The notes under the pieces were generated by a model, which was given only the letters and a program-made list of their open reading frames with translations, made no database searches and was not told the origin of the DNA. Both the position numbers and the translations under genes were made by a program. This document shows positions 1 to 64,000 of a stretch of DNA of 64,000 nucleotides, piece after piece. The stretch spans positions 1,426,001 through 1,490,000 of the forward strand of contig NZ_CP048263.1 in assembly GCF_019469165.1 (NCBI RefSeq), written 5' to 3'. Each line of letters begins with the position of its first letter. The first letter of the stretch is position 1. The stretch is from Gilliamella sp. ESL0443. GTDB taxonomy: Bacteria; Pseudomonadota; Gammaproteobacteria; Enterobacterales; Orbaceae.

Positions 1-327
1 GATAGAAAATATAACCAACAAATTAGTATTAATTACGAGTTAAAATATAAATCAAATAAAGTTCGCAAATATCCTATAACCGATGCAACTATATTAATTC
101 ATTATATTGGACCTACAAAACCTTGGCACAAATGGGCTGAAAATTATGAATGTTCAAAATATTTTTTGGATGCAAAAAATAATTCTCCATGGCAAATGAC
201 ACCCTTATTATTAGCTACCACTTCGAGCCAAATGAGATATTGTGCAAAACATAAGTTACATCAAAATAAAGTCGTTGAGAGTTTAATTAGTTATTTAATT
301 TATTGCTTGAAAAAATTAAAATTATAG
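1..327 (+). CDS. Glycosyltransferase family 8 protein, C-terminal part (5' truncated by window edge)
   Basis: Frame 1 is open from the first base to a TAG at 325-327, giving 108 residues with no start in the window. Near residues 34-45 it reads HYIGPTKPWHKW, which matches the C-terminal HxxGxxKPWH signature of GT8 lipopolysaccharide hexosyltransferases (WaaO/WaaJ type); the His binds the metal/UDP-sugar in that family. The likely role is adding a hexose from UDP-sugar to LPS core or another surface glycan. It converges on the minus-strand polysaccharide cluster. The donor and acceptor cannot be told from this fragment. Confidence 0.8.
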   Translation, partial: DRKYNQQISINYELKYKSNKVRKYPITDATILIHYIGPTKPWHKWAENYECSKYFLDAKNNSPWQMTPLLLATTSSQMRYCAKHKLHQNKVVESLISYLIYCLKKLKL

Positions 328-328
328 T

Positions 329-1330
329 TTAATCGAAAGCATCTGTAATTGTTTCTAACATTGCATTGGAGCTATATTTGTATAATTTATCTAAACTGAT
401 TGGAACAAATGGAGATTCTAAAAATTTTTTTATTTGATGGTGATTATTTTCATCAAGAATAAAAATTTGCTCTGGAGAATAAAAATCATATTCTTTTATA
501 GATTTATTAGTAGTAATTAATCTTTTATTCAATAACACTGCTTCAATAGCTCTTAAAGTTACACCTGTTTGACCTATTTGTCCTATTTCTAAGATGACAT
601 CACTATGTTTTACTTTTTCAATATTATCTAAATAACTAATTTTATTACCGAGTTTATAATAATCTGATGAGTGAAATAAACTTTCAGTATTGGTTGCATT
701 ATAGTTAATTAAATTAAAATCTGTTTGATAACCATTTACATGCAAAATAGGGGCAATTCTGTTAAGCACTTTAGCTCTATCATCCCAATACTCCCCGATG
801 AAAAAACATGTTTTAATAATATTAGATTTGTTATCTTGTTCGGCTCGCAATTTTTTCATTTCTGAATATGTAAAAGGAAGAAACTGATTCAAATATATAA
901 ATTTATATTTCTTACAATCATTAAAATCAAAACTGTATATTTTATCAAAATATGGTGTAATTTTACTTATATAATCTTCATTTTGTTGTAACCATTTTTT
1001 TTTATTTTTCATACTATCGTTTAAAACATCAATAGTATCTCGTAACACCAAAACTCGATGGCATTTAACATCCTTAATTAAATCTATAAATCCTGAAACA
1101 CCAAAACCACTACATAATAAGATATCATCATATTTCAATTGTCTTAATTTTATAAATTGATGAAATTTTATAAACCAATGTCGAGGAAGGTTATTTCTAT
1201 CAAGTTTTAAATTAATATTTCTAAAATGTTTCATTAATTTATTAAAAAGTACAACATCGTACTCAGACTTAAGGGTATTAACCATATATTTTTCATAGTC
1301 AGCATTCCACTCGGCAAAATAAATAGTCAT
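329..1330 (-). CDS. Putative polysaccharide-cluster glycosyltransferase-like protein, family not recognised
   Basis: 333 residues, no signal peptide or membrane segment. I do not recognise a named family. The C-terminal half (GEYWDDRAKVL, then EIGQIGQTGVTLRAIEAVLLNKRLITTN near residues 250-275, then KEYDFYSPEQIFIL) looks like the donor-binding half of a GT-B enzyme: a conserved E in a glycine-rich turn, followed by a strand-helix that selects and marks subunits. It is the last gene of the rfbBADC transcription unit, 3 bases after rfbD, so a role in adding rhamnose or another cluster sugar is plausible but is inference from position. AT-rich codon use fits the rest of the cluster. Confidence 0.6.
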   Translation of the reverse strand: MTIYFAEWNADYEKYMVNTLKSEYDVVLFNKLMKHFRNINLKLDRNNLPRHWFIKFHQFIKLRQLKYDDILLCSGFGVSGFIDLIKDVKCHRVLVLRDTIDVLNDSMKNKKKWLQQNEDYISKITPYFDKIYSFDFNDCKKYKFIYLNQFLPFTYSEMKKLRAEQDNKSNIIKTCFFIGEYWDDRAKVLNRIAPILHVNGYQTDFNLINYNATNTESLFHSSDYYKLGNKISYLDNIEKVKHSDVILEIGQIGQTGVTLRAIEAVLLNKRLITTNKSIKEYDFYSPEQIFILDENNHHQIKKFLESPFVPISLDKLYKYSSNAMLETITDAFD

Positions 1331-1333
1331 ACT

Positions 1334-2203
1334 TTAACCCTTAATTGAATCAATTTTAGCTATACAAAGTTCAAGTTTTTCAACCATATCTGAACTAAAA
1401 ATACCATATTGATTTAGTTTTTTCATATCAAGAACAGAATATTTTGGTCTTTTTGCTTTAAATTGAAAAAATGAGGTTTTAACAGGAAAAACTTCCGGTA
1501 TCTTATTCAATTTGCCTTGATTGGTAGCTGTCGTTATTATTTGCTTGGCAAATGAATACCAAGACATAGATTTATTACCACAATAGTGATAAATACCCCC
1601 TACAATATTTTTTTCGATAATACGAATCATCAACTCAGCTAAATCTCCTGCATAGGTTGGACATCCAATCTGATCATCCACTATAGATAATTTATTATTC
1701 TGATTGATTAATTTTAAAATAGTTTTTACAAAGTTATTTCCATATTCACTAAATACCCAAGATGTGCGAATTATTATTGCTGATGAATCAACACTCATAA
1801 CAGCAATTTCACCTTCTCGTTTTGTTTTACCATAGACATTGATAGGATTTGTCAAATCATCTTCTGTATAAGGGTATTTTTTTAAACCGTCGAAAACATA
1901 ATCCGTTGAAATATGGATGAATTTAGCTCTATTTTTTTTTGCCGCTAAAGCCAAGTTTTCCGGGCCAAAAACATTAACTTTATAAGCCAAATCGTATTCA
2001 GTTTCAGCTTTATCAACAGCAGTATATGCAGCTGCATTTACAATTACATCAGGTTTATATTTAGCAACCCATTCTTCGACATTGGACCTATCGCTAATAT
2101 CCAGTTCAAAATGATCTGCAGTAATCAATTGCCAATTATTAGGATATATATCGCAAAAGCACTGACCTACTTGACCTTGAGCACCAGTTAACAAAACTTT
2201 CAT
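1334..2203 (-). CDS. rfbD: dTDP-4-dehydrorhamnose reductase
   Basis: 289 residues, the usual family length. It catalyses the last step of dTDP-L-rhamnose synthesis, NAD(P)H reduction of dTDP-4-dehydro-L-rhamnose. The N-terminal GAQGQVGQ is the Rossmann dinucleotide loop, STDYVFDG carries the catalytic Ser/Thr region, and YGKTKREGE holds the catalytic Tyr-x3-Lys of the extended SDR family. It lies 4 bases downstream of rfbC in a tight rfbB-A-C-D unit. Cytoplasmic. The assignment is secure from motifs and operon context. Confidence 0.95.
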   Translation of the reverse strand: MKVLLTGAQGQVGQCFCDIYPNNWQLITADHFELDISDRSNVEEWVAKYKPDVIVNAAAYTAVDKAETEYDLAYKVNVFGPENLALAAKKNRAKFIHISTDYVFDGLKKYPYTEDDLTNPINVYGKTKREGEIAVMSVDSSAIIIRTSWVFSEYGNNFVKTILKLINQNNKLSIVDDQIGCPTYAGDLAELMIRIIEKNIVGGIYHYCGNKSMSWYSFAKQIITTATNQGKLNKIPEVFPVKTSFFQFKAKRPKYSVLDMKKLNQYGIFSSDMVEKLELCIAKIDSIKG

Positions 2204-2207
2204 TAAG

Positions 2208-2741
2208 TTATAATAATTCCTGTAAAGTTTTACCTAATTTATCTTTATCTGATAATATTGGATTTTTCATCGGCCAATTAATATTAATAGTAGGATCATT
2301 CCACGACAAGCATTCCTCAGAACTTGGATTATAATAATCAGTACATTTATATTCAAAAGCAGCAAAATCAGATAAAACTTGAAAACCATGTGCAAATCCA
2401 GGTGGAACCCATAATTGAGTATGATTATCTGATGACAAAATCATGCCCACCCATTTACCAAAAGTCTTAGAGTCCTTTCTTATATCTACTGCAACGTCAA
2501 AAACTTTACCTTGAACAACTCTCAGTAATTTTCCTTGAGGATTATCTTTTTGGAAATGCAATCCACGTAATACATTTTTATATGAATATGAGTAATTATC
2601 TTGGACAAAGTCATATTCAATCCTTAACAACTTTTGATAAAGTTTCTTCTGAAAAATTTCAAAAAAATGTCCTCTATTATCTTTATAAATTCTTGGCTGA
2701 ATAATTTTCAGCCCAGGAATTGTTGTTTCAAAAATTTGCAT
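2208..2741 (-). CDS. rfbC: dTDP-4-dehydrorhamnose 3,5-epimerase
   Basis: 177 residues, typical length. A cupin-fold epimerase that inverts C3 and C5 of dTDP-4-dehydro-6-deoxy-D-glucose. The visible signature VLRGLHFQ contains the catalytic His, and PPGFAHGFQVLSD is the second conserved block. The N terminus (IPGLKIIQPRIYKDNRGHFFE) is standard for RfbC. It is packed between rfbA and rfbD with spacers of 2 and 4 bases, so it is almost certainly co-transcribed. Confidence 0.95.
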   Translation of the reverse strand: MQIFETTIPGLKIIQPRIYKDNRGHFFEIFQKKLYQKLLRIEYDFVQDNYSYSYKNVLRGLHFQKDNPQGKLLRVVQGKVFDVAVDIRKDSKTFGKWVGMILSSDNHTQLWVPPGFAHGFQVLSDFAAFEYKCTDYYNPSSEECLSWNDPTININWPMKNPILSDKDKLGKTLQELL

Positions 2742-2743
2742 AA

Positions 2744-3613
2744 TTAAATCTTTTCAACTAATTGATATAAATATTGACCATATAAAGTTTTTTTAGCATC
2801 TAACGCCTCCCTTCTCACCTGTTCCGCACTCAACCAGCCATTTCTAAATGAAATTTCTTCTAAACAGGCAACTTTCAATCCCTGCCTTTTTTCGATAATT
2901 TGGACAAAAGATGATGCTTCAAGCAAGCTATCGTGGGTTCCTGTATCAAGCCAAGCAAATCCTCTACCAAGGATCTCAACATTCAATAATCCAGAATCTA
3001 AATACATTTGATTAAGTGTAGTTATTTCTAATTCTCCGCGGCTCGATGGCTTAACTTGTTTTGCCATCTCGACTACATTTTCATCATAAAAATAAAGTCC
3101 TGTCACAGCCCAATTTGATTTCGGTTTAATGGGTTTTTCTTCAATAGACAGTGCTTTGAAATTTATATCAAAATCTACAACCCCAAAACGTTCAGGATCT
3201 ACGACTTGATAACCAAAAATAGTCGCTCCTACTTTGTTAGCTACAACTTTCTCTAACTTTTTACCAAAACTTTCACCAAAAAAAAGGTTGTCTCCCAAAA
3301 TAAGAGCACAACGTTGTTTTTGAATAAATTCCTCACCTATAATAAATGCTTGAGCTAAACCTTCAGGTTTTGCTTGTACTGCATAACTCAGTTTAATTCC
3401 AAAGCGTGAACCATCACCTAATAATCGTTGAAACATAGGCATGTCATCCGGAGTTGTAATAATTAAAATATCACGAATCCCAGCTATCATTAATACTGAT
3501 AATGGATAATAAATCATTGGTTTATCATAAATAGGTAATAACTGTTTAGATACACCTCGAGTTATAGGATAAAGACGGGTTCCTGAACCACCTGCAAGCA
3601 CTATACCTTTCAT
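2744..3613 (-). CDS. rfbA: Glucose-1-phosphate thymidylyltransferase
   Basis: 289 residues. It makes dTDP-glucose from dTTP and glucose-1-phosphate, the entry step to both dTDP-rhamnose and the 3-amino-3,6-dideoxyhexose branch encoded further upstream. The nucleotidyltransferase signature [10 protein letters not shown] is at residues 7-16, followed by [28 protein letters not shown] and [13 protein letters not shown] are also family hallmarks. It sits 8 bases after rfbB and 2 bases before rfbC. Confidence 0.95.
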
Positions 3614-3621
3614 AAATATTC

Positions 3622-4689
3622 CTATTTTTTGATTATCCCTTGTCGCGAACTTATATATGTACCATCTTTGATATGCTCACACCAACTTTTGTGATCTAGA
3701 TACCATTGTACTGTTTTTCTCATTCCGCTTTTAAAAGTTTCTTGAGGTTGCCATCCTAAGTCTTTATATATTTTTGATGCATCAATTGCATATCGCTGAT
3801 CATGCCCAGGTCTATCAGTTACATACGTGATTAGATCTTTATAGTGATTAACACCATTAGGTTTAATTTGCACTAACTCTTCAAGCAAGTCACAGATTAT
3901 ATTCACAACATCAATATTTTTTTGTTCATTGTGCCCACCAATATTATAGGTTTCACCTACAATGGCTTTAGTCGCAACTAAATAAAGAGCTCTAGCATGA
4001 TCTTCAACATATAACCAATCCCTTACTTGCTGACCATTTCCATAAACAGGTAACGGTTTGCCTTCAATTGCATTAAGTATTGTTAGAGGAATTAGCTTTT
4101 CAGGAAAATGATACGGACCATAGTTATTAGAGCAGTTCGTAATAATAGTAGGTAAACCAAATGTTCTATACCAAGCACGGACTAAATGATCGCTTGAAGC
4201 TTTTGAAGCTGAATAAGGGCTACTTGGTGAATAAGGCGTTCTTTCAGTAAATAGATCATTGGTACCATTTAAGTCACCATATACTTCATCAGTAGAAATA
4301 TGATGAAAACGAAAATTATTTTTCTTATCTTTTTCTAAACTATGCCAATATGTTAAAGCTGATTCCAAAAGCGTATATGTGCCAATTATATTTGTTTCAA
4401 TAAATACTGATGGATTATCAATAGAACGGTCAACATGACTTTCAGCAGCTAAATGCATTATAATATCAGGTCTAAAATCATTCAGAATATTGTCAATAGC
4501 TTTTCGATCACAAATATCAACTTGTCTGAAATTAAAGCGATTATTTTTAGATACTTCATCTAAAGATTCCAAATTACCAGCATATGTTAATTTATCAATA
4601 ACTAATACATGATGTTCAGTTTCTTCTATAATATAGCGCACAACAGCAGAACCTATAAATCCAGCTCCACCAGTAATAATAAATTTCAT
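3622..4689 (-). CDS. rfbB: dTDP-glucose 4,6-dehydratase
   Basis: 355 residues, first gene of the rfbBADC unit. It converts dTDP-glucose to dTDP-4-dehydro-6-deoxyglucose with bound NAD+. The N-terminal GGAGFIGS is the NAD loop, [11 protein letters not shown] carries the catalytic Thr-Asp-Glu, and YSASKASSD carries the catalytic Tyr-x3-Lys. Its product is the branch point between rhamnose (RfbC/RfbD) and the FdtA/FdtB amino-sugar branch in the same cluster. The promoter is presumably in the 315-base gap upstream (4690-5004). Confidence 0.95.
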
Positions 4690-5004
4690 ATGTTATCAAT
4701 CCTAATTAGCAATACTTTTTTAAATTAATATTCTAAATTTCACTATTACAAAAATAGCTTAAGTCATATCTGTATTTTTATCATCAGATAAAATTATATT
4801 AATATCAAATACACAAATTTTTTTTTAATTTTTACTCTTGGATAATTTGTTTTTTTATCAGTTTCAATCTATATTTCATAAATTAAAATATCATACAACG
4901 CTCTAATTATTGCTAAGTTAGCACTAAATCTAGCTGCTAGGTGTTGTGAGATATAATTCCTTTAAACAATAATAAAGCTTTTTAAAAAGATAGATTTTAT
5001 TATT
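4690..5004. other. Non-coding gap between the two halves of the polysaccharide cluster
   Basis: A 315-base AT-rich stretch between the last gene of the amino-sugar/glycosyltransferase unit and rfbB. It probably holds the rfbB promoter on the minus strand and the end of the upstream transcript. I see no clear hairpin with a T-run, no JUMPstart-like element and no RNA gene. Confidence 0.5.
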
Positions 5005-5970
5005 TTATAAAATTTTTTTGCAGATAATAAAATCAAGTCCCAATAAATGTAATACCCACATTTTTACTCTATTTTTTTTATATCTACGTAATTCAATTAT
5101 TTTGTAAAGCAAGATTAGTCTTTTTGTCAATTTCCCGTACAAGAAACAATTGAGCACCTCTTTGTTAACACATCTAAAATCTGTTTTAGCTAATAAAATA
5201 TTTTCATACTGAAAAGTCAAATCATATAACTTCTGAATTTTTTCACTGTGTTTAATAGTATTATTTTGATGCCATCTATAAGAAAAAAGTACTTTATCTA
5301 AATATTTAATTTTAGCATATTTAGCAATTTGAAGATTCATAAACCAATCTTCTAATGGAGCATTTTTGTTATACAATCCTGTTTTATCATATATCGATTT
5401 TCTAACTAAGTAACCATTAGGTATATGATTACCTCTATACAAATACAGGTATGTTCCAAAATTATTTTTTAATTGTTTTATTTTTAGGAAGTCAGCAAAT
5501 GTCTTATAGTAAGCCTTATCTTGATTATAAGTAATATTTCTAAATTTATCCCAATAAGAAACCTTACCATTATCATCAATAATTTCATTATCTCCAACTA
5601 CTAAAGCATAATCACTATTTTTTTGTAAAAATAAAACTTCATCCTTAATTGCATCAGCCTTAGCTAAATCATCAGATGCTATGTAATAAATGTAATCACC
5701 TGATGATAAATTTATTAACTTGTTACAAGTTGAACCAATACCCTGATTTTCTTGTTTTTTAAATATAACATTAACAAATCTTTCTTTGCATAAACTTTCC
5801 ATTTCAAGAATTTTTTCATAAGTGGAATCTGTTGAACCATCATCAATAATAATTAATTCTATATTCTCATAAATTTGAGAAATGATTGATTTTATAGTTT
5901 CTTGAACGTAATTTTCATGATTATAAGATGGAACAACCACAGAGACTAAAGGTAACTTATTGATAAGCAT
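5005..5970 (-). CDS. Family 2 glycosyltransferase
   Basis: 321 residues. The GT-A fold is clear: [20 protein letters not shown] at the N terminus, then [16 protein letters not shown], then [17 protein letters not shown] with the DxD-like metal site. A further conserved block ([18 protein letters not shown]) carries the ED motif of the catalytic base region. It would transfer one sugar of the O-unit or capsule repeat on the cytoplasmic face of the inner membrane. Its start overlaps the end of the FdtB-like gene by 14 bases, indicating coupled translation. The sugar and linkage cannot be deduced. Confidence 0.85.
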
Positions 5971-7045
5971 TTACTACCTCAATAACCTTCTCAATTTCTT
6001 TCTGTGTCATTACAGGACTAATTGGTAACGAAAGAACCTCATTATGTATTTTTTCAGTTATAGGATAGTTTAAATCATTCCATTCTTTATATGCTTCTTG
6101 TTTATGAATAGGAATTGGATAATGGATTAGGGTTTGTATTCCATTTGATTGAAGGTAACTTTGTAGCTTCGCTCTATTTTCTGTTCTTATAACAAAAAGA
6201 TGCCATACATGCATATCTTTCTCTACAGATTTAGGTAAAACAATTAAAGGATTATTGATATTACTAATATAACAATTTGCTATTTTACGACGCTTGTTAT
6301 TATCTTCATCTAAATAAGGTAATTTTACATTCACTACTGCAGCTTGTAATTCATCTAATCTGGAGTTGACGCCCTTATATAGATTAATGTATTTTTTATT
6401 AGAACCATAATTGGCAATTGCTTTGATCTTTAGATATAATTCTTCATCATTTGTAGTTACTGCTCCTCCATCACCTAAACAACCTAGGTTTTTTCCTGGA
6501 TAAAACGAAAAACCGCTAGCATCTCCCAAATTACCTACTCTACGTCCTTTATAGATAGCACCATGAGCTTGAGCAGAATCTTCTATTATTTTTAAATTAT
6601 ACTTCTCAGCTAACTTCCATATAGATTTCATCTCAACCGCTTGACCATATAAATGGACAACCATAATAGCTTTTGTTTTTGATGTTATTGCACGTTCAAT
6701 TAAGTCAGGATTAATATTATAAGTATCAAGATCAGGTTCAACCAAAACAGGTTTACACCCATTTTCTGAAATAGCCAGTACTGATGCAATATAAGTATTA
6801 GCAGGAACAATGATTTCATCTTCTGGACCGAAACCATAGGCTTTAATTATTAAATTAAGCGCATCTAAACCATTTGCCACACCAACTGCATACTTAGTTC
6901 CACAGTACGCTGCAAATGCCTCATTAAAAATATTATTTTCTTCTCCTTGTAAATACCATCCTTTATCAAAAATTTGTTTAAACCTTTCATTAATTTCTTT
7001 TTCATACATATTGTTAATACTAGCTAAATCAAGAAATTTAATCAT
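5957..7045 (-). CDS. fdtB: dTDP-3-amino-3,6-dideoxyhexose transaminase (FdtB/QdtB-like, DegT family)
   Basis: 362 residues, a PLP-dependent DegT/DnrJ/EryC1/StrS sugar aminotransferase. The N terminus ([31 protein letters not shown]) is that of FdtB/QdtB enzymes. The PLP lysine is K185 in [16 protein letters not shown], and ED.AQAHGA supplies the Asp that contacts the pyridine nitrogen. In the known pathway it aminates C3 of a dTDP-3-keto-6-deoxyhexose made by FdtA/QdtA, and a ketoisomerase of that family is encoded at 11239-11637. Whether the product is Fuc3N or Qui3N depends on the isomerase and is unresolved. Confidence 0.85.
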
Positions 7046-7046
7046 A

Positions 7047-8432
7047 TTATCTACCTTTTATCCATTTAATAATTTTCAAAATAAATGCAACATCTATTTT
7101 AATTACAGTCCCCCCTTTTTTAATAGTAAAAGTCAATAAAGGTATTTTCCAAAGATATAAGTTTTTTCGATTTCTTTCATTTGATTGCTTATAGTAAAAA
7201 AGAGGAATAAGATTGAAAATGTTTATTCTGCTATCGTTATAACGATTTTTGAATAAAGTAACTATTGAGATCCCCATTACCTTCCATCTTTTACACTTTT
7301 TATAGATTTTATAATTGAAACTTTCAAAATATCTATAAGTTAAAGATGTTTTTTCCATGGCATCTTTTAAATAAACGATTACAGATTCAATAGTATGATT
7401 CTTGATAAAATATTTATATGCATCCTCACCTAATATTTTTTTCTGATTATGAACATAAATATCTTCTATAATATCCTTTAGTGGTTTTGCATTCAAATTC
7501 AATTCTTCCATTTGAGAATCAAACCACCCAAGACAATATTTAACTGTATCTTGCAGATAAACATATTTATTACAAGTAAAGGGTACAACATTATGTGGAA
7601 TAATTATAGAAGGTAATTTTAATGCTGCGCCCTCTAGAATCGACGTCCCCATTGCAAATAAAGCATCTACTTTAGTCGATAAAAATTCATCTAATTTATT
7701 ATCAGTTATTGTCCCCATAAAATGAATTATCAAATTAGGAAAATCATTTATATGGATTTTTTCTTTATCTTCACCTGAACCTATAATATATATTTTTTTT
7801 TTAGTAAAAGAATCTAACTTATTTAAATGATTTAATAAATCAATAATTGAATATATCTTATCTGTACATAGCCTGCCTAAAACAGCAATATTAATTTCTC
7901 CAACTTTAACTAACTCATAACTAGCACATTTGCTTTTTTGTTTCATTACAACTGGAACATAGCATTCATCAAAAATTATTTTTTTTGTATTTTGTGCCAT
8001 ACGATGTGAGTAATCAGCAAAAAACACAGAATTGGTTGATTTAACTATCCTTAGGAATTTATTTAAAATTTTACGTTTTATACCCCATACATTTTTTAAG
8101 ACAGAAATGCAACTATTATGCCAATTGAAAAATAAAATTTTACTATCTGGATGCATAGATGGTAACCAACATGCCCAGTATATTGGAGTGATCAATAAAA
8201 TCGGTTCATTATCCATATGAATACCGAAATCCTGTTCACTAACTTCAATTTTTTTTACTAATGGATTTTTAAGAAGTTGATCTGATAACCCTTTCTTATA
8301 ATCGGTATAATATACCTCAAAATTTGAATCTTCGGCTAGCTTATCAGCTAATCTAGTTAAATAATAGGGACCACCAGAAACCTCTTTCCAAGGAAAATAA
8401 AACACAACCTTTCGTTTTACAACATTAGTCAT
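7047..8432 (-). CDS. Putative GT-B glycosyltransferase (GT4-like)
   Basis: 461 residues, soluble. The N-terminal half opens [25 protein letters not shown], a typical GT-B acceptor-domain glycine loop. The C-terminal half has [24 protein letters not shown] and [15 protein letters not shown], the usual first strands of a GT4 donor domain, and [18 protein letters not shown], equivalent to the E-x7-E region although only the first Glu is evident. About 100 extra residues rich in basic and aromatic residues follow (from about 360). It sits between the GNAT-VOC gene and fdtB with 2- and 1-base spacers, so it is part of the same transcript. Sugar specificity is unknown. Confidence 0.7.
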
Positions 8433-8434
8433 GT

Positions 8435-9412
8435 TTATACCTCAATCAACTCAATTATGTAAGTGTTTGGTAACATTAAGAAACAAATTCTTTTGTGAAA
8501 GTAAACCGATTTTTTTAAAGGTGAAATTACTTTGAATCTATTATTTTTAAATATTTCCAATGCTCTTTCAATGTTTTGAACATAATATGCAAAATGGTAC
8601 ATTTTATTTTTATTATTGATCCAATAGTTCAAAGTTGTACTATTATCAAGATTTTCTAATAATTCTAATCTTGGTTGATCATCTGCCACAATAAACATAC
8701 CTCTAATACCTTGCAATTCATCCTCGAAAACATCACTTTCTTTTGAATAGCCTAACATTTTGTAAGTTTCAAATTCTTTATGAATATCTGTTGTGGCAAC
8801 CCCAATATGGTGAAACTTAAAACCGTGAATATATTGTTTAAAATTTCTTTGAAAAATTAAAAAAATCTTCTTAGTTAATATAGTTTTTAATTCTTTCACA
8901 AAATAGTCGTGAGTAACAAAATGTTCAACACAATCATAGGGCAAATTGTTTAACATTACTTTAATTGTAGCTTCTCTTTTGTCTTCAGATAAGGAATCAT
9001 GAAAAGATACAACAGATACATTATCAGAAATGGTTTTACAATATAATTCATCTAAATTTAGATGGTTGAATGCTACTTCATAAATCAAATAAACACTTTC
9101 TATTGCTGCTAAAGAACCTTTACGGATGACCCACCGTCCCCACTCAGCTTTATTGTCTTCTAAATTATAAATTGCTATGAGGCCTTCTTTTTTTAAAGTT
9201 AATTTATTTTCAATGACAAAATAATAATCACCTGTCTTCTCAAAATAAGTATTCAACCATTTAATTTGGTCATTAACATCTTCTGAAATTGCATTGATAT
9301 ATTTATTTCGTTCTTTGTCTTCTAATCTGACCGACACAATGAATTCAGCATCATCCATCGTAACAGGCCTGAGTTTATAACTATAACCATCTATATTTAT
9401 AGAGTGTCTCAT
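8435..9412 (-). CDS. GNAT acyltransferase fused to a VOC (glyoxalase/epimerase-fold) domain
   Basis: 325 residues from the ATG at 9412. A longer frame opens only at a TTG overlapping the ACP gene, so I prefer the ATG 2 bases after the ACP stop. Residues about 11-146 form a RimJ/RimL-like GNAT domain (YKLRPVTMDDAEFIVSVR, WGRWVIRKGSLAAIESVYL, ISDNVSVVSFHDSLS). Residues about 199-325 form a VOC domain of the methylmalonyl-CoA-epimerase type with a complete H-E-H-E metal set: H202 (HHIGVATTD), E250, H273 and E321. In context it probably acylates the amino group of a dTDP-3-amino sugar using the acyl-ACP from its neighbours. The VOC part might epimerise or otherwise process that acyl group. Both roles are inference. 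Confidence 0.65.
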   Translation of the reverse strand: MRHSINIDGYSYKLRPVTMDDAEFIVSVRLEDKERNKYINAISEDVNDQIKWLNTYFEKTGDYYFVIENKLTLKKEGLIAIYNLEDNKAEWGRWVIRKGSLAAIESVYLIYEVAFNHLNLDELYCKTISDNVSVVSFHDSLSEDKREATIKVMLNNLPYDCVEHFVTHDYFVKELKTILTKKIFLIFQRNFKQYIHGFKFHHIGVATTDIHKEFETYKMLGYSKESDVFEDELQGIRGMFIVADDQPRLELLENLDNSTTLNYWINNKNKMYHFAYYVQNIERALEIFKNNRFKVISPLKKSVYFHKRICFLMLPNTYIIELIEV

Positions 9413-9414
9413 CT

Positions 9415-9636
9415 TTAATTCATTTTTCCTAATAAACAATTTAATATTTCATTTAATGTTATCATTTGAGCTATATCATTCTCATCAAATGAAACACCGA
9501 ATTCATTTTCAAGCATTAAAACAATCTCAACATGTGATATAGAATCCCACAATTTATCTGAATCCTTATTATTTGATAAATCGTTAACGTTGATTTTTGT
9601 AATTTTAGATACTATTTCAATAACTTTTTCTTCCAT
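9415..9636 (-). CDS. Stand-alone acyl carrier protein
   Basis: 73 residues from the ATG at 9636, which follows the FkbH stop by one base; an upstream TTG would force an overlap. It has the acidic four-helix ACP pattern and the phosphopantetheine site DKLWDSISHVEIV, with Ser32 as attachment residue, followed by LENEFGVSFDENDI typical of helix II-III. It is not the fatty-acid AcpP: no fab genes are near, and the sequence resembles specialised carriers paired with FkbH proteins. It would carry an acyl thioester made by the FkbH-like protein and donate it to the GNAT-VOC protein. A phosphopantetheinyl transferase must come from elsewhere. Confidence 0.85.
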   Translation of the reverse strand: MEEKVIEIVSKITKINVNDLSNNKDSDKLWDSISHVEIVLMLENEFGVSFDENDIAQMITLNEILNCLLGKMN

Positions 9637-9637
9637 T

Positions 9638-11239
9638 TTAAATACCTTTTTTGACAATGATTTTAATTAATTCGTCAGGCAATTGATAATCAAATTTATT
9701 AGACATATTATAGTTTGACAGATATTTATTGAAAAAATTTAAAGCTGGTGTATTTCGTTCACCTTTAATACACTTAGCTTCAAAACTATGTAAATTTAAA
9801 TAATCCAAACCAATTTTTACTGCACCTAAAACAATAGTATCATCTATGCCACGACCTAAAGCTCTACAGCTTATGAAGCATTCCTCTAAAATGCCTACTT
9901 TATTCTTTTCTGAAATAATTACTCCACCTATAATACCGCTATCAGATAATCGATCGCGTAGGCTTATCGAAATAACTGCTGATCTCTTATCTTTAACCAA
10001 ATTTTCAACTTCATTAAGAGAATATCTTTTATAACTAAAAATAAATTGATTTGTTTTATTTGCTAGCTCTGCAATTCTATCTGATTGTTGAATGTCATTG
10101 ACACAATACTCTAACTGCATTTTTAAATCCGCAAAATATTCTTCCTTTGACAATAAATTAATAATTTTATTCCTAGCCTCATTAGATTGCGTATCTTTTT
10201 GTCTAAGTGAATCTTCAGCTTTGACATTCAATTTCAAAAGTCCAGGATAATTATTCAGTATATTGTTAGTTATATTTGCATCGTTATTCGCTAATAATAT
10301 ATGTATATTAGGATGAGCATTAGTAACACTATGCAATTCGCCTGTGTTATCATCAATAAATAACAAGCTATCGGTGTTGACATTCAAGTAGTTAGATATT
10401 AATCCAATTGATTCTGATTTACTGTTCCAGTTAGCATAAATTTTAGTAAAATCATCTAAGGATAAAGGAAAGTCTTCTCTCTTATTGAATAAGTCTATGA
10501 CATCTTGCTCATTATTTTTAGATGCAATACATAGAAAAAAACCTTTCTCTTTTAATTTTTTTAAAGTGCTTTGTAAATTTCGGTGTCCCTGTGTTAAAAT
10601 TACCCCATCTATGCCATCTTCACCTAAAACACCTTTATATAATGTGTTATCTAAATCAACAATTATACCTTTAAGGTTTGGTTTTAAAAGACTTGGAATA
10701 TAATTCAACCCTATCTCTTTCGAGACTTCAAGGCATGATAATGAACTTAATTTAGTGCCAGAAAATTTTTCTAATCTAAGATCAACAAATTTATCACCTA
10801 ATCTATCTTCAACTTTATCTAAATTGTAAACCACAACCTGCTTATCATTTAATTTGAAGTGATGCCCAAATGGTATAAATAAAATAGGTTTTTTATATTT
10901 TTTCTTCAGAAAATTCATTCTTTCTTCAATAAATGAATCTACATTTTCAATTCTATAGCGACTGAAATCAATCCACAAAATCAATAAATCTGATGCAAAA
11001 TTCAAATTAAAAAAACTTAATGAATCATCATAATCACTGTACTCAAACTTTACACTAGTTTCGCTAAAAGCTAGATAAGGATAAATTGTATTTTCAATTA
11101 ATTCAAAAGAATGATTTCGGTAAATTGAAATAGTGTAACACTCTGAAGGCAATCCTTTTTCTTTGGGATAATTTAACAAATCTAATCGTGAAGGATTATC
11201 TTCAAATAAAAATTTTTGTAATTGCAATTGATTTTTCAT
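9638..11239 (-). CDS. FkbH-like HAD-superfamily protein
   Basis: 533 residues. Residues about 190-320 carry the FkbH HAD domain: KGIIVDLDNTLYKGVLGEDG with the Asp195/Asp197 pair, IASKNNEQDVIDLFN, and LFIDDNTGEL. The C-terminal third (about 370-533) resembles the GNAT-like domain of this family (RDRLSDSGIIGGVII, CRALGRGIDDTIV). The N-terminal about 185 residues look like the SGNH-like segment of longer FkbH proteins. Characterised FkbH-family enzymes load a glyceryl unit from 1,3-bisphosphoglycerate onto an ACP. The ACP gene follows directly, and the start overlaps the fdtA stop (ATGA-type coupling). The acyl group made here is not determinable from sequence. Confidence 0.85.
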   Translation of the reverse strand: MKNQLQLQKFLFEDNPSRLDLLNYPKEKGLPSECYTISIYRNHSFELIENTIYPYLAFSETSVKFEYSDYDDSLSFFNLNFASDLLILWIDFSRYRIENVDSFIEERMNFLKKKYKKPILFIPFGHHFKLNDKQVVVYNLDKVEDRLGDKFVDLRLEKFSGTKLSSLSCLEVSKEIGLNYIPSLLKPNLKGIIVDLDNTLYKGVLGEDGIDGVILTQGHRNLQSTLKKLKEKGFFLCIASKNNEQDVIDLFNKREDFPLSLDDFTKIYANWNSKSESIGLISNYLNVNTDSLLFIDDNTGELHSVTNAHPNIHILLANNDANITNNILNNYPGLLKLNVKAEDSLRQKDTQSNEARNKIINLLSKEEYFADLKMQLEYCVNDIQQSDRIAELANKTNQFIFSYKRYSLNEVENLVKDKRSAVISISLRDRLSDSGIIGGVIISEKNKVGILEECFISCRALGRGIDDTIVLGAVKIGLDYLNLHSFEAKCIKGERNTPALNFFNKYLSNYNMSNKFDYQLPDELIKIIVKKGI

Positions 11240-11637
11240 CAGTGATCACCTTTTAACTGAGTAAAATCATTAATATATTCGTTAGGATCATATAATTCAT
11301 TAGATAAAACTAATAAAACAGCTTTATCTGAAAAATCATACATTTCTTTCCATACTAATTTATCGATCCATAATGCAGTATTAGGATTATTTAAATTGAA
11401 TATCTTATCTACACCAGATTGTTCTTTGATCTTAATTTTAATAGAGCCATTGATCGCAATAAAAACAAACTGTGATTTTTTATTTGCATGAGCCCCTCTG
11501 GGAACATTACCCTGTACATTAAAAACATAAAAAATTCTCTTAATTTCAAAAGGTATCTGATTTAGGTTTTCCAATACCACTAAAGATCCTCTATCATCTG
11601 ATATACTTTGTAAATTTATAATCCTATAGCTTTCCAC
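11239..11637 (-). CDS. fdtA: dTDP-4-oxo-6-deoxyglucose 3,4-ketoisomerase (FdtA/QdtA-like cupin)
   Basis: 132 residues if started at the GTG at 11637, which has a very strong Shine-Dalgarno (GGGAGGGGG, complement of 11641-11649) at ideal spacing. The longer ATG frame from 11679 adds 14 residues not expected for the family. Family features: SDDRGSLVVLE, PFEIKRIFYVF, NPNTALWIDKLVWKEMYDFS and LVLSNELYDPNEYI. It would isomerise dTDP-4-keto-6-deoxyglucose to the 3-keto sugar used by the FdtB-like transaminase. The active-site motif, usually RGxHAHK, reads RGAHANK: His50 is kept and the second His is Asn52. That may change rate or stereochemistry. First gene of the amino-sugar unit. Confidence 0.8.
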   Translation of the reverse strand: MESYRIINLQSISDDRGSLVVLENLNQIPFEIKRIFYVFNVQGNVPRGAHANKKSQFVFIAINGSIKIKIKEQSGVDKIFNLNNPNTALWIDKLVWKEMYDFSDKAVLLVLSNELYDPNEYINDFTQLKGDH

Positions 11638-11649
11638 AAACCCCCTCCC
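11635..11649 (-). promoter_or_regulatory. Strong Shine-Dalgarno deciding the fdtA GTG start
   Basis: On the minus strand GGGAGGGGG is followed by TTT and then GTG. This purine block is exceptional in such AT-rich DNA and places the start 14 codons inside the longest frame, giving the usual N terminus of the family just before the DDRGSL strand. Confidence 0.7.
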
Positions 11650-11753
11650 AGAAACTGTGTAAAGAATTTTTAATTTCATATTAAAATCTTTACAATATAC
11701 CTAATTTATTACAAATTAACCTAACGAAATATTTAAAAATTAACAATATAATA

Positions 11754-12995
11754 TTACTGCCCAATTTTGTAACACCTAAGCTTATTAGCAATCGCAGTAT
11801 GCGATACACCCAATCTTTTTGCGAGTTTTCTAGAGCTTGGATATTCGGTATACAAGCTTTTTAAAACTTCTTTTTCGAATTGTTTGGTCATTTCATCAAG
11901 TGTTTTATTTTCGATATCATTGATCCAGGAAACTTGGGTCGATGTTATCGTAGGTAGAACAATATCTTTTACTGTTAATTGTGATGATGTCAATTGAGAT
12001 AATGCGGAATAAAGTACATTTTTAAGCTGTCTTACATTACCTGGCCAAGAGTATTGCGTTAAGTAAGGAATAACATCCTGACTCACTTTTGGCGGTGTAA
12101 TACCTTGCTTATTAGCAAATTCATCAATGAAAATATGAGTAAGTGGTTCTATGTCATCCTTGCGCTCTTTTAGTGAAGGTAAATTTAAAGACAATACATT
12201 CAAGCGATAATAAAGATCTTTCCTAAACTTTCCTTGTTCCACCAACTCAGCTAAATCAACTTTAGTCGCACAGATGATTCTAACATCAACGTAAACTTCG
12301 TTATCGTCACCTACTCTTCGAAAATATCCATCATTAATAAAACGTAATAATTTGGTTTGCATTTGGAATGACATCTCATCAATGCCATCAAGTAATACAG
12401 AACCACCATTTGCTTGCTCAAAAAAACCTTTTTTACTTTCAACTGCTCCTGGATAAGCGCCTGCTGCATGTCCATAAAGTTCACTTTCAACAACATCATC
12501 GGGCATTGCTGCACAATTTAAACCTAAAAAAGCTTTATCACCCCTAGGACTATATTGGTGACATGCGCTAGCTAATAAATCTTTACCAGTCCCAGTTTCA
12601 CCAGTGATTAGTAATGGTTCTCGTTGCACCGAAAATGCTTTAGCTTGAGCAATCAACTTTTGCATAGCTTGACTTTGAACGGCGAAAATATCAAAAGCAT
12701 GACTGCCAACAACATTGATTTTTGATAGTCGTCTTTTTAAATATTCAACCGGTTGTAAAACAAAAGTAATTTTGAATGATTCACGGACTTTTTGCAATAA
12801 AAAATACTGCGAATTTAAAACAATAATAGCATCATCATGCTGAGCCAAATTGAACGCTGCATCCAAATTAAATACATTTTGATAATCAAATTTTTGATTT
12901 AAATTCAATAGATTAATGGAAAATAGCGCTTTTGCTACATTATTATAAGCCAACAGTTTTGAATTATTATCGATTTCAATGATGGCTGCTTGCAT
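11754..12995 (-). CDS. tyrR: TyrR-like transcriptional regulator lacking the ACT domain
   Basis: 413 residues from the ATG at 12995 (GGGA Shine-Dalgarno); an ATG at 13016 would add 7 residues. A short PAS-like N terminus is followed by an AAA+ core (Walker A GETGTGKD at 132-139) and a Fis-type HTH ending YPSSRKLAKRLGVSHTAIANKLRCYKIG, nearly the TyrR consensus. E. coli TyrR is about 513 residues with an N-terminal ACT domain for aromatic amino acids, and that domain is absent here. A loop GAYPGA (179-184) stands where sigma-54 activators have GAFTGA, a loop E. coli TyrR lacks. Walker B reads LLDGIDEM instead of LLDEIGEM, losing the catalytic Glu. It overlaps nagZ by 20 bases. Confidence 0.85.
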   Translation of the reverse strand: MQAAIIEIDNNSKLLAYNNVAKALFSINLLNLNQKFDYQNVFNLDAAFNLAQHDDAIIVLNSQYFLLQKVRESFKITFVLQPVEYLKRRLSKINVVGSHAFDIFAVQSQAMQKLIAQAKAFSVQREPLLITGETGTGKDLLASACHQYSPRGDKAFLGLNCAAMPDDVVESELYGHAAGAYPGAVESKKGFFEQANGGSVLLDGIDEMSFQMQTKLLRFINDGYFRRVGDDNEVYVDVRIICATKVDLAELVEQGKFRKDLYYRLNVLSLNLPSLKERKDDIEPLTHIFIDEFANKQGITPPKVSQDVIPYLTQYSWPGNVRQLKNVLYSALSQLTSSQLTVKDIVLPTITSTQVSWINDIENKTLDEMTKQFEKEVLKSLYTEYPSSRKLAKRLGVSHTAIANKLRCYKIGQ

Positions 12996-14022
12996 TATAA
13001 TTTTCCCACTTTTCATTTAACTTCATTAAATTGTTGTGACGAACTTGCCACTCATGGCTATTAATTAAGTCAACACAATTGATTTTAGTTGTCGTCAATA
13101 ACTGTTTTGCTTTATCAGTTAGTAATGATTGTTTTTTATTTAAATTAGTCAACGCATCTAAAATAGCTAATGTGCCATTGCGGTTATTACATGCCAATAA
13201 TAAATCACAACCGGCATTAAGTGCAGCTTCTGCTCGTTGAGCATGATTACCTAAAATCGCTGCACCTTCCATTGATAAATCATCCGAAAATATAATGCCA
13301 TTAAAATGTAATTGTTCACGTAATACAGTTTTAAGCCAAAATGCTGATCCGCTAGCTGGTTTATCATTAAATTCAGGATAAATGACGTGAGCAGGCATAA
13401 TGGCATCAAGTTTCTTTTCTGCGATCAATTTTGCAAAGATCTGCATATCATTTTCAATAAGTGCTTTAGAGCGATGATCAATTGGTGTTTCTTTATGAGA
13501 ATCAGCAATCACATGACCATGACCGGGAAAATGTTTACCCGTTGTTTTCATTCCTGCACTATGCATACCATCAATCATAGATGATGCAATTTGATAAGCA
13601 ATATTGATATCTGAATGAAAGGATCGACTACCAATTGCTAAACACTCATGGCCTAAATCTAATACCGGCGCATAACTAAGGTCGATGTCGTAGGCAATCA
13701 ATTCTATAGCCAACAACCAGCCAGCATCAAAGGCCAATGATTTAGCCTGTTCGATATCATTAAGCAATGCGAATGATTGAGCAGGAGGAATATGGGTAAA
13801 ACCTTTTTTAAAGCGTTGAACTCGCCCCCCTTCATGATCGACCGAAATTAATAAACGCTCAGATGTGGTAGTACGAATCTGTTTAATAAGTTCAGTTAAT
13901 TGTTCTGGATCTTCGTAATTACGACTAAATAAGATGATACCTGCAACCAACGGATTTTGTAAAAGCTTTACATCATCATTAGTTAATGATGTTCCTTGCA
14001 CATCAATCAATAAAGGCCCCAT
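12976..14022 (-). CDS. nagZ: Beta-N-acetylhexosaminidase NagZ (GH3)
   Basis: 348 residues, slightly longer than the usual about 340. A cytoplasmic enzyme of peptidoglycan recycling that removes GlcNAc from 1,6-anhydroMurNAc-peptides. Signatures: MGPLLIDVQGTSLT at the N terminus, VDHEGGRVQRF, and KHFPGHGHVIADSHKETP with the catalytic Asp/His dyad of the flexible loop. IIFSDDLSMEGA carries the nucleophile Asp. Its ATG overlaps the lpoB stop by one base, and the order hinT-lpoB-nagZ matches enterobacteria (thiK and ycfL missing). Confidence 0.95.
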   Translation of the reverse strand: MGPLLIDVQGTSLTNDDVKLLQNPLVAGIILFSRNYEDPEQLTELIKQIRTTTSERLLISVDHEGGRVQRFKKGFTHIPPAQSFALLNDIEQAKSLAFDAGWLLAIELIAYDIDLSYAPVLDLGHECLAIGSRSFHSDINIAYQIASSMIDGMHSAGMKTTGKHFPGHGHVIADSHKETPIDHRSKALIENDMQIFAKLIAEKKLDAIMPAHVIYPEFNDKPASGSAFWLKTVLREQLHFNGIIFSDDLSMEGAAILGNHAQRAEAALNAGCDLLLACNNRNGTLAILDALTNLNKKQSLLTDKAKQLLTTTKINCVDLINSHEWQVRHNNLMKLNEKWENYNASSHH

Positions 14023-14627
14023 TACTCCGCAGCCCCTTGAACATTATCCGATGTCACATCTTTTGATGTTACCCGTTGTAAAATTTCACCAGTTTGCGTT
14101 GAAAGTAATTCCATAGAAAGGTTTGCATTATCATTTTCTGATGGAGATTTATAAAGTGTAGTAAAAAGCACATATCCAGCATTCATTGATTTTGCTAAGC
14201 CTATCATTTTGCTTCGTGATACAAGTTTATCATCAGCCGAAATACCTAATGCTTGTTTGGCTCGGTTGATAGATTGCCTATCAGCGACAGTAAAAAGATT
14301 TTGTTTATTCATTAAGCTATGTAACGTTTCATCAACCTGATTTGTTGCTAAATAATCCCCACTGCGATTTTGAATGTCACTAATCAACAAAACTTTATTG
14401 CCTTCAATTGAGGATGAAGATTGCATTATTTTATTTACAAGTGGTGATAAAATTGTATTCCAATCAATTGTCTTTGCAATCTGTGGAGGTGTATCTACTA
14501 CACCTGGATCACTCGGTGTTTCAATTGGGGCTTTAACTTCAGTTTTTTGATTAGAACCTAAAAGTTGACAACCAGCCAAGCTTAAAGCCAGCATACTAAT
14601 TACTGCGGTACGTTTAAACTGTTTCAT
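14022..14627 (-). CDS. lpoB: Penicillin-binding protein activator LpoB (outer-membrane lipoprotein)
   Basis: 201 residues. A signal peptide with lipobox LAGC (Cys20) is followed by a Pro/Thr-rich linker to about residue 50 and then the LpoB globular domain (NKVLLISDIQNRSGDYLATNQ, FTVADRQSINRAKQALGIS, SMNAGYVLFTTLYK). LpoB reaches through the peptidoglycan to stimulate PBP1b. Five bases separate it from hinT. The identification rests on domain features and on the conserved hinT-lpoB-nagZ neighbourhood. Confidence 0.9.
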   Translation of the reverse strand: MKQFKRTAVISMLALSLAGCQLLGSNQKTEVKAPIETPSDPGVVDTPPQIAKTIDWNTILSPLVNKIMQSSSSIEGNKVLLISDIQNRSGDYLATNQVDETLHSLMNKQNLFTVADRQSINRAKQALGISADDKLVSRSKMIGLAKSMNAGYVLFTTLYKSPSENDNANLSMELLSTQTGEILQRVTSKDVTSDNVQGAAE

Positions 14628-14632
14628 ATAAG

Positions 14633-14980
14633 TTAACCTATTAATCGCCCTAAATTTTTACCGCCCAATAAATGCATATGAATATGAAAGACTTCTTGTC
14701 CCGCATCCTTATTACAATTCATAATTAAACGGTAACCACTTTCATCAATACCTTCCTGCTTGGCAATTTTAGCTGCCACTACCACCATATGACCAAGCAA
14801 AGCTTTATCAGACGCTTCTATATGATTTATGGTTGGAATCAATTTATTGGGAATAATTAAGATATGTGTAGGAGCTTGAGGCGAAATATCTCGAAATGCA
14901 GTAACTTTATCATCTTGAAAGACAATATCAGAAGGAATTTCACGGCGAATAATCTTACTAAAAATGGTTTCTTCAGCCAT
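14633..14980 (-). CDS. hinT: HIT-family purine nucleoside phosphoramidase HinT
   Basis: 115 residues, as expected. It hydrolyses adenosine 5'-phosphoramidates and aminoacyl-adenylates. The histidine triad HIHMHLLGG is near the C terminus, and the N terminus [24 protein letters not shown] is typical. First gene of the hinT-lpoB-nagZ-tyrR run; its promoter lies in the intergenic region shared with rpsF (14981-15338). Confidence 0.95.
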
Positions 14981-15213
14981 ATAAACACTCCCTAAAAAAA
15001 TAGCTATTAATTTTAAATTTTTATTCTGTTAAGAATAGCATACTTTAATGACAAAAATGTATAGATATCGTTACATTTTTATATTTACGCTTCATATTTT
15101 GATAAAAAAAGTTGAGGAACGGGTTTTTTGAGGGAGCTAGTAGCCGTTTTTTTGATGATTAAGACTATATTTTGCTCGTAAATAGCCAAATCGTATTTTT
15201 ATAACTTATTCAT

Positions 15214-15242
15214 TTGTTAAAGAGATTAATTTGATATATAAT
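15214..15242 (+). promoter_or_regulatory. Sigma-70 promoter of the rpsF operon
   Basis: TTGTTA at 15214-15219 and a perfect TATAAT at 15237-15242 with a 17-base spacer. Transcription would begin around 15249, leaving a leader of about 90 bases before the rpsF ATG. Confidence 0.75.
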
Positions 15243-15248
15243 GCGCCG

Positions 15249-15338
15249 TCGATTTCAACCGCTTAATTTTCATGTTCCTTGCTTTCAATGGGTTGCGGTT
15301 GCCCCGACAGAAAGCTGATTAATCCGTAGGGAGCGATA
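15249..15338 (+). promoter_or_regulatory. Candidate S6:S18-responsive leader of rpsF
   Basis: The leader holds an inverted repeat, CAACCGC at 15256-15262 with GCGGTTG at 15295-15301, enclosing 32 bases, and a CCCCG immediately after. In many bacteria an rpsF leader hairpin with an exposed CCG binds the S6:S18 complex for autoregulation. I infer the same here from position and the CCG-containing stem; I have not matched the full consensus. The rest of the hinT-rpsF gap (14981-15213) shows no other clear element. Confidence 0.4.
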
Positions 15339-15722
15339 ATGCGTCATTACGAAATTGTATTTATGGTTCACCCAGATCAAAGTGAACAAGTACCTGGTAT
15401 GATTGAACGTTATACTGGTACATTAACCACTGATGGTGGAAAAATCCATCGTTTAGAAGATTGGGGTCGTCGCCAATTAGCCTATCCTATCGAAAAACTG
15501 CATAAAGCACACTATGTGTTAATGAATGTAGAAGCTACTCAAGAAGCAGTCAATGAACTTGAAGATAACTTCCGTTTCAATGATGCAGTAATTCGCAGTT
15601 TAATTATGCGCACAAAACACGCTGTAACTGAAACATCACCTATGCTAAAAGCTAAAGATGAACGTCGTAGTTCAGAAGAAGATTATAGCGATGTAAACAT
15701 GGACGATGATTCAGAAGAATAA
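15339..15722 (+). CDS. rpsF: 30S ribosomal protein S6
   Basis: 127 residues with the standard start [21 protein letters not shown] and the RNA-binding fold. The acidic C-terminal tail ([15 protein letters not shown]) resembles the poly-Glu tail that RimK extends in enterobacteria. It overlaps the priB start by 17 bases, so translation is coupled. First gene of rpsF-priB-rpsR-rplI, with a good promoter at 15214-15242. Confidence 0.97.
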
Positions 15723-16017
15723 TCGTTTAGTTTTGTCGGGCTTGGTTACCAAAACCCCGATAAAAAAAATGAGTCCCAGTGGGATTTTACACTGCCAGTT
15801 TTATTTAGAACACGTTTCTGAACAAATCGAAGCAGGATTCCCAAGACAAGCATGGTGCACAATGCCAGTTATTGTCAGTGGACAACAAGAGTTAAGTTAC
15901 AGTATTAAAAAAGGCAGCAAAGTATTAGTAAGTGGCTTTATCAGCACACATACTAAACGAGATAAAACCAGTCAATTAGTTTTACATGCTGACCAAATTA
16001 AACTATTAGGAGAATAG
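15706..16017 (+). CDS. priB: Primosomal replication protein N (PriB)
   Basis: 103 residues, an OB-fold ssDNA-binding protein that works with PriA in replication restart. The motifs [23 protein letters not shown] and [13 protein letters not shown] match enterobacterial PriB closely. The ATG lies within the last codons of rpsF. Position between rpsF and rpsR is the classical gammaproteobacterial arrangement and supports the class assignment of the organism. Confidence 0.95.
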
Positions 16018-16021
16018 CCAA

Positions 16022-16249
16022 ATGGCACGTTATTTCCGTCGTCGCAAATTCTGCCGTTTTACAGCAGAAGGCGTTAAAGAAATTGATTATAAAGATGTTT
16101 CTTTATTAAAAAGCTATATCACAGAAAGTGGTAAAATTGTACCAAGCCGTATCACTGGTACTAGCGCAAAATATCAACGTCAATTAGCTCGCGCTATCAA
16201 ACGCGCTCGTTACTTGGCATTATTACCATATACTGACAACCATCAGTAA
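16022..16249 (+). CDS. rpsR: 30S ribosomal protein S18
   Basis: 75 residues, the normal length, starting [25 protein letters not shown] and ending [16 protein letters not shown], both nearly invariant in gammaproteobacteria. It binds S6 in the 30S platform. It sits 4 bases after priB and 22 bases before rplI. Confidence 0.98.
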
Positions 16250-16271
16250 TTAGCAACAGAGGGAACATATA

Positions 16272-16721
16272 ATGCAAATTATTCTACTCGATAAAGTTGC
16301 TAATTTAGGCAGCTTAGGTGATCAAGTTAATGTTAAAGCGGGTTATGCTCGTAACTTTTTAATTCCACAAGGTAAAGCAGTACCTGCGACTAAAAAGAAT
16401 ATTGAATTCTTTGAAGCGCGTCGTGCTGAATTAGAAGCAAAACTAGCAGAAACGTTAAAAGCCGCAGAAGAGCGCGTATCTGAAATCAATGCATTAGGTA
16501 AAGTAACTATTACTTCTAAAGCGGGTGATGAAGGTCGTCTATTCGGTTCAATTGGTACTCGTGATATCGCTGATGCAGTTAAAGCGCGTGGTATTCAAGT
16601 ATCAAAAAGCGAAGTTCGCCTGCCAAATGGTGTATTACGTACTACTGGTGAACACGAAGTGTTATTCCAAGTACATAGCGAAGCTTTTGCTAAAATTATT
16701 GTTGAGATTATTCCTGAATAA
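16272..16721 (+). CDS. rplI: 50S ribosomal protein L9
   Basis: 149 residues, full length. The N-terminal domain [30 protein letters not shown] is joined by a long helix (about 42-75) to the C-terminal 23S-binding domain. Last gene of the operon, followed by a strong intrinsic terminator at 16741-16773. Confidence 0.98.
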
Positions 16722-16740
16722 TCATCAGATAATAGCAATA

Positions 16741-16773
16741 AAAAAACCCGTTTACTATAACGGGTTTTTTTTT
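16741..16773 (+). terminator. Rho-independent terminator after rplI
   Basis: AAAAAACCCG, a 10-base loop, then CGGG followed by nine T. The A-run before the stem means it can also work on the minus strand, ending the PTS operon that converges from 16839. Confidence 0.9.
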
Positions 16774-16838
16774 ATATCAATTTATTTTTCTATCTATTAC
16801 TACCTTAACAAGAATAATTCATTAAACGATTTTGTGAC

Positions 16839-18188
16839 TTATTCTTCAGTTTCAACTTCAGTTTCTGATTTTACTTGTTCTTCTTTATAAAGTTTATTGT
16901 CATACATTTTGACAAACGGCAAATAAATCACCAAAGCTAATATTGCTGAAAGTATCGCAACAAACATAGCACGATAATCACCACCGGTACCAATAAATGC
17001 CCCTAATCCCATTGGTGATGGCCACGGCACTAGCGCAATAATAGGATTCATAAAACCACTACTTATAGCAAAATAACCTAAAGTACCACAAGCCATTGGC
17101 GCTAATAAAAATGGTATGGCAAGATATGGGTTATAAACTATCGGCATACCAAAAATAATTGGCTCATTGATATTAAAGATTGCAGGAACTGCTGAGGCCC
17201 GACCTAAAATTTTCAATTGACTCGACTTAGCACAAAAAGCAATAAAGAATGTCATAAGAAGTGTAGAACCTGAACCACCTAAAATAACCAAAGAATTGTT
17301 AAACTCTCCCGCAAATGGAATATGAGCACCACCAACGTTTTCATTCATATTAGCCAGCATTATTGGTGTTATAAAAGCACCAATGATACTTGCACCATGA
17401 ATACCTACAACCCAAAGCGCATGAATTAAAAATAAAATTACCATAATACCAAGCCAGCTTTTAGTCAAATTGGTTACAAAGGTAAATGGAACACCAATAA
17501 TATCGAAAATATCAGTACCAAAGAAAATTAAAATACCGTTTAAAATAATAACTGTAAAAGCAATAACAAAGGTTGGAATTAGTGCAGTAAATGAGCGTGA
17601 TACACCTAATGGAACGGTTTCAGGCATTTTAACCACCCAGTTACGACGTACACAGAGGAAATAAAGTTGAGTTGCCACAATAGCCATTACTATTGCAATA
17701 AAAATACCCGAAGTACCTAATCGGAAAACAAATGGTTGTAATCGTAATCCATTGAAGACTTCACTTTGGTCACTAAGTAATACCATAGAACCATTTTGTA
17801 GAACTAATTCCGGTAAAGTCATAACAAAAGCAAATACTGATAACATAGCACCATTAAGCGCATTCACTTTTAAACCGGTTTCTTCTTCCTCAATTTTGGT
17901 TAATTCATAACCAACTACAATGTTAAAATAAAGCGCCAATATTCCCATTGTCGCTGTGTTCGCAATCATATAAAGATCGCTTACTTTGAAAATGGTATTT
18001 TGGAAAAGAGTTTCTAATCCAGTAAATGTCATTGGTAATGTATTAAATACTAAAAACATCGACCCAACGATACAAAAAGGAACTGATGCCATCCCCGCTG
18101 CCATTACTGCCCTTACAATCTTAAACTGCGATATTTTAGCCATCGGAGTCATTAGATATTTTTGTAGCAACACAAATCCGGTATTCAT
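16839..18188 (-). CDS. PTS lactose/cellobiose-family EIIC permease
   Basis: 449 residues, about ten membrane segments. Family blocks: KIVRAVMAAGMASVPFCIVGSMFLV near the N terminus, ALWVVGIHGASIIGAFITPIM, and LVILGGSGSTL. The signature NINEPIIFGMPIVYNPYLAIPF forms the substrate-binding region typical of ChbC/CelB/LicC. It takes up beta-glucosides or cellobiose as phosphosugars with EIIA and EIIB encoded upstream on the same strand. Last gene of the operon. The acidic C-terminal tail is unremarkable. Confidence 0.93.
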   Translation of the reverse strand: MNTGFVLLQKYLMTPMAKISQFKIVRAVMAAGMASVPFCIVGSMFLVFNTLPMTFTGLETLFQNTIFKVSDLYMIANTATMGILALYFNIVVGYELTKIEEEETGLKVNALNGAMLSVFAFVMTLPELVLQNGSMVLLSDQSEVFNGLRLQPFVFRLGTSGIFIAIVMAIVATQLYFLCVRRNWVVKMPETVPLGVSRSFTALIPTFVIAFTVIILNGILIFFGTDIFDIIGVPFTFVTNLTKSWLGIMVILFLIHALWVVGIHGASIIGAFITPIMLANMNENVGGAHIPFAGEFNNSLVILGGSGSTLLMTFFIAFCAKSSQLKILGRASAVPAIFNINEPIIFGMPIVYNPYLAIPFLLAPMACGTLGYFAISSGFMNPIIALVPWPSPMGLGAFIGTGGDYRAMFVAILSAILALVIYLPFVKMYDNKLYKEEQVKSETEVETEE

Positions 18189-18202
18189 TTTGTTTTCCTC
18201 AT

Positions 18203-18700
18203 TTAATTAATGATTTCTTGATAAGCTTGAATTCTTTTAAAATGTTTATCCTCATTACGTTCGATTTTTTTCAATTTTATTAATATAAGAATTGTAAAAA
18301 CTAAACTTGTTAACATTATTCCCAATAGTATGTTTATGGCCTCTTGTGAATTTTTTAAGAATGGAAAGAAAAAGTGAAATAATGGAGTGAATATCGAAAC
18401 AATTAACGCAATGATAGATATCAACATTATTTGATAAAATAAACTTGCATAGCGTAGATGGTTTTTATGATTTCGATAAAGTTTAATTTGCTCAAAACTG
18501 GTTAGCGTAGCAAGTATTATGAGCATAATAGGTAGCACGATAGCTATAGATAAACTTCCCATCAAAAAAACTGCCCAATAGAGATTTATAAACAAAAAAA
18601 ATGCTGTAGCATATCGAACCGCTAAAAAGCGATTAAAATAGAGGTTAGTCAAACTAACTTTTTTATGTAATTTAAGTTGGCTTTCTAGTGGTGTATTCAT
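18203..18700 (-). CDS. Four-helix membrane protein of the PTS operon, unknown function
   Basis: 165 residues with about four hydrophobic segments (near 29-48, 50-66, 88-108 and 122-141) and charged N- and C-terminal tails. An AGAGG-like Shine-Dalgarno precedes the ATG. It lies between EIIA (11 bases) and EIIC (14 bases). Small membrane proteins of this sort occur in some lactose-family PTS operons, but I do not recognise a family and assign no function. A helper of EIIC assembly is one possibility suggested only by position. Confidence 0.7.
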   Translation of the reverse strand: MNTPLESQLKLHKKVSLTNLYFNRFLAVRYATAFFLFINLYWAVFLMGSLSIAIVLPIMLIILATLTSFEQIKLYRNHKNHLRYASLFYQIMLISIIALIVSIFTPLFHFFFPFLKNSQEAINILLGIMLTSLVFTILILIKLKKIERNEDKHFKRIQAYQEIIN

Positions 18701-18711
18701 CTCAAACCTCT

Positions 18712-19053
18712 TTATTGATTTGATAACTTATATGTTTGTTGATATAGATGGGACATCTCAATAGCAATTTCTCTCAATGTCATCGTCGTCATCAAATGAT
18801 CTTGAGCATGAACCATAATGATTTCCATCTCAATTTTAGTGCCACTTGCATAAGATTGAAGCAATTCAGTTTGAGATTTATGTGCTTCTAAAATCTCATG
18901 ATTGGCTTCTTCAAGTAACTGCGTTGCTTGTTCGAAATTAGCCTCTCTCATCGCTTTAAATGCAAGGTGAATTTTGGTTTTGGCATTACCACTATGCAAA
19001 ATAATATTGAAAGCAGTAATTTGAATATCCTCCGAGCTCATTATGTCAGTCAT
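18712..19053 (-). CDS. PTS lactose/cellobiose-family EIIA
   Basis: 113 residues, all-helical, the usual size for LicA/ChbA/CelC. The phosphorylated His lies in MVHAQDHLMTTMTL near residue 80-87; NIILHSGNAKTKIHLAFKAMREANFEQA is the conserved N-terminal block. Cytoplasmic. It accepts phosphate from HPr and passes it to EIIB. It begins 2 bases after the regulator gene, so translation is tightly linked. Confidence 0.93.
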   Translation of the reverse strand: MTDIMSSEDIQITAFNIILHSGNAKTKIHLAFKAMREANFEQATQLLEEANHEILEAHKSQTELLQSYASGTKIEMEIIMVHAQDHLMTTMTLREIAIEMSHLYQQTYKLSNQ

Positions 19054-19055
19054 TG

Positions 19056-21059
19056 CTACGCTCCTTTTTCAATTAGTTGGATAAAGTAAGATTTGAATTG
19101 ATTAAAATCGGTAATTTTTAACATTGCATCTTGCATAGCTAAATCATCAATTAAATTGACAATCGCTTTGGTCATCATAGCTAAGTTGGAATTTTGGTAT
19201 ATTGATGGAGAAATCATAAAAATAAACTTAACATCTTGATAATTTATATCCCAACTCACACCTTGAGGCATAACAGCAATCGCTATTTTGGCTATCTTAC
19301 CTACTGGAATAGCTGGATGAGGAACCACTATGGTTGGACTAAAGATTATTTCACCTAACGCCATCCTTTTTTCCATCTGTTTTTTCATCTCTTGCTTAAA
19401 GTTCTTTGATTCATTGATAGATAATAAATCAAGCAAATGATCCAACACGGCTTGTTTAGATGGTTTATCGGGACACAAGTAAAAAAAATCAGCAGCAATT
19501 TCATCAAATACTTGAGCTATATATTTTGAATGATTCTGTTTTTTATCATCAATTGGTAAAAAATTTTTGGGTAATGAATTGGGGGGTTGTCTATGAGAAA
19601 GATATCGGCGAATTGCTTGAACATCTTCCTCACAAAAAAATACAGAAACATGAAATACTGGTACTTTAAATACTTTGGATGATAAATCGACAGAAGAAAT
19701 AATAAAATCGATATCATTTAACATCTCTTGTTCTATTTCATAATAACCACGTGTTGCTATAATTTTTACTCGCTCATCAAATTCACTTTCTACTCGATTT
19801 TTAAGTAATTGAGCACTACCAAGCCCCGTTGCGCAGATAATTAATACTTTAGCTTTCTGTTCATTTTTTAATTTTTCCAGTGATGCCAGAAAGTGAAGAG
19901 CTAAATACCCCCACTCATCATCAATAACATTATATTTATTTAAATTGGGTAATTGATTGAAGTAACGCTTAACTAACCCAAAAACTTCACCATATTGGCT
20001 TTTAATTTCATCTATTAGAGGATTTTCTAATTTTATATTCTGTGCTAAACGCACAAGCATTGGTTTTAAATGCTGAATTAACCCATTTTTCAACTGTTCA
20101 TCATGCCAAAAAGGATAGCCTGTTTCTTGTTCAATTTTTAAAAGTAAATTAGTTAATAAAGCGCCAAGTTCTTCATCAAGATCGTCTTGGATTAAATTTG
20201 ATTTACTCATCAAATGTAGCGTAAGGTACATTTGCTCTTCTTTAGGAAAATGAAAACCAATTATCGATTCAATACGAGCGATGATTCGATTAGCAACTTG
20301 ATATTCAATAGCTGAATCAGCTGAAACAAGTAAATCAAGATTTTGGATTGTAAGCCCCGACTGCAAACGTTTAATACTTAATGACAAATGTAGGACTATA
20401 TTTTGAATCATTACATCAGATAATTTGATATTCGCTTCACGACACTCATCTAAAATAATGATAGTTAAGGTATCAAAGCTAATTGCTTCACATGCTTGAT
20501 TAAAATAGGATAAATGGTGTAAAAAATTGATTGAATCCTCATGAAAAAAGTAACTCATAATAAAATGACGTTTAGCTTTTTCTTCACCATCAACATAAAT
20601 TAAAGAATGGCTTTTTTTAAGCGTGAGTTCATAAGGTTGTAATTGGGACTTAATTTCCGTAATATCTTTATTCAATTGGGATGAGCTAATAAATAGCTGT
20701 TCAGATAATGCTTCAACATCAATTTTTTGGCTTTCAAGTAATAATAAATTAAGGATATAGTGCTTTCGTTCACTTGCTTCCCGGCATTGGGATTTCTCAA
20801 TATTTTTATCTAATAAATGATATTCAATCAAAAATAAATTAAATGCAGTTCGATCTAATATTTCAAGTTGAAAACCATAGCCTTGTTTACTAACAATATT
20901 ACCGCCATTGCGTTCTATTAATGTTTTTAAATCTTTAAGATAGGTACGTACAGTACGATCTGATAACGATAATTCCTTCGCGAGTTCTTGACTACTTTTA
21001 AATCCATTTTTAGAACGAATTAATAAACTAATAAGTTCTCGTTGTTTTTGTTTTATCAT
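19056..21059 (-). CDS. PRD-containing transcriptional activator (LicR/MtlR type)
   Basis: 667 residues. Order of domains: HTH (about 1-60: SSQELAKELSLSDRTVRTYLKDLK), a second winged region, two PRDs (about 170-390), an EIIB-Gat-like domain (KVLIICATGLGSAQLLKNRV with its phosphorylatable Cys), and a C-terminal EIIA-Fru/Mtl-like domain (about 510-667) with the active His in TIVVPHPAIP. This is the layout of LicR/ManR/MtlR activators, whose activity is tuned by PTS phosphorylation. It lies inside the operon it most likely controls (GH1-EIIB-regulator-EIIA-membrane protein-EIIC), which is a lic-like set. Confidence 0.9.
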   Translation of the reverse strand: MIKQKQRELISLLIRSKNGFKSSQELAKELSLSDRTVRTYLKDLKTLIERNGGNIVSKQGYGFQLEILDRTAFNLFLIEYHLLDKNIEKSQCREASERKHYILNLLLLESQKIDVEALSEQLFISSSQLNKDITEIKSQLQPYELTLKKSHSLIYVDGEEKAKRHFIMSYFFHEDSINFLHHLSYFNQACEAISFDTLTIIILDECREANIKLSDVMIQNIVLHLSLSIKRLQSGLTIQNLDLLVSADSAIEYQVANRIIARIESIIGFHFPKEEQMYLTLHLMSKSNLIQDDLDEELGALLTNLLLKIEQETGYPFWHDEQLKNGLIQHLKPMLVRLAQNIKLENPLIDEIKSQYGEVFGLVKRYFNQLPNLNKYNVIDDEWGYLALHFLASLEKLKNEQKAKVLIICATGLGSAQLLKNRVESEFDERVKIIATRGYYEIEQEMLNDIDFIISSVDLSSKVFKVPVFHVSVFFCEEDVQAIRRYLSHRQPPNSLPKNFLPIDDKKQNHSKYIAQVFDEIAADFFYLCPDKPSKQAVLDHLLDLLSINESKNFKQEMKKQMEKRMALGEIIFSPTIVVPHPAIPVGKIAKIAIAVMPQGVSWDINYQDVKFIFMISPSIYQNSNLAMMTKAIVNLIDDLAMQDAMLKITDFNQFKSYFIQLIEKGA

Positions 21060-21192
21060 TATCTACTATACCTTAACTATTAATGAGAATTATCCTAAAA
21101 GATCAAGTCATTAAAATATAAGCTACTTCAATGATGCGATTATTAAACTAAACAATCGCATCAAGAACGGTAGAACTCAGATTTGCCTAAAA

Positions 21193-21510
21193 TTAATTAA
21201 TATTGTCCTCAACTAATTTAGCTAGTTGTTCAATACCAGATTGAATTGGAATATAAGCCTGAAAAGGAATACTCACAACAGGTTTCCCCACTTCATCACC
21301 TAATGATTTTAATTTATCAAACATCATCATGGTTTGAGGACTAATTAAAAACAGTGAAAAATCACTATTTTTAATTTTATTACTACCTTCAGTTGCAGAT
21401 ACCGCATCAAGTTCAATAGGTACATTTTTACTAGCAAAAAATTCAGTGACCTTTTTGGCCATAAGCGATGATGACATACCAGCTGCACAAATAATTAACG
21501 CTTTTTTCAT
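21193..21510 (-). CDS. PTS lactose/cellobiose-family EIIB
   Basis: 105 residues from the ATG at 21510 (AGGAG Shine-Dalgarno at good spacing). A longer frame runs into the upstream glucosidase gene and is not the real start. MKKALIICAAGMSSSLMAKKV carries the phosphocysteine Cys8 in the family P-loop, and PVVSIPFQAYIPIQSGIEQL is the usual C terminus. It transfers phosphate from EIIA to the incoming beta-glucoside. It lies 25 bases after the glucosidase gene. Confidence 0.93.
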   Translation of the reverse strand: MKKALIICAAGMSSSLMAKKVTEFFASKNVPIELDAVSATEGSNKIKNSDFSLFLISPQTMMMFDKLKSLGDEVGKPVVSIPFQAYIPIQSGIEQLAKLVEDNIN

Positions 21511-21535
21511 AACTTCTCCTAATGAATTTAAATCG

Positions 21536-23003
<1,468 letters not shown>

Positions 23004-23130
23004 TATAAAAGGAAAAAATTTGAATTACTAACCAACTTTTTCCGTATTGATCAGGAAAATATACGCAAACAAAATAGATGTAAAAGCGTGATGATTAAAA
23101 AAATTAAATTGCCCTTACCGTGATCATTAA

Positions 23131-23415
23131 CTAAATAAATTGTTCAAAACCAGCGGCATATTTGGACGGTACAAATTCGATAATATCGTACTGGGCAATT
23201 TGCTGAATATAAAACGGATCTTTTTGCATTATAGTTAATGCTTGTTCTTTATTCTCAGCACGACAAAGTATCACACCGCCAGTACGTGGCACTTTTCGGC
23301 CTGAAGCAATAAAATGTCCCTATCGATAATTATCTTCAAGGTAATCGATATGCTGCTGTAAAAATTTTTCAACTTCACTAATGGGTTTAATATAAGTGAG
23401 GGTGAATATAAACAT
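23131..23415 (-). pseudogene. YciI-like protein, interrupted by an in-frame TAG
   Basis: The frame from ATG 23415 reads MFIFTLTYIKPISEVEKFLQ and so on to a TAG at 23322-23320 (codon 32). It then continues in the same frame as GHFIASGRKVPRTGG and onward to FEQFI and a stop at 23133-23131. The two parts together make one YciI-superfamily protein of about 94 residues (dimeric ferredoxin-like fold, His/Asp enzyme of unclear substrate). A single C-to-T change (CAG to TAG) would explain the break, and no other damage is seen, so decay is recent or the stop is read through. Confidence 0.75.
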
Positions 23416-23537
23416 AATAATTCTCCATATAAAAAACCAGCTTAATAGCTAGTTTTTATTGACTATACATATTGATAATAAACCCATATCTATAATAACT
23501 TAGTTGTGGACTTGATAGCATTTATAGTATTGAGTTT

Positions 23538-23765
23538 TTACTTGCGTTCCCATTGACCATTTTCATTTTTGCGGTAAACCTTTTCTACAGCTGACCACGC
23601 CACTCTAAATGCGATTTGCTCTGGCGAACTTTTATCTCGTCTTTTTTTGGGATCTTGGTACTCTTTTATGGCATTGTTAAAAGATTCTTTAAAAATATCT
23701 TGAGCATGTTCGGGTAAAACATGGCGTACAGATTCGGGTAAATCATCTCGTGTTTGATATGGCAT
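23538..23765 (-). CDS. chaB: ChaB family protein
   Basis: 75 residues from the ATG at 23765, chosen over the ATG at 23792 because TTGAGGAAATG gives a good Shine-Dalgarno and the resulting MPYQTRDDLPESVRHVLPEHAQDIFKESFNNA matches ChaB from its first residue. The C terminus AFRVAWSAVEKVYRK is also typical. ChaB was named as a regulator of the ChaA cation antiporter, but its biochemical role is uncertain. No chaA or chaC is adjacent here, so it stands alone. Confidence 0.9.
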   Translation of the reverse strand: MPYQTRDDLPESVRHVLPEHAQDIFKESFNNAIKEYQDPKKRRDKSSPEQIAFRVAWSAVEKVYRKNENGQWERK

Positions 23766-24185
23766 ATAACATTTCCTCAATAAATTAGTCATACATGAAT
23801 GAAAATTTAAAAACGGTAAAAGTTAAAGCTGCTACAAAATCAAAATACGTTTAAAATTTAGTCTCTTTTTGGCAAGAATACAAGTTTTAATTTGCTTTGA
23901 TTAATCACCCTATTTTTTCTTTTATCAGCTAGCTTACCATTGCGGTATTTTGGCTAAAAATAAGATCCAAATAGCTAGCCTTTAGTGTAATTAACAAAAC
24001 TATCCAATTGAATAGTTGAAAATGACCAACACATGCAAAGTAGCTAACTACTTGACAGTAAATAATTTAGCTACTTGCATAGGTGACGATTTTGCTAATC
24101 ATAGAAAACCAACAAATCTAAATAAAAAATGAATTGCGTTCAATAACACAACAAAAATGTGTATTAAATTCAATATAAAGTTATT
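23766..24185. other. Intergenic region without a recognised gene
   Basis: 420 AT-rich bases between chaB and the acuI paralogue. It contains several short TAGCTAGC/AGCTAGC-like words but no open frame with a credible start, no tRNA and no convincing terminator. It probably holds the chaB promoter. Confidence 0.4.
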
Positions 24186-25181
24186 TTATTTGTTCACATC
24201 TACCACAAAACGACCTTTTGTTTGTCCTGCTATCATGTTCTGCGCAATATCAACACACTCGTCTAAACAAATAGTATTGCCTATATGAGCCAAAATTTTA
24301 TCATCTAAATACTGAGCTAATAAGTTCCATGCGGCAATACGATTATCATAACTTGCCATTACGCTGTCGATACCGGCCAATGTTACCCCGCGCAAAATAA
24401 AAGGTGCGACAGTTGCCGGGAAATCCATTCCTTGTGCTAGCCCACAACAAGCTACAATGCCACCATACTGAGTTTGGGCACATACATTAGCTAAGGTATG
24501 AGAACCAACCACATCGACAACGGCTGACCACTGTTCTTTTTGTAAAGGTTTACCAGCCTCTTTCAACTGTTTACTATCAATAATATTGCTTGCACCAAGT
24601 TTGTTTAAATATTCTTTGTCAGTTAATTTACCTGTTGATGCAGTAACTTGATAACCCAATTTGCTTAATAAAGCTACCGCAACCGAGCCAACTCCGCCAC
24701 TCGCCCCTGTCACCAGTACTGTTCCGCTTTGTGGTTTTATCCCAAAATCAACAATACGTTTTACACACAATGCAGCAGTATATCCAGCGGTGCCAATAAT
24801 CATCGATTGATAGGGTGTGATATTTTGGGGTAATGGAATTAACCAATCTGATTTTAAGTAAGCATATTGCGCCAGACACCCCCAATGGGTTTCACCACAT
24901 CCCCAACCATTTAAAATAACAGTATCTCCAGCATGATAACGATCACTGCTAGATTCAATAACTGTACCGACACCATCAATACCCGGCACCATAGGCCATT
25001 GCCTAACAACAGGACTTTTATTAGTTAACGCTAATGCATCTTTATAATTGATACTTGAATAGTGAATTTTAACTAGAGTATCACCCTGTTGTTGCAGCAA
25101 CTGTTGTTTAGTGATGGTTTTTAATGAATGTGAAAACCCATTAATCTCATCTTTTTCTAAAATAATGGCGTTGAATGACAT
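24186..25181 (-). CDS. acuI: AcuI/YhdH-type acryloyl-CoA reductase (MDR family), copy 1
   Basis: 331 residues, zinc-free medium-chain reductase. It has GDTLVKIHYSSINYKDALALTNKSPVV, PGIDGVGTV, the AcuI/YhdH block LNGWGCGETHWGC, and an NADPH loop VLVTGASGGVGSVAV. In characterised systems it reduces toxic acryloyl-CoA to propionyl-CoA. Roughly 70% identical by eye to the copy at 49538-50530. Unlike that copy it has no TAGAC-N5-GTCTA palindrome upstream that I could see. It follows sstT by 48 bases and may be co-transcribed with it. Probably the housekeeping yhdH of the species. Confidence 0.88.
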   Translation of the reverse strand: MSFNAIILEKDEINGFSHSLKTITKQQLLQQQGDTLVKIHYSSINYKDALALTNKSPVVRQWPMVPGIDGVGTVIESSSDRYHAGDTVILNGWGCGETHWGCLAQYAYLKSDWLIPLPQNITPYQSMIIGTAGYTAALCVKRIVDFGIKPQSGTVLVTGASGGVGSVAVALLSKLGYQVTASTGKLTDKEYLNKLGASNIIDSKQLKEAGKPLQKEQWSAVVDVVGSHTLANVCAQTQYGGIVACCGLAQGMDFPATVAPFILRGVTLAGIDSVMASYDNRIAAWNLLAQYLDDKILAHIGNTICLDECVDIAQNMIAGQTKGRFVVDVNK

Positions 25182-25229
25182 GATAATTCCTTAATAATAA
25201 ATATTGGTTAACTTAAAATTAAGATATCA

Positions 25230-26462
25230 TTATCTAGTTTTTCCACGATTTACTTTTTCTGATACTGCACCAATAAATACAACATCACTTGATGAATTAA
25301 GCGCAGTTTCAACCGAATCTTGAATAACACCAATAGCTATACCGATACCAATGACTTTAGCTGAAATTTCGTTAGGTATTCCAAACATACTACAAGCGAC
25401 AGGAATAAGCAGTAATGAACCACCTGCGATTCCTGATGCACCACAAGCGCATATACTCGTCACAATACAAAGTAATACTGCAGAAAGAATATCAACGTCT
25501 ATATGCAAAGAATTTACGGTAGCTAACGTTAAAATAGTGATAGTAATTGCCGCTCCTGACATATTAATTGCTGCTCCCAGTGGTACAGCGACAGAATAAG
25601 TATCTTCATCCATTTTTAATTTTTTACAAATTTCGATATTAACTGGAATATTTGCTGCTGAGCTACGAGTAAAGAAAGCAGGAATAGCACTATCTTTTAA
25701 TGAGGTAAAAACCAATGGATACGGATTTTTACGCATTACAATATAAGCTAATAATGGATTAATAATCAATGCCACAATTAACATACAAGACACTAATACA
25801 ACTAATAGATGAGCATACTTAAGTAATTCACCAAATCCTGTTTCTGCAAGTGTTGAAGCAACCAAACCAAAAACCCCTAATGGAGCAAAACGAATAATGA
25901 TTTTTACAATGAATGAAATTGCTAAAGAAAGATCGCTCATCATCGTTTTGGTTGTTTCACTTGAGTGTCTTAATGCAATCCCAATTCCGACTCCCCAAAC
26001 AATGAGCCCAATATAGTTAGCATTAACAAGCGCATTAACTGGATTGTCTATCATTTTATTTAGCAGAGTTTTTAATACTTCAATAATACTACCTGGAGGT
26101 GTTAATTTACTCTGATCAGCAGCATCACCTAATGAAATATCAGAAGGGAAGATGAAACTAGCAATAGTTGCTAACAAAGCGGCCAACATCATTCCCGAAA
26201 AATATAGGGCAAAAAGTTTACCCATATTAGCGCGTTTACCACGTTGGTGATTAGATATTGACGCAATAACTAAAATAAGTACCAAAATTGGCGCGACTGA
26301 TTTTAAGGCATTAATAAAAAGCGAGCCAATAAAAGACATATTTAACGCAACGTCTTTAGAAATTGCTGCTAATGTTATACCTAAGAGCAAACCCAAAACA
26401 ATTTGAGGAATAAGCCCTACTTTAAAATAAAAACGCACCAAAGGATTGGTTGAATGAGTCAT
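25230..26462 (-). CDS. sstT: Na+/serine-threonine symporter SstT
   Basis: 410 residues, DAACS (SLC1-like) family, about eight membrane spans plus two re-entrant hairpins. NPLVRFYFKVGLIPQIVLGLLLGI and FIGSLFINALKSVAPILVLILVIASIS are SstT hallmarks. SAIPAFFTRSSAANIPVN matches the serine-rich HP1 loop, and NMSGAAITITILTLATVNSL the TM7 substrate/Na+ region. It imports serine and threonine with sodium. It lies upstream of acuI copy 1 on the same strand. Confidence 0.93.
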   Translation of the reverse strand: MTHSTNPLVRFYFKVGLIPQIVLGLLLGITLAAISKDVALNMSFIGSLFINALKSVAPILVLILVIASISNHQRGKRANMGKLFALYFSGMMLAALLATIASFIFPSDISLGDAADQSKLTPPGSIIEVLKTLLNKMIDNPVNALVNANYIGLIVWGVGIGIALRHSSETTKTMMSDLSLAISFIVKIIIRFAPLGVFGLVASTLAETGFGELLKYAHLLVVLVSCMLIVALIINPLLAYIVMRKNPYPLVFTSLKDSAIPAFFTRSSAANIPVNIEICKKLKMDEDTYSVAVPLGAAINMSGAAITITILTLATVNSLHIDVDILSAVLLCIVTSICACGASGIAGGSLLLIPVACSMFGIPNEISAKVIGIGIAIGVIQDSVETALNSSSDVVFIGAVSEKVNRGKTR

Positions 26463-26605
26463 GGAACTTCCTTATATAACAAAACAATGCAAAAACATTA
26501 CCATAAATAAATCTTAAAACTATAAAAAAATTATTATGATAACTATTTTTTATATGACTTAGATTAATTATTAAGATTAATTATTTTAAATGAATAAAGA
26601 AAAAA

Positions 26606-26633
26606 ACCGATACTTTCTATTAAAAGTATCGGT
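26606..26633 (-). terminator. Rho-independent terminator of the autotransporter gene
   Basis: ACCGATACTTT (26606-26616) pairs perfectly with AAAGTATCGGT (26623-26633) around a six-base loop. Read on the minus strand the hairpin is followed by a T-run (complement of the A-run just before 26606), placing it about 35 bases past the autotransporter stop. Confidence 0.88.
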
Positions 26634-26666
26634 CAGGAAGATAAACAACTTAGTTTATTACTCGTG

Positions 26667-29600
26667 TTACCAATTAGCTCTTATTCCTAAAGAGCCATTA
26701 ATTGGCGACTTAACGTTTGCATCTCCACTATTGGACCAAGTATGACCAATCTCAGTATAAGCACTAACTTGATTATTAAATTCATAACTACCACCAATAG
26801 CCAATTCCGTACTTGTATAACCAGCACCACTATTAAATTTAGTTGAGGCTCTGGAACAATCAAATCTTATACGATCTGAACCATCGGGCGAATAGTATAA
26901 ATTTAAACGAGTATAAGGGTGGAATGTTCCTAACTCTGACTGAAAATGATTTTCAAGTCTAGCACCCACTCGGAAAAGCCATGAATCATTATGACTTTGT
27001 TTGACGGTGGTATTACCACTTATATGACTATTATTAAGATTCATCCATTGGTGAATAATTTGAAACTGAGGTTCAATTCGCCAATCATAATAATTTAAAT
27101 CAAATGGTTTACCGACTTCCGCAGAAGCACTTAACCCTATTCCTTTTTGTTTACTATTTTTATTATAATTTGGTTTAATGTCTACTTTATGACGCCCCCC
27201 TTGGAACACCAAATCTAAGTAAGCCCCATTCTCATCCATATAGTTGCCATAGAGACCTAAGAAATAACTATTTGAGCGATTTTTTCCTACATATCCTTTC
27301 ATACTGCTGGCAAAACCATCAACATCTAAACTACCATGTAAATAACCGAAGTAACCACCTGCACGCCAATAGCTATCTTCTTTTTTCCAGATATCGCTAC
27401 CTATTTGGAAACCAGTATAATTTCCTTTGCTATGTGTATCAGCTATACCATTTTGTTTTATATCTGTGCGCTCAGCGATTATTCGTCCCCAACTAATTTC
27501 TGAGTCTGGTAGTAAAGTATTACCAATACGTTGATGCATATTTGCTTGCATAATTAAATCAGCCTGACGTAATTGTGCCGCTACCCCAGCAAACATTGGT
27601 ACTTCTTTACGATAAGCAACCTTATTCGGAGACACTGGATTAACAGGTTGCTCTGGGTTTGTTGGGTTTGTTGGGTTTGTTGGATTCGTTGGATTAGTTG
27701 GATTAGTTGGATTAGTTGGATTAGTTGGATTAGTTGGTTCAGTAGGTTTACTAGAACGTAAGTACCAGTTATTATTTTGTTGATTAATATCGCCTTTATG
27801 TAAATAGTATTCATAAGCGCCCACATCTAAATGTGATCCTTCTAAATTAAATGCATCGTTCGAACTTACACCATTAACATTGACAATTTCAATACCATTC
27901 GTTTTGCCAGTATCTGCACCTAATCCACCAATATTGGTTATTTTAACCAATGTATTTCCGGAAGCATTCCCTCCAATAAACAACTTATCAGTTGAGCTAC
28001 TACTATCTTGCAATACTGTATCAAGCAAAAGCTGACCATTATTACCAATATAATTACCGGTTATAGTTAGATGATCTCCAGTAAAATTATTATTCAGCGC
28101 AATAGTACCACTATTATAAACATCGCCACTTACCGAAGCTTGATGTATCCTTGGAACAAAATCTAAAATAGCATTTGAATTTAGAGTAAGCTTATCGGTA
28201 TTTAAGTTACCAGTTAATGATAACCTTCCGTTTGAACCAACATTGATATTTTCCCAGTTAAGAACCGCTACATCACCACGAATACCTACTGAATCAGAAG
28301 ATCCAACTAGATGGGTACTAAAATTAAGAACATCCATTTCATTCGATGAACTAGCTCGAATATTTTTACGTCCACCATCAATCATGGTTAAATCTGAAAT
28401 ATCAGAGCCTTGATTGATATTAAGCGTATCATCACCTGTTCCTAGCAATATTTTACCACTTACTTTAGAACCACTATTTAAATTAACAATAGAATTGGTC
28501 ACATCATTTCTTATTGCTGTACCAAGAACAGAATAAACATTAGCACCATCATTAAGGTTAATATTAGTTGTTGTGTCTGATTTACCTGTTGTATAGATAC
28601 CCGCATCTAAATTATTGTTTACATCGGTCCCATTCGCATAAACCGTATCATAGATATCAATAACCGTTGAGCCAGTACCACTGTTATTGATTGTTATTCC
28701 ATTATTTTTACCAAAAATTGTTCCAGAATTTTGTTTAACATTAACATCAGTGCTTGTACCTCGATTATTAATAACTATACCAGCTTGTTGTTCACCACTA
28801 ACCGTTCCATAAGTAGTAATAATTGTAGAACCAGATCCTGTATTCTCTAATTCTATGCCATTTCTTAAACCATTAAGACTACTGGTTACTAATTGTTGAA
28901 CAGTCAAGTTAGTAGCATTATTTTCATTTATAGCATAAATAGCATCATCTTGATCAGCTTCAATGTTGCCATTTAAGAGAATTTTTGTTTCACCATTTCC
29001 TTTATTTCTTAAATTGAGTCCTTTATTATGACCCTTAACAAAACCTGAGTCATTTAAAGAAACAATTAAGTTCTGTGCCGCAACATCATTAAGCACAAAA
29101 ATGCCATCAGAATTATTACCAAAAACCTTACCTGCAATTTTTATTTCAGTCGTTCCACTTCCTTTATTGGTTACATTAAGTCCATTATAATTACCTGTAA
29201 TCGTACCTCCAAATTGTTCAATATTAAGATTATTGGCTGTACTATTATTTAAAACGAACAAACCATGTTGTTGAACACTCTCTAAATCGCCTGAAGTTTT
29301 TACACTTGTTGAACCGATACCATTGTTAACTAAATTAACCGAATTTAATAAACCTTTGATTTTTCCAGCTATCTGAATTAAATTTAAGTGACTTGATTGT
29401 GTACCATTTTGAACTACAACGCCTTCATTAATATCGCCTGTTACTGAGCCACTAAGATTAACATTTGTATTCCCTTTTCCATTATTGGTTAAATTAATGC
29501 CACGAAGTTTGCCAGCAATACTACCTGCTGATTGGATTATCGTTAAATCACTTGATGTATTACCGTTAGTAACCACAATACCATCATTTTGATCACCAAT

Positions 29601-31073
29601 AATATTTTTAGCTGTTTGAATTGACGTATAGCCCTGTCCATTATTCGTTACATTTATGCCATTAAGATTTCCATGAATTGTGCCATTTGACTGAATAACG
29701 CTCATATTAGAGGTTGTCGAATTGTTATTGATTGCCCTAATTCCATCGTTTTGAGCACCTTCAACAACACCAGAAGTTGAAATGATCGTCGACTTTTTAC
29801 CATTATTAGTGATATTTATGCCATTATTATGACCTTTAATCGTACCTGATATCTGATTTAATTTTATATTATTAGAACTATTACCATTTACAACTACAAT
29901 ACCATCTTGTTGATCACCCTGAATATTATTTTTAGTTGAGATAGTGGTATCACCATTACCATTATTCAATAAATTCACACCATTCACATGACCATAAATA
30001 CTACCGCCTAACTGTCTTAAAGACATAGCAGTTGATGTATCTGAAAGATTTTTAGCAACAATACCATCAATTTGCTCACCTGTTACCGAACCAGAAATGA
30101 TTAAATCACTAAATCCATTACCATTATTAAGAATATTAATACCGTTATTATGACCTTTAATTTGAGAATCAGCCATTTGCGTTAAAAAGACATCTGATGT
30201 TGTACTTGATGACTCTGAATAAATTGCATCATTATTACGACCTTCAACATAACCAGCAATGGTGATATCAGTTTGTTCCTTACCATTATTATAAGCGGCC
30301 AAACCATAACTTTGCCCACTAACCGTACTACCATCATATTGATTAATTGTAATATTCTTGCCATTAGTGCTATTTTTAACAAATATACCTTCACTACTCA
30401 ATCCATTCACATTACCGGAAACAATGATTTCAGAGATACCATTCCCTTGATTTTCAGCACTTATTCCACGATTATGCCCTTCAATACTGCCTCTTGATTG
30501 ATTAATAGTTAAATCGGTAGATTGAGTCCCATTGAGCACTGATATACCGTTATCCTGATTACCAGAGATTATTCCAGCTGTATTAATAATGGTTAAACCT
30601 TTACCATTATTAGTAGCCTCTATGCCCGATTTACTCCCTCTCGTTTCACCACTCACTAATTGTGTTATTTTGATATCTTGTGAATTGCTACTATTTTGAG
30701 CATTAATTCCATCCCCTCCGTTACCAAAAACTTTCGCTAATGTATTGATGCTCAAAATACCATTGCCATGGTAATTAATTTCTACCCCATTTTTACTACC
30801 TGTAATGGATCCATCAGATTGGACAAATGAGAAAATATCAGAAGAATTTGTATTTTCATACCCATTACCGTTGGGATTATTTACATCACCGGTACAAGCC
30901 TGATTATTTGGATCGCTAGTAATACACTGAGCAAAGCTTGGATTTGTCATTGCTAAAGTTATGCTTGTTGTAGTAATAAATTTGATTAGAAATGCTTTAC
31001 CTTTAAATTTTCCTTTCCTTGAATTACTAACAGCATATTGCGAATTCAAAATTAACTTATTTATTTTATTCAT
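26667..31073 (-). CDS. Type V autotransporter (classical, AIDA-like) with repetitive passenger
   Basis: 1468 residues. An extended signal peptide ([10 protein letters not shown], then a basic stretch, hydrophobic core, cleavage near NPSFAQ) leads to a passenger. About 14 imperfect units of roughly 48 residues span about 75-770, each with GxIxGxxNGI, NNGxGxT and GxVxGxxxDGI elements, which fits a right-handed beta-helix. A PL-type stabilising region follows to about 1110. A linker of nine (T/N)-N/P triplets (EPTNPTNP...) comes next, encoded by 9-base repeats at 27655-27737. The last about 280 residues form the 12-strand beta-barrel, ending in Trp rather than the usual Phe. The likely role is surface adhesion or biofilm; the ligand is unknown. 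Confidence 0.9.
27655..27737. repeat. 9-base tandem repeat encoding the Thr-Asn-Pro linker
   Basis: About nine copies of a GTTGG(A/G)TT(A/T)-type unit, in two sequence variants, encode the (TNP)n linker between the passenger and barrel of the autotransporter. Unit changes keep the frame, so slippage would vary linker length without switching the gene off. Confidence 0.85.
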
Positions 31074-31666
31074 ATTTTATCTCACTAAATCTTTTATTGG
31101 TTATAATCCAATTTTTAATTTAAAAACATGAAAAACTTAATTAATGAAACTCTTGAATAATGTGATCCTTACATTTCAAAATAAATACTGGATTTATTTT
31201 TTAAATAACTTGGATAACATGTTGATAGATAAAACAATTATTACTTTATTGAAAAACAAAGCTCAAAATCATTTTTAAATATTTAAGATGGAAAAAAGAA
31301 AAGTATTGATAGTTCAGAAATATTAAGGAATTAAACTTTCAAAAAAATGAACTATCAATTGCTAGTTGTACCATATACCATTAAAAACAACAATAAAATT
31401 ATAAAAATTTACATATAATAATGTAAAGTTTCTTAAAAAACGGCTAAGCAATATTCTAATTCGAAAGCAATTATAGAAAATTATTGTTAAAAATTAGTCA
31501 ATAACATAATTTATAGGAATAAAATTCTTCATCTCGGTTTTATTAAATCAACACACACATAATGGTCGTTTTTATAATCAAAATTTTATAAACTAAAAAG
31601 TTATATTAATTACTTTTCAATTTATTTATAAGAACTGACATAGAATTATAATTAGGAATATAGGAA
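31074..31666. other. Divergent intergenic region with a long inverted repeat
   Basis: 593 bases between the autotransporter (minus) and the first WGR gene (plus), so it must hold both promoters. A perfect 12-base inverted repeat, ATTGATAGTTCA (31305-31316) and TGAACTATCAAT (31348-31359), encloses 31 bases and could be an RNA hairpin or a regulator site. No open frame with a credible start was seen. Confidence 0.5.
31305..31359. repeat. Perfect 12-base inverted repeat with 31-base loop
   Basis: Arms at 31305-31316 and 31348-31359 are exact reverse complements. It lies about 230 bases upstream of the autotransporter start and 308 bases upstream of the first WGR gene. No T-run follows on either strand, so it is not an obvious terminator. 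Confidence 0.55.
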
Positions 31667-34600
31667 ATGAAATATTATCTGGAGTTTAAAGATACATTAT
31701 CAAACAAATTTTGGTATATCACCCAACAAGACGAATCCCTAACAATCGTATTTGGTAAGATAGGTACAAAAGGACAAACACAAGTTAAAACGTTTTCATC
31801 GCCTGCCGATGCGGAAAAAGAAGCCAACAAACTGATCAAATCAAAAATCAAAAAGGGATATGAGGAAAAAGCAATTCCACCAACGCTTGAACAATCAACC
31901 TGTACAGAAAAAACAATCATCAAAATGCCCGATGCCCCAAAACCGAAAAACCACCCCAAACCCACACCACCCAAAGATGTGATTGATGACGGTAAAGAAA
32001 AACCATGGTTTTACCTCGACGAATGGGTTGGTGAAGGTCAACCTAACCCATTTGATTTTGAAGAGTTACGTAAGGTTCCGCCTAAAAAAGTTGCTCCAGT
32101 TAAACAACCACCAAAACAAAGTAATACTCCGATTAAAAAAGAGACAGTCACCAAAACACCACAAGAACAAGAATTTGATAACTTAAAAGTTTTGTTACGG
32201 AAATATATAAAGCAAGGTGAGCAGTTCGATATTGAAGCTAAGTTCGAACAATTAAAAGCGTTAAGTCCAAACAATAAGGAATTTCAAATTTTCATCAAAG
32301 ATATGCTTCAAATGATATTTTCAAAATTTATGAAGAAAATATCACCGATTCACTTTGATTGCATTCCTTATCTTTTGAGAATCAGAGATCCAGAAATTCT
32401 TTTCCAAGAAATCTTTGCGCAAGGTGTGATGAAATATATTTATGACCGTTATCAGACTCATTCCGAATCAATCCATTATCTGGCTGAACAATATCTTACC
32501 GATTATCCGGTACAAATGGTGGATAAAATAGTTAACGCATTACAGAGTATTTTTGAAACTACCCAGACAGAAGAAGATGAAAAAAATACTCCAGCTAACA
32601 AATTCCCTGAAAATGTTTGTGGCTTTAATATCACCTTTGATTATAAAACGCTGGAAATATATGCTTTATTCAATGAACGAAATTCCAAACGCTATTATTC
32701 AGAAAGTCTAAATGAGCTAGAATATGATGGGACTAGTTATGGCGTTGAGATAAATAATCAATACTTTGTTCCATTACTTACCGAAAAACTTCAAAAAATG
32801 CTGGATGATGGTTTTTTTGGTGGTATGACTGATAAATATTTCAGAATTGCCCTTTTCCAAACAGATAATATTCTTATTGAAATACCAATAGAACAAACCT
32901 ACCGACAAACAAGGATATTTAAGCTTGAAAGCGACCTAAAATATCTCGAGCAATCAGAAGAATATTATGCAGATTTGCTAACTGACACGATTGAGGAATA
33001 TTTTGCCCTTAATGGCGTTATTGAGCAATACGATACCGATAGAATTTTAGCATTACTAAAGAAATATATTTATTCATGTGAAAAAGAGGCTGAATCGAAA
33101 GGACGTTCTCTGTTAAGGAAATACAAAGATTTTGATTATAACAAATGGAGTTTAGTTTCTTTACAGTTTGAATGGGAAAATTTTAGTTATAAATATGCTT
33201 ATAACGGTGTTGAATGCTTAGTTGATAAAGGATATGAACCAGCAATTATACAAAAACAAGCATGGGATAAACTGGGCATTATTGATAACAAGCCTGATAT
33301 TAAACTAGAAAAAAAAGACGATCCAGACGATCAATCAGAAACCGAACGTTTTTATGATACTTTTACTGAAACTGATGTTTTTTGTGAAACTGACACTATT
33401 ATCGCCAGAGCCATGCCAACTGACGGAGAAATTTATTTACGCTTTAAACAAGAAAGCGAACAGGCATATTCCGATGCGCTTGATTATTTAAATAACTTAA
33501 TGGCAAAAGGTTATTCAAAAATCTTTGAGGGGCATTGGCTTCATATTTATTTTGTTGCCAAGCCTGAATACTATTCTGAATTCGCTAAATACGTTGAAGA
33601 ATATGAAGACTTTGAAGAATTAGAGCTAGGGGCAGGAGGAATCGCCTGTTGTTCACATGTCTTTTTCCGCAAAGCAGCCATGTACGAAAGTTTACATGAT
33701 AAAATAAGAGAGTTTGTTGACTTAACCATGTATGAACTTGATTATAGTTTTGATTTACAAGATGAATATAATTCAGTCGCCGGAGCATTTGCTGCTATTG
33801 CCCTGGCAATGACGGATGTGAAACATATGGATTTGGCTATTAAATTTGCACTTGAAACCGATGGTGACCATGAATATTTGGCAGGTAATTTTGGTATTGT
33901 TCTTGAAAAATATTGGGGTATTACGCCCGAAACTGCGGTTGCGATTGCTCTATTGCAATTAACTCAAGGTCAACATATGTATGAATTATCCAGTCAATTT
34001 TATAAAATTCCGCAAAATTTAGCTAGTTTGACCGATTATTACAGTATGAACGAGCCAAAAAATCCATATTGTAAATTGAGTTATTTAGTAAAATATCTTT
34101 TTGGTAAACCTAGTGATAGTCTTAAAAAGTTAAAAAAATTATTTAATAATGCGACTGATCCGCAAGAGAAATTGATTTATGCTGATTTTTATAATTTAGT
34201 TTTAGAAGCTCTTGAGGAAGAAGGAGAAGTTAGAGGTCAACCAATTATCTATAATCTCCCACCTAAATATGAAAGCGAATCTGAAGCGTCAACAATAGTT
34301 GACCAAGATTTTATTGAAAATCCACCATGTGTTATTACACCCTTGCAAGCTAAAAAGCGTGGGTTTAATGTTAGAGAATTAGAAACTTGTGATTCCTCAT
34401 GGATAGCCGTTATTTTTGCCCCATTAACGATAACTAATCCCTATATTTTCGACGCTATTATCCAATATTATAAGGTGCGAAATGACATAGGTGCCCGCTC
34501 TGTTATCATTTGGGGCGCTGAAAAAGCTTACTGTTTTGGTAAAAGGGTCGTGATTGATTTTAGTGGCACACCTTATCAAGTGGGTATGGGAATTTATGGT

Positions 34601-35041
34601 AAAAACCAAGCTCAGCTAATTTATGGTGTAATGGATTTTGCTAAGATTGCAGAAGCAATGAACAAACAAGCGCCCGATAAAGAGAAATTATTCGCACTGC
34701 GAAAACAATACTATTACTTCGATAGTCCAAAAGGAAGCCCAAACATTGATTACTCCAAGCCCGGTATGATGTATTTGGATGAAGCTATAGCCGCCGGAGT
34801 TTTGAAGGATGATAATTATCGGGCAATCAAACAGCTTGAAAAAATCACCCCGGATATGGGCGAAGCCTATGATGCCTCACTACTGTTTAGGGCATATATG
34901 CAGCAGAAAAAACTAGATTATGCATTGGAGAGAATGGAAAGAAAACTCGATACTACTGAACTAAAACAGGTGTACCAAACTGCACAAAAACGCCTGCCAC
35001 AATATCAAGAATACTGGCAGGAAAAGTTAGCCAAATTATAA
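31667..35041 (+). CDS. WGR-domain protein of unknown function, tandem copy 1
   Basis: 1124 residues. Residues 1-68 form a WGR domain (FWYITQQDESLTIVFGKIGTKGQTQVKTFSS, KSKIKKGYEEK; the W-G-R core reads FGK). WGR domains occur in PARP-like and MolR/YehI-type proteins and can bind nucleic acid. A Pro/Lys-rich linker (about 90-105) precedes a conserved DDGKEKPWFYLDEWV block. The remaining about 950 residues have no family I can name with confidence. No signal peptide or membrane span, so cytoplasmic. The copy at 35147 starts exactly 3480 bases further and has the same length. The ends are nearly identical and the middle is diverged. Confidence 0.75.
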   Translation: MKYYLEFKDTLSNKFWYITQQDESLTIVFGKIGTKGQTQVKTFSSPADAEKEANKLIKSKIKKGYEEKAIPPTLEQSTCTEKTIIKMPDAPKPKNHPKPTPPKDVIDDGKEKPWFYLDEWVGEGQPNPFDFEELRKVPPKKVAPVKQPPKQSNTPIKKETVTKTPQEQEFDNLKVLLRKYIKQGEQFDIEAKFEQLKALSPNNKEFQIFIKDMLQMIFSKFMKKISPIHFDCIPYLLRIRDPEILFQEIFAQGVMKYIYDRYQTHSESIHYLAEQYLTDYPVQMVDKIVNALQSIFETTQTEEDEKNTPANKFPENVCGFNITFDYKTLEIYALFNERNSKRYYSESLNELEYDGTSYGVEINNQYFVPLLTEKLQKMLDDGFFGGMTDKYFRIALFQTDNILIEIPIEQTYRQTRIFKLESDLKYLEQSEEYYADLLTDTIEEYFALNGVIEQYDTDRILALLKKYIYSCEKEAESKGRSLLRKYKDFDYNKWSLVSLQFEWENFSYKYAYNGVECLVDKGYEPAIIQKQAWDKLGIIDNKPDIKLEKKDDPDDQSETERFYDTFTETDVFCETDTIIARAMPTDGEIYLRFKQESEQAYSDALDYLNNLMAKGYSKIFEGHWLHIYFVAKPEYYSEFAKYVEEYEDFEELELGAGGIACCSHVFFRKAAMYESLHDKIREFVDLTMYELDYSFDLQDEYNSVAGAFAAIALAMTDVKHMDLAIKFALETDGDHEYLAGNFGIVLEKYWGITPETAVAIALLQLTQGQHMYELSSQFYKIPQNLASLTDYYSMNEPKNPYCKLSYLVKYLFGKPSDSLKKLKKLFNNATDPQEKLIYADFYNLVLEALEEEGEVRGQPIIYNLPPKYESESEASTIVDQDFIENPPCVITPLQAKKRGFNVRELETCDSSWIAVIFAPLTITNPYIFDAIIQYYKVRNDIGARSVIIWGAEKAYCFGKRVVIDFSGTPYQVGMGIYGKNQAQLIYGVMDFAKIAEAMNKQAPDKEKLFALRKQYYYFDSPKGSPNIDYSKPGMMYLDEAIAAGVLKDDNYRAIKQLEKITPDMGEAYDASLLFRAYMQQKKLDYALERMERKLDTTELKQVYQTAQKRLPQYQEYWQEKLAKL

Positions 35042-35059
35042 TTAATAAAAAGGTTTACT

Positions 35060-35081
35060 AATTGGGGCTTAAGCCCCAATT
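35060..35081. repeat. Perfect 22-base palindrome between the tandem WGR genes
   Basis: The sequence is its own reverse complement, with a GC-rich GGGGCTTAAGCCCC core. It lies 18 bases after the stop of the first WGR gene with no T-run next to it on the plus strand. It could be a weak terminator or mRNA-stabilising hairpin between the two cistrons. Confidence 0.7.
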
Positions 35082-35146
35082 AACAGGATAAATTCAAATT
35101 ATTCTAATAAATATAAAAAAGATAAGTATAAGGAAAACATAAAACA

Positions 35147-38100
35147 ATGAATCAATATTTTGAATGCATTGATGAAGTGAATAATAAATTTTGGTATATC
35201 GAGCAAAAAGATAACCTTTACACGGTGCTTTACGGTGCGGTTGGAACCGAAGGGCAAAAGCATACTAAGACTTTTGCCTCGCAGGAGGAAGCAGAAAAAG
35301 AAGCCGTCAAAATAATAAAATCAAAAATTAAAAAGGGTTACCAAGAAAAAAACATACCAACAACCCTATTGCCCGCGATAGCCCGATTAAGTCAAATTAT
35401 CAAAATGCCCGATGCCCCAAAACCGAAAAACCACCCAAAACCCATTCCCCCCAAAGATGTGATTGATGACGGTAAAGAAAAACCATGGTTTTACCTCGAC
35501 GAATGGGTTGATGAAGGTGAACCTAACCCATTTGATTTTGACGAGTTACGTAAACCCTCTGTAAAAAAAAACATATCAAAATCAACCAATACATCGGTTA
35601 GTCCATCATCCGCAAAATCTGTAATTGAGTCGCCGCCAATACACGTGAGTCAATCACCCAAAAGTAGCAAAGAATATCTGGATTTAAGAGAATTATCTCG
35701 AAACTATATAAAACAGGGCGTGAATTTTGATGTGGTAGCAACATTTAAAGAATTGAAAACATTAAGTCCGTCTATAGAAGTATTTAATACCTTAGTCAAA
35801 AATACTGTAGGAATTATATTTTCAAAATTTATAGAGAAAATAGCTCCGATACATTTTGATTGCATTACTTATTTTTCAACAATTCTTGATCCAAATATTC
35901 AAATAGCTGAACGAGAATCTAAAGGTGTATTAAAATATATTTTTAATCGTTATCAAACCAGTCCTGTTTCTATTCATCATCTGGCTGAACAATATCTTAC
36001 CGATTATCCGGTACAAATGGTGGATAAAATAGTTAGCGCATTACGATACATTGTTGACACAATTCGAGCTGGTGGTGAAGATAATATTCCAGCTTACAAA
36101 TTACCAAATCATGTTTATGGTTTTTATATTACCTTCGATGAAGGATATCTAAGAATACTCGCTTTAATTCGAGGCGAGAATCCCAAAAGTTATCGATCAT
36201 TTGCTATCAATGATCTAGAGTATAATGCGCTTCAGTATAGTGATCAGATAAATAATCAATATTTTATCCCACTACTTACCGAAAAACTCCAGAAAATGCT
36301 GGATAGTGGTTTTTTTGAAGGTATTACAGATCATTATTTTAGAATTGCTTTCTGCAATAAGGACAATATTTTTATCGAAACACCAATAGAACAAACCTAC
36401 CGACAAACCAAGATACTTGAGCTTGAAAGAGACCTAAAATATCTGGAGCAATCAGATGAATATGATGTAGATTTGCTAACTGACACGATTGATGAATATT
36501 TTGCCTATAATGGCATTATTGATAATTATGATACCGATAGAATTTTAGCATTAATAAAAAAATATCTTTATTCAGGTGAGAAAGAGGCTGAATCGAAAGG
36601 ATGTTCTCTGTTAACAAAATACTGCAATCTTGATTATAACAAATGGCGTTTAGTTGATTTACAGTTTGAATGGGAAAATTTTGCATTTAAATATGCAGAT
36701 GTACATATCAAATACTTAGTTGATAAAGGATATGAACCAGCAATTCTACAAAAACAAACGTGGGATAAGCTGGGCATTAGAGATAGCAAGCCAGGAAAAA
36801 AAGACGATTCAGACAATCAATCAGAAACCGAACGTTTTTATGATACTTTTACTGAAACTGATGTATTTTGTGAAACTGACACCATTATCGCCAGAGCCAT
36901 GCCATGGGGCGGTGAAATTTACTTACGCTTTAAACAAGAAAGTGAACAGGCATATTCCGATGCGCTTGATTATTTAAATAGCTTAATGGCAAAAGGTTAT
37001 TCAAAAATATTTGAGGGTTATTGGCTTCATATTTATTTTGTTGCCAAGCCTGAATACTATCCTGAATTTGCTCGCATTATCAAACAATACCCTGGGCTGG
37101 CCAGTAATTCACATGCCTTTTTCCGCAAAGCTGCCATGTATGAAAGCTTACATGATAAAATTCGAGAGTTTGTTGAATTAACTATGTATCAATATCACTA
37201 CAGTTTAGATTTACAGGATGAAGAATCATCGGTAGCGGGAGCATTTGCCGCCATTTCACTTGCCATGACCGATGTGAAATATATGGATGTGGCAATCAAA
37301 TATGCTAATGAAACTGACGGTGAACATGAATTTTTAGCAAGCCGTTTTAGCAATATTCTTGCAAAACATTGGGGTATAACACCAGAAACAGCGGTCGCAA
37401 TTGCCTTGTTAAAATTGAGTTTTGACTGGTTATCTGGTGGTTTATCAAGTCAATATTATAAAGTACCACAGAATCTTGCTGCATTAACTGAATTTTTCCA
37501 ACATGGTTCAATGTACCATAATAGTAATAAGATTATAGAGATTGCCAGCCGTTTATTTTGGTTTGGCTTTGAAGATGATACGGATATAAAAAGTATAAAA
37601 GCTTTAAGAAAAATTAAAGAGTTATTTAATTCTGCTAGCGATTTCGACGAAAAACTAATTTATGCTGATTTTCATGATCTGGTTTGGGAAGCATTGAATG
37701 AAAAAAATAAAGCGGTGGGTAATAAAATTGAATTTACACCACATAAACCAAAAAGCGATTCCGAAACGTTAATCATCGATGAGCAAGATTTTATCGAAAA
37801 TCCACCTTGTATCATTACACCATTACAAGCTAAAAAACGCGGGTTTGATCTCGATGAATTAGATTCTGATGATTCATTGTGGAAAGTATTTGTTTTTGCC
37901 CCATTAACGATAACGAATCCCTACATTTTCGACGCTATTATCCAATTTCATAAAGTGCAAAATAACATAGGTGTCCACTCTTTTATCATTTGGGGCACTG
38001 AACAAGCGTACCGTTTTGGTAAAAAGGTCGTGATTGATTTCAGTGGCACCCCTTATCAAGTGGGTATGGGAATTTATGGTAAAAACCAAGCTCAACTAAT

Positions 38101-38521
38101 TTATGGTGTAATGGATTTTGCTAAGATTGCTGTTGCAATGAACAAACAAGCGCCTGATAAAGAAAAATTACTCGCACTGCGAAAACAACACTATTACTTC
38201 GATAGTCCCAAAGGAAGCCCAAATATTGATAAATCCAAGCCCGGTATAATCTATTTGGATGAAGCTTTAAGAGCCGGGATTTATAAGGATGATAATTATC
38301 GGGCAATCAAGCAGCTTGAAAAAATCACACCGGATATGGGCGAAGTCTATGATGCCTCACTATTGTTTATGGCATATATGCAGCAGAAAAAACTAGATTA
38401 TGCATTGGAGAGAATGAAAAGAAAACTCGATACTACTGAACTAAAACAGGTGTACCAAACTGCACAAAAACGCTTGCCACAATATCAAGAATACTGGCAG
38501 GAAAAGTTAGCAAAATTATAA
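35147..38521 (+). CDS. WGR-domain protein of unknown function, tandem copy 2
   Basis: 1124 residues, paralogue of the preceding gene with the same layout: WGR domain (FWYIEQKDNLYTVLYGAVGTEGQ, residues about 12-66), Pro/Lys linker, DDGKEKPWFYLDEWVDEGEPNPFDF block and a long helical-repeat-like remainder ending in ALERMKRKLDTTELKQVYQ. DNA is almost identical to copy 1 in the 5' linker segment (35401-35540) and over the last about 480 bases, but clearly diverged at about 35640-36130 and 37480-37760. This mosaic suggests gene conversion after duplication. A GC-rich imperfect hairpin follows at 38548-38582. Confidence 0.75.
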   Translation: MNQYFECIDEVNNKFWYIEQKDNLYTVLYGAVGTEGQKHTKTFASQEEAEKEAVKIIKSKIKKGYQEKNIPTTLLPAIARLSQIIKMPDAPKPKNHPKPIPPKDVIDDGKEKPWFYLDEWVDEGEPNPFDFDELRKPSVKKNISKSTNTSVSPSSAKSVIESPPIHVSQSPKSSKEYLDLRELSRNYIKQGVNFDVVATFKELKTLSPSIEVFNTLVKNTVGIIFSKFIEKIAPIHFDCITYFSTILDPNIQIAERESKGVLKYIFNRYQTSPVSIHHLAEQYLTDYPVQMVDKIVSALRYIVDTIRAGGEDNIPAYKLPNHVYGFYITFDEGYLRILALIRGENPKSYRSFAINDLEYNALQYSDQINNQYFIPLLTEKLQKMLDSGFFEGITDHYFRIAFCNKDNIFIETPIEQTYRQTKILELERDLKYLEQSDEYDVDLLTDTIDEYFAYNGIIDNYDTDRILALIKKYLYSGEKEAESKGCSLLTKYCNLDYNKWRLVDLQFEWENFAFKYADVHIKYLVDKGYEPAILQKQTWDKLGIRDSKPGKKDDSDNQSETERFYDTFTETDVFCETDTIIARAMPWGGEIYLRFKQESEQAYSDALDYLNSLMAKGYSKIFEGYWLHIYFVAKPEYYPEFARIIKQYPGLASNSHAFFRKAAMYESLHDKIREFVELTMYQYHYSLDLQDEESSVAGAFAAISLAMTDVKYMDVAIKYANETDGEHEFLASRFSNILAKHWGITPETAVAIALLKLSFDWLSGGLSSQYYKVPQNLAALTEFFQHGSMYHNSNKIIEIASRLFWFGFEDDTDIKSIKALRKIKELFNSASDFDEKLIYADFHDLVWEALNEKNKAVGNKIEFTPHKPKSDSETLIIDEQDFIENPPCIITPLQAKKRGFDLDELDSDDSLWKVFVFAPLTITNPYIFDAIIQFHKVQNNIGVHSFIIWGTEQAYRFGKKVVIDFSGTPYQVGMGIYGKNQAQLIYGVMDFAKIAVAMNKQAPDKEKLLALRKQHYYFDSPKGSPNIDKSKPGIIYLDEALRAGIYKDDNYRAIKQLEKITPDMGEVYDASLLFMAYMQQKKLDYALERMKRKLDTTELKQVYQTAQKRLPQYQEYWQEKLAKL

Positions 38522-38772
38522 AAAAGATGCAAATGAAATTAAAATGGACCTCCTTCTAGGCCTATAGAACTAGGAGGAAGTCAAATCTAGGTATATTCAA
38601 TAATTTGGATATTATTACCTTGTTCATCTTTAGCTTAGTTTTTTATCACAGTTTAATTAAAATTTATATTTCACAACTAATTAATCCTAATTTGTGATAA
38701 CTTTTCTAGTGATATATAATCTTTTTAGTTTTCTTAATTAACTAAGGAACAATAGTTAAAGGAATATTAAAC

Positions 38773-39924
38773 ATGTCTAGTCAAATAGTTTCATATGTAG
38801 ATAGAGCAGTACAGTTGTTGAATAAAATCGGCATCATGGTTAAACCTCAGGCTGATGCGCCAATTTTAAAGTTATTGGATAATGTTGCTGAAATTGATAA
38901 AAATCGTATTATCGCCATTGCTCACACTTTGCAACAACAAAGTGCATTTAATGAAGTAGTCCGGGAACAAATTGATGGCGTACATGTTTCTGATCGCTAT
39001 TCTAATATTGTTAAGCATTTTGATAGTATTCGTACCGATATGGAAAAAATGCTTGGTTGGTTAGATGACGGAAAGTTAGATTTTTTGGAAAAAATTAAAA
39101 TGGGTTGGATGACATTTCAACGTGGTTCTATTCCTGATCGTTTTAGTTTAATCAAAAAAACCTATTTAGATGTTTCTAAAGAAACAAGTAATCAAGTCGA
39201 GCGTGAACATATTATTTTAAACGCCTACCAAGATTTCCGTTTTGGACTGAAACAAGCTCAAATCGTTGCTGAAGAAGTACTGCAAATTGCGACAGGTCGT
39301 CTTGAAGAACGCAAACAAAAATTAACCGACGCCATTGCTCAAGTTGATAATTTTACAGGTGATGATCATGTCGCTCGAGGACGATTAGAACTTGCTAGAG
39401 ACGAAGCACTACGCAATGTACAACAAGAAGATAGCCGTTATCAAATCATCTTAGATCTCGCCAATAATTTAACCGTTTCTTATAATTCTGCCGAAGCAGT
39501 ATTTGCAAGATTGCAACAAACAACCTCCATAAAAGAGCGTGTCTACCAACAAAGTGTAAGCTTTTTTTCAACCAACGAAATTGTATTTACTGCATTAAGC
39601 GCTTCTATAACTTCATTGACAGGTTTGAGCGAAAGCACTAAAACACTAGAAGCAATGAAAGATGGTATGAATAAAGGCATTGAAAGTATTGCTACTTCAG
39701 CTAATAAGCAACTTGAAGAAGGTTTAAGAGCTGGTTATGGTTCGACGATTAAAGCTGATTCTTTACGTGCATTAGTTGAAGCCATTGTCAATTATCAAGA
39801 ATCAAGCCAACAATTAATTACAGAGCTAAGAAATGAATCGATTGATAATGCTAAAGAAATCGATCGTATAGTGGAAGATGGAAAACAGCGCTTTAATAAT
39901 ATTATCTTGAAGGTTGATGGTTAA
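38773..39924 (+). CDS. Helical protein of unknown function, first gene of a three-gene operon
   Basis: 383 residues, almost entirely helical, no signal peptide or membrane span. It has coiled-coil-like stretches (about 155-260, LQIATGRLEERKQKLTDAIAQV) and a C-terminal helix rich in Asn/Glu (LITELRNESIDNAKEIDRIVEDGKQ). I do not recognise the family with confidence; it has the general look of cytoplasmic scaffold or toxic-anion-resistance-type proteins, which is only an impression. Its TAA overlaps the ATG of the next gene (TAATG), so the products are probably made in fixed ratio. Confidence 0.65.
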   Translation: MSSQIVSYVDRAVQLLNKIGIMVKPQADAPILKLLDNVAEIDKNRIIAIAHTLQQQSAFNEVVREQIDGVHVSDRYSNIVKHFDSIRTDMEKMLGWLDDGKLDFLEKIKMGWMTFQRGSIPDRFSLIKKTYLDVSKETSNQVEREHIILNAYQDFRFGLKQAQIVAEEVLQIATGRLEERKQKLTDAIAQVDNFTGDDHVARGRLELARDEALRNVQQEDSRYQIILDLANNLTVSYNSAEAVFARLQQTTSIKERVYQQSVSFFSTNEIVFTALSASITSLTGLSESTKTLEAMKDGMNKGIESIATSANKQLEEGLRAGYGSTIKADSLRALVEAIVNYQESSQQLITELRNESIDNAKEIDRIVEDGKQRFNNIILKVDG

Positions 39925-41294
39925 TGCAGGATGTTAAACTTAGTGACCAACTAGGTGCAATGGCAATAATTGATGAATTATATCAAAAACAACAATTACT
40001 ACTTGAGCACCTTGACCGCGAAGGATTACGAGCTAATTTAAAAGAAAACATTAAAACCTTCTATGAAGCCAAAGGTCAAATTGTGGACGATAAAATCGTT
40101 GATGAAGGAATCGATCTTTGGTTTGATAATCGGTTACGGTTTGTTGCACCTAAACGTCCTTGGTTTCAACATTTTCTAGTTCGTTGTTATATCAAAAGAA
40201 AGTTAATATTTAGCCTTTTTAGCATATTCTTATTTATTTTAGCCTTAATCTTTTTTAATAATTTAATCTATACAAGAGACGTTAGACAAGAAATTGATAG
40301 TTACTATAGTCAAATATTAGCGTCGGAAGATTCATTAGCAGAATTACGCAACGAGTTTAAGCAAATTGATAAAACTTCTGTTCATTATGCGCAGATTCCA
40401 GTAAAAAATTTAAAGACCTCAATTTCTAATCTACTTAGCCAGAAAATTATTCCCACAGTCACCAAGCCAACCATTAACGGGGCTTTTATTACAGATGATG
40501 AAAATGATTTAGTTAAACAATTTAAGCAAATTAATGACTCAGTAACCACTAAATTGTCGGATATTAGAACTCAATTAAATATATTAAAAAAATTATTGGA
40601 AGATGATAAGCGGCTAGCTAATTTAATAGATGATGATGAGTTTATAAAAACAAGCAAAGAGTATCACGTACTACAAAATGCAGTCGATACCGTTCTTGAT
40701 AATCTTAATCAAGGACAAAGAGTTATCGATTTCAATCAAATTGAAACACTTTACAATTCCACTGAACGAGCAAAAACCATTATAAATAAAATTCAGATTG
40801 ATAATCAGAAATTATTAGCCCTAAAAGTTCCGAAGTCGGATATGGTACCGGTTATTGCTTTACAAAGTGATTTACAAGCTGACCTAAAAAATCTCAACTT
40901 TGATAAGTTTGAAAATTATCAACAAATGATGTCTTATTATTTCAATCTAGCTCAAACTAATTTGACACTTACTATTGTTGACAAACCTAATTATAAATCA
41001 GGAGTTGAGCGTACCCACGAAAAAACAAACGGTAAATCTTGGTATGTGATTGTCACACCAACAACATCATCCGGAATAGCAACACCGCTATGGGTAACCA
41101 GTATTGAAACAGGTGAAACGAAACTCGTAGATATGTTTGGTCAGCAGGTTTCTCAAAAAGAATTTAATAAGGTTAAAAGAGATAAAATTGCCGATGGGCA
41201 TATTGATGAAAATAAATTATGTAAAAAACCAATTGGTCGTCTAGAATTTAACTGTCCTAATACAGTTAAAACAGGTAGGATTTTAGAGTGGTAA
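39924..41294 (+). CDS. Single-pass membrane protein of unknown function, second gene of the operon
   Basis: 456 residues. About 85 cytoplasmic residues (with ALKENIKTFYEAK-like helical region and a basic KRPWFQHFLVRCYIKRK patch) precede one membrane span at about 92-112 (LIFSLFSIFLFILALIFF). A large extracytoplasmic helical region (about 115-355) follows, then a small C-terminal domain with WYVIVTPTTSSGIATPLWVTSIETGE. The topology (basic residues inside) places the C-terminal domain in the periplasm. Family not recognised. Start overlaps the previous gene by one base, and the end is 2 bases before the ATG of the next. Confidence 0.65.
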   Translation: MQDVKLSDQLGAMAIIDELYQKQQLLLEHLDREGLRANLKENIKTFYEAKGQIVDDKIVDEGIDLWFDNRLRFVAPKRPWFQHFLVRCYIKRKLIFSLFSIFLFILALIFFNNLIYTRDVRQEIDSYYSQILASEDSLAELRNEFKQIDKTSVHYAQIPVKNLKTSISNLLSQKIIPTVTKPTINGAFITDDENDLVKQFKQINDSVTTKLSDIRTQLNILKKLLEDDKRLANLIDDDEFIKTSKEYHVLQNAVDTVLDNLNQGQRVIDFNQIETLYNSTERAKTIINKIQIDNQKLLALKVPKSDMVPVIALQSDLQADLKNLNFDKFENYQQMMSYYFNLAQTNLTLTIVDKPNYKSGVERTHEKTNGKSWYVIVTPTTSSGIATPLWVTSIETGETKLVDMFGQQVSQKEFNKVKRDKIADGHIDENKLCKKPIGRLEFNCPNTVKTGRILEW

Positions 41295-41296
41295 AT

Positions 41297-42745
41297 ATGC
41301 AATCTAGCAATATTGAACGAAGTATTGAAATAAAACTTCAGGAAATCTTTAGTGCAATCGAGAAAACTAATAACGAGGTGCAAAACTCTCGTCAAAAAAT
41401 CCTTGATTTGACAAATAAACAAGTAGAGATTTATCAAAAGATAGCGACTATTTATCTATTAGAATCTCCCCAAAATAACGATTTGGAAATTCAGAAAATC
41501 ATTAAACAGTTAAAGGATTTAAACTGTAATTTAAAAAATAAATCCGGAAATTTAGATCATTTTATTGCTGATTCCCAACAAAAAATGGATGAAACATTAT
41601 TAAAATTAGATGAATTAACCGCGGAAAAGATTCGACAACTTGAAAGTGATGCAGATTATCTATCACTATTAAATAATTATAACATTACTAAAGACGAGCT
41701 AACCAAAGAAACAAAAAACTTCAAAAGTTCACAACAAGAATTTTCAACCAAATTGAAACAATATCAACAAAATTACTATTACAATTATTTAATTAATCGT
41801 CGCTTTGGAGAGAAAAATTATAAAGCCTTCAAAATATTTCGTTATTTAGACTCATGGGTAGCAAGGTTTATCAATTTTTCAGAAAATTTCAAAAATCATA
41901 AAATGCTTAAAGATTTATATAAAGAATCTCAGTTACGGTTTAATAATAAAAAACGAGCATATGAGCAAGCATTAAAAGCAAAAGAGCGTAAAGAACGCGA
42001 GGTTGATACTAACCTAAATTTATCTAAATTGAAAAAAACAATTGCGCTAACTGAGCAAGATTTAGCACATTATAAAAAACAGAAACAAAATACAGAAAAT
42101 ACCTTACAAGAGCTTCAAAAAGGCAATAATTCGCAGTTTAAACTAATTTCAAATCAATTAGTTAAACTGTTACAAAAACAATCTCTAAGTCAACTTAATG
42201 ATTTAACTTTACAAACTAAATCAACAGAAGATGATAAATTATTAGAAAGAATTGTCGCGATAAATAAACAAATACTTGATATTGATGCATATCTTGCCTC
42301 GTTATTAAAAACGCTTAACGAATTAGACAATGTTTATAATCGTTTTGAACAAACATTTTATTTATTTAGGGAAAACAATATTCCTAGCTCAATTTATGAA
42401 TATAACATACCATCGTTCAAGCTTAATGATTTATTAAACCAGTTATTTAGCAATCAAATTTTTCCAGAAACAGTTGTTCAAACCCTTTTTGGGTATAGAG
42501 CAATAAGGAGAGAATTAAAATCATCTAATCATAATTCAGGATGGGCGAGTGACGATTCATCATCAAGGAGATCTTCTTCTTTCTCTTCATCCTCTTCACG
42601 CTCATCATCATCATCTTCCTATTCGAGCTCATCTTCCTCTTCGAGTTCTTCCTCCTCGTCATCTTATAGTTCATCAAGTGACAGTGGGTTTTCATCCAGC
42701 TCATCAACAGGTGGCGGAGGTTTTAAAACGACTGATAGTTTCTAA
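41297..42745 (+). CDS. Coiled-coil protein with Ser-rich low-complexity tail, third gene of the operon
   Basis: 482 residues from the ATG at 41297; an in-frame GTG at 41288 overlaps the previous stop. Residues 1-380 are long coiled coils (Lys/Gln/Glu/Leu-rich). Residues about 418-470 are nearly pure Ser with scattered Tyr, Arg and Phe, closing with STGGGGFKTTDSF. Ser/Gly tails of this sort occur on TPM/YgcG-type membrane-associated proteins, but no TPM domain is visible. No signal peptide. The function of the three-gene unit is unknown; a scaffold linking cytoplasm to envelope is one reading of the architecture. Confidence 0.65.
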   Translation: MQSSNIERSIEIKLQEIFSAIEKTNNEVQNSRQKILDLTNKQVEIYQKIATIYLLESPQNNDLEIQKIIKQLKDLNCNLKNKSGNLDHFIADSQQKMDETLLKLDELTAEKIRQLESDADYLSLLNNYNITKDELTKETKNFKSSQQEFSTKLKQYQQNYYYNYLINRRFGEKNYKAFKIFRYLDSWVARFINFSENFKNHKMLKDLYKESQLRFNNKKRAYEQALKAKERKEREVDTNLNLSKLKKTIALTEQDLAHYKKQKQNTENTLQELQKGNNSQFKLISNQLVKLLQKQSLSQLNDLTLQTKSTEDDKLLERIVAINKQILDIDAYLASLLKTLNELDNVYNRFEQTFYLFRENNIPSSIYEYNIPSFKLNDLLNQLFSNQIFPETVVQTLFGYRAIRRELKSSNHNSGWASDDSSSRRSSSFSSSSSRSSSSSSYSSSSSSSSSSSSSSYSSSSDSGFSSSSSTGGGGFKTTDSF

Positions 42746-43091
42746 TTAGGACAAAAATAATCGTGTTTATAAAATTTTAATTACTGCTTTTAATAGCAAG
42801 AATTTCAAATTCCAGCAATGAGATCTGTTGCTAATGTATCAATTTATTTGTATTGTTGCTTTGTGGGTGTTAAAAACCAGAAACAGCATAATTATTCATT
42901 ATTAACTTATTAATTAATGAATACAAAAATAATAATGTTTTAATTGTAAATAAGTTAACCATAACGGCTAGCTTATTTAATTATAAAGCTTAAAATTCCA
43001 CAAAATTCATTAAGAATTAATCGTTTTTTATTCCAGATTAAATAATAAAACATCTAAAAAATTTCAGAAAAAATTTTGTGTTAAGATGAAA

Positions 43092-43103
43092 TTGGAGCGG
43101 GAA
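43092..43103. repeat. Copy of the tRNA-Gly 3' end, candidate attachment-site remnant
   Basis: TTGGAGCGGGAA is identical and in the same orientation to 51870-51881, which is the acceptor-stem 3' end plus CCA of the minus-strand tRNA-Gly and one base beyond. The pair would flank the whole dddY-acuR block as direct repeats, as att sites do for tRNA-targeted islands. Homology does not extend clearly past 12 bases. Confidence 0.5.
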
Positions 43104-43984
43104 TCGTTCTTTTTTATTTAAATTTAATTCATTGAAATGTAATCATTTTAAAAAAACTATATAGTACTAATGTAGCACTTTCTATTGTATACCTATTTTA
43201 ATATGAGAGAGCGGTTAACCAATACAAATCACCTAGAATGCACAAGGGAAAAGACTTTAAATCGTTATGCGGTATGTGAGCTAACCTAAATCATTTCTAT
43301 TAACTGATAAGATCGTTATCGCCTAGCGCGCCCAATGCTTTAGTAAAAACGATTTATTTGACAAACCAGCATAAAAGAGTTTTTCACAAAAAACTGCATC
43401 AACAGTATTAAGTGCGACACAAATAATAGCTAGACATTTTCTTGTTGATGTAGTTAGCATCGGCTTTCCTGACTGCATCAGCTAAATCGTAGTCGTTATT
43501 GTTAAAAGGTATCTACGAAAAAAAAGATTCTGTTTGCTGATGAATAGTCATCGCATTATCTATCGTAATGTTGTAGTTAACAGCCTTGTTTTGTTCTATC
43601 GTTACTTACTACATCCTAGTTATAGTAAATCAATAAGGTATTTTATAATCATTTAGTTAGATCAATTCTGCATTATTGAGCGATTAAGAAAACATCTTTA
43701 TCGATAGCTCTTTAAGGCAAAATTAATTTATTTGAGTGATAACAAGGATATTTTTATATCCTATAAAAGTTTTTTATTGGTTAATATAACGACTAAAATA
43801 GGCATAATACTATTTTCAAAAGTAACAACTTAAAATATAAAATTTAATATATTGTATACTTTACTCATTATACTTTTATACCTAAATGCATATTACCTAT
43901 AAATAAATCTAAACTAACCATCATTTATTAGCATGAAGCTAAAACCATCGTTAACATCTATTGGAATTACCAAAAAAACATTCA

Positions 43985-43999
43985 TAGACAACCGGTCTA
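43985..43999. promoter_or_regulatory. Candidate AcuR-type operator upstream of dddY
   Basis: TAGACAACCGGTCTA fits TAGAC-N5-GTCTA, the same form as the two sites over the acuI promoter. It overlaps a plausible -35 (TAGACA at 43985-43990), which has TTTAAT at 44008-44013 after 17 bases. Binding would therefore block dddY transcription. Operator role inferred from recurrence and position. Confidence 0.65.
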
Positions 44000-44064
44000 T
44001 TTTATTGTTTAATAAATTGAACTAAAGAAGTATTTTTATACTCAATATATAAATAAGGAATTTT

Positions 44065-45339
44065 ATGAAAAAACAACTCGCTCTGATCATGCTAGTCTTT
44101 TGTAGTATGAATACTTTAGCTAAAACGGATGTTCCTAGTTTTATTGATTCAAAGTCTATTGAAAATGCTAAATTTATTTGTCGTAATGCTCCACAGAATT
44201 ATTCTGATGAAGAAAAAATACTAGTTGATAAATTGTGGGATGAAACCATCATATATTTAGGTACTTTAGCAGAAGCACTAAGTACATCTCAGTCACCTGA
44301 TTGCACAAATTCTGACACCGCTATTATACAAACAGGTTCGTCTATCTCACCAAATAAACCAATACGCCAATGTATTATGGATAACCGGGATGTACAAGTA
44401 CTTGTTAAGCATTTGTATACAATTGTCCATAATAAAGAAAAAGCGTTTCAATGTTTTTCACCACAAAAAAGAATAGATGGATTATATAGTCCTAATGACA
44501 CATTAGAAAGACAATCAGATGTTGCTATGTGGTTAAAACGACCATCATTACATAAATACTATCAAAATAGTGACAAAGTTCAAATTCAAACCGCTGGTAC
44601 TAAGTTTTCAGAACAATTTTATTCAGTTACAACTGATGATTCTATCAAAATGCCACTAAATTTTGTAAATGATATCAGTGCCAGAGCACTTCCTACTCTT
44701 TGGGCTAGTGTCGGTTGGGTTCCGATGTACTCAACAAATACAGAAAGAAACCAACACACAGGAGATGAAAATTTTCGTGCGGGTTATGCTTATGCTGAAA
44801 TTATGGGACATTGGGGGTTGCTACAAATTGATTCAATTAATGGTGAAGCAGTAGGAGCTGAAATTGGTATGACAGTTCAATCAGGTAACACTTTTTACCC
44901 TTATCATCATCATGACACAAATGAAATCTATTATACAATTCGAGAACCATCATGTAATGATGGAATTAAACAGTTTGTTGTCTCTCCAGAAGAAAATATT
45001 TTTACCTTATTATCTTCATTGCCAAATCAATTAGTTATTCAATTAGAAGGATCTAAAATAGTGGATTTAGATAGTTATTGGGCGCCAACAACCCCTTCAA
45101 AGGATGCTTTATTATATATTCCCAGAAATTCGATTCATGCTTTTAATCTAACAGAAAAAAAATGTGATAATCAAGATTATGCTCATGTAACCGTATGGGC
45201 AAGAACTAATGCCCATGAAAAAAATGAAGATTATGGTACAACCAATATTTGTCGATTAAAGGATACAACATTACCCAAAGATACCATTAATAAGATAAAT
45301 CCAGATATTATCTGTTATATCAACAGAACTAGTAAGTAG
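44065..45339 (+). CDS. dddY: DddY-like periplasmic DMSP lyase (cupin)
   Basis: 424 residues with a cleavable signal peptide (MKKQLALIMLVFCSMNTLA), a helical N-terminal domain and a C-terminal cupin. The metal/catalytic motif H-x-H-x3-E-x-Y is present as H281, H283, E287, Y289, with the second-motif H358 in PRNSIHAF. Spacing matches my recollection of characterised DddY (His, His, Glu, Tyr, then His about 69-71 residues later). DddY cleaves dimethylsulfoniopropionate to dimethyl sulfide and acrylate in the periplasm. Acrylate-handling genes lie opposite, and both sides carry the same palindromic operator, which strengthens the call. AAGGA Shine-Dalgarno precedes the ATG. A related cupin with another substrate cannot be excluded. 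Confidence 0.78.
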   Translation: MKKQLALIMLVFCSMNTLAKTDVPSFIDSKSIENAKFICRNAPQNYSDEEKILVDKLWDETIIYLGTLAEALSTSQSPDCTNSDTAIIQTGSSISPNKPIRQCIMDNRDVQVLVKHLYTIVHNKEKAFQCFSPQKRIDGLYSPNDTLERQSDVAMWLKRPSLHKYYQNSDKVQIQTAGTKFSEQFYSVTTDDSIKMPLNFVNDISARALPTLWASVGWVPMYSTNTERNQHTGDENFRAGYAYAEIMGHWGLLQIDSINGEAVGAEIGMTVQSGNTFYPYHHHDTNEIYYTIREPSCNDGIKQFVVSPEENIFTLLSSLPNQLVIQLEGSKIVDLDSYWAPTTPSKDALLYIPRNSIHAFNLTEKKCDNQDYAHVTVWARTNAHEKNEDYGTTNICRLKDTTLPKDTINKINPDIICYINRTSK

Positions 45340-45351
45340 TATTTTATATTA

Positions 45352-45387
45352 ATAAACCCTTTAATATATTAAATTTGAAGGGTTTAT
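45352..45387. terminator. Bidirectional terminator between dddY and apbE
   Basis: TAAACCCTT (45353-45361) pairs with AAGGGTTTA (45378-45386) across a 16-base AT loop, between converging genes. T-rich bases follow on each strand. Confidence 0.75.
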
Positions 45388-45405
45388 AATTATCTATTAA
45401 GGTTA

Positions 45406-46356
45406 TTACTCTACTATTTTCTGAATACAGAGATTATTTCGAACAAGCCCATTAGTTAGGTAGATCCTTTCATCACAAGTAATAACAATAGCTTCAATAT
45501 TCGTTTGCTGATTTAAAAATTCGATACTTTGCTGAGCGTTTGACAGGAAACCAGCAGTACTCCATATTTCACCATCAAGAGATTGCTTTGAAATAATAGT
45601 AATACTCGCAATATTAGTAATAATAGGCGCTCCAGTAATTGAATCAAGTATATGGTGATAACGTTTATTATCAACAGAAAGAAATCGTTCATAAATTCCA
45701 GATGTTACAACAGAGCAATCTTTTGTTAGAACAGCACAAATCATATTACCACGTGGCTTAAAAGGATTTTGAATACCCACAACCCAGTTATTATTGAGAT
45801 TATTGGGTGAACAACCAATAGTCAGTACATTTCCTCCTAAATCAATAAACCCACTACTTACTCCATGATTGAGAAATATTTTTTTTATTTGATCAGCAAA
45901 ATAGCCTTTAGCAATTGAACCCAAATCAAGTTCCATTCTCTCTTTTGTTAGATAAATAGTTTTATCTTTTTGATTGAGTAAAATATTTTTGGGATTAACT
46001 AATGATAGGCAATCAGCTATTTCTTGATCAGTTGGGTGCTTTGCGTTATTGAAACCTATTCGCCAAGCCTTAACTAATGGACCGATTGCGATGTTGAATG
46101 GGTTATTAGCTTGTATACTTATATTTTTACTTAGTTTAATTAACTCAAAAATATCCTCTTTAACATATATCGGTTTTCTTCCTGCATTTTTATTGATTTC
46201 CATTAACTCGGAGTGTGTTCGGTTTACAGTAAAACGCGTTTCAAATTCTAATAGTAAATTATAAGCTTCGTTAAGGACTTTTTCACCATGAGTATGATAA
46301 ATAAGTAGATTAATCATTGTTCCCATCAGAGGAAAGTTCGCCTCATATCTATTCAT
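45406..46356 (-). CDS. apbE: Cytoplasmic ApbE-type FMN transferase
   Basis: 316 residues. ApbE features: MGTMINLLIY at the start, ELDLGSIAKGYFADQ, SGFIDLGGNVLTIG, the metal/FAD block VVTSGIYERF, and YHHILDSITGAP. The family attaches FMN through a phosphoester bond to Thr in a D-x-x-S-G-A-T motif of target flavoproteins. There is no signal peptide or lipobox, so unlike the classic periplasmic ApbE it should act in the cytoplasm. Its target is the neighbouring three-domain reductase, which has that motif and also lacks a signal peptide. Last gene of the acuI-reductase-apbE unit. Confidence 0.9.
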   Translation of the reverse strand: MNRYEANFPLMGTMINLLIYHTHGEKVLNEAYNLLLEFETRFTVNRTHSELMEINKNAGRKPIYVKEDIFELIKLSKNISIQANNPFNIAIGPLVKAWRIGFNNAKHPTDQEIADCLSLVNPKNILLNQKDKTIYLTKERMELDLGSIAKGYFADQIKKIFLNHGVSSGFIDLGGNVLTIGCSPNNLNNNWVVGIQNPFKPRGNMICAVLTKDCSVVTSGIYERFLSVDNKRYHHILDSITGAPIITNIASITIISKQSLDGEIWSTAGFLSNAQQSIEFLNQQTNIEAIVITCDERIYLTNGLVRNNLCIQKIVE

Positions 46357-46447
46357 TACTAGGACACCTTATATTTTTGGCGGAGAGTGTAATTTAAAAG
46401 AAGAATGAATGGTGATCATCCTTCTTTTATTTAATGACATCTCTTAT

Positions 46448-49400
46448 TTAAATCGACGCAGCCGCGCTTTCGCCTGCGATTCGACCATAGGTAAAAATAT
46501 CAATTAAGGCATTACCACCTAAACGATTACCGGCATGAATTCCACCAGCAACTTCCCCCGCAGCATATAATCCACTAATAACATTACCCTGTTTATTAAT
46601 TACTCGAGCATAAGTATCAATTTTAAGCCCACCCATTGTATGATGAACAGAGGGTTTTCTTGGTGTGGCATAAAATGGGGCTTGTTCTACTTTTAAACTC
46701 AATGCACTTTTATGAAACTCAGGATCTTTTCCTTGTGTAACATAATTGTTATATTTATTTATGGTTTCTATTAATGAAGACGCAGGCACACCAATTTTAT
46801 CGGCTAATTCTTCTAAAGAATCAGCCTGATAAATAATACCTTCTTTAATTTCTCTTTCAATAGTTTCGTCTGAAGTATTCGCTGCTGTTTGTCGAATTTT
46901 TTCGTCTGCTATCATATAAACTAAACCGCCATTATCTATAAAGGCTTGCGATAAAATATCTCGGCTTTCACACTCATTTATAAACCGTTTACCTTGTTGA
47001 TTAATAAAAACGAAGTTCTCAGGTGGAACGATTAGCCCGGTAAGTAATGCACCAGATTTAGGGTCTCCTACTGGCATAAGTTGTACAAACCCCATACCAA
47101 CTAAATCAGCACCAACTTCTTCTCCCATTTTGATACCATCACCAACCAAAGCAGGTGAGTTAGTTGTTTTTATATCATCCGCGATTTCTTTCCAATAGGT
47201 ATTATATTGTTTAATCATTTGTGTGTTGGCACCAAAACCGCCACAGGCTAGAATAACGCCATTATTTACATGAATAATCATTTTTGAACCATTAGCTTGC
47301 TTCGCTTCAATGCCAATAACTTTACTATCTTTTAAGATCAGTTTTTCTGCTTTAGTATCTACTATGATTCGCCCACCTTTTTCTTCAATACGTTGTTGTA
47401 ATACATTAATGAACTCAACCCCCTTCGGACGTTTTGGTTTATGACTTCTACGCCATAAGGCACCCACAGGAATTTCTACTACGCTTCGATCAAAGTCAAC
47501 GCCTTTTTCCGTTAGCCAATGAATTGATTCCATTGAACGGTTGGTGAGCGTTTTTACTAAATCATATTGGCCGTAAATAATTTGTCCATTAAGAGCCGTT
47601 CTTTTACCACCTAAATAGGTTTGAATTCTGTGCAGCTCAGTAGAATCAAATAGAAAATCACCTTGCTCGGTTTTTGCTAGGTATTCTTTTATTTGCTGTT
47701 TTAATATTTGAAAGTCTTGTAGATATTCAGCTGTAAACTCTGATTCAGGCATATTGATAAGCTCAACGAGTGTTTGTTTTTCTCCAGCTAAACTAGGGAA
47801 TTGTTTTTGCCATTCTGGTTCGGCGGCATTAACCCAACCTCCAGTACGAATTGTATTACCTCCAATTGCCGGAAATTTTTCTAATAAAATAACAGTTTTC
47901 CCTTTATCAATAGCTGATAACGCTGCGCTTAATCCAGCACCACCACCACCGACAACAACAATATCCACCGTTTCTTCTATAAGCTGAGATGACCACTCTA
48001 CAGGTACTTTCGCTCGATAACGTAGTGCTTCCGAGTTGCCTCCTGCCATATCAACCGCCTGAGCAACACCATTAATAACAGCTTGACTGCTGACCGTTGC
48101 ACCTGAAATCACATCAACGTTAAGAGTTTGTCCATCAATAATTTGTTGAGGTATACGCTCAAATGCTGGATTAGCAATACCTTCTGACTCTTTAGATTGA
48201 TCAACTAAAATATCTAGAATCTTATTTTCAGAGAAGGTGACTGTAATCGGTAGTTCACCATTATGTCCTCGACCGAAGGCGGTGTATTTACCTGCATTAA
48301 AACGAATGTCAATATTTTGTAATGCTTTAATTTTTTGATATTTTTGCTGTTCAGCTAAACTATCAACAATCATAAAATCCATAACATGCCATAATGGGAA
48401 TGGGATTTTAAGTTGTTGTCTTTGCGTGATATCAGCAAAAGTAGCACATAGCTCATTATTTTTAACTTTCGTTGCCCACGTAGGTTCAACCAAATAACCT
48501 TTACCAATACTAACAAGATCATAACCACTCAATAGTGCATTTTCTGCATCAATACCTTGTGCTATACCACCTACACCAATAACTGGAATTTTCGCTAAAG
48601 TGGTTGATTGTAGTTTACGATATTGGCTAATAAGTTGCTGTTTATTATCAGTATCAACAATAGATGTTCTATCCCAATTGCCCATAGAGAAATGGATATA
48701 GTCCAAACCATAAGAACTCAATTTATTTAAAAGATACATGGAATCAGAAAAACGAATCCCCGGTTGTTCAATTTCTTCTGGTGAGAAGCGATAACCGACA
48801 ATAAAATCACTTTTACCATATTCCTGTATAATTTGGTGGACTCTTTTCAATATCGCTAAGGGAAAAGACGACCTTTTTTCAATATCTCCACCCCACTTAT
48901 CTGATCTTTGATTGGAATGAGGTGAAAAAAATTGCTGAATCAGGTAGGTATTTGCACCATGAATTTCAATGCCATCAAAATTTGCTAATAAAGCACGTTT
49001 GACTGCTTGCGCAAAATTTTCAATCATTAATTCAATTTGCTCTGACGTCATTTGCAATGGTGTTACTGCATTATCCCTAAGCGCAGCCACTGGGCTAGCA
49101 GAGATCGGCTGATGACCACCATTATATTCAGGATTAGCCATTCTACCAGCATGATAGATTTGTATAATCGCTTTAGAACCTTTGACTTTAATTGCCTCAG
49201 CTAATTGTTTTAGACCTTCTATTTTACTGTCGTGATCAATCCCAAGTGCACCAGGAAAAGCTCTTCCATAGTTTTCAACAAAAGCACTCTCGACAATGAT
49301 AGCGGCCGCATCACCCGAGCGTAATGCATAATAATCGATCATCTCTTGCGTAACGCTACCATCAAAAAAAGCGGATTCAATTGTCATTGGCGCCATGACA

Positions 49401-49459
49401 ATTCTATTTTTTAATACTGCCCCAGATCTTAAAGTTAATTTATTAAATAGTTGGCTCAT
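46448..49459 (-). CDS. Three-domain NADH:acrylate (or fumarate) reductase
   Basis: 1003 residues, no signal peptide. Residues 1-about 370 form an OYE-like NADH-oxidising FMN domain (LTLRSGAVLKNRIVMAPMT, EIHGANTYLIQQFFSPHSNQRSD). About 385-470 form an FMN_bind domain with flavinylation motif DVISGATVSS, Thr455. About 498-1003 form a flavocytochrome-c-type FAD_binding_2 domain (VDIVVVGGGGAGLSAALSA, ending YAAGEVAGGIHAGNRLGGNAL). This exact layout is known from Klebsiella NADH:fumarate reductase and Vibrio NADH:acrylate reductase (Ard). Neighbours AcuI, AcuR-like and DddY-like favour acrylate. It would reduce acrylate to propionate at the expense of NADH, both detoxifying it and acting as an electron sink. 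Confidence 0.85.
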   Translation of the reverse strand: MSQLFNKLTLRSGAVLKNRIVMAPMTIESAFFDGSVTQEMIDYYALRSGDAAAIIVESAFVENYGRAFPGALGIDHDSKIEGLKQLAEAIKVKGSKAIIQIYHAGRMANPEYNGGHQPISASPVAALRDNAVTPLQMTSEQIELMIENFAQAVKRALLANFDGIEIHGANTYLIQQFFSPHSNQRSDKWGGDIEKRSSFPLAILKRVHQIIQEYGKSDFIVGYRFSPEEIEQPGIRFSDSMYLLNKLSSYGLDYIHFSMGNWDRTSIVDTDNKQQLISQYRKLQSTTLAKIPVIGVGGIAQGIDAENALLSGYDLVSIGKGYLVEPTWATKVKNNELCATFADITQRQQLKIPFPLWHVMDFMIVDSLAEQQKYQKIKALQNIDIRFNAGKYTAFGRGHNGELPITVTFSENKILDILVDQSKESEGIANPAFERIPQQIIDGQTLNVDVISGATVSSQAVINGVAQAVDMAGGNSEALRYRAKVPVEWSSQLIEETVDIVVVGGGGAGLSAALSAIDKGKTVILLEKFPAIGGNTIRTGGWVNAAEPEWQKQFPSLAGEKQTLVELINMPESEFTAEYLQDFQILKQQIKEYLAKTEQGDFLFDSTELHRIQTYLGGKRTALNGQIIYGQYDLVKTLTNRSMESIHWLTEKGVDFDRSVVEIPVGALWRRSHKPKRPKGVEFINVLQQRIEEKGGRIIVDTKAEKLILKDSKVIGIEAKQANGSKMIIHVNNGVILACGGFGANTQMIKQYNTYWKEIADDIKTTNSPALVGDGIKMGEEVGADLVGMGFVQLMPVGDPKSGALLTGLIVPPENFVFINQQGKRFINECESRDILSQAFIDNGGLVYMIADEKIRQTAANTSDETIEREIKEGIIYQADSLEELADKIGVPASSLIETINKYNNYVTQGKDPEFHKSALSLKVEQAPFYATPRKPSVHHTMGGLKIDTYARVINKQGNVISGLYAAGEVAGGIHAGNRLGGNALIDIFTYGRIAGESAAASI

Positions 49460-49537
49460 TAGGAGTGTCCTCTGTTATGTTAATCATCTATCCATAGTAC
49501 GTATTGTCGATTTATCAAATTAGTGTTTAGCTGGATG

Positions 49538-50530
49538 TTATTGGTTTACATCAACAATAAACCGACCTTTGATTCTCCCTGAGAACATATTCTCAGCAGC
49601 TAGTTGACATTGATCCAAGGTAATAATATTAGCGATATGATTAAGTTGTTGTGCATCTAAGTACGTTGCAAGAAAATTCCATGCTGCAATACGTTTTTGA
49701 TAAGGGGTCATAACACTATCAATCCCTGCTAATGTTATCCCTCTTAAAATAAACGGAGCAACAGTTGATGGAAAATCCAAACCTTGAGCCAAGCCACAAG
49801 CAGCAACAATGCCACCATATTGAATTTGGGCACAAATATTTGCTAAAGTATGTGATCCTAATACATCAATAGCAGCTATCCATTGTTCCTTTTGCAATGG
49901 TTTCCCTGACTCACTTAGTATTTTTCTATCAATGCAATGACTAGCACCAAGTTGGTATAAATAGTCCGTATCCTGCATTTTAGATGTAGCCGCTGTTATT
50001 GAATAACCTAATTTAGCCAGTAGCATAATTGCGATAGAACCAACTCCTCCTGTTGCTCCTGTAACTAAAATACGACCTTGCTCTGGTTTAACGCCATGAT
50101 CAATAATGCATTGCACACATAATGCTGCCGTATAACCAGCGGTACCAATATTCATTGCTTGTTGTGGTGTCATATTAGGTGGTAAAGGAATTAACCAGTC
50201 TGATTTTAAATAAGCATATTGGCTTAAACATCCCCAATGTGTCTCACCGCACCCCCAGCCATTTAAAATAACAGAATCGCCTTCTTTATATTGGCGATTG
50301 ACGCTGTGAATAACCGTCCCAACACCATCAATTCCCGGAATCATTGGCCACATCCTTACCACGGGTCCTTTATTAGTGATAGCTAATGCATCTTTATAAT
50401 TTAGGCTTGAATACTGAACTTGAATAAGTGTATCGCCTTCTTGTTTAAATAATTCTTTTTTTGAGAGAGAACTAACCTCGCAAGAGAATTTGGTATCATT
50501 TTTTTCTAATAGAATGGTTTTAAACAGCAT
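49538..50530 (-). CDS. acuI: AcuI acryloyl-CoA reductase, copy 2, in the acrylate locus
   Basis: 330 residues, same MDR family as the gene at 24186 and about 70% identical by eye (shared LNGWGCGETHWGCL, GIDGVGTVI, LVTGATGGVGSIAI). It reduces acryloyl-CoA to propionyl-CoA with NADPH. The promoter is well defined: on the minus strand TTGATC (50602-50597), 18 bases, TATAAT (50578-50573), then AAGGA 7 bases before the ATG. Two TAGAC-N5-GTCTA palindromes cover the spacer/-10 and the start-site region. The reductase gene follows after 78 bases and apbE after another 91. Confidence 0.9.
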   Translation of the reverse strand: MLFKTILLEKNDTKFSCEVSSLSKKELFKQEGDTLIQVQYSSLNYKDALAITNKGPVVRMWPMIPGIDGVGTVIHSVNRQYKEGDSVILNGWGCGETHWGCLSQYAYLKSDWLIPLPPNMTPQQAMNIGTAGYTAALCVQCIIDHGVKPEQGRILVTGATGGVGSIAIMLLAKLGYSITAATSKMQDTDYLYQLGASHCIDRKILSESGKPLQKEQWIAAIDVLGSHTLANICAQIQYGGIVAACGLAQGLDFPSTVAPFILRGITLAGIDSVMTPYQKRIAAWNFLATYLDAQQLNHIANIITLDQCQLAAENMFSGRIKGRFIVDVNQ

Positions 50531-50554
50531 ATTTTATTCCTTAGCAATCATTAC

Positions 50555-50569
50555 TAGACAATCGGTCTA
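50555..50569. promoter_or_regulatory. Candidate AcuR-type operator, start-site side of the acuI promoter
   Basis: TAGACAATCGGTCTA fits TAGAC-N5-GTCTA. It is downstream of the -10 over the expected transcription start. Its centre is 22 bases from the second site, two helical turns apart on the same DNA face. Confidence 0.72.
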
Positions 50570-50572
50570 ATA

Positions 50573-50602
50573 ATTATAGACCGATCGTCTAGTAATGATC
50601 AA
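50573..50602 (-). promoter_or_regulatory. acuI promoter
   Basis: Minus-strand TTGATC and a perfect TATAAT separated by 18 bases. Both operator palindromes overlap or adjoin the -10, the geometry of a repressor-controlled promoter. Confidence 0.7.
50577..50591. promoter_or_regulatory. Candidate AcuR-type operator, spacer side of the acuI promoter
   Basis: TAGACCGATCGTCTA fits TAGAC-N5-GTCTA and lies between the -35 and -10 boxes, overlapping the -10 edge. Together with the site at 50555-50569 it forms an almost perfect 21-base inverted repeat with one mismatch. Confidence 0.72.
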
Positions 50603-50730
50603 TAGAATTTGTAAGGTTAATTATTTATATGCTGTATAGGGGCAATTTAAGAGGAAAGAGCCAAGTCAACAAACGTGAGTTTTTGCTCTAATCTGTTAGT
50701 AAAATGAATAAAGAAACAAAAATATAATAA

Positions 50731-51366
50731 TTAATCTGAAGGTTCGGATTTTATAGATAGTAAAAACTGTCGCATAAATATATCAAGCGGTTCGGCATTC
50801 TTAATCAATTTAGAACGAGTGACCGCACCTTCCCAGCCTAACCAGAAAAATACCGCAAGCTCTTCACAATTGACATTAGATTTTATTTCTTTTATTTTCT
50901 GAGCTTGTTGCAAACAAATTGCTATTTTCTGCTGCCAGCTTTGTAAAATATCCACTAATAAAGTGCTATAACCTTCGGGTAAAAGCGACTCCTCTTGTGT
51001 TAATTCTCCGATTAAGCAGCCCCTATCAAAATTATATTTTGCCATACTCAATTTTGCATCTTCATAAAACGACTTAATTCGAGATAAAGGCAATTCAATT
51101 GACTCATTTAAAAGGTGTTTATCTAACTTATAACGAAAAAAACTATCATAACTTTCTATGATTGCTTTACCGAAATCTTCTTTGCTTTTGAAGTAATAAT
51201 AAAAAGATCCTTTTGGCACACCAACTTTTTTTAAAATATTTTCAATATTTGAAGATACATAACCATTGATGGTCATAGCCTCCACACCACTGCGGATCAA
51301 TGCCATTTTAGTATTATTGCCTTTTTTTGAAAGCGAATGCTCTTTTGGGGTATCAATGACTGCCAT
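50731..51366 (-). CDS. TetR-family regulator, AcuR/NemR-like
   Basis: 211 residues. The N-terminal HTH (SNIENILKKVGVPKGSFYYYFKSKEDFGKAII) is followed by an all-helical ligand domain with RGCLIGELTQEES, a block like those of AcuR and NemR repressors. AcuR represses acuI and DMSP-lyase genes and is released by acrylate in Rhodobacter. The gene lies 200 bases upstream of acuI on the same strand, and the palindromes at acuI and dddY are its likely targets. I saw only a half-site (GTCTA at 51398-51402) before its own start, so autoregulation is unclear. Confidence 0.82.
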   Translation of the reverse strand: MAVIDTPKEHSLSKKGNNTKMALIRSGVEAMTINGYVSSNIENILKKVGVPKGSFYYYFKSKEDFGKAIIESYDSFFRYKLDKHLLNESIELPLSRIKSFYEDAKLSMAKYNFDRGCLIGELTQEESLLPEGYSTLLVDILQSWQQKIAICLQQAQKIKEIKSNVNCEELAVFFWLGWEGAVTRSKLIKNAEPLDIFMRQFLLSIKSEPSD

Positions 51367-51870
51367 AAAGACCTTAAAATATCTATTAATTTTGATTGTC
51401 TATTCTGGTTGTCATCATAACAAAATTTATCAATTTTTAATATAACCGAAGATAACAATTGGTAACAGATAAATAAATCTGCCTTACACTTCATAACTAT
51501 ACTATTTAATGCAGTTTTTTATTCCATCAAGAAGTTGTGGATTTAACTTTAATTAATAAGCACAACTTATTGTTTAAATCTTTTATAATTATGCTAAATA
51601 GTATAGCTATTCTAACCCATAGAAAACAAGGGTGTGAAGCCAAAATAAAATAGAAAAAAGAGATTCCAATTATTGATAGATAGAACTAAAAAACAGTCAA
51701 AAATACAGTAAACAGCTTGTTCTATTTAATGATCCGTTGGTTGTGCCACTTACGAATAGATTATAATACACATAAATACTCTTTAATGATATAAAAACAA
51801 AGCTTAATAACTGATACTAAAAGATAAAAATTCTTAATTGTGTGATTATAAAAAACTATAAATCTTGACT
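51367..51870. other. Gap between the TetR gene and tRNA-Gly
   Basis: 504 AT-rich bases with no credible gene. It presumably holds the regulator's promoter. It directly follows the 3' end of tRNA-Gly, the position where tRNA-targeted elements insert, but I see no integrase remnant in it. Confidence 0.4.
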
Positions 51871-51946
51871 TGGAGCGGGAAACGAGGTTCGAACTCGCGA
51901 CCTCAACCTTGGCAAGGTTGCGCTCTACCAACTGAGCTATTCCCGC
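51871..51946 (-). tRNA. tRNA-Gly (GCC)
   Basis: 76 bases including an encoded CCA. The acceptor stem GCGGGAA pairs with TTCCCGC, the D-loop reads AGCTCAGTTGG, the anticodon is GCC within TTGCCAA, and the T-arm GTTCGAAC is intact. Its 3' end abuts the dddY-acuR block, and a 12-base copy of that end recurs at 43092-43103. Confidence 0.97.
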
Positions 51947-51976
51947 ATATTGAACGCTTCGAAAGAAGTGGTGAGC

Positions 51977-52004
51977 ATTATACAAAAATATTTATATCTG
52001 ACAA
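51977..52004 (-). promoter_or_regulatory. tRNA-Gly promoter
   Basis: On the minus strand TTGTCA (52004-51999), 16 bases, then a perfect TATAAT (51982-51977), about 30 bases before the tRNA 5' end. Confidence 0.7.
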
Positions 52005-52017
52005 CCTATTTTATTCT

Positions 52018-52275
52018 TTATTTTTTGTTTTTCCAGCTAAGTGCTTCAAAAACACCAAAAATAAAAAATCTAAGTGCTTTAAATTTATCCTGTTCTTTTT
52101 CTTGATTAACCATTGTTGATTGTAATATCCATGCTTGTAATCCATGAATAAGTGTAAAAGCAACCAATCCTATATAAGCGAGAATATTTGCTGGTTTAGG
52201 AAACGGATGAACAAGATTAAATAATAAAAATAACCATATAAATAAATAGACTAGTTTACCTAAAAGTATGAACAT
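52018..52275 (-). CDS. yhhL: YhhL-like DUF1145 inner-membrane protein
   Basis: 85 residues with two to three hydrophobic segments (about 3-21, 27-48). The order rsmD-yhhL, here joined by a TAATG overlap, is the enterobacterial arrangement, and the size and NLVHPFPKPAN motif fit DUF1145. Function unknown. Confidence 0.8.
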   Translation of the reverse strand: MFILLGKLVYLFIWLFLLFNLVHPFPKPANILAYIGLVAFTLIHGLQAWILQSTMVNQEKEQDKFKALRFFIFGVFEALSWKNKK

Positions 52276-52832
52276 TATCTTTCTTCTCGTATAAATAAAT
52301 AGCTATGAACTTGCCCTGCTGTCTTCTCTCGATGCAAATACCAATTTGATGGAATATTAAAAACATGCCCCAGCTCAGATTCGATATAAATATAAGCAGA
52401 TGGGCTTAGCCAATGGTTATTCTCAAGAAGCCCTAGTGTTTTCTCGATTAAAGAATAATGAAAAGGCGGATCGATAAATACAATATCAAATTGTCTTTGG
52501 GCTGGTCTATCAAGCCATTGAAAAGTATCTGTCGAATAAATTTCGACATTATCACATGCAATCAACTGCTTATTTTTCTTAAGCTGATTGGCAACTTGTT
52601 TATCTTTCTCTAATAATGTGACATTTTGAGCACCGCGTGATGCGGCTTCAAAACCTAATGATCCACTACCAGAAAAACAATCCAAACAAACACTATTTTG
52701 TATAACTGGCATTAGCCAGTTATACAAAGTCTCTTTTACTCTATCTGTGGTTGGTCGCAAGCCTTGTTTATCAAGTACTGACAACTTTCTTCCGCGCCAT
52801 TTTCCACCAATAATTCTTATAGAACCATTCAT
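52275..52832 (-). CDS. rsmD: 16S rRNA (guanine(966)-N2)-methyltransferase
   Basis: 185 residues. SIRIIGGKWRGRKLSV at the N terminus, the AdoMet loop DCFSGSGSLGFEAASRGA, and the catalytic FIDPPFHY (N/DPPY-type) identify RsmD. It methylates G966 of 16S rRNA on assembled 30S particles. Overlaps yhhL by one base and follows mrcA by 13 bases. Confidence 0.95.
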   Translation of the reverse strand: MNGSIRIIGGKWRGRKLSVLDKQGLRPTTDRVKETLYNWLMPVIQNSVCLDCFSGSGSLGFEAASRGAQNVTLLEKDKQVANQLKKNKQLIACDNVEIYSTDTFQWLDRPAQRQFDIVFIDPPFHYSLIEKTLGLLENNHWLSPSAYIYIESELGHVFNIPSNWYLHREKTAGQVHSYLFIREER

Positions 52833-52845
52833 ATAAAAACCTTAC

Positions 52846-55386
52846 TTAGAATAGTTCTTGCGTATTACCTTGTGAATCCTTCACGCTGGTACCAACTTCT
52901 TGCGATCCATAGGTAGTTGGCTCGGTTCCCTTGATAAAGTATTCTGACATCGTTCTCGCTCCAGAACCTGGTAACATACCGGTTCGCTGATCGATAGTAA
53001 CAGAAATAACATTATCCGGTTTTACATCTTGTTTTTCAGGTACATCTTTAAGAGCAACTTTCATATAGTCAACCCAAATAGGATTAGCGGTAACTGCACC
53101 GGCTTCAGCGCGGAAAGTTCGACCTAAAGCACGTCGGTGGTCATCAAATCCCATCCAGACCGAGGTAACAATGTTACCACCGAATCCAGAAAACCAAACG
53201 TCTTTCGATTGGTTAGTTGTACCCGTTTTACCACCAACATCCTTACGACCTAATGCTTTTACACGCCAAGCAGTACCTTGCCAATCCGAACCGCCAAAAA
53301 CAATTGTTCTTAGTCCATCTTTCATAATATATGCAATACCACTATCAACGGTGTGTGGTGCATATTTAGGTGTAACATCAGTGGTTTTATTGTCTTTATT
53401 AATATTAGGTAAGATTAAATTATCTTCTGTTTTAAGATTTGCCTCTTCAGGCTCTTCACTACCCGTCTCATTTGATTCGTTTTCAACGTTATCTAACGAT
53501 ACTGAAACAGAATCAAATTTTACCACTTCATCTTTACAGTTATGACAAGCAATCAATGGTTGATGCTGATAAATTACGCCACTATCATTGTCATATTCAA
53601 TTTTTTCGATCAAGTAAGGCGTAATTAAATACCCACCATTAACAATAACGGAATAAGCACGTGCAACCTGCAATGGCGTAAATGAAGCTGAACCTAAAGC
53701 AAGTGATTCATTATGTGAAATATTCTCTTTTGGGAATCCAAAACGTTCTAAATACGTGGCAGCATAATCGATACCGATTGCGCGTAATGCACGTACCATC
53801 ATCACATTTTTAGACATCCCTAAACCAATTCGCATTCTTAATGGACCAGCATAAGTAGGCGGTGAATTTTTTGGACGCCAAGTCACACTACCTGTTGTAC
53901 GAACGATCGGCGCATCATTAAGTAGCGTCGCCATCGTTAGCCCTTTCTCTAACGTAGCCGTATACACAAATGGTTTTATATTAGAACCTAGTTGACGTAA
54001 AGCTTGTGTTGCACGATTAAATTTACTTAAATTGAAATCATAACCACCAACAATCGCCTTAATTGCACCATTATCAGAATCCAGAGAAACCAGTGCAGCG
54101 TTAACTGCTGGAATTTGCGCTAATGCCCAATTCTCACCAGATTTTTTAACCCAAATCAGCTGACCTGGTTTTAAAGTATCATTAACCTTTCTCGGCGAGG
54201 CACCTTGTTGATTATCACTGATAAATTTTCGCGCCCATTTCATATCTTGAAAGGCAATAGTAATATTACTTTTATCGGATAATACTGCTTTTGCTTCCTT
54301 ATCAGATGATTCTAGAACCACGGCTGGGCACATCCCGCTATAGCAAATATATTTATGTAAAGCTTCTTGAATTTTCTCGTCACTCAGTGCCGGTTCATTA
54401 TTTTGCCATAACACTTTTTCAGGCCCACGATAGCCATGTCGCATGTCATAATCAATAATATGCTTTTGTATTGATTCTGTTGCTGCCACCTGATCTGTCT
54501 TAGATATGGTGGTATAAACTTTATAACCATCGGTATAAGCGTTCTCACCAAATTTATCGAACATAAACTGTCTTGCCATTTCAGCAACATATGGCGCAGA
54601 AAATTCAATTTTTGGCGTATGATAACTTGCATTTAAAGGCTTCTTAGTCGCTTCATCATATTGCGCTTGAGTAATATAATTTTGATCAAGCATACGACCT
54701 AAAACCCAATTACGTCTTGTTAATGCTTTTTCTGGGTGGGAAATTGGATTATAGGCAGAAGGCGCATTGGGTAGACCAGCTAGTAGTGCCGCTTCATCGA
54801 TAGTCAACTGATCTGGCGTTTTACCAAAGAAAGTATATGAAGCAGCAGCCACACCATAAGCACGCGAACCAAAGTTGATCATATTAAGATATAACGCCAT
54901 TATCTCGTCTTTAGATAATTCTCGCTCCATACGAATTGCAATAATCATCTCTTTTACTTTACGAGAAATACTTTTTTCTGGTGTTAAAAAGAAGTTTTTC
55001 GCCACTTGTTGAGTGATAGTACTACCACCTTGTGAAAAGCTCTTATCCTTCAACCCGATATACATAGCACGCACAATACCGATAGGATCAATCCCAAAAT
55101 GCTCATGGAAACGTGCATCTTCGGTAGCTATAACAGCATTAACGACAATCGGTGGGATTTCATCATATTTTAGAGGAATTCGGCGACGTTCACCAAAAAT
55201 AGCGATTAGTTCACCATCTTTACTTAATACTTGCATTGGGGTTTGCAAGCGAACATCTTTTAAAGTCGCTACATCAGGCAGATCTTTAGAATAATAACTG
55301 TAGCCAGCGATACCTATCACTAAGCCACAAAGTACTAAACCGATTATAAGTTTAAGGCAAAATTTTAATATTTTTAATATTATCAC
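52846..55386 (-). CDS. mrcA: Penicillin-binding protein 1A
   Basis: 846 residues from a GTG start with AGGA 7 bases upstream. N-terminal membrane anchor (about 7-30), GT51 transglycosylase (IATEDARFHEHFGID, GGSTITQQVAKNFF, EIMALYLNMINFG), then an OB-like insert (about 310-420). The transpeptidase domain has Ser-x2-Lys in LGSNIKPFVYTA, SKN, and KTG in GGKTGTTNQ. A Glu/Asp/Asn-rich insertion lies near 620-660. It polymerises and cross-links peptidoglycan in the periplasm. The activator LpoA is not in the window; LpoB (for PBP1b) is at 14022. Confidence 0.95.
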   Translation of the reverse strand: MIILKILKFCLKLIIGLVLCGLVIGIAGYSYYSKDLPDVATLKDVRLQTPMQVLSKDGELIAIFGERRRIPLKYDEIPPIVVNAVIATEDARFHEHFGIDPIGIVRAMYIGLKDKSFSQGGSTITQQVAKNFFLTPEKSISRKVKEMIIAIRMERELSKDEIMALYLNMINFGSRAYGVAAASYTFFGKTPDQLTIDEAALLAGLPNAPSAYNPISHPEKALTRRNWVLGRMLDQNYITQAQYDEATKKPLNASYHTPKIEFSAPYVAEMARQFMFDKFGENAYTDGYKVYTTISKTDQVAATESIQKHIIDYDMRHGYRGPEKVLWQNNEPALSDEKIQEALHKYICYSGMCPAVVLESSDKEAKAVLSDKSNITIAFQDMKWARKFISDNQQGASPRKVNDTLKPGQLIWVKKSGENWALAQIPAVNAALVSLDSDNGAIKAIVGGYDFNLSKFNRATQALRQLGSNIKPFVYTATLEKGLTMATLLNDAPIVRTTGSVTWRPKNSPPTYAGPLRMRIGLGMSKNVMMVRALRAIGIDYAATYLERFGFPKENISHNESLALGSASFTPLQVARAYSVIVNGGYLITPYLIEKIEYDNDSGVIYQHQPLIACHNCKDEVVKFDSVSVSLDNVENESNETGSEEPEEANLKTEDNLILPNINKDNKTTDVTPKYAPHTVDSGIAYIMKDGLRTIVFGGSDWQGTAWRVKALGRKDVGGKTGTTNQSKDVWFSGFGGNIVTSVWMGFDDHRRALGRTFRAEAGAVTANPIWVDYMKVALKDVPEKQDVKPDNVISVTIDQRTGMLPGSGARTMSEYFIKGTEPTTYGSQEVGTSVKDSQGNTQELF

Positions 55387-55836
55387 AAATCATTCCTATC
55401 CAATTGATTTTAAATCAAAGAAAGATAATAAAACTGTATTAATTGATCTCAATCCATTTTAGCCGATGAGTATACTACTTACTCGAAAAGACTCAAAATA
55501 AAAAGCGACGCTAACCCATGCTTAAAAAATTGTTTAAATCCATTAAACAATTATTAACATATTAAATTAAAAAAAGAAATTTACCTTTAATATATTTTCA
55601 CTTTCATATTCCATTACTTATTAGTTTATAACTTAATTTTTTTAGCAGAACTTAATAGATCAGATATTAAATACTACATAGGTTTGCTACAGGTTAAACA
55701 ACTAATTGATAGGTTCTCAAAAGTTAGTAAATTTTCAAATTATTTTGTGTATTATCTCACAATATTTTTATATTTTTAAATAAAACTGATAAAACGAATA
55801 GATAATTGTGATTTTATCAATTTAAACAAGATTAAT
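55387..55836. other. Intergenic region upstream of ygfX
   Basis: 450 AT-rich bases between mrcA and ygfX, transcribed apart. It contains an AT-rich perfect hairpin (AATTGTTTAA at 55528-55537 with TTAAACAATT at 55543-55552), but no gene. The sdhE gene that normally precedes ygfX is not here. Confidence 0.45.
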
Positions 55837-56244
55837 ATGTGGAGCACAAAACTTACCCCTTCGTTATTACAATTTTTGAGTGCAACCTGCTTTTATCTTA
55901 TTTTGATTATTTTTTGCTTATTGCAATTAGCGCATACTTCATTAAATAGTTATACTTTTATTTTAATATTAATCTTAATAATCGAATGGTGGCGTAGTAT
56001 TTGCTATTTCAAAACTATAAAAGGTGAATTTGCGCTATTTGAATATATACACCAAATTTATTGGTACAAACAGCGTTGGTATTTAACGCGAAAACCACTA
56101 CTACTTCGTTACATAATCATTATTAATTTAAAATCACGGCGAAATGGTAAAAGAAGAACTCTTTTTTTAATGATTGATAACCTTGCGCCTAATGACTGGC
56201 GCACACTTCGTTATCATTTCAAAAAAATTGATTTATCAAAATAG
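55837..56244 (+). CDS. ygfX: YgfX (CptA)-like membrane protein
   Basis: 135 residues with two membrane segments (about 13-35, 41-60) and a soluble C-terminal part. SRRNGKRRTLFLMIDNLAPNDWRTLRYHF parallels the C terminus of E. coli YgfX. YgfX is encoded with SdhE, the flavinylation factor of succinate dehydrogenase, and has also been described as a toxin acting on the cell-division machinery; which role is primary is debated. Here it has no sdhE partner beside it. Confidence 0.75.
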   Translation: MWSTKLTPSLLQFLSATCFYLILIIFCLLQLAHTSLNSYTFILILILIIEWWRSICYFKTIKGEFALFEYIHQIYWYKQRWYLTRKPLLLRYIIIINLKSRRNGKRRTLFLMIDNLAPNDWRTLRYHFKKIDLSK

Positions 56245-56272
56245 GTAATAAAAAATAGCTTAACACACTATA

Positions 56273-56503
56273 TTAATGAGATTTTTTAATCCAATATTCA
56301 AATGGTATGGATTCAACTTGTGAGTTAACTAATTGGTGATCCATATGCCGGCAAAAGCTGGGGATATCACGCGTTGTGGCCAAATCATCAGCAACAACGT
56401 GCAGTATTTGACCAACAGCTAATTCCCTAATCGCTTTACGCACTAGCATAATCGGCTCAGGACAACGCAAACCTAATGTATTTAATTCTTTATCAATAAT
56501 CAT
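56273..56503 (-). CDS. tusA: Sulfurtransferase TusA
   Basis: 76 residues. The active Cys lies in [20 protein letters not shown], the CPxP signature of the family. It relays sulfur from IscS to TusD for 2-thiouridine in tRNA wobble positions. It follows yigL by 10 bases on the same strand. Confidence 0.95.
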
Positions 56504-56513
56504 AATTAATAGA

Positions 56514-57320
56514 TTAAAGTAAAAGATTAGCTAAATAATGGGGAACAGCATCATCAGCATTAGATCCAATAACTTCCAACTCAGGAAGCAGTGCTTTAAG
56601 TTCAGGACTCGCATCTTGCATAATACAGCCCTTACCTGCCATTTTTAACATCTCGTAATCATTCATACCATCACCAAAAGCGATGCTGTCTTTAAGTTGA
56701 TAGCCCAAGCTTTCAACCACTAACTTTAATGCACTGCCTTTAGTCACATTTTCCGCCATAACTTCAAGACAGTTTGGCGTTGAAAACGCGATGCTAACTT
56801 TATTACCATATTGCTTTTCAATTTTGTCCTTCAACTCCACCAAATAATGGTTATGGCTAATATCAGAGGTGGTAAAATAAATTTTGGCAATATCATCAGT
56901 CTCAAAATTAGTTGGATCAAAAAATTGATATTTAAATTTTGTATCAACAAAAAAGCTAAGCGAATAGGCATCAGGTTTATTAATTAGCCAATCATCGCCA
57001 CGGTAAACATGGGTATAAATATATGGACTGTCTTTACAAATTACCGCCAACTCTTTAGCTAAATTAGGATCAAAACTACGGCTAAATACTAAATTACCAT
57101 TACTATCGTGAACTCTTGCCCCATTTGATGTAATCATAAAAGCATCGATTTCCATATTTTCACGCATTTGAGTAACATCAATATGGTGTCGGCCTGTCGC
57201 AAAAGCAAAATGAATACCCATTTCCCGTAATGCCTGAAGAATTTTTTTTGTAAACGGCGATAAACTATGTTCGGTATTTAACAAAGTACCATCTAGATCA
57301 GAAGCAACAAAATGAAACAT
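56514..57320 (-). CDS. yigL: Cof-type HAD phosphatase YigL
   Basis: 268 residues. HAD motif [11 protein letters not shown], then [25 protein letters not shown], and motif [13 protein letters not shown]. The whole length follows E. coli YigL (pyridoxal phosphate and sugar-phosphate phosphatase), including the C-terminal [17 protein letters not shown]. Cytoplasmic, Mg2+-dependent. Confidence 0.92.
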
Positions 57321-57436
57321 GATATTCTCAACTTTTATAATAATTGGTGATTAGAATAACGACACTTTGCAGAGAATCAACTAACTCAATACAAAGTCAT
57401 AAATTATGGTAGAGTATGATACAACTCCATCGCTAT

Positions 57437-58741
57437 TTACTCAACTAATTGCGGAGTAATAAAAATCACTAATTCCCTTTTTTGATTTTTTTTAGCATTA
57501 TATTTAAAGGCATTCCCAATAATTGGCACTTGAGCAAGACCAGGTACTTTCTTTTTCCCATTACTATTAACTTGCTGAAAAATTCCACCCAAAACCACGG
57601 TTTCACCATCTTTAACTTTCACTTGAGTTTTAATTTCTTGCGTTTCAATGGCTAAAGCTTCTCCCCCATCACGGCGCTTAATCGAACGACCCGTAGTATT
57701 TTGTGTGATATATAAATCCAAAATCATTTGTTTATCAGCAACAATTTTAGGCGTAACTTTTAAACCTAATACCGCTTGTTTAAATTCAATGGATGTCGAA
57801 CCATTCCCCCCCGTTGACACTTCGTACGGAATCTCTGTTCCCTGCTTAATCGATGCCATATTTTGATTTGCAGTTAATAAATTCGGACTAGCAATAATTT
57901 CTAACTGATTTTCTGATTCTAATGCTGAAAGTTCCAAATTCAACAAACTACCAGAAAGTTTAGCTAAATTAAAACCCGCAGAAGAAGAAGGATTAACGAC
58001 CCCAAGGTCAACATCCAGCTGATTAAAAAATTGTGAAGATTTACCCAAATATCCCCATTTAATCCCTAACTCCTCCATACTCTCATCGCTCATAGTGACA
58101 ATATGGGCCGAGATATGGACTTGTGGAATGGGTTGATCCAAAGCCTTAACTAACTTCTTAATATCCGCAAATTGTTTGGTCATATCAGTAATAAGCACTG
58201 AATTGGTTCGCTTATCAACTATCGCCTTACCGCGTTCAGATAATAATCCTTGTTGCTGGATGGTTTCTACTAAATTATTAGGATCGCCATGTTTAATCGG
58301 AATGGTTAACAAAGTTAACGGCTGATTTAATTCCTGTTCCTTCTGCTCTAATAACTCTCTTTGCGCAAGCACCTCCGGCTCAATAGATTTTGAGACAAAC
58401 AAAATGTTGTCTTCAATTTCGGCCTGTAAATTTGCTGAATTTAACACCACCTTTAAAGCTTTTTGCCAATCAACATTCTTAAGTTTGATGGTTTGTTTAG
58501 TTGATATATCATCTATTATCACTAAATTCATCTGCTTATTATCAGCCAGCGCTTGCAAAATAATTGCGACATCCGTTTGATAAAAATTCATTGAAATAAG
58601 ATCATTTGATTCTTTCTTTGCTGAAATGGAAGGCTCAGCCAAACATGGAATTGATAAAAGCATAAGCAAAATCGTCAATTGCCTTAAATTCTTTGCTAAT
58701 TGACTAACTAATTGACTAAATAGTTGGCTAGCTTGATTCAT
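57437..58741 (-). CDS. hofQ: HofQ/ComE/PilQ-type secretin
   Basis: 434 residues. A signal sequence (cleavage near PCLAEPS, about residue 37) precedes an STN/secretin-N region (KNVDWQKALKVVLNSANLQ, about 85-105) and an N1 domain (about 140-205). The C-terminal secretin domain has SPNLLTANQNMASIKQGTEIPYE, VTPKI and VVLGGIFQQ. It forms the outer-membrane channel for type IV pili or DNA uptake. Last gene of the hof operon here. In the related operons of Haemophilus (com) and E. coli it serves competence. Confidence 0.93.
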   Translation of the reverse strand: MNQASQLFSQLVSQLAKNLRQLTILLMLLSIPCLAEPSISAKKESNDLISMNFYQTDVAIILQALADNKQMNLVIIDDISTKQTIKLKNVDWQKALKVVLNSANLQAEIEDNILFVSKSIEPEVLAQRELLEQKEQELNQPLTLLTIPIKHGDPNNLVETIQQQGLLSERGKAIVDKRTNSVLITDMTKQFADIKKLVKALDQPIPQVHISAHIVTMSDESMEELGIKWGYLGKSSQFFNQLDVDLGVVNPSSSAGFNLAKLSGSLLNLELSALESENQLEIIASPNLLTANQNMASIKQGTEIPYEVSTGGNGSTSIEFKQAVLGLKVTPKIVADKQMILDLYITQNTTGRSIKRRDGGEALAIETQEIKTQVKVKDGETVVLGGIFQQVNSNGKKKVPGLAQVPIIGNAFKYNAKKNQKRELVIFITPQLVE

Positions 58742-58770
58742 TAATTACCACCTCAAATATCGATCTCATC

Positions 58771-59124
58771 TTATTTAGTTAACGGCATTGTCCAAAGCAC
58801 TTTATCGTTACAATACTCTGGTAAACTTGCTTGCCATAAAATTTTATCGCTTAACACAGCTTCAATTTCCCAAGGAAACAAAACATGAGGAACATTATTA
58901 TCAGTAATAGCTAACCAATCATTATCTGACGAAAGCCATAATTGCTGATAATTAACGCGTTGAATAGATCCTCTAAATTGCCAAGCCTGAATCTGCATAT
59001 TTAAAAGATCGATTTGTTCTTGGCAACCTAGCTCAATCTTTTGCAAAAAAGGATCGCGATGACCATCAGCATTCACTATGAAACAACACATCATCAATGC
59101 AAAAACAAATAAATAGCGACTCAT
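58771..59124 (-). CDS. HofP-like protein of the competence/pilus operon
   Basis: 117 residues with a signal peptide (MSRYLFVFALMMCCFIVNADG). Mature protein begins HRDPFLQ, a pattern seen in HofP/ComD and PilP-type pilot proteins (DPF near the N terminus). Position between the PilO-like and secretin genes supports a periplasmic secretin-partner role. Its start overlaps the upstream gene by one base. Confidence 0.78.
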   Translation of the reverse strand: MSRYLFVFALMMCCFIVNADGHRDPFLQKIELGCQEQIDLLNMQIQAWQFRGSIQRVNYQQLWLSSDNDWLAITDNNVPHVLFPWEIEAVLSDKILWQASLPEYCNDKVLWTMPLTK

Positions 59125-59594
59125 TACATATCCTTCTTAAACAACAAACTAAATCTAATCCGCAAATAATTATCTTGCTTACCGATTGATAACTGTTGAA
59201 AGTTCAAATAGTAGAAATTTTCGTTAAAATCGCCAATAAATTTCATAAAATCAAAAAATTGCCCATTTAATTCAACATCCCAATAAGTTGCTGAATCATT
59301 TTGTTCCAGTTTGAACGACATCAACTTCAAATGATGACGATCAATAGCGTTAGCAAGTTCATGCTCGGTTATCAAAGTTAGCGAACTATTTTTAGCAGCA
59401 TGATAACGTTCAATTCTTGCTTGAAGCATTTCAATTTCAACTTGCTTTTCTTGATACAACGCCATTTGCTGATCAGCTTGTTGCTTTAAGTCCTGAATAA
59501 AAAATTGATAACCAATAAAAAACAGTGTTAACGGTAATAAAATACAAACTAAGTATTGTTGCCAAATCGGCCTCTCTAGAAAGTCGTTATTCAT
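59124..59594 (-). CDS. HofO/ComC (PilO-like) inner-membrane protein
   Basis: 156 residues. One membrane span (about 13-30, YLVCILLPLTLFFIGYQF) is followed by a periplasmic coiled coil (about 33-65) and a small ferredoxin-like domain, the PilO layout. It pairs with the PilN-like part of the preceding gene and overlaps it by 8 bases. Confidence 0.8.
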   Translation of the reverse strand: MNNDFLERPIWQQYLVCILLPLTLFFIGYQFFIQDLKQQADQQMALYQEKQVEIEMLQARIERYHAAKNSSLTLITEHELANAIDRHHLKLMSFKLEQNDSATYWDVELNGQFFDFMKFIGDFNENFYYLNFQQLSIGKQDNYLRIRFSLLFKKDM

Positions 59595-60486
59595 TCAACT
59601 CAATATCCATTTGAAAAAACAAACTATCCTGACTTTTCTCGATATTTTTTACCTGACTTTTCGTCACATTTGCAGAAAGTTGCTGATTAAAATTGATAAT
59701 ATCCACATAATTGACACTACGACCGGTAATTTTAATTTTTTCAGGCTCATATTCGTACAGATTTAACCAAATCGTTGCTGGTAGTTTGTTAGAAAGCATT
59801 TGTAGCGACTGTTGGATCTGTTTTTGACTTGGTGAAGGATTAGGAATATAAGATTCAGCCAACAACTCTTGTTGCAACACTTGTTGAGCAGATAATTGTT
59901 GAGAATAGTGTTCGATATCTGACTGCGTGTTCATCAAAAGATAAAAAAAATAACAGGTCAACCCCCCGATAAAATTAATAACAAAAAGAAGTAACTTGAA
60001 TTGGTGCTGTTTTGCCTTTTGTTTTCGCCATGGTAGAAAGTTAAATGAACTATTTTCAAAATGACTACCAACGAATGTTACTCCATATTTTTGGAACAAA
60101 TCTAACCAGCCATTAACCGTTTTACGCTCACAAATAGCAATCATTAATGTTTTAGGTGAAATGGATACATAATCAAAAAAAAGCTGATTGCCAGATTGTT
60201 GGAAAAGTTTATATAGGGATGCTTCAACATAACTAGTCAATTCGCTTACCGTCAGTTTAACATCGGGATAAGTGGTTTTTTGATACTGTACAAAATCATC
60301 ACTTAAATTTAATTCAATTGACGTTAATCTTGGTAGTTTTAGATTATGCATAAACTGATCGATATCAGCCAAATCTTGATAAACGATAAAATCCTTATTC
60401 ACCTTCCCGCTTGATTCGACTAACTGATAGTGCAGTTTTGTGGGTTCGATAAAAATTACTACGCGACTTTTATTAAAAACCATCAT
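59587..60486 (-). CDS. Fused HofM-HofN (PilM-PilN)-like protein
   Basis: 299 residues from the ATG at 60486; the frame opens at a TTG at 60507. Residues about 1-145 look like a shortened PilM/HofM actin-like part (VVIFIEPTKLHYQLVESS, ELTSYVEASLYKLF). Residues 148-154 read FNFLPWR, the N-terminal signature of PilN. A membrane span (about 161-184) and a periplasmic helical and ferredoxin-like region follow, as in PilN/HofN. There is no start codon at the junction, so both parts are one polypeptide. First gene of the operon. In E. coli hofM and hofN are separate, and HofM is about 260 residues. Confidence 0.78.
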   Translation of the reverse strand: MMVFNKSRVVIFIEPTKLHYQLVESSGKVNKDFIVYQDLADIDQFMHNLKLPRLTSIELNLSDDFVQYQKTTYPDVKLTVSELTSYVEASLYKLFQQSGNQLFFDYVSISPKTLMIAICERKTVNGWLDLFQKYGVTFVGSHFENSSFNFLPWRKQKAKQHQFKLLLFVINFIGGLTCYFFYLLMNTQSDIEHYSQQLSAQQVLQQELLAESYIPNPSPSQKQIQQSLQMLSNKLPATIWLNLYEYEPEKIKITGRSVNYVDIINFNQQLSANVTKSQVKNIEKSQDSLFFQMDIELNE

Positions 60487-60635
60487 ACTAAATAGATTGA
60501 AAAACAATATCGCCCAATCTTAATCACAATTATCTAGATTCAAACCTACAAAATCCATTTTTGCGAAGTATCATCCAAAAAATGACTAAAATTACACCGA
60601 ACAGGGCTAAATTTTAGGAAAAGTAAAAAAAAAGG

Positions 60636-60663
60636 TTGACTGAAATAAGACACGCCTTATAAT
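60636..60663 (+). promoter_or_regulatory. Promoter of the tRNA-Val-Val-Lys operon
   Basis: TTGACT at 60636-60641 and a perfect TATAAT at 60658-60663, 16-base spacer, 18 bases before the first tRNA. Confidence 0.82.
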
Positions 60664-60680
60664 GCACATCCACACGGTAA

Positions 60681-60756
60681 GGGTGATTAGCTCAGTTGGG
60701 AGAGCACCTCCCTTACAAGGAGGGGGTCACTGGTTCGAACCCGGTATCACCCACCA
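60681..60756 (+). tRNA. tRNA-Val (TAC), copy 1
   Basis: 76 bases with encoded CCA. Acceptor stem GGGTGAT/ATCACCC, anticodon TAC in CTTACAA, T-arm GTTCGAAC. Identical to the next tRNA. Confidence 0.97.
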
Positions 60757-60789
60757 ATTCTTACCGTGAAGTTTTCGAAAGAAACATTG

Positions 60790-60865
60790 GGGTGATTAGC
60801 TCAGTTGGGAGAGCACCTCCCTTACAAGGAGGGGGTCACTGGTTCGAACCCGGTATCACCCACCA
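60790..60865 (+). tRNA. tRNA-Val (TAC), copy 2
   Basis: 76 bases, identical to copy 1, separated by 33 bases. A recent tandem duplication or homogenised pair. Confidence 0.97.
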
Positions 60866-60882
60866 CTTACTACTTATTTTAT

Positions 60883-60958
60883 GGGTTGTTAGCTCAGTCG
60901 GTAGAGCAGCGGACTTTTAATCCGTTTGTCGAGCGTTCGAATCGCTCACGACCCACCA
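60883..60958 (+). tRNA. tRNA-Lys (TTT)
   Basis: 76 bases with encoded CCA. Acceptor GGGTTGT/ACGACCC, anticodon TTT in CTTTTAA, T-arm CGTTCGAAT. Seventeen bases after the second tRNA-Val, so probably one transcript; a T-run follows. Confidence 0.97.
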
Positions 60959-61127
60959 TTTTTTCTCTCTTGTCAAAACATCATTAATTAAACGCATCAT
61001 TCAATATATTTATTATTTACCTCAAAAAATTTCGCTGAAGCGTCCCTTCAAAAGAAAAATAAAAGAAATAAGTGAGAACTGTTGATTAAAGATAAAATTA
61101 ATAGAGAAAATGATTTAACGCAAAACA

Positions 61128-61149
61128 GCTATTGCCTTTAGGCAATAGC
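61128..61149 (-). terminator. Hairpin terminator on the minus strand
   Basis: GCTATTGCC (61128-61136) pairs perfectly with GGCAATAGC (61141-61149) around TTTA. On the minus strand it is followed by TGTTTTG. It would end transcripts from the exporter gene at 61423 and the small frame at 61184. Confidence 0.65.
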
Positions 61150-61183
61150 ATTAAATAAAACGACATATAAAAGGTCCAAACGA

Positions 61184-61372
61184 CTAACGGGTTACTCCAT
61201 AACCTAACGGATAGAGCGCCTTCATATCGTTTGGTAAATCAGAAGATTGTTTGATAACACTATCCATTGAATCTGGTAATGCAATTGGCAATTTAGCATT
61301 ATAAGGTTTGCTATCAAATAAACGTTTAAATAGCACCTCATCTTTTAATACCAAAATTTGCAACGATAGCAA
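61184..61372 (-). pseudogene. Short frame of unknown origin, possible gene remnant
   Basis: An open frame of 62 residues beginning only at a TTG, without a clear ribosome binding site, ending LPNDMKALYPLGYGVTR. The C-terminal half reads like a real protein, and a minus-strand terminator follows 35 bases later. I recognise no family. It may be the 3' remnant of a decayed gene. The rest of the tRNA-Lys to exporter gap (60959-61183) shows nothing else. Confidence 0.3.
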
Positions 61373-61422
61373 TGAGAAAAAACGAACAGATTAATAGAAA
61401 ATGTAACGCCAAAAACGTCACA

Positions 61423-62049
61423 TTATTGACCACAAATCACATAAACAATAAGTCGATAAGCAATATAAAACATCACCAGCCCAACAACCGAATCCAATAT
61501 AACCCACATCCTTTTTTGCCTAAATAGAGGCGTAAGCAACCTAGCGCCATACCCAATACCAAAAAACCAAATAAATGACACACAAACTGCACCAATTAAA
61601 AACGCCCATTTTTGCTCAGTAGAAAACGTACCGGCAATCCCACCAACTATTACCACTGTATCCAAATAAACATGAGGATTAAGTAAAGTCACCGCAATTG
61701 TCGACAAAATCACTTTTGTTAAAGAACTCTTTCGTTGCTCGGCAGAATCAACCTGCATACTGCTATCACCTATCACTGCGCTTTTAAATGCATTAAATCC
61801 ATACCAAAGCAAAAACAATGCACCAAAGATGGCTAATGAATTAGTAATTATAGGATAACGACTAATAAAAGCCCCCACGCCCCATATACCAATAGTCATC
61901 AAAGCGAAATCACAAAAAAAACAGATGGCAGCAACAAAAAAGATATGATTTTTTAACAACCCTTGCTTAAGCACAAACAAATTTTGCGCGCCAATAGCAA
62001 TAATTAAACTCGCTGAAATCATCGCGCCACGTAAAATATCGGTCAGCAT
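61423..62049 (-). CDS. LysE/ArgO-family amino acid exporter
   Basis: 208 residues, about six membrane segments. ILRGAMISASLIIAIGAQNLFVLKQGL is the LysE/ArgO signature, and VTLLNPHVYLDTVVIVGGIAGTF is the second conserved block (NPxxxLD). It exports basic amino acids such as arginine or lysine. No LysG/ArgP-type regulator is adjacent. Confidence 0.9.
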   Translation of the reverse strand: MLTDILRGAMISASLIIAIGAQNLFVLKQGLLKNHIFFVAAICFFCDFALMTIGIWGVGAFISRYPIITNSLAIFGALFLLWYGFNAFKSAVIGDSSMQVDSAEQRKSSLTKVILSTIAVTLLNPHVYLDTVVIVGGIAGTFSTEQKWAFLIGAVCVSFIWFFGIGYGARLLTPLFRQKRMWVILDSVVGLVMFYIAYRLIVYVICGQ

Positions 62050-62192
62050 TAAACCTAAAATCCTTAATCAACGAAAAGTAAGCATTATACAAAAACAATA
62101 AAGAATTTTGTATCAAAACCAAGAATTATTACGCACTTATAAAAAACAGTTATAATTATCCTCCTGAATAAAAAAATAAAAAAGTACAAGAA

Positions 62193-62993
62193 ATGGTTGT
62201 CGAATTTATAATCTTCTTAATGATAGGCGCATTTGCGGGATTGCTAGCAGGTATATTTGGCGTGGGTGGTGGATCGTTAATTGTACCTGCATTAATTATA
62301 GTACTTAATCACTTTAATCATGGTGGAGAATGGATAAACCACATCGCCGTCGCCTCATCGCTTGCCACAATTATTGGCACCAGCTTATCATCAAGTTGGG
62401 TTCAGAATAAAAATCATAATATCCAATGGTCGATTCTAAAAAAGATGGTGTTAGGATGCATGATTGGCACGATGGGCGGATCGTATATGACACCTTATAT
62501 TCCCGGTGTTTGGTTAAAATGGATTTTTATCGTTTTTCTTATCTACACCGGAAGTAAATTTATTCTCAAAAGCACCAATGTCGCCCAAAATCGAAACGCT
62601 GTATCATTTCATGACACGATTTATATCATTATTGGTGGACTAATTGGCGTGTTTGCAGCCCTAGTTGGTGTCGGTGGGGGTGTATTGGTGGTTCCTTTCT
62701 TAAAAAAATGCGGGGTAGATATACGTAAAGCGATTGGCACCTCTGCAGCATTTACCTTACCGGTAGCGCTTGGCGGAACGATTGGCTACATTATTGCAGG
62801 ATGGAATATTGAAGAATTACCAGAATATAGTTTAGGCTTTGTCTATCTACCAGCAGTAATATCCATTATGATCACCAGTATCCCCATGGCAAAAATGGGT
62901 GTTCAAATTGCACAACGATTATCGATAAATAAATTGATAAAATACTTTGGTATCTTTTTATTGCTAATAGCTATAAAGCTTATAATTTCGTGA
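62193..62993 (+). CDS. TSUP-family (TauE/SafE) permease
   Basis: 266 residues, about eight membrane spans in two homologous halves. Each half begins with the family motif: GAFAGLLAGIFGVGGGSLIVPAL near 12-34 and GGLIGVFAALVGVGGGVLVVPFL near 148-170. Members export or import sulfite, sulfoacetate or related sulfur compounds, and the substrate here is unknown. It resembles YfcA-type members. Its relation to the sulfur chemistry of the DMSP block is only suggestive, since they are 11 kb apart. Confidence 0.88.
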   Translation: MVVEFIIFLMIGAFAGLLAGIFGVGGGSLIVPALIIVLNHFNHGGEWINHIAVASSLATIIGTSLSSSWVQNKNHNIQWSILKKMVLGCMIGTMGGSYMTPYIPGVWLKWIFIVFLIYTGSKFILKSTNVAQNRNAVSFHDTIYIIIGGLIGVFAALVGVGGGVLVVPFLKKCGVDIRKAIGTSAAFTLPVALGGTIGYIIAGWNIEELPEYSLGFVYLPAVISIMITSIPMAKMGVQIAQRLSINKLIKYFGIFLLLIAIKLIIS

Positions 62994-63050
62994 TTTGAAG
63001 CTTCAAAAACCCCGCTCCTCAACTTTTTTTAAAAATAAGGCAAAAATAAA

Positions 63051-63064
63051 CCCGCCTAAGCGGG
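63051..63064 (-). terminator. Rho-independent terminator of the adhesin-like gene
   Basis: CCCGCCTAAGCGGG forms a hairpin with five G-C pairs. On the minus strand it is followed by TTTATTTTTG. It lies about 125 bases past the stop of the gene at 63188. Confidence 0.8.
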
Positions 63065-63187
63065 TGATTCAAGCGTCGATAAGCCACAAAATCCTTTTTA
63101 TCGCGTTGGTTGTGACTTCAAGTCTGCTATCAATTAATAACCTTTTTTCTATTCCAATTCCCTTAAAAATTAGGATGTAAAAAATAG

Positions 63188-64000
63188 TTAAGGTACAACA
63201 CAAAGCATACCAGCTTTTGTATCATATAATCGCGCCACTTTTGCAAGACCTGTGCCTAAATGCACTACAATCGAATTGCTACCTAACTTATTACGAGTCA
63301 CATACCAATCGTTGTAGAAATTGGCTCCAGAGTATAGGTACACAGTGCCCCACTCTGACAAGAGCCCTGCACCAATTCGTCGCTGAAAATGATTACCTGA
63401 TGATGATGGGGTAGCACCTAAGCCATCAAAATTTGCATTAGTTAAATCCCTTACCGTCACAACTTTATAACCTCCTATTTTTTTACACAACGCACTTAAT
63501 TCATCCAGTTTATTAACCCCATCACCGTTATTAACAAACCACTTATTTAACACAAAACCATACTTAACAACTTCGTTACCTCGACTGTCACGACCAATTA
63601 ACTCGAAGGTCTGGGGTAGAGTCGGCTTAGCTATACGATTAGGATTCTTAGAATGCCATTGAGATGGCGGAATTACTGGACCGGTTAATGTAACGCGTAG
63701 AGTGGTATTGTTTAAATAGTACATATTCGCGGTTATACCCTCTCGTGAAACAGGCGCCCATGACAGCGGACCCACACCACCAATATCCAAATCAAAGTAC
63801 AAACCATGAGCACCCGTTGTAGGAAAATTTAAGTTATAAGATGATGGGGATGTTGACTGAATCCGAAAACCTTTATTACTGTCCCACAACCAATCTGGAC
63901 CATTGTACTCTCTTCTCTCATGAACAACATTTGGCTTAACAAAACAAATCGCTGGCGGTAAATTAGGTTTAACATAATATGTTACATTTCCAGCACCATA
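63188..64000 (-). CDS. Large surface adhesin/invasin-like protein, C-terminal part (5' end beyond window)
   Basis: The minus-strand frame is open from base 64000 down to the stop at 63188, giving 270 residues with no true start inside the window (the apparent start at 63889 is an internal TTG). The segment is Tyr/Gly/Asn-rich with GNVTYYVKPNLPPAICF, a central block with FYNDWYVTRN, and two or three Cys (CKK, MLCVVP). It looks like the C-terminal domain of an inverse-autotransporter or Ig-repeat adhesin. No membrane anchor is visible at this end, as expected if the barrel is N-terminal. The function is inferred from general appearance. Confidence 0.55.
   Translation of the reverse strand, partial: YGAGNVTYYVKPNLPPAICFVKPNVVHERREYNGPDWLWDSNKGFRIQSTSPSSYNLNFPTTGAHGLYFDLDIGGVGPLSWAPVSREGITANMYYLNNTTLRVTLTGPVIPPSQWHSKNPNRIAKPTLPQTFELIGRDSRGNEVVKYGFVLNKWFVNNGDGVNKLDELSALCKKIGGYKVVTVRDLTNANFDGLGATPSSSGNHFQRRIGAGLLSEWGTVYLYSGANFYNDWYVTRNKLGSNSIVVHLGTGLAKVARLYDTKAGMLCVVP

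Follow-up and report, generated by a model that had tools for sequence, protein, structure and literature searches.

In this work, a five-gene locus was analysed in a 64,000-nucleotide stretch of Gilliamella sp. ESL0443 (the window, in whose coordinates positions are given). Gilliamella is a culturable insect-gut genus, known from bee guts, and the genome groups with named Gilliamella, in agreement with the first-pass annotation, which had placed the DNA in the Orbaceae. The assembly is one contig of 2,404,493 bases (completeness 100, contamination 0.01). Contamination was ruled out by this single 2.40-Mb contig, the 0.01 contamination value and the Gilliamella-type genes on both sides. All five open reading frames claimed at 44065–51366 are intact there, and the set-up is far beyond chance. 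On the plus strand lies dddY (44065–45339), which encodes a periplasmic-type DMSP lyase of 424 aa, assigned on homology, fold and catalytic residues. The minus strand carries apbE (45406–46356; FAD:protein FMN transferase, PF02424 at 252 bits), an ard-type reductase gene (46448–49459; 1003 aa), acuI (49538–50530; acryloyl-CoA reductase family, the second copy in the genome) and acuR (50731–51366; TetR-family acrylate-responsive repressor). These five are the only open reading frames of at least 80 aa inside the island described below, and their G+C content of 0.32–0.38 does not stand out. As dddY and the four minus-strand genes are convergent, dddY must be its own transcription unit; no terminator was found between dddY and apbE.

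The right edge of the island is a tRNA-Gly(gcc) gene (51871–51946, minus strand) adjoining rsmD, as a tRNA-Gly does at every one of the 30 rsmD loci read, that of ESL0443 among them. The left edge (43093–43103, plus strand) repeats 11 bases from the 3' end of this tRNA-Gly in direct orientation. Such a repeat is expected 0.02 times per window in a first-order Markov simulation, and two of its five copies in the genome are the island edges; extending the match to 12 exact bases gave no copy. Five relatives have homologues of the genes on the left (38773–42745), then 1.7–6.6 kb of different content, and after it tRNA-Gly and rsmD; in one genome (G034) the same repeat lies about 7.9 kb before its tRNA-Gly. 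Of the five genes, Gilliamella sp. wkB108 has only ard at the same site, in opposite orientation relative to rsmD. The site next to tRNA-Gly is a variable slot, and the direct repeat at the far edge together with the variable content in relatives marks a tRNA-borne island. There is no integrase gene inside it. DddY had no match on plasmids, and none of 32 pattern stretches in viral contigs was a relative, so no vehicle was found.

The lyase aligns with the solved DddY 5xkx with an E-value of 1e-75 over residues 33–399, thus over the mature protein, and it scores 36 bits against PF16867 (cut-off 27). The predicted fold, on which the first-pass annotation had let the identity hinge, is that of DddY over residues 35–424, N-terminal region included; 24 of the 77 relatives went into the model. 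The residues H281, H283, E287, Y289 and H358, which that annotation had listed, are present and invariant across the 24 relatives aligned out of 77 found. Y278, absent from its list, is equally invariant in them; its counterpart in the solved DddY 5y4k is Y260, which was mutated there. The protein therefore has the metal ligands (H281, H283, E287, H358) and both catalytic tyrosines (Y278, Y289) of a DddY, and the spacing is that of His56, His58, Glu62 and Tyr64 in DddK, as given in the available excerpt of PMC10686828. The N-terminus is signal-peptide-like, as judged by eye from the sequence only. Against this identity, both NCBIfam DddY models score far below cut-off (430 of 650 and 283 of 800 bits). 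Since these models are narrow, one being named for Shewanella, the protein was filed as a divergent DddY on its fold and residues. In a tree of 72 of the 77 homologues, from which P0077 and four sequences shorter than 385 aa were left out, it belongs to a distinct insect-linked clade (support 98/89) that holds Xenorhabdus and Gilliamella sequences, and relatives of 62–83% in other Gilliamella-clade sequences keep the active site.

The link between dddY and the acrylate genes, as claimed earlier, is borne out by AcuR-type operators. The motif TAGAC-N5-GTCTA, first spotted by eye in shared k-mer output and then tested, occurs three times in the window (0.03 expected): once 65 bp ahead of the dddY start (43985–43999, plus strand), with the half-sites given in the excerpt of PMC3017554, and as a tandem pair between acuR and acuI, before acuI (50555–50569 and 50577–50591, minus strand). 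The second operator of the pair is spanned by a promoter-like TTGATC-18-TATAAT (50573–50602, minus strand), which is weak alone, with one found against 1.5 expected in shuffles. No consensus promoter matched at the dddY operator, no operator was found before acuR, and the upstream regions of dddY and acuR share no long k-mer motif. A survey of 44 Orbaceae genomes placed the motif next to acuI or acuR in all 17 that have an AcuR above 200 bits and in none of the 27 others. In two genomes (G009 and G026) acuR lies about 6 kb away, and the sites remain with acuI. The whole ESL0443 genome holds five motif sites against three of the reversed control, which is often the commoner in other genomes; since the two are of similar frequency, the case for operators rests on where the sites stand and not on how many there are. 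Two of these five sites are unexplained singles. According to the same excerpt (PMC3017554), the Rhodobacter sphaeroides AcuR operator is TAATAGAC/n6/GTCTATTA; it overlaps the promoter motifs TTGATT and TATTAT, and its mutation leads to constitutive expression. With the TAGAC/GTCTA half-sites at both promoter regions, predicted control of dddY and acuI-ard-apbE by AcuR through these putative operators is well supported.

The identities proposed for AcuI and AcuR hold against the NCBIfam equivalog models (NF051456, 481 bits with a cut-off of 440; NF051457, 261 with 247). A resident acuI at 24186–25181, 67% identical to the island copy, keeps its usual neighbours and has neither acuR nor operator; most Orbaceae genomes have such a resident acuI. 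Among named proteins, the island AcuI is nearest to those of Orbaceae ESL0721 and ESL0727 and of Snodgrassella, which suggests that acuI may have been exchanged among bee-gut bacteria. The description of the locus as complete proved too strong, because there is no transporter gene inside the island and no acetyl-CoA-synthetase-type enzyme over the cut-off in the genome. The best TIGR02188 match is 87 of 725 bits, for a model that matched in 12 of 14 control genomes and exceeded its cut-off in seven, which makes a supply of acryloyl-CoA to AcuI conjectural.

The reductase has the Oxidored_FMN (OYE), FMN_bind and FAD_binding_2 domains ascribed to it, and the flavinylation motif S452-G-A-T455 was found as well. 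This layout, with apbE adjoining, is that of ARD, and a signal peptide is not evident by eye in ApbE or the reductase. The ARD of Vibrio harveyi, likened here by description, is reportedly an NADH:acrylate reductase that goes with ApbE; the three-domain layout is shared, and the order ard-apbE is as in Vibrio-type genomes. Named relatives (among 120 matches listed of 3308) come from Gilliamella, Photobacterium, Vibrio, Morganella, Endozoicomonas, Staphylococcus and others. In a tree of 63 of the first 65 listed (two under 980 aa were left out) together with G012, the island reductase forms a clade with P0079, P0080, P0081, G. apicola P0085 and the wkB108 protein (SH-aLRT 96).

We hypothesize that the locus is an 8.8-kb acrylate-sensing genomic island with which Gilliamella releases DMS gas and acrylate from DMSP and afterwards removes the acrylate, a reading to which we give a probability of roughly 0.83. 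Given its family, fold and catalytic residues, DddY, presumably exported to the periplasm, would split DMSP into DMS and acrylate. Acrylate in the cytoplasm would then release AcuR from the operators, whose placement before dddY and acuI-ard-apbE is observed; AcuR binding at these sites and induction are predicted. ApbE would attach FMN to Thr455 of the reductase, and the flavinylated enzyme, to judge by its family and active-site pattern, would reduce acrylate to propionate with NADH in the cytosol. AcuI, placed by family, may serve as a second guard that converts any acryloyl-CoA to propionyl-CoA. The cell would gain detoxification and, probably, a way to regenerate NAD+ in fermentation, with acrylate as a putative electron sink.

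DddY occurs in one of 44 Orbaceae genomes and in 13 of 394 genomes sampled from the order, a rarity that counts against this reading, and full-length Ard occurs in two of the 44. For each of DddY, Ard and AcuI there is a relative on a contig of 9,691 bases, and G. apicola has both its DddY and its Ard on contigs of 156,555 bases; in both cases the equal size suggests the same contig. Around 79 other named DddY loci (tblastn, flanks of at most 10 kb, several of them truncated), an AcuI relative was found at 46, AcuR at eight and an FAD_binding_2-type reductase at 43, whereas the OYE part and ApbE were found at none. Of the proposed co-occurrence, the presence of AcuI and of such a reductase near many DddY genes thus stands, and the five-gene set is not general. 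The motif lies within 200 bp before acuI at eight of the 79 loci and is present in six of the eight with a recognised AcuR. Three other genomes of the order carry ard followed by apbE (Ard 75–76%, ApbE 54–57%), one with acuI on the other side of ard; the 19 kb read around each holds neither dddY nor an AcuR-type operator. These three loci, the lone ard of wkB108 and the resident acuI would all suit an alternative in which acuR-acuI-ard-apbE is a module for acrylate or enoate detoxification and fumarate-like respiration, fed by other acrylate sources, with dddY a recent or idle passenger. We consider this unlikely, since dddY is intact and has its own AcuR-type operator, and its Gilliamella-clade relatives have kept the active site.

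In the DMSP-cleavage reading the reductase acts on acrylate, and its active site was compared with those of solved fumarate reductases. M795 and G808 occupy what we take to be the site of fumarate's second carboxylate, and R833, H939/H940 and R979 are kept. Cytoplasmic NADH fumarate reductases have His and Glu in place of this Met and Gly, so the island enzyme is unlikely to be a fumarate reductase. His and Glu are kept in three resident paralogues of 923–924 aa from other genomes of the genus and in ESL0443's own resident paralogue (G000:C1 1,005,371–1,008,142), which adjoins another apbE. The Met/Gly pair argues against fumarate as the substrate; it would be no proof of acrylate, since all 12 of the other OYE-type relatives shown share it, as do all four shorter FAD_binding_2 paralogues shown. 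The same commonness leaves some room for another 2-enoate, such as methacrylate, urocanate or a cinnamate, with dddY adjacent by coincidence, the more so as urocanate reductase is the nearest solved relative by sequence and some relatives, among the matches listed, are named 'urocanate reductase' or 'fumarate reductase' in their sources. This seems quite improbable to us, because urocanate reductase differs at the same aligned positions, the reductase shares operon and AcuR operators with acuI, and the lone wkB108 ard likewise has a further operator pair about 620 bp upstream.

For DMSP as the substrate, supply is plausible, since low-level DMSP is reported as universal in the plants tested in the available part of PMC11464771, which calls for study of terrestrial cycling. 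A true DddY whose gut substrate is mainly a related compound, for example DMSOP, cleaved to DMSO and acrylate, with DMSP minor, is very unlikely: DddY enzymes also cleave DMSOP, the clade is distinct and the protein is under both NCBIfam cut-offs, but by the same PMC10686828 excerpt they are more efficient with DMSP, all catalytic residues are conserved and DMSP was reported in every plant tested. With DMSP retained as the substrate, it is possible, at somewhat less than even odds, that plant DMSP, taken in with pollen or nectar, serves Gilliamella as an electron acceptor under some conditions, through an exchangeable AcuR-controlled cassette that links cleavage in the periplasm to NADH-dependent reduction of acrylate in the cytosol, and that carrier bees release DMS. 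If Gilliamella does use plant DMSP, the DMSP cycle reaches into pollinator guts. No title on pollen DMSP was among the matches listed for DMSP and pollen, and no pairing of Gilliamella with DMSP or of Orbaceae with dimethylsulfoniopropionate was found in a search that most subscription papers fall outside, which is no proof of novelty. Gilliamella with acrylate gave anaerobic digestion only and, by title, honey bee with dimethylsulfoniopropionate gave other subjects. DMSP catabolism has been studied mostly in the sea, and a regulated DMSP-cleavage island in an insect-gut genus is directly testable.

The enzyme families and the regulator of the island are known ones, and what is new is their combination and its habitat, with dddY, ard and apbE apparently tied to one acrylate signal. 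The lyase shares whole-mature-protein fold, metal and catalytic residues with DddY of Alcaligenes, Shewanella and Ferrimonas (PDB 5xkx, 5y4k), and acuI is often nearby in known loci, as at the 46 of 79 above and in the excerpt of PMC3338564. It differs in its divergent clade and in its neighbours, because the 43 reductases at those loci are without OYE and none of the 79 loci has ApbE. The excerpt of PMC3017554 describes acuR-acuI-dddL of R. sphaeroides with the same TetR-type AcuR, AcuI, a cupin lyase and TAGAC/GTCTA half-sites overlapping a promoter. Compared with that locus as described there, the island lyase is DddY, convergent and with its own operator, ard-apbE is added, the spacer is 5 instead of n6 as printed, and the operators stand before acuI and dddY, with none found before acuR. 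Compared with other ARD loci, the island ard is joined to dddY and lies under AcuR-type operators, which the three ard-apbE genomes lack within 19 kb. Shewanella dddY clusters that contain flavocytochrome c genes show the same pairing of DMSP cleavage, an FAD_binding_2 reductase and AcuI; the Shewanella reductase, in the available portion of PMC3338564, has about 506 aa and is without OYE and FMN_bind, whereas the island has a three-domain enzyme with no evident signal peptide, together with ApbE.

The tRNA-Gly site looks like an integration hotspot common to genomes, because a second Orbaceae genome (G034) carries there a stretch of about 7.9 kb (L196 7748-15700, reverse complement) that is flanked by the same tRNA-Gly-end repeat as the island and has other content. 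Its cargo, which is unlike that of the island, includes a 719-aa protein of P-loop type as judged by eye. On its left side the hotspot is bordered by genes for a DUF6384 protein and for one of 485 aa (window 39924-42745, forward strand), and both occupy this position in relatives too. The 485-aa protein had no match in Pfam and NCBIfam searches and carries a long C-terminal tail rich in Ser and Gly. In Gilliamella sp. wkB108 (G012), a lone ard (L172 13499-17300) adjoins tRNA-Gly and rsmD, with dddY, apbE, and acuI all absent in between. A tandem AcuR-type operator is predicted about 620 bp upstream of this gene, and the acuR-acuI pair of wkB108 sits on a different contig. The resident acuI of the window (24186-25181, reverse strand) is adjoined by its usual neighbours; acuR and the operators, both present at this place in relatives, are absent there. 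The sole AcuR of the Gilliamella sp. ESL0443 genome is the island copy.

Flavoproteins of 819-832 aa (L096-L107 and others) were found in 13 of the 44 Orbaceae genomes, with 57-58% identity to Ard over their FMN_bind/FAD part. The Met/Gly pattern was as in Ard in both of the two proteins checked, and these flavoproteins are possibly additional enoate reductases. Two Xenorhabdus proteins (P0005 and P0009) are DddY relatives (51-53%) and share a clade with the Gilliamella DddY sequences in the tree. The Xenorhabdus carrying them are nematode symbionts and insect pathogens.

Elsewhere in the window, two mutually similar 1124-aa proteins are encoded in tandem (31667-38521, forward strand), and at least three consecutive genes like this pair occupy the corresponding place in G026, another Orbaceae genome. 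A 1468-aa autotransporter-like protein (26667-31073, reverse strand), with a Pro-Thr-Asn repeat tract recognized by eye, is variable, differing among relatives.
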